Part shown: piece by piece, positions 1 through 64,000 of the stretch | Position numbering within the stretch: the stretch's first letter is position 1 | How the letters are laid out: every line of letters starts with the position of its first letter | Program-made: the position numbers and the translations under genes | Notes under the pieces: generated by a model | The model's input: the letters and a program-made list of their open reading frames with translations, nothing else | Database searches by the model: none | What the model was told of the DNA's origin: nothing | Assembly: GCA_020726505.1 (NCBI GenBank) | Contig: JAHLEZ010000007.1 | Span: 1,798,001-1,862,000, forward strand | Direction of reading: 5' to 3' | Origin: Leptodontidium sp. MPI-SDFR-AT-0119 | Lineage: Eukaryota; Ascomycota; Leotiomycetes; Helotiales; Leptodontidiaceae | DNA length: 64,000 nucleotides

Positions 1-3000
1 TGATAGCTTAATATACGAGCTGTCGACTAAGGCTATAATAGTGACCTCTACACTTAACTAGTAATATGTGCTTATGTAACTTAGAAGTTTATAGAACTTT
101 AGTTAAGGTTTAAATAACCTCTTACGAAACACTAGAGAGAGGTGTAACGCTAGTTAGTGTAATTATAAATATATTATATTATAGTTTTTTATAATAAAGG
201 TTATAGAAGCCAAAACAGTAAATACTATGTCGAAATCGCTTCTTTCGTTACTTTTAGAGTTATAATAAAGGGACGTCTTAACTATAGAAAAGCGTGCTTG
301 ATTATAAGATACCGGGGATATAGATTAGAGTATTAATAACGACGGACTACTAAGACACCGGCGAATGGCTTACGTTTTATAAGACCTTATTATTTGTACC
401 GAAATTATAAAGATTTGCTATAATAATCTAACTATAAGCTATTTTAGTTATAATAAGACACTAAAGCTTGTTTAGTAGAAGTATTACTAGCCTAATATGT
501 CCAGTGACGTTAGAGTATACGTTAAGAGTTGTGATATTTATTAGAAGACAAAGGCGAGGCGTATAAAGAAAGCTGGCGAAATATAAGCTTTTAGCTAATT
601 AAGTAAGTCATTTAAGTTAATCTTAATAGACTTTATTACAGATTTAGTACCTTATAAGAGTAATACTATTAGCAAAGTCGCCGACTACTTACTAGTAATT
701 ATCAATAAATATACTAAAGATATTAAGTATATCCCTTACTTAAAAACTATTAACGCTCTATAGTTAGCCCGTCTTTTTATTAACTACTAGTTTAAGGACT
801 ATAAGTTACCGGCATCGATTATTATAGACAGAGGCTCTATATTTACTTCGAGGTTTTAGAAGGAGTTATATTTCTACCTCTAAATAATAAGAGGTCTTTT
901 AACGGCGTTTTACTTATAAATAAATAATTAAATTAAATAACAAAATTAAGCCTTAGAAGTATAATTAAAGTGTTACGTTTATTACTTATAAGACGATTAA
1001 GTAAATCTCTTACTTTTAGTAAAGTTCGTATATATAAATACTTACTACGAGTTAATTAAGATGTTTTTAAATAAGGCTAAGTACAGCATATTACTAGACT
1101 CTTATTAGAATATTAAGGACGATCTTATAAGAGGGGAGATATTAATTACTAAAGAATAAGTAAAAGAAGTTATTAAGAAACGCTAAGAGTTAAAAAGTAG
1201 TTAGCAAAGAACTAAAAAGAACTAAGCGAAGTAATATAACAAGAACTACTACCTTATAAAATTTAAAGTCAAATAATAGGTTTTACTTTTAATAAAGAAT
1301 ATTAAGACAGTTCGTTTTAATAAGAAGTTAAACTACTAATTCTTAAGACTATTTAAGATCACCGAAAGGATTAGAAAGTAAGTGTATAAGCTAAAGTTAC
1401 CTCTTAAGTATAGTAAACTACACGATGTCTTTTATATATCTTTACTAGAGCTATACTAATAAAAGCCTAGTAAATCGCTAGAGGTAATCTAACTTAATCT
1501 CGTAAACAAAAAAGAGATATAATTAATTGAGACCCTCCTAGACTAATAAGTGAGACGAGGAGAAGAGTAATACTTTATTAAGTAAGAAGGACTAAGACTA
1601 GCGTATAATTTTTAAAAACTAGAGAAAAACCTTATAAACCTCTAAAGAGAGATTAATACGCTAAAGACGCAAAACGCTACTAAAAGGGCGGCGAAGCGTC
1701 AGCGAAGGGGATAATTAGGGCTCCTTGTTTCCCTTTATAAGGTCTTTAAGACAAGAGTCTAATTACTTTCTAGGCTTTCGCCGACTAATCGTTAAATAAG
1801 ATATAATATTACGTATCTTCTTGCTTTTTCTTATAAGGTTTTATAATTATAAGCGTATTATATTCTTTAACGTTATATACCTTTTTACTTTTACTTATAA
1901 GGTTTTATAATTTTAAGAGTATATTTAAAGTCACAATTTAAATAATAGTGCCTAAGAGAAAAGAGAATTATATTAATTAGTTATATTATAAACCCTCTAC
2001 TAATTACTCTTGCCGGCTAAGTACTAGTACTTTATTAAAGATTTACTCGCTAAAAGAACTTTAGTAAAAAACTTAAAAGATTAAAGAATTAAAGTTTATT
2101 TCGTAAAGTAATAGGGCCCTTAGCCTCCGTAGTAGTAGTAGCTTTAGTTATTAGAACCTCATTATTAGACTCAGGCGTAGACTTAGGAGTAGCGGAGTAG
2201 ATTTATTAAAGATCTTTCGCCGGAGGTTAGTAAGTAATTTACTAGCGAATACTGTAATATACTTATAAATCGAAGTCTCGTAACTTTAGTAATTAATCGC
2301 TTATTAATATCTGTTAAAGTAGTAAAACCCTCCTTTAAAGTAACTAGTACGCCGAAGTGTAATTAGTTAATAGCCGACGAAAGGCTAGCGCTTAGTTCTT
2401 TTATAAATAAGACTACTAGCTTTTATAAAGACTTTAAGGCTTTAGTATTAGTAACTTTATTAACGTGTGTACTATAGCGCTTATCGAAGTCGAACGTAAC
2501 TTAAGTAATATCGAGGTTAGCTTAAGAGATCTGATTCTTATAGAATCTAGTGGCAGCTTTCTTTAGTCGGGTAAGGGACTCTTTTAGTCTTGCTAAGACC
2601 TCGCCGGTTATTAGTTTATGTCTCACTAACTAAAAGAAAATTTAACTTATAGGCTTATAAGACTTCGCCTTTTAGTAGTAATTAACACACTTCTTAGTAA
2701 TTAAAGTGATATTAGTAGAATATATAAAGTCAAGAAACTGCGAGATTTCGCTAGCGTAACGTAAGCAAGGGACATCGTAAGTATTAAGGTAATTGATTTC
2801 ACTCTGTTTACTTAACTTAATACGAGTATCCTTAAAATTATTAAGTAGAGAACGCTCGATTCGGACGCTATCCTCGTTCTCCTTAACTTTATTACCTCTA
2901 TTGTTATCTTTAAGAGCTTAGGCGGACCGCCGACGTTTACTTAGAGGCTCGTTAGTATTAATTAGGGTAAATAATAGAAATAGAGCTCTAGTAAAACTAG

Positions 3001-3410
3001 AGTCTTTAGCCTTCTTATACTTACTAGGAGTTACTAAGATCGCTAGTTAGACTCTTACTAGGGGCAAAACATTTCTAAATTAGAGAAAGGGGATATAACT
3101 TACCTTTAGTTATATTAACGTTATTATTTAATCTAAAAAGTTAAGAAAGCTAAGAAGAATATATATAGAAAGTTAGGCAATAACCGCCACTAATGTCTAC
3201 TTACCCTGTATTACTTCTTCCTTAAAATTCACTTTTAAGCTAAGCGTATAAGTTTAGGCTCGCTAGTAAATCGTCAAGGAAACTCCGGCTATTATCACTT
3301 TTTTACCCTCACTTCTAAGGACAGAAGTACGTAAGAGGGGAGATATTATAATAGTACGTGCCCTAACGCTTACTCCCTATATATATATATATAAAGTAGG
3401 AAAAAGATAA
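1..3410. mobile_element. RIP-degraded Ty3/gypsy-like retrotransposon block
   Basis: The block is strongly AT-rich, dense in TpA steps and full of stop codons in all frames. Its composition changes sharply near position 3430 to ordinary sequence. The plus strand of the first half still encodes recognisable integrase and chromodomain text (separate entry). A 17-mer, TAAGAGGGGAGATATTA, occurs at 1128-1144 and again at 3332-3348; its purine-rich core resembles a polypurine tract next to an LTR. Clean LTR ends or target duplications could not be identified, so the outer limits are compositional. TGG-to-TAG and CAA/CAG-to-TAA/TAG changes are what RIP produces in filamentous ascomycetes. The element is dead, and may be more than one nested copy. 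Confidence 0.8.
470..1660 (+). pseudogene. Integrase and chromodomain remnant (Ty3/gypsy chromovirus pol)
   Basis: Read in one frame with frequent stops, the order of a gypsy integrase is visible. First comes the end of the zinc-binding domain (a KYYxPNMSSDVR-like segment followed by KSCD near 510-540). The catalytic core starts around 628 with DFITDLVP and continues with a degraded NKYTK segment and IDRGSIFTSRF followed by a stop where Trp is expected (about 825-865). Later, KLHDVFYISLLELY (about 1415-1458) matches the conserved KxHxVFHVSLLEPY tail, and a chromodomain-like stretch (LLD, QVRR, EEYFIK, EGL) follows at about 1530-1600. Many in-frame stops fall where Trp or Gln is expected, the expected outcome of C-to-T mutation at CpA. 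No functional protein can be made. Confidence 0.8.
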
Positions 3411-3430
3411 CCTTCCCTCCTTAGCAATTA
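1661..3430. other. Unresolved AT-rich remainder of the retroelement block
   Basis: No intact reading frame. The minus strand from about 2930 to 2600 reads through for some 110 codons with only a few stops (a basic KRRR-like segment, then hydrophilic sequence). It could be an eroded gag or a second inserted element, but I recognise no domain. Two near-copies of cttataaggttttataatt lie near 1832 and 1899. An AT microsatellite occurs at about 3380-3394. Confidence 0.4.
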
Positions 3431-5000
3431 GCTTTTGTATTATATAGCATCACCAGCTATTATTCAGTGCCTCTCTAGCTATTCTATTGTATTAAAGTCA
3501 CCTCAGCGTGCTAGTGATCATTACAACGAGACAGTTCGCGTGGGCGGCAAAGACGATAACATCCGAAGCAATATTAGAGAGGGGCTAGATATCACGAAAG
3601 CGGCAAACTACCAGCAGGAAAGCTCGATGCGACCGCCGAGCACGAGCGCGGTTGGCGCCCCGCGGAAGGGCCGCAGAAGTAGCAACACAGGCCAGAAGAG
3701 GCCATCCAGCTGCACTGACGCGCCATTACCGCCCGGAAAACGGCGGTCCTGTTCGAGCTTTCCAACAAAGGCCGGGAGCAATGCGGTGCCAAATCGGGTG
3801 CATCGTCGTGTTATCGTTCGTGATTACTACGAAGTATGGAAAGGTTATCTACAAGGGACGCTCCCGAGCAGCTCTCCTTGAGACACGAAGTAGCAAAACT
3901 CATTGCTACACTTTTGCCGGTCAAGCTTCGCCCCATATCCCATATTGGAGGGCCCATATCCTCATCTCGAATTTCTCGCCGTGGCCTTGGGGTTTCTTCC
4001 CACTGGATTTCTCGTGCTGGAGGGAGTGATTCTCCACTTTCTGTATCCGAACCGGAGACCATCTCCGTGCCACTTTCCAGATCATTATTCCGGTTACTAG
4101 GGCCATACCCAAGGCTTTGACTCACCAACGACAAAGCTGCGCCTATGGCTGTCATAATTCTGGTGGGAGTTATCCAGGATCACGTCTTCGGAAGGCGTGA
4201 GCGAGTTGTTGTTCAGACGGATGCAGACCGCCGTCGCTTACACATTTTAGCGCAAAAAAGTTGAGGGGCTGCATCATCCGCAGGATCTAATGAAAACGAA
4301 CCTAGATTTCATATACAAAGACAACTGCTTCGAAATATTAAACGGTCCGTAGACAACAACTCTATCTTTATTTTGTAAAGTAAGTTGTGTTGCTTCAAAA
4401 AAGGGTATATTTTATTAAGCACAAATGACGCTAAAATGTGCCTAGGGCGGTTCATGGGATAGCTTCAGTAAAGCGTGCAACAATCCGAAGTAGACGAGTT
4501 AATATTTTCAAGGGAATTCTCCAGGGACTCGAATTATTTGAACTTTGGACGGAAAATATCGCGCGGTAGTCAAGTCTGTCCACTGTTACATGTGACATTA
4601 TTAGGAGACCGTGAGCCAGTCCCTGGGTCTGAGCTTCTAGCGTCCCATTAGATGAAATTACGAGACCTACCTCGACCTCCCAGAAAGAGTTCAGAGCCTC
4701 CCTACCATAGAACTAAGCATTGGAAACGTATCACATTTCATCCTTGTTTGCGATGCTGGTTCGGAAAGGAGTTCAAACAAGTTATCCGAGCTTCCGCGGC
4801 GAGATATTCCTACTTTTAGGCGTTCAGAGAACGTTACCTTGACGGAGCGATCTCTGAGCTTAGTTCCACTAACTTTAGAATTGCCGCTAACTAGCGCTAG
4901 TATAACTTTCTAGATTACACTAAGAATCATTATAAAAGACTTCCAGAAGCTTACAGGTACATTACATTGCTATTATTCTGCTTTCCACAATTCCAACTAA
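3431..5000. other. Intergenic region with no supportable gene
   Basis: Base composition is normal again. Several overlapping open frames of 60-148 codons lie between 3435 and 4155 on both strands. None resembles a known family, and their mutual overlap suggests chance frames in a GC-richer patch. From 4160 to 5000 I see nothing coding. The stretch just upstream of 5001 is TA-rich and probably hides the missing 5' end of the phosphotransferase pseudogene. Confidence 0.5.
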
Positions 5001-6178
5001 CCAGTACGCAGTCCTTCTAGCACAAACGAAATCGGAATACCGTATATACTCGTGAGCAAAGCTTCAGGACGTTCTCTCTCCACATATAGTTGGCCGTGGT
5101 ATACCCTTGAAGTACCGCATTCCGCGCCTCAGCTTCAACCTCTTACAACGAAGGGAAAAGAGAAGATCATGCGTCAGCTTGGAACAATTGTGTCTGAGCT
5201 AGCACGTCTTCGTCTTGACAAGATCGGCTCGCTTTTTGAAGATGGGGGTGTCTATACCATCAAGGAATGTCTATCCACAGGACATGTCTGGCGAGGGAGA
5301 GACTTGCTTGCAATCGATCGTGGTCCCTTCGATCAGGAAAGCGACTACTATACATCCCTCATATCTGCAAATATTATGCATGCCAAGGAACTTCCAATGG
5401 AGACTCACGCCTTCTTTGCACCGGTACCTGTTCCATCAGAATACTCAAGTTGGGCCAGCTATATTTCTGCGACAGATCGATGGAACGATTTTATTACCGT
5501 TGGTGAAAGGATCGACCACAGTCAAAATTGATTAGACTATTGCATAGCTAGCCAGCTGGTCCAGGACATGGTTCCTCACTTCTCAGGAACGCACAGCATA
5601 TCCGGGAAAGGTTTCCCGCTTCGCCATTCCGACCGTAGCGTGAACAACTTATACGTCGATGACGACCTGAACATCACCTGCGTTATTGACTGGGGATTCT
5701 CGTCCTCAGTCCCTTTCACCGAACTTCTTACCACTTCCGGCATGCCGTATCCAAGGTGCCTTCCCGGACCATCACTTGTCGCTTCGTTCAGGGCTGGGTT
5801 TAAGCATGAATATGGCGACGTCCCCTTCTCCTACTGGGAAGATGTGGAAAAGATATGGCACTTTCAGCGATTAGTATACATGGATTCTTTGCAGGACTAT
5901 GAGCACTTTGCAGAACTTTAAAGACTAGTCTTTAAAATAGACCAGCCGGCGGACATCCCGGCCTAATTCAAGCGCAGCATAGGTTGAAGGGGAACCAGGA
6001 ACTCTTAAGGCTCTTGGCCGAGGATGATCAGTCACAGCCTGACGTTGACCGTCGAGAGCGCAAGTATTTCTCTGTTCCTCAAAAAGTCATGACAGATAGA
6101 CAAGCGGTGGCCAGGAAATTGACAGTGATGTCGGAACTGAGCGAGAGATTTGTGGCTGACAAAAAGTTATGGCATTGA
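5001..6178 (+). pseudogene. Aminoglycoside-phosphotransferase-like (APH, kinase-like) pseudogene
   Basis: The conceptual product matches the large fungal APH-like family of unknown substrate. It has an N-lobe stretch IPYILVSKASGRSLS (about 5040-5080), the catalytic-loop equivalent RHSDRSVNN (about 5615) with its HxD, and the metal-binding VIDWGF (about 5680). It is broken. There is no start and the first part of the N-lobe is missing; an in-frame TGA at 5529-5531 sits where Arg (CGA) is likely; TAA stops follow at 5919-5921 and about 5963; and the C-terminal segment continues in another frame after about 5980. Family resemblance on both sides of each lesion makes a short intron an unlikely explanation for the first stop. 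Confidence 0.75.
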
Positions 6179-7711
6179 ATAGAAAAAGCGCTCAAGTCAA
6201 GGGATGCAGACGAACCGAGGACAAGATAGTAAGATAGATACTTCTTCGTCTTGCCAGTTGTGGCGATCCAATGCAGGCAGTATTTCCAGGCCAGTAGTGT
6301 ACCACTATATAATATGTATTAGCAATAACTCACAGGATTACCGTATTACTTTTTGAATTTCGTGGAATAGTATACTTGGATGGCGCTAATGCTCCGGTAA
6401 GAAAGGGCAGCATGATGTCTTCTCACGAACGAGCAGCGTCGTGATTGTGAGATCTTTTACGAAAGAACATACACAAGGTAGGTTAGATTAGTCCAGTATC
6501 TTAGATTAAAGCAATCTAGCGTTTTTGTTTTATCTTTTCCCACAAGAATATCCTCCAACACTCGTCAGCCGATGCTGGTGTCGCAGCAGCCACCTTAGGC
6601 TTGAATCCGTCTACGGAGTTCCCTGCGCTGGTCCAATGGGAGTGAAATCCACATGCCATAGCCCTTCTGTCCAAGATTTTGGTTCTATCGACAATCGAAC
6701 AAAATATCTCGATATCTTGATAAGCATTAGCAATGCCAGACTTGCTTACGTTACTTCTTAAGTGACAAGGAACTACGCCAACACATTGAAGCTTTCCAAG
6801 TTCGTAAATAAGGAATTTCTAGCTCTTGTCACTGGTTTGACATTTTATAGTCTCGGACGCAGCACTTGTACTTGTCCTCTCGTTTGCAACGCTTGGTCTC
6901 TCGGATGCATGGTATGTTCGCCGAAATACAGGAATGTCCTGCATTCTCTAGTCCTAAACTCTCTGATGAGGAAGATTATGAGGTCTCCGATGCCTCCTCC
7001 CCCTCCTTCTCCGTTGATAATCTGGTTAATAACGGCGGAGACGGACACGAAAAGCTCTTCTGTGAGCATAAAGAATGTAATAGTAAATCAAAGACATCAT
7101 TCAAGACGTGGAAAAACTTTGTCCGATATTATACTATTCGTATCTCTCTCATTTCTGCAATACATGGAATTTGGACTGACGAACCTGATTCGCAGACGTT
7201 CAATGTTAAGAATCTTATGGGTTTTGCGGCATTGACATAGACCGAGTACGCAGATACATGACGCACTTCGATAGCTGCAAAACTAGGAAGAAAGGTAAAC
7301 GAAGCTACTAGTTCCTTTCTAAAGAAAGAAATGCAATTTAGCGACAAAGGATTTTACATGAAAAGGCTTCTAAAGAGCTAAAACTCAAAAGGCTCACGAT
7401 ACCTAATACCTCCGACGATGCGGTTTTACTCTAGGAAATAAATAGTAGAAAGTGAGCAATAGAGGTGGCAGATGCAGATCCGGAATATTCTATTTTATTT
7501 TAATCACATGCTTATATTACATAATAAAACGTGATACTTAAGAATCAAAGGCTCTTTGATAACGATTTTGGTGGGGCTTATTCAAGTGGGTCGTGCACCC
7601 TCCGATGAAATAACCTCAATCACTCGCAAGCTCCTTTTCTCTCGGCACTCACAAGGGAGCTTTTATCAACGTCTACTACGGGCCTTGGACACGCACTCGA
7701 ACAACTTCAAT
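6179..7711. other. Region without a recognisable gene
   Basis: Scattered open frames occur. The best, at 6866-7240 on the plus strand (about 124 codons), contains an acidic serine-rich stretch and then FCEHKECNSKSKTSFKTWKNF, vaguely like the first half of a fungal C2H2 finger. There is no matching second half and no clear start, so it may be a gene fragment. From 7240 to 7711 I see only the likely promoter of the next gene. Confidence 0.35.
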
Positions 7712-9351
7712 ATGTCGAACACGCCGCTGCAGTTCATCAGCCAGGGAACGGCAGGAAAACGCCCAGGCGGCTCTGACCGGCGTCTCATTCGGGCTCATGT
7801 CATGAAAGGCAAGAATGCAGGCAGACCCCGCCCTTCGAGCAAAAAGGCAACAGCTATCGTGCAGATAAAACATCCTTTCACTGCTACAAGAATACCAACA
7901 ACGGCCTGTCCGCAACCTGCCCCAAAGGCTGGACGACCGCTGCTCTGGAACGATTTGTGTCTTACCACGTTTCCTGGACAGCTGGACTCCGAATCTACCA
8001 AACTTATGCACAGATGTACGTCAATATCTAAATCTTCTACGCCGCCATGCCATATCACACTTGGGCTCCATTCGCTTAACTATTCTCAGGGTTTTTTGAT
8101 ATTAGCGATGAGTTATTTCCGCCTCAATTTTGCTCCAAATTCGATATAGTTAAGTCAATATGGGCGAACTGTGTTTTGATAGATGAGGCTTGTGAGTAAT
8201 CTGCCCTATTTCCTTAGCGCCGCCCACGCTGATCTGTAGATTTCCACTGCACTTTGGCAATATCAGCATCCTATGTCGACTTTTACGAGCGCAGGCCTCG
8301 GATGTCATCTAAGGCCTTGTATCATATTTCACAAGCGTATTCTCTTGTCAATATGAAGTTATCCGGTCCCGATTGTGTGTCGGACAACGCTATAGCTGCT
8401 GTGGTCAGCCTTGCCATATATCAACAGATACATCATCTCTACTCTACTGGGCTGATACACCTCGATGGTCTACGACGGATGATTGAGCTCCGGGGAGGAA
8501 TGGCCAAGCTGATTAAGCAGAATCGCGCATTAGCAGTTAAGCCATTGAGGTATGTCAACCTCCCGGCCCCTGTCTCCATCTGTGCTACCCTTGTATATTT
8601 GCTTCAGGCTCTTCATCTGACTTTACACAGGCTCGATGCTGAGTTAGCGCTACAAACTGGATGCCCCCCTATATTTTGCAGCGATTTCCTAGAGACTATC
8701 AGCCACGCCTTCGGTCATCCGTCCGATTTTGAAGTGAAATCTCTCAGCGTCGCCACTGAGGCCTATCATGTGATGATGACTATGATGAGTTTTGCTAGGT
8801 CTCTCAACAGCAACGAGGGAAATAAGGCAATGAGACTTGATCCGTTGACTTATACAGAGATGCTAGTCTGGCTTCTTTACCGTTCGATAGAGATCTCTCC
8901 TTTGGGCCAACAATGTTCTGCGTCTGGAGATGTTTACAATCAACTAGCATGTTTCAGCATGCTAGCATTCATGACGACTCTGCTTCCAGAGTATGGTCGT
9001 TATGATTCCAGTTACCCTCTACTCTCTCAAAAACTGGAAAATATAATCCAGAACATCAATACCACCCCCACATACATCCAGCACAGCAAGCTTACACTAC
9101 TTTTGTGGGGCATATTAATCAGTGGTATATCAGTTTCGAAGTCTAAAGACTATCGATGGCTTATCATGGACGTTTGCGAACAACTGGAACTACATGACTG
9201 GCTGGCTGTTCGTCATCAACTGTGTCAGTTTCCTTGGATCAATGCTGTGCACGACATCCCGGGCCAATATTTGTGGAATGAAACTCAACAGTGGAGCAGC
9301 AAAAGTTTGCTGTATTCTTTGAAGGTGGACAGCAGCAAATGTTATCTATAA
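7712..9351 (+). CDS. Fungal-specific transcription factor domain protein (Fungal_trans_2 type, no zinc cluster)
   Basis: Four exons, 7712-8015, 8090-8191, 8240-8549 and 8631-9351, give 478 codons plus stop. The last intron is 81 nt and in frame, so it reads through if overlooked. After a short N-terminus with RRLIRAHVMKGKNAGRPR comes the regulatory-domain architecture of the family: WFFDISDELFPPQF, AISASYVDFYERRP, SSKALYHISQAYSLVN, AIAAVVSLAIYQQIH, HLDGLRRMIELRGGM and, after the intron, RLDAELALQTG. Proteins of this type are annotated as C6 transcription factors but commonly lack the Zn2Cys6 motif, as here; the basic N-terminus could contact DNA or act through partners. The gene lies just downstream (3') of a decayed prenyltransferase/P450 locus and may once have regulated it, which is inference. 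The start is the first ATG leading into the conserved N-terminus. Confidence 0.85.
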
Positions 9352-9443
9352 GGTGACCAAGGGCGATGAAAGGAATTCAGGGGTCAATAAATGTGGTATG
9401 ATCGATTATTGTATGGCTACTCGTCAGCAATTTCATCCCGGTG

Positions 9444-10904
9444 TCATTGCCGAAAATTGTTCGAACATCCATTCTTCATTGTTACATATCGCCTCGCCTT
9501 GTGGTATAGTTCAGGAGAGATATATGACTTCACGTCGGGTTCTCCTTCGCTGGTACATTGGTAATTGATGGAGGCATGCATCCCCTTCCCGTTCTCCAAC
9601 CCTCTATGCGAACAAAGGGTCTCCATCATGGCTAAAGACTGATCTGTATAAGTACCACGCCCGTGCGCTTTCATCCAAGTGACGAGGTTTTGAGCGATGG
9701 TCAAGTCGTCGGCACCGTATTTACGCGTTGTCAGGTAGAACTTCCGGCTTGCTATCCTTGGGAGCAATATCGAAAAAGTAGATGAAGCCCTCGCACAGCG
9801 CAGCAAAATCAGCCCACTCTCCGCCACTATTACTTGTGCTCACTGGCACCTCCTTATCTTCAGGGTAATCCTCGGGGAGCCCCAAGACAGTTAGAATCAT
9901 GGAAGTCCAGCAGACTTTCTTCGGATATATCCCGGATCCCGTCCATGGTCATGATTTCCCGAACAGATTTGAAGCTGGTGTGGGCAGATGTGAAGTACAT
10001 CTTGAGCCGCGATTTATCTGGCTCCACATTATCCATACCCATGACGTTAGGTTTCATCAATCTTCCCTCCCGACTAGTCGCAAGGAAGGTGATCAAGGCA
10101 TCGCGACCGGGATGTTTCCCGTCGGGATTGAGTTTGCGAATTGCGGCGTCCCACTCCTGCATTGTGGCAGGATCTCCTCCGAGAAACAGCTTTCTTGGCA
10201 AGAAGTATGATTTGAGTCCGAATGACTTTTTCTTGTTGTACTAGACAGCGTGCATGAAAGTTGTGGCTGGCGGATCACCTTGTTCCAGCTCCTTCGCGTA
10301 CACGGTTCTGTCTGGGTCGTACAACTGAGCCAGAAAGTAGCGATACAAAGAAAAATTGGCATTCGGAAGCGCGCGCGTCACCTTCTCCATATAATCCAGC
10401 GATGGATCATGGTTCAACGGATCAGCGGCTTTGCCAGCCTTAGGGCCGATTGCTTCCCATGAATACCGAATGTCTGGCTCGCCTTTTGAGGTGTTCCATT
10501 TCCAGGAGTACTCTAAGGGTGAACCATCATACGCGATGAAGGCCTTGAACGCTGGACTGCTATCTGGATGGGGTGCTGGACCCAATCGAGGGACCTTGGA
10601 GCTGGTCAGCAGAATTTCGCGCGCATGGTGAGTCTTTACAGATGAAAATACTTACAATCCACTGATAATGGAAAAGCAGCACCTCGTACTGCCTCTCGAT
10701 AGAATACCCAGCCTGGTCAATCATGACCGCCAGGTAATACCCAGTGATGCCCCACCAAAACTTGGCATCTTTATCTGCGGGCGCTGGGAGAGTGTTGACC
10801 AGTGAATTCCAGACCTTGATACCTAGTTTCTCTTGAGATGTCCCTGGGACAAGCGACTTAGTTGGGAGCGGAGCTACAACCCCGTTTTCTGCGACAGATG
10901 GCAT
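9444..10904 (-). pseudogene. DMATS-type aromatic prenyltransferase pseudogene
   Basis: Indole/aromatic prenyltransferases of this family transfer a dimethylallyl group from DMAPP. Seen here: DKDAKFWWGITGYYLAVMID and ERQYEVLLFHYQWI in exon 1, a 61-nt intron (10595-10655), then VPRLGPAPHP, FIAYDGSPLEYSWKWN, KLNPDGKHPGRDALITFL, TSFKSVREIMTMDGI and YLTTRKYGADDLT. Three lesions break it: an in-frame TAG at 10241-10243 where Gln (CAG) fits the flanking reading; a one-base insertion near 9900 that shifts the frame before the LPEDYPEDKE segment; and a small deletion near 9735 that shifts it again. The tail can be followed to a stop at 9444-9446. An alternative upstream ATG at 10982 would add a hydrophobic stretch; 10904 looks more usual. 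The P450 remnant lies next to it on the same strand. Confidence 0.85.
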
Positions 10905-11246
10905 GATTTCGGGACAAAAGTAATGACGAATTCGACAAAGTAGCAGGTAGAGTGAAACCCAAATGAAGAGCGAAATTTCCATGACCTGACTTTATAACAG
11001 TGTCGCATGATTGGTGCAATGCTGTTGGTTCAATTCGACGGGCCCGAGTTGGGGGAGCCAAGTACGACTCCTCCTACTCCTACAGGACCTGCCCTCGCGT
11101 GTCAACTTACCATGCCGGCTTAGTGCTGATGTCCCGCATTTACGTGCAAATCGATATCAGTACGATTCATTAATGCCCTTCTCGCGCCTCATGTTTATGA
11201 GTAACTAGCAGTTAATAGCTATCGGCCACAAGCTACAACTACTGGC

Positions 11247-12265
11247 CTAAGATATTAAAGTGTCCAGAACAACTTGCTTATGCTCTGCAAGCTTTACGAG
11301 ATACCCAATTGGCTGCTTTATGCCCGTGATGAGGCAATCGGCCGGCGTATATTCCAAGCTCCCGTTCAAATTGCAAACAAATTTCAAGTTTTCTCTTCTG
11401 GTCTCACGGAGACCAAGCGGGAGGTCTGTCTGGGGTTCTAAGGGCCTTGTAAATCTAGGAAGTTGTAGCAAATCTAAGCATAACTTTCTCCAAGAGTTCG
11501 CTATATACAACCCCTTCTTCTACATTTCCATTTCCGAGAAGTCTTTAATTCTGTCACGTGCGTATGCAATGGCGTGGATGGAGCCTGGACTTCTTGGTTG
11601 AGTGAGGAAACTAGAATCTTGACCTCGCAGCTCGCACAGCTCACATCCAAGCTCTAGATTATGATTGTCTTTCTTCAAAGATTATCTCCTTGGCGGATTG
11701 TCAGTTTTACTCGGAACCCCGAGGGTTTAGACAGCCATTTATTTTCAATAATCCAATCCTCCGCCGGATTCGAGAGTTCGATCTAGGAGGAATTATTAGA
11801 TGAGCTGGTTTAGATGAACCACTTTAAAGCCCACTCACATTGTACAGTACCATTGCAGGAGCGATGAGACGAGTTTGTATATTTCAAAGTACGCAAGGTT
11901 CTTTCCTGCACAGGCTCGATGTCCGGCGCCGAACTATGGTTATGGACAAGTCTCTTCAGACTCAAAAACAGAGAAGCGGTGGGAAACCATTGGTAGACGT
12001 ACCGTGAGAAGTGTATCAAACATGGCTTTCCTCTTCTCTTTGTCGCACAGCCATCGCTCAGGCCTCCAGGCTTCAGGGTCATCCCCGTACAATGACGATT
12101 CCCGTTGAATCGCCCACGGGCTCTAAAAATTCGCGAACACTGTTAGCGAGATGAAGCCTTGGGTATCTATATGAGCAAATAGGCGGTGAGCATTCTCCTT
12201 ACGATTCCAATTCTCGCGCCTGCAGGGGTGAATTACCCGTCGATCTCCAGCCCGCTCTTGGGGGT
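11247..12265 (-). pseudogene. Cytochrome P450 C-terminal remnant
   Basis: Only the C-terminal third of a P450 survives. The minus strand reads a PERF-region segment (SSLYGDDPEAWRPERWL, about 12040-12090). After a probable 69-nt intron comes the haem-binding loop FGAGHRACAGKNLAYFEIYK (about 11875-11935), with its cysteine intact. Upstream, FTPAGARIG (about 12200-12232) is preceded by an in-frame TAA at 12233-12235 and separated from the PERF region by an 82-nt intron-like gap. The remaining N-terminal two thirds are absent. An 87-codon minus frame at 11247-11510 could be the end of the protein, but its resemblance is weak. With the neighbouring DMATS pseudogene it looks like debris of a former prenylated-metabolite pathway. 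Confidence 0.7.
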
Positions 12266-12467
12266 GGGGACTTAGCACTTGCAACAATCTACTAAATTAT
12301 GTGTGAAGACAAGGATATCCGAAGAGTTTTATTTCTATATACTCTAGAAATCTAATCAAATGTATTCCAATCCGCGACATACCCAGATCCCAAACAAGAA
12401 CACACTGACCATCGATTGTGATAACAAACAAAACCGCTGCTTCTCAAATACCTATACTGTCAAATCA

Positions 12468-15400
12468 TCATGTAACCTTTATCTTCGAAATAATCTTCTC
12501 GCAAAGCCAAAACAACGACGGTGCATTGTTAATCTCCAGCGTCGTCAACTCCGCTCCCAGTTCCAACCTCACCCAGTTCCTGAACTCGACCGAGGCCAGC
12601 GAGTCAAGTCCATACGCTGTCAATGCTTTCCCAGGTTCCATCAGCTCCTCGAGCCTCAGCATCTTGGTGAGCTGCTTTGCAATAATGCCAACAGCAGCTG
12701 CAGTTAGTACGGTCCGGTCGGCGCCAGATCGCAGCAGCAGGGCAAAAGCCTTGATATCCCTGCTCGCATCATCCCCTTTCCCTGCGGCATGACTGCCTGA
12801 GTCCTCAGGCGTGAAAAGGCAACTGAATCTAGCATCTCGGGCGAGACCAGAATCCTCAGGCTGTGGAACAGGGATTCCAGTTATCAGCTGAGAACTTGTA
12901 GCTGGATCAAGTGGATCAATCTGCTGGACGATGGAGTATCCCAGAATTTCACGCAAAACCCTCTCGTCGATGCCTGTCCACTGACGCTTGTCGAAATGCT
13001 GTTGCATGCCTCCTTGACTAGCGACATAGCCGACATCTTCAATCACCCCAAGATCCGTCGAGTTTGCTGGAAGTCCCAGGGATTGGCGGTACGATGCAAA
13101 TGCGTCCATGAAGACGTTGGCCGCGGCGTAGTTGGCCTGGCCTTTCTGACCAACAACACCAGATATACTGGACAGCATGGTGAAGAAATCCAGCTCGATG
13201 TTCTGTTGAAGTGCAGCGTTATGCAGATTCCAGGTTCCGCTGACCTTGCTAGAAAGCGTAGTGTGGAATTCGTCCACGGTCATCGCTTCGTATGGCTTGT
13301 CCTACAATTCTTTAGCATTGACAGCGAGAAACAGGTGACAACTTACCCTCAAGACCATGGAGCCGTTGATGATACCCCTGATTGGAACTGGTGCACTCTT
13401 GAGAGCCTTTTCAACATCCGCAAAATTCGACACATCTCCTCTTGCCTCGAAGACCTCGCAGCCATGAGATGCGCAATCCTTAACGATTCCTTGTGAATGC
13501 TCATCCGTGATCCCGCTGCGTGACATTACGATGAGTTTGCGAGCACCGCGCTGAGCCAAAGATATTGCCAGACTTCCACACAATCCCTTCAAGCCTCCAA
13601 CAATGAAGTATGCGGCATCTTGTTTGAGAGCAAGAACCTTCAGAGCAGGTCGAATCGGAACCTGGACGTCTTCTTCTTGACTATTGGTGACGACAATCTT
13701 GCCAATGTGCTTGCCCGAGCGCATGAATGCAAACGCAGACGCTATATCGGCAAACGAGAACGTCCTGATTGGGTGAACAGGCTTTACATGGCCCTGGCTG
13801 TACAAGTCGAAGATCTGAGAGAGGAGGCTATTGCTCGTTAGCCAAGACATCACGTAATTGCGAAGATCCACTCACTCAGCGATCAAAGCATCAGTAATGT
13901 GCTTGTGAGAAAAGTCAAGAGCTCTGAAGGAGCAATTACGATCAAATGGTTCCATAGAAAGTTGGTTGCGATCAAGAATATCACGCTTGCCAATCTCTAC
14001 CATGGTCCCACCATCGGCGCATATCCTCCAAGACTCATCGAGCAATTCTCCGGTCAAGGAGTTGAGGATAACATCGATGCCACGACCATTGGTAGCTGCG
14101 AGGATTTCCTTGGCGAAATTTGTTGACCTCGACGAGAACATTCGTGTGCGTGGGATGCCAAATTCTTCTTCGAGGAATTTACGTTTGTCTTCAGTACCGA
14201 CTGTGACATAGATCTACTACTGTAAGCTTCGTTAAAGATTAGAATGGGTCGTTTTACCTCCGCCTGCTTGTATTGAGCAAGCCTAATCGCAGATATACCG
14301 ATCCCGCCGGCAGCAGAGTGGATCAGGACGGACTTTGAAGTTAGCTTATTGTACGAGATCTGTGTGCGGGTCATTACCTTTCCCTTTTGGAGATTGCCAA
14401 GGTTGAAGAGACAATAGAGAGATGTCAAGTAAACGCCCGTGATAGTTGAAGCATCCTAGCAATGTCAGTAGAGATTTTTGAAAATGTGAATCGACATACT
14501 TCGAACGATAGATCCTCCGGAATATGATGAGTGCGCTCAGTCGTGACTTGGATCCTGTTTGCAAAGGTACCTTTCTCGAAAACGACCACTCGATCACCTG
14601 GCTTGTATTTTGTCACGTCGGATGCGACACGTCGCACGATACCAGCTCCCTCCAAGCCAAGTAAGCGCTCATTCTCTGGAACGATTCCCATTGTAACAGC
14701 GACGTCCTACTTTTATTAGCATAAATCACCAAGCAGAACGACAAGCTCACCTTGAAGTTGAGGCCCGCCGCGAAAATCTCCACCTCGACACAATTTTCTT
14801 TTACAGGCACCTCTACGGGGGCAATCTCTGCAAAGACAAGAGAATCCAGAGTACCAAGACGTTCTGCGACAAGTCGAACACAGCTGGACCGAGAATGAAG
14901 TGAAGCAACTTCCAGTTCTCGACCCATCGATTGTGCGTTCTTGAATGCGTTGACGCGAACATCTGGTAAGATTCTGCTCACATAGATAACTCCATCGCGC
15001 TCGGCGAATTCGCTATCTATCCGAGACTTAGGTGCGGGATATGCCAATGCTTTGAGGGTCGCAGAGATCGCTGATACACTTTCGGGCTTTGTAGGTGACT
15101 CAATATCCAGTGTTGTCAGACTCAACCCGGGATCTTCTGCTCGAATGGTTCTGAAAAAGCCATGCACAAGCGATAGATTTGGTTCTGTAATCTTGAACTG
15201 CGATCCATTTGTCACCCAGAGAACTTTCTGGCGCTGCATGATGACATCTTTGATACTGTTCCAGCGATCTTCGTCAATGCGCATCAATAATGGTTGAGAC
15301 AGCTCCTCGAGTACCAGGGCAATGTCCCCTTGCGGAATCGGCGTTTTGACATGATGATCATGAATCCGATGGCCCTCTGATTGCAGTGCAGCTTTGATAG

Positions 15401-18400
15401 CAGAGCTCAAAGCCGAAGGCTGTCCAAAATTCAACAACCTGATCTCAGGAGCAGATGCACTCAAAGGTGTCGGCGCACGTGACAGGTACAACGTCTTGTC
15501 TCTGCCGTGGAACGTGTGTATTTTCTCCAAATTGTTGCTCTCGATCAAACTCTCTAGCTCCTCAGATGGTGCCCAACCATTTGTGACGATGTTGGCATTT
15601 GGTTTAGACACCACCAACAAGAAATAACCCCCTTCCGCAAGCAGGCTGCTTGCGTTGCCAATAACTTTCGATGCAATCTGAGGGAGGAGTGAACTTGATT
15701 TGACAAGGACTAAATCCACAAGGTCGTCTGGTCGTTGAAAATCAAGCTTCGTCAAGTCTATCAAGGAGAAAGTCGAGTCTCTGTGAGATCCAAGCTCGGA
15801 CTGGACATTGACCAATGCCGTAGCGCTTGTAGAGCCAAAGGAATAACTGCGATACGCTCCCCGGAGGCGATCGTGGCCATGGTCGAACCACAATGCTGTA
15901 ACGTCGTCGCTCTCAAGATTGACTTCGAAGATTGATAGTCCAGGCTTTTTGTGTGCAACCAAATCAATCAACTCCTGAAGATTCTCATCAGAGTTTTTTT
16001 CCGGCGCGATGTAATGCGGGGATAGGAGAGTTATATCTGGCTTCCAAGAAACGCTGTTGAATGTATGAGTAGCTAGAGAATTTGCACTAGTGTCGAGACG
16101 GTGGTACCGAAGGCCACTCAGACGCAGGAGCACCGCTTTCGAATCTGCATCATGAACTGTACAGTTCGAAAGGTAATTCTTGTCGTCGTCGGGGCTCCCT
16201 TTACCGACGTATTCAGAGCTGGTGATTGAAACACCGCGTTCCGAGTGTGACGAACTCGGGAAGATGATGAGATCATCAATGACAGCGGGGATCAATACTG
16301 ACTTTATGTTTGATCGGATTCCAGCGACCAATGATGGAGTGACTGTTTGGAAGCAACCATCCATACATACTGGATGTAATGGATATGGTGATTGAGTCCA
16401 AGTCGAGGGCGGTGGACTGAGATCAACGAGCGAACGACTAGACCGCTTACCAGATGTTGATTCAATCTTAAGATGTTTCTGAAAGAGCGGACCAAAGCCG
16501 TAGCCTGCATCTGACATGGCTTTGTACCAAAGACGCCCGGGAGATGTGTTTTTGAGAGGTTCTGCGTCCGACCCAGTCACCCGTTCTTTTCCGGTCGCTT
16601 CCAACCGGATCAGACCAGAGGAATGTTCTCTTGTAACATCATCCACGGTGGAAGTTACTCTGAATTGGAACCATGGACTTTTGACCCCTACTGAATGAGG
16701 GGATAAGATGGTTCGGATCTTCTGCTGCTCGTTCTCTTCCAGAACGAGGGCATTGTCGAATCTGACATTGCGCAGGCGATAACCCAGTTGATTCGCATTT
16801 GAGATTCCTTCCACTGGTCGAGTGACCAGCGTGCTTTGAAATAGTGCCTCGATGGCCATTGCACAGAATCCAGCGGCAGGAAAGACGGTATCCGGCCCCA
16901 TCTTGTGGTCTTTCAACCATGGCAAGTCCTTGAGGTCGAGAACTTTAGAGAACGTTGGAGATGGCCAAGCAGATCCAAGGATCTTGGAGCCCAGGAGATC
17001 ATGGTGAACAAATGGCTTATATCTCCAATCCTTGCTGGCATCGCTCTCGTGCCAGTATCGAGTCCCATGGTTCCAAACGTAATTGGGTAGGTCCACAATG
17101 ATGGCAGGACTCAACGTTTCTGGAACCTTGGGATCGCTATTGACTTTTGCGAGATCGATAGAGCCTCCAGACAGGAACAAGCGTCCCGCAACATCGAACA
17201 GAGCATTGATTGAGTCAGCACCTCTTTTCGCAGAGGCAAAGTATTGGATTCCAGATCCCTGGCCTGGGAGGGCTTTCTTAATCTGTCCAATCGGGCCAGC
17301 TAGTGCGCCGCTGGGTCCAACTTCAATCAGGAAGTCTGCCGCTTGACTGTGCAGTAAGGATGTTGTCGCTTCATCGAAGCGAACGGCGGATATCATATTT
17401 GTCTTCCAATACAGGGCATCTTTCGGCTCACGAGAAAGAGATCCAGTCACCGAAGAGTACATGGCGATGTCGGCATTACCAGCAGCGGAGCTACCAACAG
17501 AGAGCTGGAGTAGCTGCTCGTACCGCTCTCCGATGGCTTTCATGTACTTGGAGTGGTAAGCCAGATTGACTTGAAGCATCCTGGCGAAATGCGAATCATC
17601 TTGCAAGCGTTTCCGTATCACATCAAGATCAGCGACCTTGCCTGAGAGTGTTACACTGCTCGGACTGTTGTAACAAGCAATTTGAACGTCGTCTGCCAGA
17701 TCCTTGATGTAGGGCTGCACATCCTTGGAGCCCAAGCCAACAGCCATCATACCGACTGCATCGGTCTGTTCCCCTTCGAGTTCTTTCGCAGCTTGACCAC
17801 GGTAGAAAGCAATCTTGATGGCATTTTGGGGAGTAAGGAATCCGGCCGCGCATGCAGCAGCGATCTCGCCGGAGGAATGTCCAACGACGCTGTGCACAAC
17901 AACTCCCCATTCCTTGAGAATAGACAAGATGACTAGTTGCAGAGCAGTGACTAGAGGCTGGGAGAACTCGGGTCGGCGGAGGTGATCTGGGCTGCGGAAA
18001 TTATAAAGTTCATCTGGAAATCGTCAGTAAGTGGCATATCGATTAGGCGGAGTAAATACCAATGATTGACCATGACGGGGCGTCTGGCAATTCCTGAAGT
18101 GCAGCATCCAAAGATTCTAGTAAAGAACGAGCACTGTGGAAGTGATCAATGACTGCTTTACCCATCTGAGACCATTGTGCGCCTTGTCCAGTAAAGACTA
18201 GTCCGACTTTTGGTGCCTCGCTATTCTTCTTACCGACGATGAGAGCCCCTTCAGGCAACTCCAGTATATCTCGAATGAGGAAACCGCGGTAGAAGTGACG
18301 ACTTCTGTGGTTCGATAGAGTATATGCAACGTCTGGCAACTTCAAATTGACGTTAGGGTTGATCAGATGGCGCCTCAAGGCATCGTATGATGCCGTCAGA

Positions 18401-20143
18401 GAAGATTCATCGTTTGCAGAAAACACCAAGACAGTTGGCCGGGCGAGAGTTTGTGCAGTTTCCGTGTCGTCATCGAAAAAGTCATCAAAAGACCGAGGGG
18501 CAAACGATGTGTTGTGAGGTTTGTAGCTTCTTTGTGAAAGAAAAGATTCAGCATCTTGCAGAACAACATGTGCATTAGACCCTCCATAGCCAAAGGAGTT
18601 GACACTCGCGATTCGTTGTCCTTTGCTTGGCCACTTGATTGACGTCCGAGAAGCGCGTACTTTCAAGCCTTCGAAATCGACTGGAAACAGAATTTGTATC
18701 AGCATAAAACATTCAGATCGGTGATCTGAATTCACTCACTTTTAGGATTTGGATCCACAAATGTTGGATTGCCGGGAATGATTCCTTTTTCCACGGCCAG
18801 CACGGCTTTGATAAGGCCTGATACTCCAGCGGCCGGTTCAGAATGTCCAATGTTGCTCTTGATAGATCCAATTATCAGAGGCTCGGTAGGAGATCGACCG
18901 ACAGAGAGGACTGATGCTGCTGCTGCCACTTCAACTGGATCGCCTGCCAATGTTCCAGTCCCGTGGCACTCCAAGTAACCTGTATTGTGGAGGGCATCCT
19001 TTTCAATTCCCGCGGCTGCGTAAGCAGCACGGATTGCAATTGCCTGAGCCTCAGCGCTGGGGCTTGCAATACCTGTTGTGATTAACATCGCAATCCAACT
19101 CTAATAGCCCGGATACCTTACCTGGAGTCCAGCCGTCTGAATTTGTGGCTGTGCCTCTAATGATAGCACGGATTGGGTCACCATCCCTCAATGCATCCTC
19201 AAGACGCTTCAAAATAACGCAGTTGATGGCTTCTGATTTGCAGTATCCGTCGGCTTTCGCATCAAACGTATGGCACTTGCCTGTTGCAGAAGATGCTGTC
19301 CTCATGGCACCCATGTCCTGGTTTTGCTCGGGACTTAGGTATAGGTTTGCACCAGCTACAATTGCTCCGCTGCATTGTCGTGTCTGTAGATAGCGACAAG
19401 CTACGTCCACAGAAACCAGACTTCCAGAACAGGCTGTGTCAATGGTCATGCTATGAGAAGATCAGTAGGCTCCCATGAGATCAGCACGTATATGTGGTAC
19501 CTTGCGCCCTTAATATTGAGGAAATGACTGATTCTGTTACTCAAAATGGCTCTGCCTGCGCCAATCGTGATTCCAGGCGGTCTATCTTCAGGGTCACGCA
19601 TCTGGATGTCTTGGTAGTCTGCGAAGGTTGTCAGCAGACCATACATAAAACAGTGTGACTGTCATTTTTCTGACCAACTGCGTAAGAGCCAACAAAGCAT
19701 CCAAATGCATCACCACTCAACCTTTCCAGTGTGATCCCAGCATTCTCGAGCCCTTCAAACACAACCTCCAGGAGCATTCTCTGCTGAGGATCCATCGAGA
19801 TGGCATCTGCTCTTGAAATGTTGAAGAAGGACGCATCAAACTCTGCAGGGTCCATGTCCTCCAAGAACATGGCGCCAGGAGTCTTGATTGTATGTGGTTT
19901 CAAGGATCCGTCATAATGGCCAGCAAGAGCGAATCGAGAGTTAGGAGGAGCATTCTCAGCCACACCCCCACGTTCTAAGAACTCCCATAGTTTCGTGGGA
20001 TTACTACTGTGACCTGGGAGACGGTTTGCTAGTCCGACAACTGCAATAGGATCTTGTCGGTACTCATACTTGATGGTTTCTGGTTGTGAGATACTTGGAG
20101 GGGTAGGATAGTCCTGGAACGAGCTCTTGTCATCGAGAACCAT
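12468..20143 (-). CDS. Highly reducing type I polyketide synthase (KS-AT-DH-psiMT-ER-KR-ACP)
   Basis: Twelve exons: 20143-19675, 19618-19501, 19450-19122, 19072-18740, 18680-18060, 18013-14751, 14706-14500, 14455-14378, 14332-14258, 14213-13876, 13827-13347, 13301-12468. Introns are 44-59 nt and the total is exactly 2381 codons plus stop. The KS has DTACSGS (Cys203), HGTGT (His342) and NIGH (His382). The AT has GHSSG (Ser670). The DH has [13 protein letters not shown] (about 995) and DGCFQ (about 1174). The ER has HSAAGGIG (about 1811). The KR has [12 protein letters not shown] (Tyr2162). The ACP has GLDSL (Ser2338). The region where a C-methyltransferase would lie (about 1290-1440) is short and lacks the glycine-rich SAM motif. 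Nothing follows the ACP, so release must come from another enzyme; two hydrolase genes lie immediately beyond its 5' end. All catalytic residues looked for are present, so the synthase appears functional. The product cannot be predicted from sequence alone. Confidence 0.93.
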
Positions 20144-20949
20144 GGTTGTTTGTTGCTATCGCGCGCAGTCTGAGGAAGAGCGAGCAGATCATGTAACTTG
20201 CACTTTGAATTTCTAACGACCACAGAGTCTTATATGATCATAGGCTTATCACAGCAGTATCTGCTGACGCCGTTATCGCTGAACTCAAATCCAGCCTGAC
20301 AATTGCATTTGAGGCCCTTCCCATCTGCAAGAGGTCGGAACTTTGTTCTGGCAAGCATTGTCATGCCGATATGGCTGCTTGTGAGAGGACCAATCACCAG
20401 ACATCGCCAAATCCTTCGAATTGCTTGGTGACCTGGGAACTCTGCCGCGATTCAATTGGTTTCATTGGTGGGCTGACAGATAGCGACAATTACCCGACTG
20501 TCGGATATGTAGTAAGCAACCAAGTCCTTGTGAAACGGTCATTTAGCCCCATTTTTTTTTACGATTCAAGCACCTGCGATGACACTGCTAGTAATCATGT
20601 GCAGGCTGCTTACTGCTAATGTCCACCGAGGTTTCAGAGGCCTCAATCTCAAGGGTTCTGTCGCCGTACCGGAGGAGTGAGGTTTGCAACTGAATAGAGA
20701 CAGAGGTGAGAAGGTGTAGACGGGAGTAAGCTTATCAAAGTCGATACCTACCTTCATACTCTCCTTGCTCTGTTTTACTACTAGTTCCCTTTATATATAT
20801 CTAATACTATGTTCAATCTCGTGGCAATGCCCAAGAATAAGCCCAAGTTCAAGTAGCTTCTGGCAGTGTATTTATGTGTACTGTTCTTCGCGTGGTCTTG
20901 TAGATCTCAGCCCCCACTTCATCTTATTGCACCAATCAGGCGCTTTAAA
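20144..20949. promoter_or_regulatory. Bidirectional promoter between HR-PKS and af380-like hydrolase
   Basis: About 800 bp separate two divergently transcribed cluster genes. No open frame in it is convincing. A TGACG-containing site (CTGACGCCG, near 20262) is a possible bZIP half site. A run of nine T lies near 20550-20560. Shared regulation of the pair is inferred from layout only. Confidence 0.5.
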
Positions 20950-21907
20950 ATGCCGGACCAACAAGATGTGGTCTTCAATACCGTTGATGGCCTGAAGTTG
21001 GCGGGTCGTGTCTACCCAGCTGCTCAGTTTGGTCCTGCTGTCATTCTTACTCCCGGTGTACGCGCTACCCATTCATTTTCCCTTCTAATTTGGAAGCTGA
21101 ATCTTGCTGACTTGATCTGGCACTATGTTACAGTTCGCGTGCGTGAAAGAGATGTTCATTCCTGATGTAGCTGAGGCATTCCAAGCAGCAAACATCACGG
21201 CACTCATCTACGATCCTCGAAATACAGGCGCTAGTGAAGGACTTCCTCGCCAAGAAATCATTCCGCAGAAACAGATCCAAGATTACTCGGATGCCCTGAC
21301 ATATCTGAGCCGGCATCCGCTCGTAGATCCAACTCGAATTGCTTTTTGGGGATTCTCATTCTCGGGCATGGTCTCTCTCAACGCTGCGGCGTTGGACAAA
21401 CGGGCCAAGTTCGTCATCGCCGTCTGTCCTTTAACAGACTTCAGCTTCGGAGGCAAGAAGTCAAAAGTTCTTGCCAAGGCAATGAAGGACCGCGAGTCTC
21501 AAGTACAAGGGAACGCTCCCTTTTGCCTACCAGTGTTGACAGAAGCTGGCGAGAACCCTGCCGGCTTTGGAGTCGGAACAGCCAGCGAGGACTTCGGCCT
21601 GATCTTGAATGCGGAGAAGACAGCACCGAACTATCGCAACAGCACAACTTTGCAAACATACTACCACATCGCTGCATGGCAGCCATACGGGCTGATTCCT
21701 CAGGTCTCGCCAACCGCCGTGCTCATGCTCACGCCGGAGAACGACCAGATCAGTCTTGCCAAGAATCAAGAGGCAATTTTCGACAGCATTCAAGGCGCGA
21801 AGAAGCAACGCCACGTAGAATCCAATAAAGGTCACATGGATATTCTGTCGGGGGATAGTTTCCCAACGTTGATGAAAATTCAAGTTGACTTTCTTACTCG
21901 AGCTTGA
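20950..21907 (+). CDS. Alpha/beta hydrolase, polyketide-transferase (af380) type
   Basis: Two exons, 20950-21057 and 21134-21907, give 293 residues. An oxyanion-side TPGF spans the splice site, followed by [23 protein letters not shown], the nucleophile elbow WGFSFSG, an acid in LTPENDQIS, and a terminal histidine in NKGHMDIL. That is a complete Ser-Asp-His triad. This subfamily is typical of fungal HR-PKS clusters; in the fumagillin pathway such a protein transfers the polyketide from the synthase to an alcohol. Here it lies head to head with the PKS, and a role in offloading or transacylation is a reasonable inference. Simple hydrolysis or editing is equally possible. No signal peptide is seen, so it is probably cytosolic. 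Confidence 0.85.
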
Positions 21908-22258
21908 TTTGCTCGGTACCATTCTGCATCGATTTCAACGCCAAATCAATTCGACGAGGATTTCCATGTTGGACTTGCATGGAGCGAGAAAAGTTGGACG
22001 CAGAAAGCCGGTACAGGGGATAGACGAGCGCCACGTACTGTCAGAGGCATTGCGTTGTTGTGGGGCCTGGGTCGTGGAATCCTTACTCGCTTATCCTAAG
22101 CTTGTCAGCAAGTAATAACCACTGCATATTCTTACAGTGCTGGGCACAATGAATGCTTATTAGCAAGTGCATTCACATAAATAACTTCTTCCCGAGTGGT
22201 TCCTCAATTTATGCCAGTGATGCTGCTACTCGTTTAGATCTCTTTTTATTCATTGACA

Positions 22259-23177
22259 ATGGAACTCCGAGTTTTATGCTTGCATGGCATGGGTGTTGAT
22301 GCAGAAGTCTTCGCCACACAGACTGGTGGGTATCCGTAACTTCACGTGTGCCCATCATCCTAGTAACATTTTATGCAGCAGCCTTTCGTTCCCTTCTGCC
22401 GGCATCATACAAGTTCAGCTTCGTCAATGCAAGCGAGTTCTGTGATCCAACCCCGGGTGCGGCCGAGTATTTTGCGGGTCCATATCGTTGTTGGTATACA
22501 TCTCCAACGACCGACAAAGTAGCAAGAGCCCACGAAGAAGTGCGAAAGGTCATTGACAGTCATGGTCCTTTTGATATCGTTATGGGCTTCAGTCAGGTCC
22601 GTCAGCGAGTCAATGGTTGTCAATTATCTACTAATGAACCATTTAGGGCGCCGCCTTAGCGGCTAGCATCTTGATGCAGTGCGAGATCGATCAGACTCCG
22701 TCACCGTTCAAAGCAGCGATGTTTATCTGTTCTCCACTTCCATTCTCGATTACAACAGATTATGGACTGGACTGTCGTAGATACTTCGGCGTTAGCACTT
22801 CCCTACGACTCCAAAAGCCACGTCCCACCAATGTTCCCTCATATCTCATTCCCGACGAGTATTTTCTTCAAGGCGAGAAGCGAAACGACGAATCTGCTGG
22901 TTCCGCATCTTTGACACAGGGCTTCGCGATCGATGGCTGCAAAAACCCCGTCTTCTACAACATGTTCCACCCACAGATCGATGCAGTCCGTATTTCGTTA
23001 CCAACGGCACATCTTTATGGAGCGAAGGATAGTTGGCGTCGACACAGTCTCGACTTGGCCGATTTGTGTCTTGACAGACTGATTTTTGAACACGGTGGTG
23101 GGCATGAAATTTCAAGTGATGCCAGTGAAGAAATTTGCGATTTGTTTGAGGAGTTAGCTGCTAGAGTTATGATTTAA
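22259..23177 (+). CDS. FSH1-family serine hydrolase (LovG/OVCA2-like thioesterase)
   Basis: Three exons, 22259-22325, 22379-22596 and 22647-23177, give 271 residues. It begins MELRVLCLHGMGVDAEVF, the usual family N-terminus with the oxyanion LHG. It has FVNASEFCDPTPGAAEYF and the nucleophile elbow MGFSQGAALAAS, split by the second intron directly after Gln. The terminal EHGGGHEIS carries the catalytic His. LovG, of the same family, releases the polyketide from the lovastatin nonaketide synthase. Because the adjacent HR-PKS ends at its ACP with no thioesterase, this is the leading candidate for product release, possibly also for proofreading. It is transcribed convergently with the MFS gene, with only 93 bp between the stop codons. 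Confidence 0.88.
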
Positions 23178-23270
23178 TTGAATCTACTTCTAGATCTTAG
23201 TGGTGGCAATCCATCGCTCATCGCATCTAGAAATTCATCAATATCTAGAGTAATTTATCATTTCCACTTC

Positions 23271-25198
23271 TCATGCCATCCCAACGTCCGTCTTTGGCCC
23301 TCTGATGCTTTTCCAAGGTGCTGTAAGCCCCGCCAACACGGCAACACCAGCAACGGCTGTTCCAAAGGCGAACGTCGCCTTCAATGCATCCAGATACGAA
23401 TCAAGCACTGCAGTCAAAGTGGAATCTGCAAATTTACCTCCCAGGTCGCTCGCTCCGACAGTCAGTAAGAAGGAAAAGTCGATGCCAGGGTACTTTGCAA
23501 CTGCCAACAGAAGTCGGTTCTCAAAGACCGATTGCCCAGCAGCTACAAACACCGCACCGCCCATCATTTGAAAGACTGCATTTTGGTCAGATCAAGTCTC
23601 AGGCAAGGTGAATTTAGACCACTCACAGAGAATCATGGAGGTAGCCGCAGGAATATCCTCTGGCTGTGCGAAAGCCTGAGAGGCGATGACAGGAATCTGA
23701 ATACAAAGTCCTTGGCCGATACCTAGAAGGAGTTGATACCCGATATACTTGGCAGCCGAACTCCCAATTCCAAGCGTGTATGTTAGACCTCCTCCAATTG
23801 TAAATATCCCACTACCAATGACGAGGAATGGCATGAAATATCCCACACGGCCAACAGTGGCACCGCTCACGGCAGCAAAGACGGCTGAATGTGTGTCAGT
23901 AATTTGAGCTTTGACTTTGCCTGCTAAAAAAATATACTTACAGGACCCAACAATCAATGGCAGATTTCGAATTCCGCTCTCGGCGGCAGAAGCACCATCA
24001 ATTGCTTGGAAGTAAATTGGAATATAGTATGTGAAGAGAAAGTTTGCCCCAGATTGACTAATGAATGGGTTGTTAGTTGAGAAGCTCTTCTGTGGGGTTT
24101 CGATCCAAGACAACTAACAGGAAGACGTAGCTGCAACATACTGCCACGATACGCTGTTTCACAATTCGTGGCACAATTGCCGCCCGTTCTCTAGACAAGA
24201 TCTCTATCCCTACGAAGAGACTTGTCAAGAGGACAAAACCAACAAGGAGTCCAATGACGGTTGAAGAACCCCAGCTCAATTTAGCCCCTGCCCATTGCAT
24301 CACAAGCAGGAAGCAAATCAGCGCCGACAAAATAATCCCAACACCAGGAAGGTCTAACTGAAGCAAGATTTCCGTCCACGAGACTGCCACTGCTTTCTGT
24401 GGTGTTCTGAGAAAGAATAGAATCAATCCAAGGGCAGTTCCGCCGATTGGTAGATTGATGTAGAAGCTGATTGATTGTCAGGGGCCTTTCATATCTCAAG
24501 ATCCATTGAACTCACCACCACCGCCAACTAACGCCGTCAGTGAATACGCCACCCAGCAAGGGCCCAGCAACACTGGCAAGTCCAAATACCGTTCCGATTA
24601 TTCCAGTGAAAGCCGGCAATCTGCTTGGGATTACCACCAGAGACATGATGATATAGCAACCGCTGATAATTCCTGCAGCACCCCAGCCTTGAATTGCTCT
24701 TCCAACGACAAGTGTAGGACTATTCTTCGAGACGGCTGCGAATCTTCAGCTGAGATATCAAGGATAATTCTGTCAAACGAACCACAAACGAGACTCCCCA
24801 CTTCAAAGATGATGGTGCAGGCCAAGAAAGTTGCCTTCACGGAGACAAATTTGTACAGCTTCCCCCAGAATGATTGAAACGTTGCCAAGGTCAGAAAGAA
24901 CGCGGATCCGTACCATCCAACTTGACTGACATTTTGGAATTCGTTGGTAATGGTAGGTATGGCAGTCGTGACGATTGTCATATCCAATGCCACCTGTTCA
25001 TTCTTTCAGCAGCCATTCACACATCCCCCCGAATGCTCGTACAAGGAAAATACTCATTGCATTTGCCAGCAATACCATGACCAGCGCGATGCCATGTGGA
25101 TATTCGACGACATCCGACAAAACACTCCCTGAGTCCGTGCCGATTTGAGGAACTGCATCCTGAGAAGTATCTTGTTCTAGCTTGGTAGGAGTGGACAT
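23271..25198 (-). CDS. MFS multidrug-type efflux transporter (14-TMS, DHA2-like)
   Basis: Seven exons: 25198-25043, 24993-24783, 24735-24516, 24466-24119, 24057-23942, 23884-23627, 23575-23271, giving 537 residues. A hydrophilic N-terminus is followed by [18 protein letters not shown] (the LDxTIVxxAxP motif of TM1) and [10 protein letters not shown]. Next come [15 protein letters not shown], then [14 protein letters not shown] around TM6, and many hydrophobic segments to the C-terminus. Such pumps export the product or protect the producer in fungal metabolite clusters; plasma membrane location is expected. The gene shares an 884-bp bidirectional promoter with the FAD oxidase. Confidence 0.9.
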
Positions 25199-25514
25199 GA
25201 CGATGTGATTGCTGGATTAGAAGCGATAGTGGATTGATTTCGAGTCTAGCTGTCGTCGTCTTCTTGCCTTCGCGTCTATGCTATGCTTTCTTTCCACAAT
25301 TGACCGACCTTCATCTTTCCAGACCAGAAGTCGAGGTGTAGCTCCACGAGCTTGGCAGTCCATGGTGAATGGACTCCGCCGAGACGGAGGAGCCATTCAG
25401 AACGACACAGGCATACACTACTCGCACAACGGCAATTGAGGCCCGCATGAGAATACTGTGTTCGGTCTGGTCCGGTCTGGCTGACAGAGCAGGGTGGTGG
25501 GGCACTAAGCAGAG

Positions 25515-25532
25515 TAATCTGACGACAGATTA
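25515..25532. promoter_or_regulatory. Palindromic putative operator, copy 1
   Basis: TAATCTGACGACAGATTA is a perfect inverted repeat with 7-base arms around ACGA. It contains TGACG, a common bZIP half site. It lies in the MFS/oxidase promoter. A role for the cluster's bZIP-ankyrin protein is inferred, not shown. Confidence 0.5.
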
Positions 25533-25596
25533 TTCCTGACACCCTAAGCTTAATATCGGTTAAATTTCGCGCTGCAGCTAAGGTTAACTTGAAGCA

Positions 25597-25614
25597 TAAT
25601 CTGACGACAGCTTA
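25597..25614. promoter_or_regulatory. Palindromic putative operator, copy 2
   Basis: TAATCTGACGACAGCTTA repeats the first 14 bases of copy 1 exactly and keeps the palindrome with one mismatch. The copies start 82 bp apart in the same promoter. Confidence 0.5.
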
Positions 25615-26082
25615 CATTACCACTGTCATAATAGGGATACTCCGAGCTGTACGCCATTCTAGTTCAAATGACACCAGAAATGAGACATCACATTAAGTTT
25701 TGCAGTGGATTGAGGGATATGCAAGCCAGGGTTCATGTACAGTAAGTATGCCAGGGTTCGTTGAGAAGCGAACGCCAGAGGGCGGGACATGGAGTAACTT
25801 ATCCCGTTCACGTGATGGTCAAGACACAAAAGACATTGATTGGTCTTTGCCCAGGATCCATTACAGTAGCGGTCATTTTAGTAGAGCGCGGTGCTGGATC
25901 AGCTCGGACTTCAGCACGGGGCAATTGAGGCGTAGCAAAGTATTCGGAATGGCCGTTGCTGACATTCAGCTTTTGCTTTTCGTAGGTAGTGGATGAAAGG
26001 AGATGGCATGTACAAATAAGATCGGATGGTCATTTCAGGTGATTTGATCCAGTGTTTTTTGAATAGAATTCACATCGTAAAC

Positions 26083-27926
26083 ATGTATCTCCGTTCATCA
26101 TCAGTTCTTGCATTTCAGGCGCTTCTCTCTTCCAGCGTGCTGTACCCCCTTGTGCAATGTAGTCCTGCCCATCTCAATTCCAGCCATATTTGTCGCGTTT
26201 TGCCTGGAGATGCTGCTTGGCCAGATGCAGCTGCATGGTCGCGTTTCAACTCGAGCATTGGAGGTAGCTTGATTGCGACCATCCCTGAGGCAGCTCCTTG
26301 CCATGACCCTCACTTCGACGAAGCGGCATGTCAAACACTAAAGGCGGAGTGGGATCTGCCTCTAGGCCAGTATGAACTCATCATCTGCTCATGGATTAAT
26401 TTGAACTGATGCGTGAATAGCTCTCAATATCCCTCGTCTATTGACCAGCCGTGGTTCCAGAACGGTACTTGCGACCCTTTCCATCCGAGAAATGTTTCCT
26501 GTACGCTGGGAAATCTGGTCTCTTATTCCGTCAACGTCACGTCTGCGGCCCAGGTCAGTACGACCCTGAGATTTGCGAGGAGCAAAAACTTGCGGATTGC
26601 CATAAAGAACACGGGACATGAGTAGGTCATGATTCAAGCTTCACTCGAACTTCCTGCTGATATCTGTCCAGCTTTCTCGGGAAGAACACTGCAAAAGGCG
26701 GTCTTGGCATCTGGACTCATAATCTAAATTCCATTGATATCTTGTGGAACTACACGAGCAAGGAGTATGCTGGTCCAGCCATCAAGATCGGAGCCGGGAC
26801 TCAAGCCTACGCTGCATATGAAGCTGCGCACGCGGTTGGATACCGAGTGCTAGGAGGGACTTGCCCAACTGTAGGACTTGCTGGTGGTTACACACAGGGC
26901 GGTGGTCACTCAGCCTTGAGTTCCATCTATGGCATGGCGGCAGATAGCGTTCTGGAGTGGGAAGTTGTGACGCCAAACGGAGAACACATAACCGCATCGC
27001 CTGAATCTTATCCTGAACTGTACTGGGCCATCAGTGGCGGTGGTGGAGGTACTTTTGGCGTCGTCATCTCTCTGACCACAAAACTATACAAGGATACTCC
27101 GACCGTCGGCGCGCAGATCTTCTTCAACTCAACCTCAGCTCCAGGTTCGACCTTCTGGGAAGCTGCAGAAAAGTTTCAGTGTGGTTTAGAGCCAATCGTT
27201 GATAGCGGTGCCGTGGCATTATTCGCAATCACGAACGAGACCTTCCTGGCTTACGTGACAGCTCCCAGCCACACGGAAGCACAAATTGCATCCCAGTTAC
27301 AGTTCGTCACGGGATTCCTTGACAGCAAAAACGCAACGTACACACTCAAGATCACTTCTGATCCTTCTTACTTTGACCACTTTGCGCGCTTCTATGGTCC
27401 GCTACCTGGGGGTATCTGGGAAACTTCTCATCTGATCGGCAGCAGACTGATACCGCGTTCCGTGGTCCGAAACCAGAACTCTGCGATCACGAATCTATAT
27501 CACGATATTGTCAAGGATGGGGACTGGATCGTGTCGGGCATTGCGCTGAATGCGTCGCACAAAGTGGCTGGGAATAAGCCGGGACGGAATGCCGTCAACC
27601 CCGCTTGGCGTCAAGCTTTGGTCCACACAATTGTTTACTCGGTATGGGATTGGGAGGCACCGATATCTGTCATGCAGGCACGAGAAGACCACCTGACCAA
27701 TTACATCTCACCCAGTCTGGAAGCGCTGACTCCGAGTTCGGGTACGTATTTGAACGAGGCGAACTTCGGACAGAAGAACTGGCAGGATGTGTTTTACGGC
27801 GAAAATTATGCGCGTCTATTGGCGGTGAAGCACAAGTATGATCCTGAGGGCTTGCTCTATGCGCCAACAGCGGTTGGGGCTGATGCTTGGGTGTTAGCTA
27901 GTGATGGAAGGCTTTGTCGGGCATGA
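26083..27926 (+). CDS. Secreted FAD-linked oxidase (berberine-bridge-enzyme type)
   Basis: Three exons, 26083-26369, 26421-26621 and 26672-27926, give 580 residues. A hydrophobic N-terminal segment (about residues 4-26) looks like a signal peptide. The FAD_binding_4 region includes NTGHDFLG (spliced; His162) and GGTCPTVGLAGGYTQGGGHS (Cys227), the residues that bind FAD bicovalently in this family. GGGGGTFGVV-like sequence (GGGGTFGVVISLT) follows. The C-terminal DPEGLLYAPTAVGADAW is the usual BBE end. Several N-glycosylation sequons are present. In fungal polyketide pathways such oxidases perform alcohol oxidation, dehydrogenation or set up cyclisation (solanapyrone synthase is an example). 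The exact reaction here is unknown. Confidence 0.92.
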
Positions 27927-28080
27927 ATAGTGAGGCATTATTTCAAAAAGCAATTTGTTGAATGCTGCCAAATTCCTATAGCTAGGTTGTCTAGCTAGGT
28001 TGTCTAGAAAGCTAAGTTCATACATATTAAGGTTGGCCTCCACAGTCACCCCAGACCTCTCTCTCCCCAACATATCTTCT

Positions 28081-28970
28081 TTACCAAGCCAGAGGTGTAT
28101 CATCAAACGCCAGGAACTTACCAGATGTCTCGCGAGTCGCCGAATCGATCTTGAACATGTTAGTCGAACTCTCTCACTGTGAGGATAGTCCAGCATACCT
28201 TGGCAGTGACACCATTAACGGCTTCCTCGACACTGACGTTTGCTCCAGGAAGTCCAAAGAAACGAGCGGCAGCGTTACCCTCCTCAGTTTGAACCGCACT
28301 ATCAGTTTGTCAGTATGTGAGCTATTTATCTAGGGTCACCGGATATACCCAGGATGGAAAGCTAAAGCAATCAGGTCCTCGTTCTCAATGTGAATGCGGC
28401 GAAGGAGGAAGTTCATTGCAGCCTTGGAAGCGCCATACGATGTGACCGTGTATGGGATGTACTCGGCAGCGGAGATAGTTGCGACACCAGACGAGATGTA
28501 GATGAACTTTGGCTGCTTGGCTGCTTTCAACAGGGGAAGAGTAGCTTGAAACAGGCGGACTGGACCGGCGGCATTGACGTTGACATGCTCAAGTAGATCA
28601 GTTGTCTTCATCACGGCGACTTCTTGGAAGGCTTCAGTTTTGAAGATTCCCGCATTGGAAATCACGACATCGAGGTGGGTGATGCCTTGTGATTTGATGC
28701 TCTCGACGGCTTCGAGTGCATCGGTAGGCGATGTTGACTCGATCTTGACCACGATAAGTTTGCTGCCTTCTGCCTTGGGAAGGCTGAAGAGACCCTTGGA
28801 ATCGGCAGCGTCCGGGTTACGGACAGTCGCAATGACAGTTGTGTTTGGGCGGCTGAGGTACTTCTCAACGAAGCCTGCACCAAGACCCTGTGGAGGTTAG
28901 ACTTGGTAGGAGGGACGAATATAAGGGGAATTATCACCTTGTTGGCTCCAGAAATGAGGACAGTAGTCAT
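28081..28970 (-). CDS. Short-chain dehydrogenase/reductase of the PKS cluster
   Basis: Four exons: 28970-28938, 28887-28349, 28298-28199 and 28149-28081, 246 residues, with introns of about 50 nt. The Rossmann entry ISGANKGLGAGF is created by the first splice. ATVRNP (NADP-type loop), VVISNAG, the ISSG serine and the catalytic YGASKAAMNF follow. The FHPG...VQTEEGN segment after the active site is typical of classical SDRs. It would oxidise or reduce a carbonyl or alcohol on the polyketide. Its stop lies 154 bp from the oxidase stop (convergent), and it is divergent from the P450. Confidence 0.9.
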
Positions 28971-29815
28971 TGTGGCGGATTGGATGTGAGTTTTTTTGTC
29001 GAAGAAATCGAGTTGCAAATTGAGGAATTTTGTAGGGGAAAGATTCGTAGTTTGTAGAGATAATTCTACCAAATATATAAGAGCCAATGATGCAATACTC
29101 AACTTCTTGATTTGTCAACCAACATTTCGAACACTTTCCAATTGTGGAACCGTACGTAGTCTAATCCTAAAATGGTTTTCATTCAATACTCTCCAACGGG
29201 CGGAGTCTTTGTTGGTCTGTGCGAAGAGCTCTGTGCAAAGTAATCATGTGACCACAGTTCTGAGTTTGGAAGGGAATTTGGCCAGCTGCATAGATCCCTG
29301 TAAGTATTTCTGTGGGTATGGTAATGGTGCAAGTACAGGGTTATAAGCGCTAAACTCATCTGAAGATAGCGCTTACCAACCCTGGATGTCAAACTCTGTC
29401 GATGGATTTGAGTTCAGTTTGTGCCTGGGAGCCACTGAAAGTGCCACAGCGCATGTATATTCTTACGTTGCAGCTCCATCCTTCAGGATTTGCGGGATGT
29501 TTCGAAGTAATCGCAGGTCTAGATTTCAAATCAATGCCACAACCTTCCAGCATGACGGATGGCCGAGTTCCTGTAAGCCCATTTTGTCGGTCAATTATCG
29601 TGCGATGTACCATTGCCATTCCACCACCCTGTGCAAGATGGATTATTCAGAAATTTCTGGCTTAGCTGGGGTAATTTATGAGAATGTCGTATATAGTGAG
29701 CTCCAACAATCTTAAAGTAGTGTATTGGTATTTATTACGACGACTGTCCTTGGCCGGTAGACAGTAACATAAACCTGGCCACCAAATCAATCGGCGCGTC
29801 AGCCTCTATTGCAAA
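28971..29815. promoter_or_regulatory. Bidirectional promoter between SDR and P450
   Basis: About 845 bp without a supportable gene. The open frames at 29386-29715 on both strands overlap each other and resemble nothing. The third divergent intergenic region of the cluster; no copy of the MFS/oxidase palindrome was noticed here. Confidence 0.45.
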
Positions 29816-31541
29816 ATGGCCCTCATCCCCAGTGACTTGAACATTCACGCACCAGGAAGCGCTTCGCTCATAATCTCGGCTGTATTGTTGTATTGTGCCT
29901 ATGGAATTATCCTCGGCATCTACAGGCTGTGGTTCAGCCCGCTTGCCAAAGTTCCAGGGCCATGGCTGGCCGCAGCAACACAATGGTATGAGACTTACTA
30001 TGAAATAGTCCCCGGCGGTGGCGGCATGTTCACCAAGAAGATCAAGCAGTTGCACGAGAAATATGGTGCGTATTTATATTCAGAATGAGCGTCTGGCATA
30101 CAAACTGATGACCCTCTCAATCCAGGTCCAATAGTACGAATTAACCCAAATGAGGTGCACATCGACGACCCGGAGTACTATGAGACTATCTACACCACGA
30201 CCAAGCAATATGACAAGCTCGTCAGTTTCCAGGAGCGCTTCAACATGCCTCGAGCGACATTCATGACCGCTGACGGCGAGGTTCACAAGCACCGGCGCAA
30301 GGCTTTGGCCAACTTCTTTGCACCAAGCAAGATGCGTGCGCAGGAGCAATTCATGCAGAGTTTGGTTGACACAATCACGCACCGGATGAAGACCGAATAC
30401 TCGGGTCAAAACAAAGTACTTGTGCTCAATGATGTTTTTGGGTGCCTCGCCGGCGATGTCATCACAAACCTTGCGTTCGCGCGCTCATACAAACTCATCG
30501 AGACCGAGAATTGGGAATCGCCATTCACAATTGCAGTCACTAATCTGGTACATACCTCACATTGGACAACACAGTTTGGCTGGATCATTCCTATCATGAA
30601 CTGTATCCCGGATAGGATTACAGGCGCTCTGGTTCCGATCTTCAAGCCCATCATAGACTTCCGCCTGGTAGGAGTCATCGCCGCGAATGTCGGCCATCTC
30701 GTGCTGACATTGACTAGGAAATGGAAAGTCAGGTCGGAGAAATCCTCGCCGGCATGAACAAAGACGTCAAAGAAGCCCAGCACCGGACTGTCTTCCAGGA
30801 CATCATTGATTCGGATCTGCCCCCGCACGAAGTGAGCTTGCTTCGTCTGCAGAATGAAGCCGTCAGTGTCGTAGGAGCAGGTTTCGAGACGACAAGATGG
30901 GCACTGACCGTGTTTTGTTACCACGTCTTAGCCAATCCAAGCATCAACAAGCGTCTCCGTGATGAGTTGAAGGACGCCATCCCCGATCCGGAGCAGATGC
31001 CAAGCTGGGCAGCACTCCAGGAACTGCCCTACCTCAGTGCGTGTATTGAAGAAGGTCAGTCGTTCTCTCTATTACCTTCCTACGACCAAAATTAGAGACT
31101 GATCCCCTCACAGCCCTCAGGGTTGGATACGGAATTGTGCAGCGTTCACCTCGCATCTCGCGGCATTCGGCCTTCGAGTACAATGGATATGTGTTGCCAC
31201 CAGGAACAGGAGTATCGTCCGATGCTTACCACATGCACCACAACGAGGCCATCTTCCCAGACAGCCACACATTCAAGCCAGAGCGCTGGCTTGGAAATCC
31301 TAAAGGCCCTGATGGGGAGAAGCCGCTGTCGCGATATCACATCGCATTTGGACGCGGCACCAGGATTTGTCTCGGCATGGCGATGGCTAAATGCGAGATC
31401 TTCATCACGACTGCTTCCATTTTTCGCAGGTGCGACTTTGAGCTTTTTAAGACCACCCAAGATGCAGTTGCTTTCCATCACGATATGGTCACACCGCAAC
31501 CTGCCTACGACCAGAAGGGAGTGCGGATCTTAGTGAAGTAG
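29816..31541 (+). CDS. Cytochrome P450 monooxygenase of the PKS cluster
   Basis: Four exons, 29816-30065, 30126-30667, 30718-31054 and 31114-31541, give 518 residues. An N-terminal membrane anchor (about residues 16-36) is followed by a proline-rich hinge, KVPGPW. The I-helix motif is VGAGFETTRW (AGxET). The K-helix ExxR is EEALR, formed across the last intron. FKPERW is the PERF motif. The haem loop is FGRGTRICLG with Cys462. All hallmark residues are intact. It resembles fungal P450s that hydroxylate or further oxidise polyketides, sited on the ER membrane. It is convergent with the bZIP-ankyrin gene. Confidence 0.92.
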
Positions 31542-31789
31542 AAACAAAGCCGTTGAATCATCCTCGCAGCCAGAGGTTTAATGTGCTGAAGTAGCATAGA
31601 AAGGCATCAAGAATGCAAAGATGAAATGCATTCATTTATGCTTGTTCTACTCTCAAGTCTAGGAATAATCATATGATGAAACAGACTCCAGATTGACCCC
31701 AGCGTCTATTTTCCTGTCCCACCATCTAGTGATCCAGCGACAACCCGACAATCATATTAGGCCCTTTCGAGCAGTTGAAACTTCCAAGC

Positions 31790-33119
31790 TCATTTCGTTG
31801 ATCTTCTCTTATTTCGTCCTGCCTTGACACTGAGATCTGCACCGTGAGCCAACAAAATACGAACCCCAGCCTCATTACCAATCTCCGCAGCCAGATGCAG
31901 CGGCGTCCGGCCTAGATTGTCAGGGATATCTAGTGTGGCGCCGCTTTCAATTAACAGTCGAAGCACTGCTTCGTGCTTGTGAGAAATCGCAATGTGCAGA
32001 GCTGTGAAGCCTTTGGAGCTCTCTTGCTGATTCACATCAGCTCCATTGCCGAGCAGTACCCGCACGATTCCTTCATGGCCATTTTCAACTGGGATGTGTA
32101 GCAGCGGCCGTCCCTCCTCAGACTCATTACCATTATCAGAACAGTCTTGGTCGCCATCGCTAACGTCCTGGTCCTTTGGCCGCTTGGAAATGCTCTGACT
32201 TCGCGATTTATTTGACTTTGACGTTGATCGTGTCGGCTCGTGGGATTTGTCATTACTTTTCGTCAGATCAATTTGAGATGTGTGGCTGCTTTGGATGGGC
32301 GATTGAGACACGGGTGTATCCAGAATTGGTGTATTCAAAGGATGTAACGGTGGTTGATGCTGGGGCATAAGGTCGCCAAAAGTGTTGAAAGAATCTTGTG
32401 ATACAAACATGAAGTCATGCAAGAAACCATCTCCTCCGTTGAAAGAAGTGCTTCCCTGTAAGCATAAAGAAGAAGCTCCGCTATAGTTTGTATAGTCTAT
32501 ATCATCTATCCCAGCAAAAGCAGAATCTAGGTTATCAGGTATCAGCAGACCCGGCGAGAAGGTATGTGCAGGGGTCGCATAGACCCCTAAATCCTCAAGT
32601 CGTGTTGCCAAGACATCGGCGCCCGGTAGCCTATCGGGAAGACTGTTCGGTCTCAGGACATAGTTGCCGTTCATGAAGTCTTTACCAAGTGAGTTGAGCT
32701 CGGTATCGTTATCGAGGTAGTTCGAATCTTGTAGCGCCAGTTGCTTTGACGTTGCAGCCGGTGTATACTGGCCCATCGAGCCCGTGATCGGACCATTGCC
32801 ATCCGGGCGCGGGTTATGGGTAGAAAATTTGCTCTGGAATTCGATCGTTATTTCTTCCGAGCGGTTGGAAATCGAAGTAGTCGATGATGGAGGAGTGAGG
32901 AGAGCAGGTGATGGGGACACGGTTCGATTCTCCGCCTCCCGTTCTTGAGCTTTCTTCTCTGTAATGATGTCAATACAAGTCGCCGTACATACATGCTGCA
33001 TGGCTAGGCTCACGGCGAAATCTTCTCTGAGCTTCTCGATTCTGCAACCTCCGTCGCTCACAATGGTCCATCGCATCATCTTTAGCTGGGGCCTCTGCAT
33101 CTCTTGAGGTCGGAGACAT
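31790..33119 (-). CDS. bZIP-ankyrin (bANK) pathway regulator
   Basis: Two exons, 33119-33014 and 32958-31790, give 424 residues. The first exon carries the basic region, with RRRLQNREAQRRFRQKK assembled across the 55-nt intron. No long leucine zipper follows; instead there is an Asn/Ser/Pro-rich middle. The C-terminus has ankyrin repeats at about residues 325-415: HIPVENGHEGIVRVLLGNGA, GFTALHIAISHKHEAVLRLL and GRTPLHLAAEIGNEAGVRIL. This basic-region-plus-ankyrin layout matches the bANK regulators exemplified by ToxE of the HC-toxin cluster. It sits at the cluster edge and is the obvious candidate activator. Whether it binds the palindrome at 25.5 kb is untested. Confidence 0.9.
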
Positions 33120-33265
33120 CTTTAGTGAGTACCAGACAAGCGGGATTGGCAATCACAGAGGCTAGGCTTGATTGCAAACCTCGGAGGGGAGGCAGGAAAG
33201 TTATAATTGCTCTCATATCTTTGCAAAGCTGGTCGTCTACTAAAGGCTGTCACCAACGCATTGGC

Positions 33266-33459
33266 CAGCGTTTTACTTAGCCCAGCCTAGCCTAGCTTAG
33301 GGGTTAGAAGCTTAATGTGGGACCTCGAACCCCTTAAACACACCAAAATTTCCTCCTCAGCCTGGGGGAACCCTCAGGCTGGGCTAGGCTAGGCTGATCA
33401 AAAAAATGACAGCCGAGGCTGAGGCTAGGCGGAGGCAGGCTGGGCGAAGTAAAACGCTG
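33266..33459. mobile_element. hAT-type MITE with 8-bp target duplication
   Basis: A 194-bp element with terminal inverted repeats beginning CAGCGTTTTACTT and ending with the complement. The pairing extends, with mismatches, into a GCCCAGCCT-rich subterminal region. Both sides are flanked by the identical octamer GCATTGGC (33258-33265 and 33460-33467). CAGxG termini plus an 8-bp duplication are hallmarks of hAT elements. It has no coding capacity and is rich in AGCCT/AGGCT pentamers, which may serve as subterminal transposase sites. Confidence 0.88.
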
Positions 33460-33636
33460 GCATTGGCCCTGCCCCAACGCAATAGTCGCGTAACGTTCCG
33501 CCATCCAAGCAAAAGGCTAAAATCGAACGACTGCATAGTGGCGTCGGCGTAGCTGTGGGGGGTTCGCTAGAAATCCATTGACAGCTTCTGCTTCGCGCCA
33601 CGGCTTGAAGAATGCAGTAAAAGATCAACGTTGCGT

Positions 33637-33798
33637 CCTTCCGGAGGTACGGAAGGGGTGGACAGTGGGTCTCGTCCGCCATGTTAGACCAGGAGATTAT
33701 TCTCCCAATCAATGGTATGGATATCTAGAATTTTCTCCATGACCTCCCCTAAAAGGTAAGGCAGAATACTTGGATAGACGAGACCCACTGTCCCACCT
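33637..33798. repeat. Inverted-repeat element with 17-bp perfect arms
   Basis: GGACAGTGGGTCTCGTC at 33660-33676 is matched by its exact complement at 33777-33793, with about 100 bp between. A small hairpin (CCTTCCG, 33637-33643; CGGAAGG, 33650-33656) lies just outside the left arm. It is probably a further MITE, but no clear target duplication was found. Confidence 0.6.
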
Positions 33799-33804
33799 TA
33801 GGTA

Positions 33805-33987
33805 CAGCGGTTAAGTATAGTAATAGCACTAGCTGGGGGGCTCCCTGGTCATAATAAATCTAAGCGTAAACAAGCAACGCATCAACAAAGCTGTATATAC
33901 AAGTGATTTAGCTGTTTACCTTTTCGGTTTAAAGGAGCAGCGACTAAAGACCCCCCTAGCTAGTGTCATTACTATACTTAACCGCTG
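33805..33987. mobile_element. Tc1/mariner-like MITE with TA target
   Basis: Terminal inverted repeats of about 38 bp start CAGCGGTTAAGTATAGTAAT and end with the near-exact complement. They are flanked by TA at 33803-33804 and 33988-33989. At 183 bp it has no coding capacity. The TA duplication suggests mobilisation by a Tc1/mariner/pogo-class transposase. Confidence 0.8.
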
Positions 33988-33989
33988 TA

Positions 33990-35108
33990 CCTGCGTAAAC
34001 TTCCCGTTGATGCAGTAGAGATGTCGCCCTAATCTGACATATCCGGACCTTGATGGTACTTTTGCAGCAAGGGTTTCGGAGGGGGGCTGTCGGGTAAGCA
34101 TTCCTTCCCACCCGCCGGCCACTAGTGAAATATGGCGACATGATCCATCGTAAAGCACCATCGCCATTGCCAGTCACGGTTCGGCCCGAGTTAGCTGGAG
34201 CCACCTACGGAGTAATAGTCCTTTTCAGCTCTGAGCTTCTACTTTCGGCAGGATGGCGTCTCTGATCGCCAAGCTGCCAAGCTCTTGAGGTGATCCTTAG
34301 AAATATAGCCGATGATTTACCGAGATATCCAGATCCATAGTTTTCGTTGTCCGGCCGGTATAGGTTTGTTCATCCTTGGCTAGCTTGTCGCGATTGGTAT
34401 GGAAAGAAAGTTCAGTCATCCACACGCATGCTCCACATCTCGCACTTCTCCGGCAGGACTCTGCGATAAGAAGAAACAAGCTTCCCCGTTAGGCTATAAA
34501 TGTACGATAAGGCGAACCATTCTGTCCACTTAGGTTCGTGACAGTAGACATGTTCATAGCTTCTCATGTTAGCGGCGTGGCCCTGCTCTTTTTGCTTCGG
34601 GTACAATCTCTTCTCTGGGCCTTGGCCGTGCGAAGCTAAGATTATCGAAAGATACGGAAACAGGAATTGATTCTTGATTGAGCGAAGCTTTGCGAAGCTC
34701 TGTTACGTAAATTTACCCTGCACCCGTGACCTGCCTATTCGCTCACGTGATGTCCCATAATAACGATTGGTTTACAATATCCCAATCACCTGATTCTCGT
34801 CACTTCCTCCTCTTCTCTTCCAAAAAAAATAATATATATATATATATACTCCTACCAACATCCGAGACTAACCTATCGGGAAAACGTGATGCCGAACTGA
34901 CTTGGCACTACGCTGAATTAGTGCTAGTTACCCAATGCTCAGCGCTGAGGTCCGTGTGTGATATTTGCGGGGCATGCTCAGCCTCGCAGAGATCTTTTCT
35001 TCCTCACAACACCAAAGTGCTCCCAGAAGGGTTTGCCGAGCCAGATCCTGTTCCAATTTAGAAAGTTTTTCCCTTCTATATATGTGACGTTAACAGTCGC
35101 TGGCAGCC
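33990..35108. other. Intergenic region between MITE cluster and NLR-like gene
   Basis: No supportable gene. There is an AT microsatellite at about 34833-34850. Open frames of 60-111 codons on both strands have no recognisable content. The last few hundred bases should include the promoter of the NLR-like gene. Confidence 0.4.
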
Positions 35109-38100
35109 ATGCCACCGCAATGGCCCTGGTCGCGGAAAAGCCCAGCCTCGTCGCCTGTGAAGACCTTCCCTTCAGGCATCAAGTTGATGCATGAAGGAGA
35201 GAAAGATGTAGTTGAGTAAGTAGTTCTCTGCTATCTCCATAGGCTGGACTTAGGTTTTCTGCTCAGTTGCCTTAAGCGGTTCATGGTTGCTGATTTCAAG
35301 CAGCATCATTTTCATCCACGGTCTCACTGGAGATAGAGAGAGGACATGGACAGCGAAGCATGCACCTCTCCCGTGGATCAAGACCCTCCTTCCGCCCAAT
35401 ATTTCTCATGCTCGCATATTCACCTTCGGATACGACGCCTATGTGGCAGACTGGAGAGGGGTGGTCTCGAAAAATAGCGTTGGAAACCATTCAATGAACT
35501 TGATAACAGCCGTGGCTACATACAGAGATACGGACAATACGGTCAATATTGCCAGAGAAATCTCATTGGGAGCCGAAGCTGATTGCAGCAGAATACGCGC
35601 CCTATTATTTTTGTTTGTCATAGTTTGGGTGGGCTTGTCTGTAAGGATGTAAGACGTTCTGCTTGTATGCTACCAATTTCAGCTGACAGATACAAAAGGC
35701 TTTGATAGCCTCTCGACAACGACCAGAGAGGCATCTTCAGAACATATTTCTATCTACTCGTGGAATCGCGTTTCTTGGAAGCCCCCACAGCGGCGCTGGC
35801 CTGGCTGAGTGGGGAAGCAAGCTTGCAAAATCAATTGGGCTGCTTAAGCAGACAAATGCTCAGATTGTAGCGGTTCTTGAAACCGAGTCCGAGGTTCTTG
35901 CGCGTATCCAGGACAATTTCCATACCATGATTAGGTCACGCGAACAGCACGGTCTTTCTCCAATCTGGATTACCTGCTTTTATGAGGAATTGCCTTTGAC
36001 TGGCGTCGGAATCGTGAGTAAAACCATCCAGTAATCCCAGCTATGCGCATGGCTTATTTTCTAGGTTGTTCCTCACCACTCAGCCGTGATACCAGGTTAT
36101 ACTGGCATAGGGATACACAAACATCATAGGGATATGACAAAATTCGAGAGAGACGATGATCCGGGGTTTCTCGCTATTGTCGGAGAGCTTCGTCGTTGGA
36201 TAAGAGAGTTGACCATCGCAACTGCCAAGCCAATACCAACTGCGGTATCCTCCCAGAAGGCCCTACAAGAAGAGAGAAGAGATGCAGACGCGCAGATCGA
36301 GCATGAACAATGTATGTTCTGAAGACACGAGTGACCTGTTACTCAGCTAACCTACCAAAGCACCGTCATTTCAGTCGAGCAAGATTTCTGCTCGTAATTC
36401 GCTCATAAGCCCAAACATGCAGCAAACATTCTACAGCAACGTAGACCGGAGAACTGTTGGTAATTTTGTTACGCGACAAGAGGTGCAACAAGAGTTGACT
36501 CGCTGGCTCCTCAATGACTCGTCACCACGTCCGGTCGTACTATGTGGTATTGGTGGCTCGGGAAAGTCTCAGCTTGCGATACAATGCTGCCGAGAGGCCG
36601 AGGAGAGTGGCTATCTAGCTACTTTGTGGGTAGACTCATCAACACCGGCATCCGTTGAACAGAGCTATAATGCCATAGCCAAGGCACTCCACAAAGACTT
36701 TGCGGACGAAGATGACATTCAAACTACAATTTCTCTCGTCCAGGATACATTACGCAGCTGGCCGCAGAGATGGCTCATGGTCTTTGACAACTATGATAAT
36801 CCCAAAGTCTTTCGAAAGAGAAGTATCAGAGAATATATCCCAGAGAGCAAAAATGGGTTTATTCTCTTCACCAGCAGACATACTGGTTTGGAGCTTCTTG
36901 GTGGCGATCGAATCTCGGTCTCCAGTATGACCAAGTCTGAAAGTCTCGACCTCTTGCTACGTAGGCCTCCGAGCAATTCAGCTGAGGAAACCGACGGCTT
37001 GGCGATAGCCGATCTCCTTGGTCATCTAGCTTTGGCACTTGACCAAGCTGGAGCATACATCCGAGCGCGAAAACTACCTTTGGAAGACTTCATTTCACAT
37101 TACGAGAAGCGGAAGGATGTAATATTCAGAGAGGTTCCAGACGACTGGGAGTATCACGATCAGAGTGGTCCGCTTAGTGTGTCCACCACATGGGAAATGT
37201 CTTTCGGTCTTATCAGTGGCGACTCCGAGACAATTGCACGGAAGAACAATTTTCTAACCCTAGCTGGGTTTTTCGACCCAAACAGGATTTCCGAGAGATA
37301 CTTCCAGGCTTACTGCGATGCGGAGAAAGTTGAGTGGATGGATCTCTTTCGGGTTGATGGTCGGTGGGACAGCTATGAGCTTGGAGACGTCCTTGCTGAG
37401 CTTCATAAGCTTTCTCTTATACATCTACCGGATCAAGAATCAGGCGAGCGAAGCTTCACCATACATCCTATTGTTTGCGACTGGCTAGTCCATCGGCGGG
37501 GAAAGACTAAACAGCAGCAGATGATTATGGAGTTGATCCACGCACTTGCGGCATTTTTGAAGTGCTCCGAAGAGGAAGAGCTCCCGCTCGATGTGAATCA
37601 GGAAACCACCTTGCATCTTGATCGATGTATTAGCCATGCGAAGGCAGCTTTTGGAAAGAGTGACAAAGAAGGTCTTGCACTTCTTCCCGAAGTTACATCT
37701 CTTTTCGCTCGATTTTATCGCAGACAGGGTCGTTACGCCGATGCTGAGTTGCTTCTCAAGCTGGCACTGGCAGAAACTGAACGAGTGCTCGGAGTACAGC
37801 ACCCCGACTCTTTGAGAGCACTTGAGAGTTTGGCAATTGTCTCTCGCAGGCAGGGTAATTACAATATCGCTGAGCATTTGTTTAAGCGGGCTTTAGCTCG
37901 AAGGCAAGAGAATCTTACATCAGGTACAATCGACACGGTGGCAAGCAAGCATCTCTCAAGCGGTCAAAGCCGAAGTCAGGGCCGAGTAGATACTCTACGG
38001 ACGATCCAGAAGCTTGCAAATGTCTACAGTGACCAGGGCCGATATGATGAAGCCGAAGATCTATTCAAGCAATCGTTCAGGGGAATGGAGGAAAATCTTG

Positions 38101-40940
38101 GTTCAAATCATCTAGAGACGGTAAGCATCGGGCAGAATCTTGCCAACGTATACCAGAAGAGAGGCCGATATGATGATGCTGAGCTACTTTACCAACGCGC
38201 TTTGGAGGTAAAAGAGACAGAGCTGGGATCTGAACATCCAGACACGTTGGGAACCGTCGAGAACCTGGCGAACGTCTATCGAAAACAGCAACGGTATATG
38301 GAGGCCGAAAAGATGTTTTCGCGGTCAGTAATGAGTAAAGAGAAGAAACTTGGACCTGATCACCCTGATACCCTACGCGCTGTGCAGAATCTTGCCAATG
38401 TCTACAGCGATCAGGAGCAATACAATCAGGCAGAAGGCCTATATCGGCGCGCATTGGAGGGGAACGAAAAGTTATTGGGAATGGAGCATCCTGACACATT
38501 GCGAACTGTGGAGAACTTGGCTAATCTCTACTCTAAGTCCTTGTCGTTTTCTTCGAGGTATCTGGACCTGAGCCTCAGTCCCGTCACCCCTAGCCCCTCG
38601 ACATTGAAATCCAATGACGTTAATAAGCCTTCTTATGATCTGGCTCAACAGCTCCTCGAACGAGCGCTAGAAGGAAACAAGAGAAAAAGGGGACTCGACC
38701 ACCCAGATACTCTGGGTACCATGGAGAACTTGGCAATCATCTATTACAGGAATCGACATTATGAAAAGGCCGAAACACTACTAAAGCAAGCACTGGCTGG
38801 GAAGGAGAAGAGGGGACAAACCCGAACTACCGATACTTTACGAACGTTGAGAAATTTGGGAAATGTGCATTATAAGCTGGGCAGGTACGACGAAGCCGAA
38901 TTGGAATATAAGCGGGTACTGGATGGCAAAGAGTCACTGGAACAGCATGACATAAGAGGGACAATCCAGAGCCTGGGCCGCATCTATCGAAAGCAAGGTA
39001 GGCCTGAGGAGGCCGACCGGTTAGCGCTCTCATTGGAGGCAGCAACACCAGAAGCACACCCAGAGAAGAAGGAAGAACAAAATACAGCATCCGTAAGGGA
39101 CGTCGCCTCCGAACCAAAGAAGTCTGACCCCTCAAATGATCTAACGGTTCCTCTGCCGCGAGGCAGATTATCTATATCAGTACATCAGGGTCGAGGGCTA
39201 CGTCCAAGCGCAGAGCCTCGCATTATTTGTCAGTTCCAAGGGGCTACATTGATATCGCCGGGTCCGATGCTTGATGGTGATATTGAAGAAATCGAAGGTG
39301 ATTCTCGCAGGGGCAAGAAACCTGAAGCGAGAAATGCCAGAGAAGATATCGATCTGGCAAAGCCGATACCCACTCCATTGAGCCTTAAGAAACGTCAGAG
39401 GAGTGAAGAAAACTCATATCAGAGAGAGCCAAAAGAAATCAGGTGGATTGTAAATCCAAAGTGGAATTGGACTGTCACATTGTACGTTACTCCAAACAAT
39501 ATGATGTTAGTTCAGGATTTCAGACTGACCTTGGCACACAGTGATGTATTTGGTAATGATACCGATATAGATATGCAAGTGTATGACCGCTCCGACCTGG
39601 ACGCAACCTTCTTGGGTTCGGTTAGCTTCCGTCCAGAGTTGATTGAACCTCTCCTCCATGATGAGAAATGGCATTCTCTTCGTTCTCATGTTGGCGGGGA
39701 AAGCCCCAACATCACCGGCAAAGTCCTTCTGAGCATCGACTTTCAGAAGACGGAAAAGAACAACTATGGTCCCGAAGACTTCCAGATCACGAAGCTCATT
39801 GGCAAGGGGACATATGGACAAGTGTATCAGATGCAAAAGAAAGACACTCATCAGCTCTACGCCGTGAAAGTATGGTCAAAGACCGCCATGGGTAGGGTGC
39901 TGAAGGGAAGTCCAAAAACCGGCGATAGCTGGTACTCGAGGCCCCTTGTTTTCAGAATGCCATTTATAGCGGATACCAAATTCTCTTTTGAGACAGAAAC
40001 AGACTTGTATATCGCCACGAACTACATGTCTGGCGGGGAATTATTCTGGCATTTGCAGAAAGAAGGACGTTTCGACGAGGACCGCTCAAGATTCTACATT
40101 GCAGAAATTGTCCTCGCGCTTCAACATCTGCATAACCACGATATCATTTACCAAGATCTCAAGCCCGAGAATATCATGCTCGATGCCACAGGCCATATCA
40201 TGCTTTGCCATTTTGGACTCTCCAAGGGTTACATGTCCCCGACCAAGGGCAGAGATATGTCGACTGGCACAACCGAAGATGTCTTTTGCGGCACGACCGA
40301 ATACCTAGCGCCAGAGGCAATTCTCGATCCAAGTAGCTGCACGAACATGGTCAACTTTTGGAGCCTGGGTGTCCTGGTCTTTGAGATGTGCTGCGGCTGG
40401 AGTCCCTTCTACGCCGAAGACACGCAACAAATGTACCAAAATATAGCGTTCGGGAAAGTGAGATTCCCACGAAACACCCTTACCGTGGAAGGACGGAACT
40501 TTGTCAAAGGGCTACTGAATCGCAACCCTAGCCATCGCCTTGGATCGACTAGTGGTACAGAGGAGTTGAAACGTCATCCTTGGTTTGTTGCTACAGATTG
40601 GAACGCTGTTGCTCAAAAGCGAATCACTCCCCCTTTTATGCCGCGAATTTTGCCTGTCACCGATATCTCCGAGAAAGTCTTCGCCTTTGAAGGATCTTCC
40701 GATCTGGCAAGCAGAACAGCTGCATTGGCTGCTGGTGTTTCGTTATCGACTCCTCTGTCGCCCAGCATGCAAGCTAATTTCAAAGGTTTTACGTTTGTTG
40801 ATGAAGCAACTATGGATGAACATGTATATCAGCGACCAAATGAGTTTGATGGTAACGAGCTGCGCAATGGGAGGATGGACGGAGTAATGAGGACGGATGA
40901 CGATGAACGGTATAATTTACATCTATTCGATGGTACTTAG
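35109..40940 (+). CDS. NLR-like protein: SesB hydrolase / NB-ARC / TPR fused to a C2 and Sch9-like AGC pseudokinase
   Basis: Seven exons: 35109-35215, 35301-35541, 35589-35648, 35699-36013, 36065-36311, 36361-39481, 39542-40940, giving 1829 residues. The last intron is 60 nt and in frame. SesB-like alpha/beta hydrolase (about 35-290): IIFIHGLTGDRE, CHSLGGLVCKD (Ser128) and GIHKHHRDMTKF. NB-ARC (about 345-620): P-loop CGIGGSGKSQ (386-393) and Walker B WLMVFDN. TPRs (about 765-1215) follow a repeating HPDTL...NLANVY pattern. Then a linker, a C2 domain (about 1258-1430; GRLSISVHQGRGLRPS) and an AGC kinase fold (about 1442-1718) with GKGTYGQVY, CGTTEYLAPE and EMCCGWSPFYAEDTQQMY. An AGC tail with FKGFTFVDE ends it. 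The C2-kinase part closely follows the nutrient kinase Sch9/SckA. The kinase is degraded: HFG for DFG (His1587), YQD for HRD, alpha-C Glu segment gone, Asn1635 for the alpha-F Asp. Hydrolase-NB-ARC-TPR is a known fungal allorecognition layout; the kinase end is not part of it. Confidence 0.85.
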
Positions 40941-41582
40941 TTCGATATGTAATTTGAAATGATAATTACATATATCTACTTCGTATATAGAACATTATGG
41001 CACCGTAGGTGGAACGGGCTGTACTGTACTCCGTATATATGTAAGCGAATGCTACCCTGTCAACACTCTTTGTTTCCCAGGCTTCTAAAACAAATCTTCT
41101 TTAAGATATTGAGGTAAAGAATGCAGTGAGGTCGATTTGCGAGAAATCAACTTGCAGGTACCTTCTAGAGCATTTTGGTGGGTTCAGCACTACCCCGCTA
41201 CACCCCACCCCCACCGGAGCCCCTTTCCCACTCTTTAGAGATCGTATTCTCGTGGACCAATTAATTGCGAAGGAAGATCCCAGATCTGCACGTTGAGCGA
41301 TTGGAGTATTACTGCTGATTAAGGAGAGCTCCAATTTTACGTGGCAGCGAAGTATGCGTGGAAACTCTCATTGTCTCACAACACTTCCCACCGGAGAATT
41401 ATCATAAACAACGCCACAAAGGGACATGTTCTCCTCTTCGTCGTAACCGGGAACAATGTTGAACTCTGCTAAGATTCAAAATGTTTGATCGGAATGGAAG
41501 TCGGTTGATATACCGATATGGTGCTGAGAAGCTCTGAGTTGAACCATGGGGAGCGAATGAATTCCGAATCCGAGCGACGAAG
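40941..41582. other. Intergenic region before the Helitron helicase
   Basis: No convincing gene. A 77-codon minus frame (41101-41334) resembles nothing known. The 5' end of the Helitron may lie here, but a reliable TC terminus could not be placed by eye. Confidence 0.4.
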
Positions 41583-43985
41583 ATGAGTTCCACGCCGACG
41601 GAAGACTGGGCTCTTCAAGAACCAGCGCCTTCAGAAGTCAACATCTCACTCTCTAACAAGGTCAGCCCTGAACCCCCTCTGAATGCACTGGACGGTATCA
41701 TCTCTGCAGAAATTCCAGATGAGCGTCAGCATCCAGCACTCCGAGCAGTGGTCCTTCAAACTAATATGCATCACCAAATCACCACAATCGCGCCGTCTCC
41801 CGCTGCAACAAGAGCGGTCGTTGCATCTACGGCTTTCCTCATCGGCAAAGAGCAGTCCTTCATGTCTGACTTGCTTTGGCACTTCCGCCAGCAGCGCGAG
41901 CCTGTGATCAACAATTTGACATACACAGACTTCTACGCCCAGTACTACTTCACAACGCAGGACCGAGACCGTCCCTTTGGTCCTAATCAATGGATCATCC
42001 GCAATATGCAAACTCGACGTGGTCTGCGACGAAAGGTTCTAATTCGACGACAACAAGGGGCCAAGGTAGTAACACGCATACACTTAATCCCCCCGAGGAT
42101 CGGCGAGCTGTTCTAATTATGCGTCCTCCTCCAACATCGACTAGCATCGGGATTCGAAGACCTCCGAACCATCCACAATCGGCTCTATTCCACTTATCAA
42201 GAAGCTACCACAGCATTGGGGCTCTTTAAAGATGAATCAGAGGCAGTACGTGCCATGCGAGAAGCGTGGTCGCTTACTGCCGACCCGGCCAATTGCGATT
42301 TCTTTTCTCTCATTTGCTTTCGACCTTCCAACACCAGCCATCACGCTTTGGGAAACATTTAGAGAACCCTTGTCAGCAGACTTTGCGCTTAACAATAACG
42401 AAGACGAAGCTAATCGGCTCACACTGCAGACCATCTCCCGACACCTACAAAGCCAGGGAGCCAGCCTGGTACAGTTCGGACTAGCTGAGCAAGCACGAGT
42501 TGATTGCGAGGTGAACTTGGAATAGGATGCCTTCTTGCACCGTCGAGATGCGCTGCTTGAACAGAGTCAGGAGTCTTATCACATGATGAACACGGAACAA
42601 CGACATATCTTTGATCAAATCGATAACGCTATTGGAAGTGGAGGCTATTTCTTCCTCGACGGCAAAGCTGGACGAGGAAAGACTTTCTCAGTCAACGCCA
42701 TCTACAATCGGATCCGGGGCCAGGGCCGTATCTCTTGCATCACTGGCACAACTGCTTTAAGTGTGACACTCTACGAGAGAGGACGAACAGCTCACTCGAT
42801 GTTTGGCATTCCTGTGAATAAGAGCGCTTCCAACCTGGTTTCAAAGATCTCTGCCTTCTCTGGACGGGCAGAGGTACTGAAACGAGAAGATCTAATCGTG
42901 TGGGAAGAGTTTCCTATGGCTAACAAGGCGGCAATCGAATGTGTGGATTTTTTGCTCCGACAAATCATGAAAAATGAGCTCCCATTTGGAAACAAGACCT
43001 TTCTTACTCTTGGCGACTTCCGCCAGTTAACACCTGTCCTCCGCGATGTTACGGCCCCATGACAGCTCGATTCGATCCTCATGCCTCTGGACGAATTTCC
43101 AGATCTTACGATTAACGCAGCCAATTCGAAATGCGGGAGGTCCTGCCTACTCAGACTGGGTTGATCAGGTCGGAGACGGGGTTCCTCCCTTCGACAGTTG
43201 CATCTCGCTCGGCCATCTCTCCCAAGTCCAGTCGTTAGACGATGCAGCAGATTACTTATTCCCACCTGATATCCTTGCAAACCCGGAACAGGCAACCTTC
43301 TACTCCTTTCTCAATCCCCTTAACGTGTGTGTTGACGAGTTTAACCAGCTGATGATGAGTCGCATGTCCGAAACGGAAGGTATATATTCAAATCCTCGCC
43401 TCTAAACTCCTTGAACACGTATCCCAAGACTTATGTGTCTATGTTCTAGCTACGTATCTCAGTTACGACTGCGTAAAGGAAGTGGAGAATCCTGCTAATC
43501 AACTACCATCCGCCGTCGAATCGGACAACATTACAATGTTAAATGAACCAGGCGTGCCACCACACAAACTGCAATTAAAAGTTGGAGCAATATGCAGCAT
43601 CATGCGCAATATGTCTATCGAGAAAGGCTTGGTTAAGAATGCACGAGTTTGCATTCTCGAGCTCTACTGGTATATTGTGCAAGTGGAACTACTACACTCG
43701 GCCTCACTACTCACTGACGACCAATGCTTTTACCTTCCCCGCATTAACTTTGACTTCCACCCACAACATACCAGTTGGACGGTGGAACAGCGTCAGTTCC
43801 CTCTCCGCCTGTCCTACGCAACCACATTCAATAGCTGCCAAGAACTAACCCTAGACAAAGTCGTCCTTGACTTGACTAACCCAGTCTTTGCCCACGGCCA
43901 GCTATATACCAGCCTGTCTCTAGTCCGTCGCAGCTCTGACATCCGTGTGCTCCTCGCACCTGAGAACGATAATTGTGAGACGGTT
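41583..43985 (+). pseudogene. Helitron Pif1-like helicase pseudogene
   Basis: The C-terminal helicase half of a fungal Helitron Rep/Helicase is recognisable. Upstream are RRKVLIRRQQGAKVVTRIH and GFEDLRTIHNRLYSTYQEAT. Walker A follows as FLDGKAGRGKTF (about 42655-42690), then CITGTTALS, GRTAHSMFGIPV and TLGDFRQLTPV. Further on are LTQPIRNAGGPAYSDWVDQV, GVPPHKLQLKVGAICSIMRN, FPLRLSYATTFNSCQELTLD and FAHGQLYTSLSLVRR. Stops at 42114-42116, 42523-42525 and near 43060, plus frameshifts near 42300 and 43400, break it. The reading ends at a 33-C homopolymer. The Rep nuclease half is absent, so the element could not move itself. Confidence 0.85.
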
Positions 43986-43990
43986 AATGT

Positions 43991-43994
<4 letters not shown>

Positions 43995-44027
<33 letters not shown>
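43995..44027 (+). repeat. Poly(C) homopolymer of 33 bases
   Basis: An uninterrupted run of 33 C follows the helicase remnant directly. Read in frame it would give polyproline, which is not a protein feature here. The length suggests slippage, or an assembly artefact at a junction. Confidence 0.9.
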
Positions 44028-44117
44028 AGCTTTTCCTGCCGCCAGAAACTATATAAGGCAATACCTTCATGTTCTTCACTACTTTTGCCGTGCGATCGTC
44101 GTAGATTATTCACGCAA

Positions 44118-44335
44118 TTAGGATACAGTTCCGTGGATACTCTCTGCGTGATTCTGGAGATGCTGCTTGTGCTGCAGCTCCATTCGACAGACCTTGCACC
44201 GGAGCCGATGTCCTTCTTTAATATAAGCCAAATACTTCCGCTTAAAGTGCTTCGTCAAGTCTCCCGGACTAGCAAGCTTATACGTACGCTTCTTAGCTGC
44301 AAGTTCTGTTCTCCTAAGCAAAGGAAGCAAGTAAT
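44118..44335 (-). pseudogene. C-terminal zinc-finger tail of a DUF3435 (FluG-annotated) protein
   Basis: The minus strand reads KLASPGDLTKHFKRKYLAYI, then CKVCRMELQHKQHLQNHAESIHG and a stop. In another frame just upstream is CFLCLG. C-x2-C, SPGDLTKHFKRKHL and a final CxxC...HLQNHAxxIHG are the tail of a family of transposon-borne fungal proteins, often mislabelled FluG-domain proteins, related to DUF3435 recombinases. Only the tail remains and it is frameshifted. It sits in opposite orientation to the Helitron helicase. Confidence 0.6.
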
Positions 44336-44830
44336 AGTACTTTTCTTTATAAACACTATTAATATAGTATTACTTAACGCTTGCTTCTTAGCCTTAGCGG
44401 CTATTAGCTACGGATTAGTTACCTTCGACGGCGTCAAACTTGCCTTTAATAAAGACGGCCTCGCGCGTGGTCAGGCACCGGCTCCCCCTTCTTGGAAGTA
44501 GTAATAGGCAACTATTATATCGATAGCCGCATTACGATAACGGAACTCCTCTTTTATAATCGTTCCCAGGAGCATTATTATTACTAGCCAGAAATAGACA
44601 AAAGTTCTGACACACTAAAGCTCCCAGGTCGATACGCGCGAGAAGTAGAGTGACTCGGGTCCGCGAAGCTTTCAGCTCTCCTGACTATGAAGGCATAGTG
44701 GTGTCTTTCAACCAGAGGGTAAAGCACTTGCCCCCTATTCAATTCTCTAGAAAATAAACCAAAATTGCGCGCTACACATAAAAAAGCTAGCGGTAATTAG
44801 AATTGAGCCTATAGTCTGCATTCTCAATTA
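44336..44830. other. Intergenic region, nothing recognisable
   Basis: AT-rich at first, then mixed composition; no gene or clear repeat end was identified. Confidence 0.4.
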
Positions 44831-45853
44831 TGGCTTCCTCAACTTCGAGAGACTCCATTCCGGCCCGACGGCATGTCAAGATAACTTCGCCAACATTTCC
44901 TTAAAGACAGACGCAGGGTCTTGCTTTGGCAAGACTGTTTTCATCACAGGTGCCGCCGCTGGTATTGGACAGGCCAGTGCTGTTCTGTTTGCCACTGCGG
45001 GAGCGGATCGAATTACCCTTGCGGATTATATCGATGCTACCATCACGCGTATCAGCGCTCTAAAGGCCGCTGGAAAGCCTGTTCCAGAGATCATCATTCT
45101 GAGCATCGACGTTCGCAATGTTCAGAGCATCGAGGCTGGGCTCGGGGAGATGACCGCCCACTGGGGACACATTGACATTCTCATCAATAATCCAGGAAAT
45201 TTACCGGAGGCTGAGATCCAGTCCCCATCTCTCGCTGCCAAAGACATAGAACTTTGGAGGTTTACTTGGGAATCCCATATCAAAGGCACCTACTCGGTCA
45301 CTCGAGCGCTAATCCCTTTACTCCTTCAAGGGACAGACATGACCGTGGTCAATGTGACTTCCATCGGTCTACCCGTGGCAACACTAGGAGCTCGCAGATA
45401 TTAGCTGTCCAGACAGTCTATTGAATCATTATCCGAGGACCTCGTGCTTACCTGCGGAAAAGAAGGCCTGTTGGCCTACTCCATGTATGCAGGGCCGAAG
45501 ACGATGTATGTGTATGAGAATTCGAGGTTTGCGAATGACGAAGGTACGTTGAACAACCGACCAATCTTGACCTGCTCGATGCAAGCTAGAACTGAGCCGA
45601 ATTTAAAGTGGCTTTTGGTGACGAGCAAGTTGAGCATGCTAGCGATCTCCTCGTCTCCCTCACGAGCAAGCGGCGCGAATGGCTGTTTGGGAGGAAAATC
45701 AGCTCTGCTTGGAGCATGCGCGAGTTGCTGGCTCGTAAAAGTGAGATAATCCGCGACGATCTTTTGAAGAACGACCTCTCTTTCAAAACGCTGGTTCGCG
45801 ATACCAAGCAGGCAGATCAGAGAATTCGAGGAGTCCCCCGAAGCAGTTACTGA
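44831..45853 (+). pseudogene. Short-chain dehydrogenase pseudogene
   Basis: From 44904 one frame reads GKTVFITGAAAGIGQASAVL (cofactor loop), LADYID, SIDVRN, HIDILINNPGN and VTSIGLPVATLG. The catalytic YxxxK is damaged: Tyr is followed by TAG (45402-45404) where Gln is usual, and the Lys has become Arg. Further on the frame reads ESLSEDLVLTCGKEGLLAYS. The C-terminal RREWLFGRKISSAW and KSEIIRDDLLKNDL typical of this subfamily appear only in a different frame (about 45675-45780). So there is one nonsense change, at least one frameshift and active-site erosion. The NAG motif is altered to NPG. Confidence 0.8.
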
Positions 45854-46536
45854 TTCAGCGAGCACATGACATGGTCATGAGTCTTCTAACGAGGAATTTT
45901 GCCTGTAATCTAGATATTAGTATCAGGACTAGTTGAGATTCACAATTCGGATCAGAACTTTGGCCCCTCAGAGCTCGCTCCTCTGCCAGTGGGCAGGGCA
46001 GGATATTCCCACAATCAAAGACTCTCCAAGACGCTCTCTTTGTGTTTCTGTCTCCAGTTCTCGTCTCGTATCTTGTCCAATATAATGTACAGATCGAATA
46101 TGCATAAGCAGTTCCCGTGGTAGTGCCGGGCCGGCATTTTGGGTTCGATTGGCTTCGGTATTTCATGTTGTGCCGATGTCCTGCTGGGGGGCCGGGCCGT
46201 TGAGGCTGCGACGTGCGGAAGGTGAGTAGGAGGCGTGGCGGCTTGCAGGAGCGGCGCCAAGAAGCTATTCCCAAAGCAGCCAACAATATCGGATTGGTCA
46301 AGCAAGCGACAGGTGGCTTAGGGGTTCCCAAAAGGGACTACAATACAGGATTGGTTACCCAGGGAGAGCATCCTCAGTGAAGATGTAACAAAAAAAATCA
46401 AATGACATTCCATTAGCGGAGATATGATATGGAATAAATAATTCACCCTTTCCTTCCACTCAAACACAGATAAAACAAAAAATCCGGTATTCTTTCCTCG
46501 TCAACTTCGACTTCGTTCTCATCAACAACCGGTAAG
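45854..46536. other. Intergenic region, likely promoter of the downstream SDR
   Basis: Overlapping minus-strand frames at 45855-46331 have no recognisable content. Nothing else is seen. Confidence 0.4.
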
Positions 46537-47646
46537 ATGGTGATGCTACGACTGACCGCGGAGCAGTACAGAACCCTGCCTATCGTCGCAAACGACGAGA
46601 TATGCTTTGGAAAGACCTACATCATCACAGGCAGCAACAGCGGTCTGGGATTAGAGACGGCGCGGCATCTTGTCGAATTCCAAGCCGCGCGCGTTGTGCT
46701 GGCAGTACGAAACCTGGTTGCAGGAGAGACAGCTAAGAATGACATCGAGAAGACGACAAAACGCACCGGAGTTGTAGAGGTAAGTAATGTCGAAGTCTGG
46801 AGAGGGATTCTTGAGCTAATTCTCCTGGCAGATCATGCACCTTGATATGGCATCCTCACCATCTATCAAGAGCTTCGTTCAGAAAGTCTCGACGGATTTC
46901 GACCGAATCGATGGTTTTGTGTGCAACGCCGGCGTCATGATAGACCAGTGGGCGGATGTCGAGGGCATGGAGAGCAGCATGGCGATAAATGTGGTCAATA
47001 CTTTGCAACTGGGTATTCTCCTGATGCCAAAGCTGAGCGCGGTGGCGAAAAAGCACGGAATTCATCCTACTCTCGTCTTCGTCGTCAGTGTCCTGGGATA
47101 TACCGCCAAGGCTGAGCTGGGTAAGAGTCGCAAAGGCAATATCTTTGACGGCCTCAACAACCAGCAGCGAGCGAACATGGACCAACGGTAAGGAGGCAGC
47201 GACCCCGCCCCCGCATTTGTATCGCGCTGACGTATAATTTCATCAGATATCCCCTCACCAAAATTGTCGAAGAGTTTGCCGTGCGTGAATTTGCTGCCCT
47301 CCATCCAGTTGAAAAGACCGGCATCATTATGAATCTAGTTGCTCCTGGTCTCTGCTCGACTGGCCTGGGCAAGGAGGCACGAACCTTCACTAAGATTATG
47401 CACAGCGGGATCAAGGCTATGATGGCCCGAACTGCGGAGGAGGGAAGTCGCACCATTCTTCACGGTCTGGTTGCTGGTGATGAGAGTCATGGAAAGCTTC
47501 TGTCGGGTTGTAAGATCAAGGAGTTCTGGGTTCCAGACTGGGTCAGCAATGCCGAAGGCCAACTTCTGCAGAAGAACATCTGGAAGGAGCTCACTGAGAG
47601 ACTGGAGAAGACACAACCTGGATGTGTTTCGCAGCTTTCTCAGTAA
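46537..47646 (+). CDS. Short-chain dehydrogenase (retinol-dehydrogenase-like), intact
   Basis: Three exons, 46537-46779, 46832-47187 and 47247-47646, give 332 residues. The cofactor motif is YIITGSNSGLGLETARHL. AVRN, LDMASSPSIKSF, VCNAGVM and the SVLGY serine region follow. The active-site Tyr-Lys pair, YPLTK, begins directly after the second splice, where the split Arg codon is completed. A C-terminal extension after LVAPGLCSTGLG contains aromatic GCKIKEFWVPDW, common in fungal SDRs of this subtype. Substrate unknown. It is the only intact gene between 41 and 55 kb, surrounded by broken ones, so it may be a survivor of a former cluster. Confidence 0.88.
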
Positions 47647-48075
47647 GATCCATCTTCGTGTTGTATTAGTTTTTTTCTCCTCTTTCTGAAAGCAACTTCT
47701 AGCTTTTATTCGAGGCAAATTGCTCTTTTCAAGCTGTCCCAAAGACTTCCGCAAGTTAGAGATAGTACTTACTCCTAATTCAACATCAATGATTATACCT
47801 GCCCTGATGCATACACGAGGAGGCAGGAGGGAGGCACACGGGTTTGTGCGCCTCCTGCCCTAGCACGCATATGCCGGCCACCACTCGCTCCTCAGGTCCT
47901 GCCACTCTTGGTCTGACGCTGACATGGGTTCTGGATGGCCATTACAGCGCAGGAATCACTGCATCTTACTGGCCCAGCTCTCTCCTGTGCCGCTCGGCCC
48001 CATGAACGCCAATTTCGACCCTATCGTTCTTAAGCACTTGTCTTCGGCGGCACATTATCTAGTCAAGCCAGAAAG
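47647..48075. other. Intergenic region, nothing recognisable
   Basis: No gene. Contains a short GC-rich inverted stretch (gaggaggcaggaggg / gcgcctcctgccc, about 47817-47860) that could act in termination. Confidence 0.4.
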
Positions 48076-49285
48076 ATGGGAGAACGCAGGAAATGGATGG
48101 CCGAGGAAGATGAGATCCTGCGGAGGGAGGTCTCGTTGCAAGGTAGGAACAACCACGCTGCTAGTAATCATCACTCATACATGCTCACACTACTCACTCG
48201 CCAGTCGAGATCGGCCAGCTCAAGCAATAGAACCTGGTCGCAGCCGAGCTCTCCGGACGGACGAACAAAGGCTGCCGGAAGCGGTGGGCAAAACTCGACA
48301 ACAATGTCAAGAAAGAGGCCTGGAGCACGTCTGAGAACGAGAAATTACACGCTGCAGTCCAGGAGCTGGGGTGCAAGTACCTCTGCTCGACGATGCCCGA
48401 ACCCGCGGCGTTCATATCATTGACGCATCACTTACAGGTGGACCAAAGTTGCGAAGCTAGTCAGCACTCGGCATGCAGACCGTGAGTTGGATTGCAGACC
48501 GTGAGTTGGAGTTCCATTGGGAAATCAGTGCGATCTAGGATCGTGTATTTACTTACACATTCGCTTGCTGGCGATCAATGCGTGCGTGCAGGGAATCTCT
48601 TCTAACGTTACTTTAAAATGTGCTAAGCGCTGGTAAAATTCCTTGGATCCGAACGTCGACCCTAGCAAATGGGATGACAACAACGAGAAACTGCTCAGTT
48701 GTGTCTAACGCCTGGGCCGGAACTGGACCGCTATCCGGGAAAAATGCTTCCCGAATCGAACGACCACGGATCTCAAAAATCGGTCAGTCTTCCCAGAAAC
48801 CAGATGTCTGGTATCATAGCAATGCGTTTACGCCGGTGAACAGCTATAACTTGTTGATTCGCAAGCAACGGCGAGCGGTCGAAGCCGCTGCCCCGGCTGC
48901 GATTTCTGGGAACCCTCAAATAGGTATTGATGGCCGGGGAAGCCCCCGAAATGCAGCAAATGAAGACTACGAGAATGATGTTGAATTGGAAGATGAAGAA
49001 GAAGACCTGGAAGAGGAAGCGGACGATGAATATGAAGAAGGGGAAGAATCTCAAATTGAGAGACCCGACAGACCCGTTCAGACCTCACTTAACCCGTCGG
49101 TGGACTCGTTTGTCCAGACCCTTGAGAACGGGGGGGACAATATGCCACGCAACACCCTGGATTATGCGGGAATAGAAAGTTACTTTCTTGATTTCGGAGA
49201 TTTAATCTCGAATCCGCAATCGCCCATGGCCTTGTCGTCGAACATCAAAGATGGCCTCGATGGGTGGGATAGCAACCCCGAACAA
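48076..49285 (+). pseudogene. MYB-type (SANT repeats) transcription factor pseudogene
   Basis: Successive MYB repeats are visible across several introns. The first, RRKWMAEEDEILRREVSLQ, is followed by an intron and then ELSGRTNKGCRKRW. The second, EAWSTSENEKLHAAVQELG, runs into WTKVAKLVSTRHADR. A third, KWDDNNEKLLSCV, runs into LGRNWTAIREKCFPNRTTTD. An acidic tail (EDEEEDLEEEADDEYEEGEE) follows. Stops at 48228-48230, 48634-48636 and 48706-48708 fall inside the repeats, the last where CAA (Gln) fits. A tandem duplication of gcagaccgtgagttgga near 48474-48510 copies an apparent exon end with its splice donor. The reading frame of the acidic tail continues without a stop into the adenylation domain that follows. 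Confidence 0.75.
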
Positions 49286-52200
49286 TTCATGCCTCTATCT
49301 GGCTTTGTACGGGTGACGCATTTGCAACTTGCGCAGGCGGTCGGGAAGTGCTCAGAATGGCTCGTGCAAAACGTTGGAGAACTGAGGCGGCCCTGGCGTG
49401 ACGAGAGCGGAGCCTCTCGCAAAGGTCCTCCTATTGCTCTCTTGATGGAGAGCGACGTGGGGATTCTATTTCACTTGTTTGCGTTTATGACACTGGGTGT
49501 TCCTGTGAGTTGGCGAGGACATGTCATAATATGCCTCGAACTCACAGATCATAGGTCGTGTTACTGTCTGCCCGTCTCAGCCCAGCCGCAATCGCCCATC
49601 TGCTCACCAAAACATCAGCCTGTGCTATCATAGCGTCTCCAAATCTTCAAAACACCGCAAGCGAGGGTTTGGATCTATTGCAAGGCCCGGATGTGAATCG
49701 GCTTTCGCTATACTCACCCAAGCCGTACGAGACATTCATTGTGGATCAGAACACTCCAAGCGACCCGGATGCGAACGTTTTGAATCCAGATCCAGATCAT
49801 TACGTTGATCAGAGGGATCGAGATGTGATTATTCTGCATTCTTCGGGTACGACTGGGCTTCCGAAGCCTGTGTACACCTCGCATGAATATTGGATTGGCT
49901 ATGCAACTTGTCATGCTTTCCAGGACGAGGAAGCCACTCGCGGTTTGAATACCACCACTCTTCCACTTTACCATGTATGCCCACCCAGATGTTACTGAAG
50001 AGAGCTCTCTGACTTGAGAAACTACAGGGAATTGGTCTTCATTGCCTTGCGCTCTCGATGAGCATTGGCCATACAATGGTCTTGCCTCCTCCTTCAACAG
50101 TTTCCAATGGCTTCTCGACAACGGAGTTACTGGCTTCGACAGGCGCAACATCTCTGATGACGGTGCCGATGATTCTAGAAGAGATCGTGAACTTGCCAGA
50201 GGGGAGAGGGATCGAGGCTCTCCTCAGACTAAGATACGTGGCTTTCGGGGGTGGGCCCCTGAAGCGTTCTATAGGAGAGAAACTAGCGGGACTGTTGAAG
50301 AATTACGGGCTTACTGAAGTTGGACTCCTGGGTCTGATATTCAACCCAACGCCCGATACCGATTGGAATTACTTTACTTTGCGACCGGATATTGGCTTCA
50401 AACTAATTGAACTTGAGGATTCGACGGTTGAGAATAGAACGTACCGGCGTGTCGGCTGTCCTGCGGGTTGGAGGGAAACATTAGAGGTACAAGATAAGCT
50501 CTTTGGCAACCCCAATAATCCGCATGAATTCAATCCCGTGGGACGGTCGTATGACCTCATTATACTGAATACTGGAGAAAAGGTGCTACCCGCAGTTCTA
50601 GAGAGTCTTTTGGTGGAGAGTGGACTAATCAATGCTGCAATAACTTTTGGCGGTGGACGATTCGAACTTGGTATCATCATTGAGCTGACTGAGCCGCAAC
50701 AGCCCGATCAGTATGACGATTTCAAATCCAAGATCTGGCTATTGGTCGCAGAGGCTGGGTAAAAAATGGACAATCATGCCCAGATTTCTTCCCAAACGCC
50801 ATCATCGTTATGCCACCCAGAAAGAAATGCTACGGTCGGACAAAGGTTCGGTTCTTCGAAGAGGTACAATTGCCAAGTTTGAGCAAGAGATCAAGGAGGT
50901 CTACATGCTGCTCAAAAAGGATACGCATGGAGGCGAGATTTCTCTTCTTGACATGACTCGATTGGAGCGAAGCCTTAGGAACTTGCTACAGCAAGACCTG
51001 CATTGGAAAATGTCCGAGAACAAATGGTGCGATCAAGACGACCTGTTCGAACTGGGGATGGACTCCTTACAAGCCACGAGAGTTCGCCGGTTGATACTGC
51101 GCTCGATACCCGAGAAGGAACCTAGCCTAAGAGACAGGATAGGTGCGGATTTTGTCTACCGCTTCCCTAGTATCAGCATGATGGCTGATCGCTTAAGGAG
51201 TGAGGCCTCTGCTGACTCCAGTCTGAGCTCCGGGGCGAATCTGCTCCAAGACTACGTTGATCAATATTCAACGAGGATAATATCCATACCACCTAGGGCG
51301 GTTATCTTACTGACTGACGGAACGGGAAATCTTGGATCTCATCTGCTAGCTCATCTGGCGTCCCTTCCTGACGTCGCCGTTATAATCTGCCTCAATCGTC
51401 CGCATTCCATCAACGCGCGCTCGTCCAGAACAGACAATGGCTTCTAAAGGTATTAAGATCTCCGAAATCGCGTGGGAAAAGATAACAGTCTTGCAAATCA
51501 ATACCGCCGCTCCAGCTTTGGGGCTACAGAGCTCAGAATACCGACAGGTTCTGGGCAAAGTCGCGCACATCCTCCATAAAGCGTGGACTATGGACTTTAA
51601 TAGATCGATTTCGTCCTTCAAGGAGTAATTCAAAGCTCTTGAAAATCTGTGCAATCTAGCCCCGAATGCAAACATCATCCGTCCAAACATCAAGCCCAGA
51701 ATCTTGTTCACCTCCTCCATCGGCATCGTGGGGCAATACAATCTCATCCACGGAGGCGAGAATAGACGATGCAGCTTGCACCAACGAATTCGGGTACGGA
51801 CAAGCCAAGCTCGTGTGCGAAAGGATCCTGGAGAATATCTCCGGTCAGTATCCCCATCAGATAGAAGCTGGCTATGTCCGGGTGGGCCAGATCTCCGGAT
51901 CAACGACCTCAGGATTCTAGAACAGCAGCGAGCATTTCCCGGTTCTTGCCAAGTCCTCTCAACTCGTGGGCAAGCTACCCCCAATGAAAAGCCTGCTCTC
52001 GTAGCTGCCGGTCGATCTGGAAGCGCAGTCGATTTCTGAATTGCTTCTCGCTCCGGCCGGATATGAGAAGTGTATGGTGTTTCATATCCAGAACCCCGTC
52101 ATGCAGGCAACCGATGAGGTCTACGATGTTATCCTGTCCAAGCTTGGCCCAGATTGCAGCCTGGCTGAGTCCTTCAAGGAGTGGCTAGGGGCGGTCTATA

Positions 52201-52457
52201 GAGCTCCGGATGAGGGAACCAGTAGCGTGGGAAAGGATTGCAGGAAGGATGCAGCTTCTTACCCGGCTGCAAAATTAGCAGAGTTCTTCAGAAATGACTT
52301 CCAGCGTATGGGCGATGTCGTAATGGGTACCGCTCAAGCCAGAAAACTATCGCCGACGCTGGAGGACATGGGTCCGGTGAGCGCGGAAACCATTGGGAAC
52401 TATGTGGATTATTGGAAGCGGGAGGGGTTTCTCAGCTGGAACGATGTCTTGAGTTGA
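49286..52457 (+). pseudogene. NRPS-like carboxylic acid reductase (A-T-R) pseudogene
   Basis: Domains in order. The adenylation domain shows VTHLQLAQAVGKCSEWL, then, after a 50-nt intron (about 49505-49554), VLLSARLSPAAIAHLL, the A3 core VIILHSSGTTGLPKPVY, FGGGPLKR and NYGLTEVG. The thiolation domain has DDLFELGMDSLQATRVRRL (about 51040-51090). The thioester-reductase domain begins VILLTDGTGNLGSHLLAHL (about 51300) and carries on as ILFTSSIGIVGQY and FGYGQAKLVCERIL in shifting frames, to a C-terminal reductase end near 52457. Breaks include TAA at 50760-50762, a frameshift near 50800, stops at 51445-51447 and about 51626, and further frameshifts. The first residues of the A domain are replaced by the MYB tail. 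Intact homologues activate and reduce aryl or alkyl acids to aldehydes. Confidence 0.8.
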
Positions 52458-53284
52458 CGTCAGGGAAGGGGATTGCCTTGGGTTAGAACACGGCTCTTCC
52501 CTTTAGGTAGCTACACGAACACTAAAGAGCTACTCTCTCTTGATTCCCCTTACGATTGACGAATAATCTTGCTAGAAGATATGACCATGAAGTTCGAACA
52601 GGGGGGGTACAGAATAGCTCGTAGGCAAAACAGAATTGTTTTCAGAGAGTACAGGTGGCAGAGACAAGGAGAGAAGCCTACGCGGAGTGTGATTTTATCA
52701 TCTAGCAAATTTGCATCTGCTATTTTTCTTGCAGCTGGTATTGTGTCTATCCTTGGAGTAAATCAAAAAATTTGATCGAAGTAAACATGATGTACTAATG
52801 CACCTGAGAAAAGCGACTGGTGATGGACCTGACCACAAGGCAAAATAGCAAGGCTGCTTGCTTTCAGAAAAGAACAAAAAATAAAATAAAAAAAACATTT
52901 CGGTCTGCAGCCAAGTCTCTCGCTGAGACTCGTAAGTAAGCCTTTGCTGCTCTGTATCACAGTGGGTCTTGCCATGCAGTTTAGCAAGTCTCGGGTCTCG
53001 GTGCCTCTCTGACGAAAGCTGACTAGAACAAGGCAGCAAGCCGCTGTTTGCTCCACAAGTAAAGCTCCTCCTGGGAGATGCTCACTCGGTGCCTTCCAGG
53101 ATTCCTGGCCCCTCAGGACCCGAGTAAGAGGCTGTAGTCTGCGACCAAGGCTGACTGGACCCGCAGGTCAGCGCGAAAGCGTGGAAAGAATACTGAATCG
53201 AATGACTTCTGTGCTGGCGAACAAACAACAAAGATTCAACTCTATTGTCCAGGGCGCATTTTCAACCCATCGTATCCATCCATA
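52458..53284. other. Intergenic region, nothing recognisable
   Basis: No supportable gene on either strand; short A-rich tracts near 52865-52900. Confidence 0.4.
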
Positions 53285-54926
53285 ATGGTCCCATCCCTCC
53301 TCCTGTGCGGACCTCAGACGAACCTGCCGAGTGCGAAATATCTCGGCCGGATTCGTCAATCCCTGCTGAGCCAGGCGCGTCTCCGCGACTTCCTTGCTGC
53401 AATCGATGGCCTTCCGAGAATATGGGGCTTGCTCCTCGGGCATCGGCCTCAATTGGGCTCTGTTCCTGGTTTGGAGTGTATTGGTGCCATTAGAAAGTGG
53501 CTTAGCGAGGGAGTTCCTCTCAATCCACCGCGGGAGGCATTGAATGTCTTTTACACTCCTCTAACAGTCGTATTTCAAATCGTTGAGTACATGACGTATT
53601 TCGAAAGAAACCGTGAAGGAATCACACATTCGTCGATATTAGAGGCCGCAAAGTCAGCCGGGATCCAGGGTTTCTGCACTGGGTTCCTGACCGCTGTCGC
53701 AATTTCGCTGTCCGAGGACGAAGAAAACATCTCTAGATTCGGAGGGATCGCTTTGCGCCTAGCATTGTGCATTGGGGCCTTCGTCGACTTAGCTGGCCCG
53801 TTTGCTCGTCCCCCGTTAGAGACATCCTGCCTGAGTGTGAGATTGAGAGATCCGGAAAAATACACCTAGTCGAAGAAATTATTGCCAAGCACCCAGACGG
53901 GAGTATGGACGGGTCCGTAATACAAGCAAGAGATAATAACATTACTTAGACGTACATATCTGTCGTTTCAGACAAGAGCAGTTACACTATAACCCTACCA
54001 AAGACCAGACATTTAGATTTGGCAACTCATTTTCATCGCAAGACATTGTGGCCAAGAGCCTCGCGCTTGAGGGCGTCTTCCACAGCCAGAACAACACGGA
54101 AATCAAACAACGCCTTTTGGCTTTCGTTACCTCGCAGAAGGATCTTCAATTACCGGACGCCTCCAAGCTGTTTCTCCTGTTGAGATCCAACACGACCGGC
54201 CAGGTCGTTAAAACTGGAAATCTAGAAAAGGCCGCCGTGGAGTCTCTCGTCGTGGAAATGTCAGACTGGAATTCAACGACCACAACTGCTATTTCATCTT
54301 TGGAAGACACAACTTCCAGTACTCTACTCACTATTGGTCCAATGCCAAGCATCTCAGCATCGACAGTTCGAGATGCTCCCGTCACACTGTCCATCCAAAG
54401 CGGTACAGGATTTCTACTAGAGACCCAAGTGAATGCTGCTTCCATTGCACCACTAATCTCGACAGCCTCGGAATATCATTATCCGGAGAAATTCTGTGGC
54501 TATCGTTGGAATGGCATGTAGATTTCCAGGTGCAGCTTCGCTCGAGGAGTTCTGGAACGTGATTAGCTCCGGAGCTTCAATGGTAGGAGACGTTCCACCA
54601 GAGCGATTTTCTACAGAGAATCTATGGATGAAATTAATCACGATACTTCCTTTGAAGATATTGGGATTGATTCTCTCATGGTAAATGAAGTATTGAGTGA
54701 ACTGCATCAGAGTCTGGGCTGTGAAATCCCGCTTGAAGATTTCCGGCAGCTTCAAGATATCAATGGTTTGATTAATTATATCCAAGACCGACAGCCACTA
54801 TCCAGCGATGATAATTCGACCTTTTCAAAGTCTGGAACACTAATGACAATTACTTCCCTAACCTCGTTAGACTGCTCGGACGACGAGATCGCAACATCAA
54901 AACCTTACGTCGTGACCTTGCGGTGA
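53285..54926 (+). pseudogene. Non-reducing PKS remnant: SAT domain, KS stub and ACP (internal deletion)
   Basis: The first part is a SAT (starter-unit acyltransferase) domain: LSRIRQ-like start (LGRIRQSLLSQARLRDFL), VPGLECIGAIRKWLSEGVPL, FYTPLTVVFQIVEYMTYF, GIQGFCTGFLTAVA, ALRLALCIGAFVDLAGP and SCLSVRLRD, then frameshifted YISVVSDKSSYTITLPK and LALEGVFHSQNNTEI. Around 54500 a KS domain starts normally (SVAIVGMACRFPGAASLEEF) but stops after about 45 residues, near 54625. An ACP core, DTSFEDIGIDSLMVNEVL, follows immediately. Almost all of KS and the whole AT and PT are missing, as is anything after the ACP, where the frame ends at 54926. No assembly-line function is possible. It is unrelated to the HR-PKS at 12-20 kb. 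Confidence 0.85.
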
Positions 54927-55125
54927 TGGTCGAGGTGAGCAAAGCCTCTAACCACCCCAACGCACTACTGTATTTCAATTCAGCCGTGAGTCTATCTTAG
55001 TGCACTGCGGGGAGGTGAGAGTTATCGCGAGCCATATTTAGGGCTGCGACTAGCGCTGACCTGACGAATCCTTTTAGTACTCTACCACCGCTAATCCTAT
55101 AGTTATAGCACAGCAGAAGCCCACT

Positions 55126-57417
55126 TTAAGTTTCTCCATCTATAACCATCCCCCCATACACCTTTTGCCCCTTTCGTAAGACCCACCCCTTGCTGTTCCC
55201 GCCAGGGAGGTTCCCCAAATCCCAGCACGGGCACCCGAAGATAGCATGCCGCATTTTAACTTGCCATATGCCCTCCCCATCCTCGCGACCAGCATCGTTT
55301 TTCGGTTCGTGCTCCTTGGGTTCCGAGGGTAATAATGATGGTTCCGAGGAAGAGAATGACGGGGATAGAGTAAATGGCTCGATGGCCCAGACCCGTTTGT
55401 GCCATCCCGGCAAGTGTGCAATAGCTGCCGGGACCGCAATTCGGAGCTTGTCCCCGGAGAACGACGTAATAGCAGAGCCGCCCAGCTGTGGCCCGACCTC
55501 AATACGTCGAGGGAACATGGTAAAGAAAATAAGACGATTGTCGAGAAGACAAGTCATACATCTTATTACGGCCTTTAATGTCTGGTCATCGTTGGCGTCG
55601 GCTGAAAAGAAAGCCAGCACGGAGCGTGCCGCATCGGTGAGGATAGGATTAGCTATTTCGCCCAGCGTCCCAAACGTCCATCTGTCCCTTGTATCAGCCA
55701 GCATCGCATCTGGGAACTGCTTAATCCAGTCCAGGCCACAGTCGAGAGCGAGCGCAAGCCAGGCCGTAAGAGAATCACTAAAAGGGCCAGGTCCCGGACG
55801 ATTAGCTACGGCGATATTGTCCAAGAGTCGGAGGTTTTCAACCGCCTTTTCGATGGCGCTTGCTGTAAAATCGTCCGTGGCCATAAAATCCTTGGCCACC
55901 TCTTGTAGACAGTGTTTATTGATAATCGTCTCCGCCGCTTGCATTGCAAAAGACGAAGGCGGTATTGGGAATGTATCGAACACTAGCAGATCCAACTCAA
56001 TGTACTCCCCCGTGACGGCCGTTATCGATTCTGGCATCGTAAGCTTTTCTCGATTTCCCAAAACGGATCGCGGGGGCTTAACAGCCCAAGAGATCATCTT
56101 CCTCCCTCCCTGGTTAGTGATTTCAAGTTTGGACCCCATCATCACGAGGGGGGTCAAGTCACCCGTTGCGAGCACTAGTATGGAAAAGATCCACAGCAAG
56201 TCTGCTTCTCCTACGTTATCTCCCTCAAGCTTAAAGACAATGGGAAGACGTGCCGTGTTAAGCGCTATAGAGACTAGATCTTGTTTGTACTTGCATCCAG
56301 ATGACAGGACGTTCACAAAGTGCTCCATGGCCGATACCTCCGGGTCTACTTCCGCCCTCAGCCGCACCATGCGATACCACAGCTGCTGCAGCGTCGTCGG
56401 ATTTGGTTTGTCGAGGTTTTCAAACGGGTTGTCGATGTTGCAAGGCCCTTGGCTATGCAGGTACATCGCGATATAGTACAGGCAACGGAACTCGAAGTCC
56501 AGGACTTTAGTGTGACCAAAGCACAGGAAGAGCGGGTTGTTAACCTTGAGGTGGCGCGCCATGCGGCTCTCGTGTAAGCACCACGCTCTGCTAAACCACC
56601 GGGCACTGAGGATCTTGCAGGCAAAATCCTTGGCATCCTCAATGATATGTGCCTTTCCTTCTTCGCGCAGCTCTTGCTCGCGCCGGGGGAAGTACTGCTG
56701 TATGAACTGCCCCTTCGCGGCACCTTGCAGCCCTCTCGTGTTGGTCTCTCGGCTCAAGTCGTGGTAGAACTGGGCGTAGGCGAGCCCGGCGGCATCTTCC
56801 CTAGCAGAGAGCTTGATATCTTCCAACAAGATGACGACGCGGCGGGCCGAGTGGTAGATGGTGTCCATAGCGCCGACCAGGTCGACCTTTTCTGCCTGGT
56901 CGGTCTGTTGAATGCATAACTTGTCAAGCCAGACACCTTCCAAGCCTCCCTGTGCATCGGGGACGCGGCGGACATGGCTCATAACGACGTCCATCATGGG
57001 GCGGGAGATGTCCCATCCCGGCACGATGGGGTTGGCGGCGTCAGCGGGGAGCCACTGGTGTTCGAGTGGGGTCGAGTTGTCGGTGTGCCAGCAGTAGCTA
57101 ACGGCAATAAAAGAGGTGATTTTGGGAGCAGACGCGCCATTAGGCATAGATGACTTCGGGAGGATTACACGTAGGTTGAGAGTCGAGATGTCGCTCTTCT
57201 TGGGCTGAAAGCTGTCTTTTAGAGTGGCGTTGAGCTCGCCCATGCGTTCGAGGATCACCGTTGCCGGGACAGCACTTGCATGCAGGCCCTCCTCTGCCGC
57301 CTCAGAGAGAAGCTCCCTGATATCTCCCCGAGGGAGGTCGACGAGGACCTGGCCTTCATCGACGAGGTAGGTGAGGGTTTGGAGTTGGGCATAGCTGGAT
57401 TGCGATGCCGCCATCAT
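55126..57417 (-). CDS. HET-domain (heterokaryon incompatibility) protein
   Basis: A single uninterrupted frame of 763 residues. The HET core shows ITSFIAVSYCWH (about 100-111), then GVWLDKLCIQQTDQAEK, the equivalent of the WxDxxCIDQ segment. MDTIYHSARRVVILLEDI and LSARWFSRAWCLHESRMAR complete the core. The long C-terminal half has no repeat architecture that I recognise. HET domains trigger regulated cell death when non-self is sensed, usually downstream of an NLR or a paired partner. Here the gene is intact while most of its upstream neighbours are broken. It starts at tandem ATGs (57417 and 57414); a second, truncated HET copy lies 650 bp beyond its start in divergent orientation. The partner is unknown. 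Confidence 0.88.
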   Translation of the reverse strand: MMAASQSSYAQLQTLTYLVDEGQVLVDLPRGDIRELLSEAAEEGLHASAVPATVILERMGELNATLKDSFQPKKSDISTLNLRVILPKSSMPNGASAPKITSFIAVSYCWHTDNSTPLEHQWLPADAANPIVPGWDISRPMMDVVMSHVRRVPDAQGGLEGVWLDKLCIQQTDQAEKVDLVGAMDTIYHSARRVVILLEDIKLSAREDAAGLAYAQFYHDLSRETNTRGLQGAAKGQFIQQYFPRREQELREEGKAHIIEDAKDFACKILSARWFSRAWCLHESRMARHLKVNNPLFLCFGHTKVLDFEFRCLYYIAMYLHSQGPCNIDNPFENLDKPNPTTLQQLWYRMVRLRAEVDPEVSAMEHFVNVLSSGCKYKQDLVSIALNTARLPIVFKLEGDNVGEADLLWIFSILVLATGDLTPLVMMGSKLEITNQGGRKMISWAVKPPRSVLGNREKLTMPESITAVTGEYIELDLLVFDTFPIPPSSFAMQAAETIINKHCLQEVAKDFMATDDFTASAIEKAVENLRLLDNIAVANRPGPGPFSDSLTAWLALALDCGLDWIKQFPDAMLADTRDRWTFGTLGEIANPILTDAARSVLAFFSADANDDQTLKAVIRCMTCLLDNRLIFFTMFPRRIEVGPQLGGSAITSFSGDKLRIAVPAAIAHLPGWHKRVWAIEPFTLSPSFSSSEPSLLPSEPKEHEPKNDAGREDGEGIWQVKMRHAIFGCPCWDLGNLPGGNSKGWVLRKGQKVYGGMVIDGET

Positions 57418-58075
57418 CTTTGTAGTTAGTTAACTGAGCTGCTCGAAGTTGATGGATGCCCTGGTTGATATAGGAAAAATTGAGTATATATTATTCTCTG
57501 CGGACTGAATTGAATTGAAGATGGTTGATTATTTACATATATATATATCCTTATACACCTTTGAGGGTGGGGCAATCAATCGGTGTCATGCCACTCTCGT
57601 CCGCCTTGGAAAAATGCGGGTATCCGTTCAACTCAATCGGCGCTTCCCACCGCCCTTTCCGCCTCCCAGCTCCACCGGATTTCTAGCTTCCCTGCCGCTC
57701 CGCCGCCTCCTGGGCGCTATTTCTGGTCAACTTGGTCGATTTGTTGCGCTTGGAGGACGTTGATATTATTCGCTGCTTTGTAGCCGCCTTTCCCCCGCTT
57801 TCTCTTGATTCATATTAACGCGCAGAACCCTTTTGATAGCAAGAGAACCAAGGATGTAACTGCATGGAGGGCTCTGATAGCTGACTTTGAAGCAAACGAC
57901 AATCTGCATCAGGGATTAAACCCTTCGATACCCCCTTATCACCTACTACCTTGAGGCCTCGCGAACCCTCATCATCAAGTTTCTCCTGTTTTTTTTTCTT
58001 CTGCGAACACAATCGACTATTTCTCCGTCGATTGCTTCGGCGGCTTCGAATTGATCAGGGTCATGTCAGATCCGC
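57418..58075. promoter_or_regulatory. Upstream region of the HET gene
   Basis: Holds the HET promoter. An AT microsatellite lies at about 57535-57550. A pyrimidine-rich tract (cctgttttttttt, about 57985) occurs before the HET fragment. No gene seen. Confidence 0.4.
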
Positions 58076-58378
58076 CGCTTCCCACGTCGCCCCAGCAATG
58101 AGTCCCACCAGACTACACCTCCTCACTCTACACCAATCTTCCTCTTCCGTATCCGAAATCAATCCGCCTCTTCAATATCCATCCCTCAGCTTCGTCCGAT
58201 CTCATCCGCTGTACCCTGGAAAGTTGTGAATTTGGATGACGATCCCGTGTATGAAGCGCTGTCATATGTGTGGGGTGTAAAGCATCCGCGCGTGGAGATC
58301 CGATGCAACGACGTGAACCCGAATCTCGGTGCTGCTTTGCTACGTTTGCGTCGCGGCTCCTTGCAAGGAGTCCGATAG
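58076..58378 (+). pseudogene. HET-domain N-terminal fragment
   Basis: SIRLFNIHPSASSDLIRCTL, and after a one-base frameshift near 58225, VNLDDDPVYEALSYVWGVKH followed by PNLGAALLRLR, is the canonical opening of a HET domain. It ends at a TAG just past this point, and the WIDAICINQ segment is missing. It is too different from the intact HET gene next door to be its recent copy. Confidence 0.75.
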
Positions 58379-58590
58379 CGGCGGGACTGTCGCACCTTTC
58401 TAGCAGGTTTAGGCCCGGGAATACAAGCTGTTGAGCGAGTTTCCTAAGGACATCAGCGCTGGAATGCTGAAGATTGTTAGGTTATAGATCTTATAGATAA
58501 TGACGTGAAAGTTACCTGAAAATCGTAATTTAAGATCGCCCATTCAAGCAGTAGGTTTAGATGCCTTTGTTGGGCAGTCCGAAAATTTCT

Positions 58591-59756
58591 CTACTTTTGT
58601 CTCTTCCCTCCTTTCCTCCATACCAAGCCCCCCAGTGGGCAATCAGCATCTTCCCATCCCTTGGATGAGGAGGAGGTATTTCCCTGGCATCTCACGCATG
58701 CTCTGCCGTGTCTAATCATCAAGTAGTGGAGGTCGAACTTTAGGTGATCGGGAATCTTAGTCTCCAGATGCGCAAACATCCCTTCGCGGTCTGTCCCAGG
58801 TGGCACCCAGCCCAACCATGTACAGATCCGGTACACATGCGTGTCCACAGCGAAGCTACTGTGTTACATGCAAATCGAAATAATGCAGGCTGCAGTTTTT
58901 GGTCCTACACCTGGAAAAGTAATGAACTTTTCGAATGCTTCATCCTTTGAAAGGCTGCGCATTTGTTCGAGAGTTAGAAGATTGGTCCCGTCTGCTTTGA
59001 CTGGAATTTCCCCCTGTTTGCGCCGGACGACATTCTCGTCGTGTCAATGTCAAGGATGGCCTTCACGCTGCGACTTTTCACATTTCCCATTCCTCCAGTC
59101 TTGATGGCTTCGTAGAGATCTTCCACCGGAGCAAGCCGAACAGCCTCCCAGTCGACGATCCCGATGGTGCTTCCAGGTTTGCGCCTTCCAAAAGTTTCCA
59201 GAATACCGATGAAAGCGCGAGATGCATTCATATCATTAGTACCAGCACTCAGACGTGCTCTTATGATTGCGTTAATCAAGGCTGGTTCTTCCTCGTTACA
59301 GCCTTCGATCTGAAGGCCTAGAGAAGGCTTAGATTGTGACATCTCGATCTTGCCATGCTTGTCTTCCAGTAGTCGAAACACTGTCTGGACATCTATTAGG
59401 GATAGAGCTAGCCAGGTTGGAAATGGAGATGTGGCGTTGGCCGAGAAGTCGTATTTTGCCCTTTTAGGGCTTTTGCTGGCGGAGAGTGAGGAGGGACCTT
59501 TCGTTGAGTCCTTGGGCGAAGCAGCATACTGCTCTGGGCCTTTTTTTTTGTTTTTTTTTGGGGGGGGTTTGGGATACGATTCAAGGGCTGCTCTCTTCTT
59601 GGAGCGTTTGACACGTTTTGGGGGTCGTATTTTCTCGGAGTCGTTGCTGTCTGACGGTGGTTCTGACGAATTTGAAAGGGAAGTGTTGCCTTGTGCCCTA
59701 TCTGGAACTGCTCCAGGCCGTCGCCTTCGGGTTACGGGCTGGGCTTTGCGAGGCAT
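58591..59756 (-). pseudogene. HhH-GPD (endonuclease III-like) DNA glycosylase pseudogene
   Basis: A basic N-terminal region (residues 1-120, with lysine runs reflecting a T/G homopolymer at about 59541-59568) precedes a HhH-GPD domain. Seen: ALINAIIRARLSAGTNDMNA, IGIVDWEAVRLAPVEDLYEA and GGMGNVKSRSVKAIL. In a second frame are NLLTLEQMRSLSKDEAFEKF, the hairpin FPGVGPKTAACI and the catalytic-Asp segment FAVDTHVYRICTWLGWVP. Two lesions are visible: a frameshift near 59010-59040 and an in-frame TAA near 58862 just before FAVDTHV. The ends of intact homologues usually carry a Cys cluster; only CVRC is left. The ATG at 59756 is preferred; one upstream at 59912 adds an uncharacteristic segment. Confidence 0.7.
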
Positions 59757-61014
59757 CGTCGATGTTGGTGATGGTTGTTTGATCAAGGCTCCGTATGGGG
59801 AGCTGCGAATGTGCTGTCTACAGGTATGTGCAGGTCCTAGGAGGAACAATCGAGTGTATCTTCTGCCCTCTCTCGTCACATAAGCTGAAAGTTGATGCAT
59901 GTGACTTGGCAAGCCGCCATATTGTTCTTGCCGGCTTCTGAATGTGTGTGGATGTGAGCGTGCTTATATGTATACCACGTATACCAAGGTAGTATCAGGA
60001 AGCTGATTAGGTGCCGCTGTATGCGGATTCCACGCTATAGAAAGAGGGAAGTCAATATCATTGCGTGGTCGATCTAGACTCGCCTAGCGCTCCTCGGAAA
60101 AGAACCCACAGTAGGTAAACAACCGAAGGGCAGGGCTACTGCACTGAACACAGATACTTCAATTGCCTCTGGGTACATACTAAGGAAGGGTTAGGCCTGA
60201 CCCTGACCTAGCGAAAGGACTGGACTACATTAGAAAAACCAGCGCAGATTGCAGGTAGCTCAGCGTCCGTTCCAGTGGTGTTCCAACTGTGATAATGTGG
60301 TGATCGACCAAGCTGCTCCTTTCCTTTTCTCGAATTTTTTTTTTTTTAACTACCGTTTCTTAGCAACTTACTAGGTACTCTAGTGTTTGTGGATGACTCT
60401 CCGTTGGCCCTCCGGGGGGCACTGCCGCGGAGGCAGAGTTGGGATAGATAGATAGATAGATGAAGCTTGCTTATCGTGCTCCCGCACACCCAGATTTACT
60501 TGCCTAGGGTGGACAACCCGGTTCAAACATAGAAAGGTTTCCACTACGCTGTACTGTACTGTAATATACTGCCGTTCTGTAAAGGCCGCTGAGAGCCTGG
60601 GTTTGGGTTCATGATCACTAATCAATAATAAGACTCTCTCATTTAAGGTATTTAGATGATCTCATGACTTGCTGCCAAGATGAACACTAATTTTCAGCTC
60701 ACAACCTAGAGACCTACCTACCTACCTACAATATCTCCAACTGTTTCGGGTTACTTATTTCTTAGGTACCGCACCATACTTCCTAGTCAGGTCCTGTACT
60801 TATACCCCCCTCTCGGCATTGAACCCATCCCATCCCTTCCACCCGCAAGCCATACCCACGTACTTATTTATACCCACATACTCACTTACAGCTCACTTAC
60901 AGGTACCATACTCACGTCAGATCTCTGTCTTGCCCACCCCATCTCATCCCCTGCTCGTCCCTGACCCGTCCGTCGACACCAGCCGATAGAGGGAGACAGA
61001 GATAGACATGCAGA
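59757..61014. other. Intergenic region with simple repeats
   Basis: GATA repeats at about 60443-60462, CCTA repeats at about 60713-60729, several poly-T runs and many TAGGTA/TACCTA words. No gene. The end of the interval is the probable promoter of the zinc-finger gene. Confidence 0.5.
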
Positions 61015-63329
61015 ATGCCCAAACCCGCATCCGAGGCCCCTGGACGACATCGTTGCGATACCTGTGGGAAGATCTTCTCCACCAATAGCCATTTGCGTCG
61101 ACATGAAGCACTTCGTGAGTGAGACACTGCCCAAAGGCTTAACCTAAGCTTGCTTGCTTAACCGCAACCATGCTTTCCTTCGTCCTGCCAGCACCAGCAC
61201 CAGTACCTGCATCACCCCCCCTCCCAACAAACTCTCATCCTCTGGACCAGTTGCATTTTCTGTAGGCTACTTTGCTAATTACATCTACTTCTAAAGATAC
61301 GGGCAGGTCGACTGTGGTCTGCCCCGTCTGCAACAGGAGATTCTCCAGACTGTATGAAACACATTCATATTCATACATAGTCTTATTGCACCTTGTGCCT
61401 TGTAGCTGCACGATGTACTTGCATCTCCGCCCCCTGACCCGCTGACTTTGGATAGTGATACAGCTCGTCGACACGTCAAGGCATGTTCTCCTGCCGGTGT
61501 CGATACGTTGCTTGCAGTCCCCCCATCTCGACGTGGCAAGGCACGCCAGGCGTGTGATATCTGCGCGAAACGCAAGCTCTCGTGTGATACAGCCTTCCCA
61601 TGTACCCGATGTGTCTCCTCCAAGGCAATATGCACTTATGAACGACGCAACCTCTCCACCTCTCCCTCCGTCTCTGCCTCTGTCGTTGATGCATCAATCG
61701 GAGACTCTGGCCTCTCAGCAGCACCAGCACCAGCTGGATCAGTAAGAACAGCTTCGGATACCTCGCGAGGGAAGATCCCAATTCATTTCATACTGGCTTT
61801 CACCGCACCAGCAGAACACGAAGCAACCAGGACCCTGGTCACTGCGAGCAGAAACCAGTCTGTTGGACAGGTTGTAAGTGCTCCCCTGGTATCGCCAAGT
61901 GCATTTGAGTATAACTTCGAATGCTATGGCGCGCTGTTCTGGGACCAGGAAAATTGGACGGCCGACTTTATCGATTACTCAAACCAAGATTTTCTAGAAG
62001 ATGCAGAGCAACGTCCCTCTACTACCCAGAGTCGAATAGACACAGTTATCGCCAATCAACTAGTAAACCTGTGTCTACAACTTGCTTCCACGCACTCACT
62101 GCTCCTTACGAACGGTCCGAACTCTCATGTTGAATTCGACAAGATGTTGCAGACCAAGTCTTCACAACGGCAAATCTGGAGAACTCTGTTCAGGCGTATT
62201 TTCGACACCTACATCGATACTACCCTATCATCCACCGTCCCACTTTCAATTACGAGACCGTCTCCTTGCCCCTTTTGTTGGCGATCTTTCTGTTTGGATC
62301 TTTAGGCTGCGCCCCTACAGACTCTACTCTATCAGCACGCAAGTTTTTCGATGTTGCCGAGGAGTACATTTTTGACCACCCCACTATGCAACAATTGCAC
62401 CACGGATACACCAGCTGGGTAATTTCTGAAGCCCAGATCGAGGTGCTTCAAGCGGCTCTCATCATTGAAATTGTCCAGAACGGAACAAACAGTGTGGAGA
62501 CGAGGAGGCGCATCCGAACAAGGAGGCATCCGCGGTGCATTGCTGCTTTGAGAAGTTGTGGGTTATTTCAAGCTGCTGGTGAAGTTTGGGAGCAGACCTT
62601 GGACAACGGTCAGTCCATCTGGAAATCATTTGTTTCTAAAGAGGTCCGCAAACGGTACTCATTCTCGTGTAAACACAAATGTGCAAATCTTCGAACACTA
62701 ACACAAAAACAAGACTAGCAGTCTGGGCATTTGTTATGGACAGCTGCTTTGCTGCAATGTACAACAGTTGTCCTCTCGTGGCAATTGCAGAATTGAAGGT
62801 CGCGTCCCCTTGTTGTGATGAGGTTTTCGAAGCTGAGACGGCAGCTGAGTACGAGATGATTGATTGTCCCGAGTCATCTCATCAGACTGTATCGGAATTT
62901 ACCAAGGATTTACTTCGAGATACTTGGATTGATGATATCCACAAACCTCCCACGGCGATGCACTTAATGGTCACTATCTGTGGTATGTACAAATCGTCAA
63001 ATCATCTGAGATCTGAAATGGTTTGACCTGAAGTAGCACTACAGTCTTTGACAATGACTTCGAAGTATTCTTGTCTCCTACAAGAGACAGAAGGTGCCAT
63101 ACTTCGTGCAACTGACAGATGGGAAGACCTTTGGCATACTGTGACCGAAGAAAACAGACCCGAAGCGCCTCCACTGTAGGGCTTCGTCAGGCACTCCGAA
63201 GAGTTGTCTTGGTTTGTCAGAAAGCTTGTGCATGCGGGAAATCTAGAAGTACCCGATTGTCGCTATACACAAGTTGAGCCTACGGACAACATCCAGGACC
63301 TCCATGGCTTCCTGTGTAAATACAAATGA
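61015..63329 (+). pseudogene. Transcription factor with C2H2 fingers and a Zn2Cys6 cluster, probably inactivated
   Basis: Exons 61015-61114, 61297-61351 and 61456 onward encode two C2H2-type fingers, CDTCGKIFSTNSHLRRHEALH and CPVCNRRFSRLDTARRHVKAC, each split by an intron. The Zn2Cys6 cluster CDICAKRKLSC / CTRCVSSKAIC follows. Next is RGKIPIHFILAFTAP and a fungal_trans middle-homology domain (AYFRHLHRYYPIIHRPTFNY; SLPLLLAIFLFGSLG). The last part is reached only after a frame change near 62140. Later introns fit at 62655-62713 and 62983-63036. A TAG at 63177-63179 interrupts the C-terminus, where the same frame continues to a TGA at 63327-63329. If the frameshift near 62140 is a sequencing error, the gene may be functional up to 63179. 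This combined finger type is known among fungal regulators; target unknown. Confidence 0.7.
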
Positions 63330-64000
63330 CGTAACTCTATGCAATGCATCAATGAAGACGATTGACCTTTCATCGCATCCCCTGCTGCAGACTTGCACTT
63401 CGTCTTGCTCCGAGACCAGTGAAGATGGGCAGAGATCGTTGCCTTCTGAACTTTTGCGTCATGTACAGGCCATGTGCTAAGTTAATCTAAGCAAAAGTAG
63501 TGGCTGCTCATTCAAACAGCATTTCGCTTTCCGCTACCCGAGCCACGAGCGGCTTCATAGAATCCCTGCTCAGCCGAAGATGTCAGTAATTCCTGTTACT
63601 TATGAAGTCTGTCTGCAAGGAATGGGCATTTGCCGTCAAGACTGATCTTGCAGCTCGGATGCCACAGCCAATCCAAATGCTCGAGGACGTTAGCGGGTGC
63701 AATTGTTTCTGCGCAGATTGGACACAGGTAGCCATCAGCAGTGGCAGTGCTGGGCGTGTCGGCATCAGCTTGATGCTGCCATCTCGATGCCTTGATGCAC
63801 ACTTCGGGTCCGAGGTTTCGCTTGACACGCTTTCGAACCGGCCATTATCGTCGTGTTTGCCTGATTGTCCTGAGCTGGTTGGCATAAAGCTGGTGATTCG
63901 TTAGTTCCTCTGCACCTCCTTCACCAATTCGTGTATACCCAGACCGATACTCAAGCATGGCCATGCGGGTGTCACCTCGTCTGCTGCAGATTTCAGATTC
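63330..64000. other. Window end, only a weak open frame
   Basis: A 68-codon minus frame (63596-63802) has LCPICAETIAPANVLEHL and a later HPSC...GKCP, a loosely finger-like Cys/His spacing. No start, partner exon or family can be supported. Confidence 0.25.

Follow-up and report, generated by a model that had tools for sequence, protein, structure and literature searches.

In the window (the whole stretch of 64,000 nucleotides that was analysed), one gene joins a SesB-like hydrolase, an NB-ARC domain and a TPR array to a copy of the kinase Sch9 which, judged by its residues, looks catalytically dead. On balance, this receptor is best understood as carrying the Sch9-derived pseudokinase as an integrated decoy or sensor. 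The features of the gene, all on the + strand, are as follows.

35109..40940, +: whole gene, seven exons, stop included; the splice model closes in frame
35109-35215, 35304-35541, 35589 or 35592-35648, +: exons 1-3 of the splice model
35690-36013, 36065-36311, 36361-39481, 39542-40940, +: exons 4-7 of the splice model
35304..36217, +: SesB-like alpha/beta hydrolase, the N-terminal effector; its serine motif reads CHSLGG, its histidine motif HxxM
36486..36986, +: NB-ARC (PF00931, E 1.4e-8), with P-loop GIGGSGKS and Walker-B-like WLMVFDNYD
37704..39011 (limits approximate), +: TPR array (Pfam TPR_10, TPR_12, TPR_NPHP3)
39150..39758, +: Sch9-derived C2 domain, interrupted by an intron (PF00168, E 4.9e-6 when spliced)
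39482..39541, +: 60-nt intron, GTACGT...CACACAG, matching the intron of Sch9 in position and phase
39783..40586, +: putative AGC pseudokinase domain (Pkinase, E 4.5e-53)
39882..39956, +: replaced helix-C/beta-4 stretch, 4/23 identical to the genome's own Sch9, helix-C glutamate absent
40152..40154, +: HRD Arg replaced by Gln (YQD), Asp kept; P0240 retains the Arg
40209..40211, +: DFG Asp replaced by His (HFG); P0240 has the same His
40281..40283, +: Val in place of the activation-loop Thr; P0240 has Asp there
40719..40805, +: turn motif and hydrophobic motif, both retained (STPLSP...FKGFTFVDE); they match own Sch9 at 27/32 residues, with dN 0.11

A single spliced gene had been proposed in the sequence-only reading, and this model stands except for its length, which is 1830 or 1831 residues according to the choice of acceptor (35591 or 35588) and not 1829. 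The frame 36351-40940 (1529 codons) is free of stops, in agreement with the earlier statement that no stop or plausible gene boundary occurs in 36361-39481 or 39542-40940. The intron 39482-39541 was likewise borne out, both by its own signals and by a 52-nt stretch with intron signals that matches it in position and phase in the own Sch9 gene; being in frame and without an internal stop, it would also allow unspliced read-through. The donor of intron 2 (GTCAAT at 35542) and the acceptor of intron 5 (AAAG at 36360) are weak, which leaves some room for two genes, or for a fault of assembly or annotation where the TPR and C2 parts join, an explanation that is nevertheless given very little probability. 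The database protein P0001 (1507 aa; 9 member sequences, 2 contigs) is identical to window 36417-40937 and spans the junction in one frame, and its source is not the 3-Mb contig of the window, since its longest contig measures 10.7 kb. An assembly error at this junction, named beforehand as a way in which the proposal could fail, is unlikely because P0001 and three related proteins (P0121, P0122 and P0123) cross it in one frame, as the stop-free frame of the window does.

The receptor core shows the N-terminal effector, the NB-ARC with its P-loop and the C-terminal repeats of a SesB/NB-ARC/TPR fungal NLR (STAND) protein, and the architecture first read from the letters was recovered by Pfam matches to Abhydrolase_6, NB-ARC and TPR. 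The hydrolase match is marginal (E 1.3e-5 and 26.4 bits, where the cut-off is 26.3, for a spliced piece of a model with weak splice sites). Both its serine and its histidine motif are present in the spliced window model, and the N-termini of related NLRs match this region in tblastn. In the hydrolase alignment HxxM occurs in 4/5 relatives and HSLGG in one only (P0130), the other four being gapped or different there. Seven NLR rows, that of the window among them, were checked: the P-loop pattern was found in all seven and the Walker-B pattern in six.

The same architecture was found in other genes, as the sequence-only reading had suggested looking for. In P0121, P0122 and P0123 the NB-ARC/TPR part runs into the same C2 half, each in one frame, and together with the window they form one clade (100/98). 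In P0121/P0240 the frame breaks at the place of the window intron and is followed by the kinase half with HFG. P0240 is the one relative in which the kinase half was seen, P0122 and P0123 showing the C2 half only. The added domain has therefore been kept in the receptor over time, the C2 half in a clade of four and the kinase half in two, and on these sequences the fusion is inherited across related genes.

The derivation of the module from Sch9, also claimed earlier, was confirmed by its alignment with residues 321-900 of the own Sch9 (905 residues). Identity with it is 60% over 448 residues of exon 2, and the C2 domain shares 31/96 and 22/69 residues. As in an integrated decoy, a single gene unites an NLR with an additional domain that is related to a host protein. 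The top solved-structure matches of the kinase domain are AKT2/AKT1 (E about 1e-67). AlphaFold2 was run on exon 2 with 31 and with 72 sequences, and both models are weak (mean pLDDT 51.9 and 53.8); a confident helix C is absent from each, from which nothing was concluded. With the second model, Foldseek returned AKT, SGK1, PKA, S6K1 and RSK2 at query-normalised TM 0.42-0.49 (50 rows shown), AGC kinase matches that simply repeat the sequence result.

The lineage that donated the module was approached by phylogeny. The window and P0240 group with Leotio- and Sordariomycetes (96/86), the stem leading to them being 2.27 changes per site long, and AU tests reject none of the tested donor placements at 0.05 (p = 0.42 for Leotio-, 0.43 for Sordario-, 0.15 for Lecanoro-, 0.079 for Dothideo- and 0.066 for Eurotiomycetes, and 0.14 for the clade of own Sch9, Cadophora and Drepanopeziza). 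A PIF1 relic lies 1.6 kb downstream. Capture of the Helitron type, considered on account of this relic, was set aside, as nothing was found tying the relic to the fusion.

The kinase had been described as a complete AGC kinase, and its full length was confirmed; its catalytic apparatus was not. The helix-C Glu, the DFG Asp and the activation-loop Thr are kept in 239/239 aligned Sch9 rows and absent from both fusion kinases seen (window and P0240), while the beta-3 Lys, the HRD Asp and the hydrophobic motif are retained in the window. From these losses, the module looks like a catalytically dead pseudokinase. Synonymous sites against own Sch9 are saturated (92/119 four-fold sites differ), and nonsynonymous change is low in helices F-I (dN 0.14) and in the turn and hydrophobic motifs (0.11), rising to 0.77-1.10 in C2 and helix C (1.10 over the 23 codons of helix C).

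The loss of catalytic residues and the strong change of C2 and helix C are also what a decaying, functionless Sch9 copy would show, the NLR part alone being of importance. This explanation is already disfavoured by the sequence comparisons and is held to be quite improbable: the window frame is intact, none of 500 simulations of neutral drift to 60% identity stayed stop-free (mean 9.6 stops), and low dN in helices F-I and the tail motifs coexists with saturated synonymous sites. The comparison indicates that selection retains the C-lobe and tail of the module. Recent gene conversion with own Sch9 was rejected as the source of C-lobe conservation, 22/29 four-fold sites differing in helices F-I. 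RIP was discarded as the source of the divergence, given that the dinucleotide ratios of the kinase part (TpA/ApT 0.60; (CpA+TpG)/(ApC+GpT) 1.33) are not RIP-like by the usual thresholds.

A copy that looks catalytically dead and is nevertheless kept in part by selection probably serves as a bait or sensor rather than as an enzyme. The bait idea of the sequence-only reading is accordingly retained for a Sch9-derived module without its intact kinase, and the decoy-like reading is strengthened because the catalytic residues are lost. As proposed here, most of Sch9 (C2, kinase and tail) has been copied, has become a pseudokinase and stands at the sensing end of the receptor. Any agent that acts on Sch9 by way of the kinase C-lobe and C-terminal tail, whether by binding or by modifying it, would also meet the module; it could be a protein of a mycovirus or of a competitor, or an unlike self protein that arrives by hyphal fusion. 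Contact with the module would disturb the TPR/NB-ARC switch, the receptor would then oligomerise, and the N-terminal hydrolase would act, probably killing the cell. Among the best-ranked literature matches, no report was found of anything attacking Sch9 in fungi; PMC11898685 was dropped as a link between Sch9 and mycoviruses, as SCH941A1 is a strain name there and the word Sch9 occurs 0 times in the text available.

The conservation pattern is not specific to a bait, because pseudokinases may retain the C-lobe simply for folding. The conserved C-lobe and tail, as folding and docking need, would also suit an internal regulatory or adaptor module serving autoinhibition, scaffolding or C2 membrane placement with no outside molecule involved, and for Sch9 itself autoinhibition by its C2 and N-terminal parts has been discussed (in the part of PMC10455444 available). 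This explanation is considered unlikely, if worth keeping in view. The C2 half occurs in just 3/119 NLR relatives among the matches listed, many of these rows being unspliced frames, so this receptor type presumably works without the module. Moreover, of the longer segments it is the linker and C2 half that differ most between the window and P0121 (62% and 66% identical; NB-ARC part 91%), which is unusual for a conserved regulatory contact. Such change is expected of a sensing end and can also mean weak constraint.

A different use of the tail would make the module a dummy substrate that reports on the upstream kinases of Sch9 (TORC1, Pho85/Bur1). Blocking TORC1, as a competitor's toxin of the rapamycin type might do, would remove phosphate from the turn and hydrophobic motifs and the receptor would fire. 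The motifs have survived the loss of helix C, DFG and the activation-loop Thr, and by motif match STPLSP would carry the equivalents of yeast T723 and S726. According to the available part of PMC10455444, the yeast phosphosites T723, S726 and T737 lie near the C-terminus of Sch9, its hydrophobic motif is FAGFTF, its N-terminal region binds membrane and TORC1 phosphorylation needs vacuolar location. The fusion lacks a counterpart of this N-terminal region or vacuolar location, however, and P0240 reads STFLSP, without the TP. A dummy substrate is therefore judged improbable, and that a fungal NLR monitors TORC1-Sch9 in this manner, being turned on by a competitor or viral attack on TORC1, would be a long shot.

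The decoy or sensor reading bears on a wider question, as the ligands of fungal NLRs are largely open. A receptor in which a central growth kinase is recognisably copied points to a candidate pathway, TORC1-Sch9, and provides a direct screen, the search for binders of the module. No other fungal NLR with documented catalytic-residue loss and selection on the remaining surface was found among the best-ranked literature matches.

Parts of this design are known from other systems. Own Sch9 (L010) has the C2, AGC kinase, tail and intron position of the module, together with some 320 additional N-terminal residues and those catalytic residues that are lost in the module. The sesB-like/NB-ARC/TPR fungal NLRs, such as Podospora Pa_2_10340, have the same three-part core; in the architecture listed in PMC4986451 they are without the Sch9 module. 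Neurospora PLP-1 is likewise a fungal NLR, with a lipase-type death domain, and in allorecognition it recognises SEC-9, a conserved housekeeping protein; its domain is patatin and SEC-9 is a separate protein (as described in part in PMC10197012), whereas the window gene contains its own copy of such a protein. In Arabidopsis ZAR1-ZED1, as in the proposal made here, an NLR receives its input from a pseudokinase; ZED1 is akin to kinases that effectors target, and it is a separate plant protein (part of PMC6634424), whereas the window pseudokinase is fused to its NLR. There is also a fungal precedent: CHK-2 kinase domains in NLRs of Sordariales (Chaetomiaceae/Podosporaceae) were proposed as integrated decoys (PLoS Genet 2025, PMC12258605, in the section concerned). 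In both cases a host kinase domain is C-terminal in a fungal NLR; the NLRs of that section, nine in number, are T-NACHT proteins whose kinase is CHK-2-like, unlike the NB-ARC/TPR/SesB receptor with its Sch9-derived C2/AGC module, and a catalytic-residue test is not among its results, whereas the window module has lost key residues. Taken with the CHK-2 case, the window gene would mean that fungal NLRs have captured kinases twice, on separate occasions.

The fungal stretch examined here, located on contig C67 of a 77-Mb genome in 69 contigs, carries a genuine NLR gene with a built-in module derived from Sch9, probably a pseudokinase. An open frame of 1529 codons spans 36351-40940, which bears out the stop-free stretch described in the sequence-only reading, and in the splice model five upstream exons extend it into one gene at 35109-40940 (+). 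The single spliced gene proposed earlier therefore stands, although its length is 1830 or 1831 residues, not 1829. From N- to C-terminus it encodes an alpha/beta hydrolase, NB-ARC, TPRs, C2, AGC kinase and a C-terminal tail. Two weak splice sites (donor at 35542, acceptor at 36360) make the hydrolase part the least secure of the gene; the hydrolase reading is backed by tblastn matches of exons 2 to 5, in the expected frames, to the N-termini of related NLRs. In the alignment, the HxxM histidine motif of the spliced hydrolase is common to 4 of 5 relatives and the HSLGG serine motif occurs in one (P0130), the other four being gapped or different there. The intron 39482-39541 (60 nt) is in frame and free of stops, and its retention would add 20 residues within C2; in the related NLR P0121 the frame is closed by a stop within the first few codons of this intron.

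Several other features are found in the window:

12468-33121: reducing polyketide synthase pieces, berberine-bridge-type FAD oxidase, P450 and ankyrin-repeat protein; likely a secondary-metabolite cluster
42526-43059 (+): PIF1-like piece, PF05970, E 4.7e-37
43359-44498 (+): Pif1_2B piece, E 1.9e-7
44751-53866: short-chain dehydrogenase, AMP-binding enzyme fragment and SAT (starter-unit acyltransferase) fragment; possibly a second, broken metabolite cluster
55129-57429 (-): HET (heterokaryon incompatibility) domain in a 767-aa open frame, E 2.4e-16, some 14 kb away from the fusion gene

The PIF1-like helicase fragments (42526-44498, +) lie in separate frames about 1.6 kb downstream of the fusion gene, and the genome holds 52 PIF1 matches, the majority with several internal stops.

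The Sch9 origin suggested earlier for the C2-kinase module was confirmed: outside the fusion gene, the best own-genome match is L010, the genome's own Sch9 (61% over the kinase part), and the alignment covers residues 321-900 of 905, i.e., everything except the N-terminal part. In yeast this part is described as disordered and membrane-binding in the available portion of PMC10455444. The own Sch9 has a 52-nt intron equal in position and phase to 39482-39541, so the copy was probably made from genomic DNA rather than from a spliced message. Over exon 2, L010 shares 98% identity with P0250 and P0006, both from Cadophora, as well as with two other database proteins, which suggests that the host is a helotialean fungus close to Cadophora.

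Comparison with relatives indicates that the fusion is inherited. Of the architecture to be sought in related genomes, the part up to the C2 half was recovered in the database proteins P0121, P0122 and P0123 (88%, 78% and 54% identity over the query in the NLR-part search), in each of which a single frame covers NB-ARC/TPR and the C2 half, ending just beyond the intron start. P0240, a kinase half that turned up on searching with exon 2, matches P0121 in contig count and in its longest contig (7757 bp). The last codons of P0121 and the first of P0240 are two readings of the same DNA, compatible over 17 codons, stop included, at the single offset found, which puts the kinase half immediately behind the C2 half in that relative. 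No kinase half of P0122 or P0123 was seen among the 120 matches listed from the exon-2 search. The C2 half was detected at E below 1e-5 in 3 of 119 listed NLR relatives (P0121-P0239; best 119 of 155), many of which are unspliced database frames, so that its absence is weaker evidence than its presence; P0235 carries a distantly related, N-terminal kinase. In an NB-ARC tree of 32 rows the four C2-half carriers form one clade (100/98), adjoining P0127 and Elaphomyces P0129, in neither of which the C2 half was found. The best-scoring own-genome relative of the fusion NLR (contig C9) is only 33% identical over 662 residues, and thus no near duplicate occurs among the matches scored. The genome has 54 NB-ARC matches.

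The DFG Asp, helix-C Glu and activation-loop Thr are among the motifs tied to kinase catalysis; activity is nevertheless found in some kinases whose motifs are unusual. These residues were compared in 241 rows comprising the window, P0240, own Sch9 and 238 listed matches, leaving out NLR matches and P0001, a database protein identical to window 36417-40937. All three are present in 239/239 Sch9 rows, which are best-scoring matches (at most 120 of 1109 and of 2252) and not a random Sch9 sample. Both the window and P0240 lack them, with HFG in each; the kinase earlier called complete is so in length only. The window also reads YQD at the HRD position and VNFW in place of VDFW, sites at which P0240 retains R and D; both copies preserve the beta-3 Lys, the HRD Asp and the KPEN Asn. 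The module kinase is probably catalytically inactive.

Divergence from own Sch9 is uneven, and the module is, as judged from its sequence, constrained.

Identity of the module to own Sch9, by region
C2 (two parts): 31/96 and 22/69
Beta 1-3: 27/39
Helix C-beta 4: 4/23
Hinge: 32/40
Catalytic-loop part: 37/49
Activation loop: 12/22
Helices F-I of C-lobe: 71/86
AGC tail: 21/48
Turn/hydrophobic motif: 27/32

dN is low in helices F-I (0.14), the catalytic-loop part (0.18) and the turn/hydrophobic motif (0.11) and high in C2 (0.77-0.84) and helix C (1.10), with synonymous sites so saturated (92/119 four-fold sites differ; pS 0.87) that exact dN/dS is precluded, and with a share of the difference belonging to the Sch9 branch. 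Neutral walks from own Sch9 to 60% identity, by substitutions without indels, kept a stop-free frame in 0/500 cases (mean 9.6 stops). Of the columns that are at least 99% invariant in Sch9, 230 have a residue in both window and P0240: 152 of them are unchanged in both copies, 46 have changed in both copies (with the same substitution in 30) and 32 in a single copy; since 46 of the 78 changed columns are shared, much of the decay probably predates the window-P0240 split.

The lost catalytic residues together with the kept C-lobe and tail motifs are what a bait would look like, and the reading we favour, as somewhat probable, is that of an integrated decoy or sensor. If the protein works like known NLRs, sensing would fall to the TPR/C2/kinase end and action to the hydrolase, the module displaying faces that Sch9 partners may touch without performing Sch9's work. 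Alternatively, the module might report phosphorylation by TORC1 or CDKs, as the retained turn and hydrophobic motifs would allow, but it lacks the membrane-binding N-terminal part; another possibility is a plain regulatory role.

Among the papers listed from a literature collection that lacks preprints and the bulk of subscription journals, none described an NLR fused to Sch9, and no paper on Cadophora and NB-ARC was found. Sch9 is not mentioned in the available portions of PMC9815663 or PMC12881547, and the name does not occur in PMC10197012, which describes PLP-1/SEC-9 and guarding. As far as the accessible text of each source extends, sesB-like/NB-ARC/TPR is a known core with PKinase among the annotated domains (PMC4986451), ZED1 has been described (PMC6634424), and nine T-NACHT NLRs of Sordariales end in CHK-2-like kinase domains that are put forward as candidate integrated decoys (PMC12258605).
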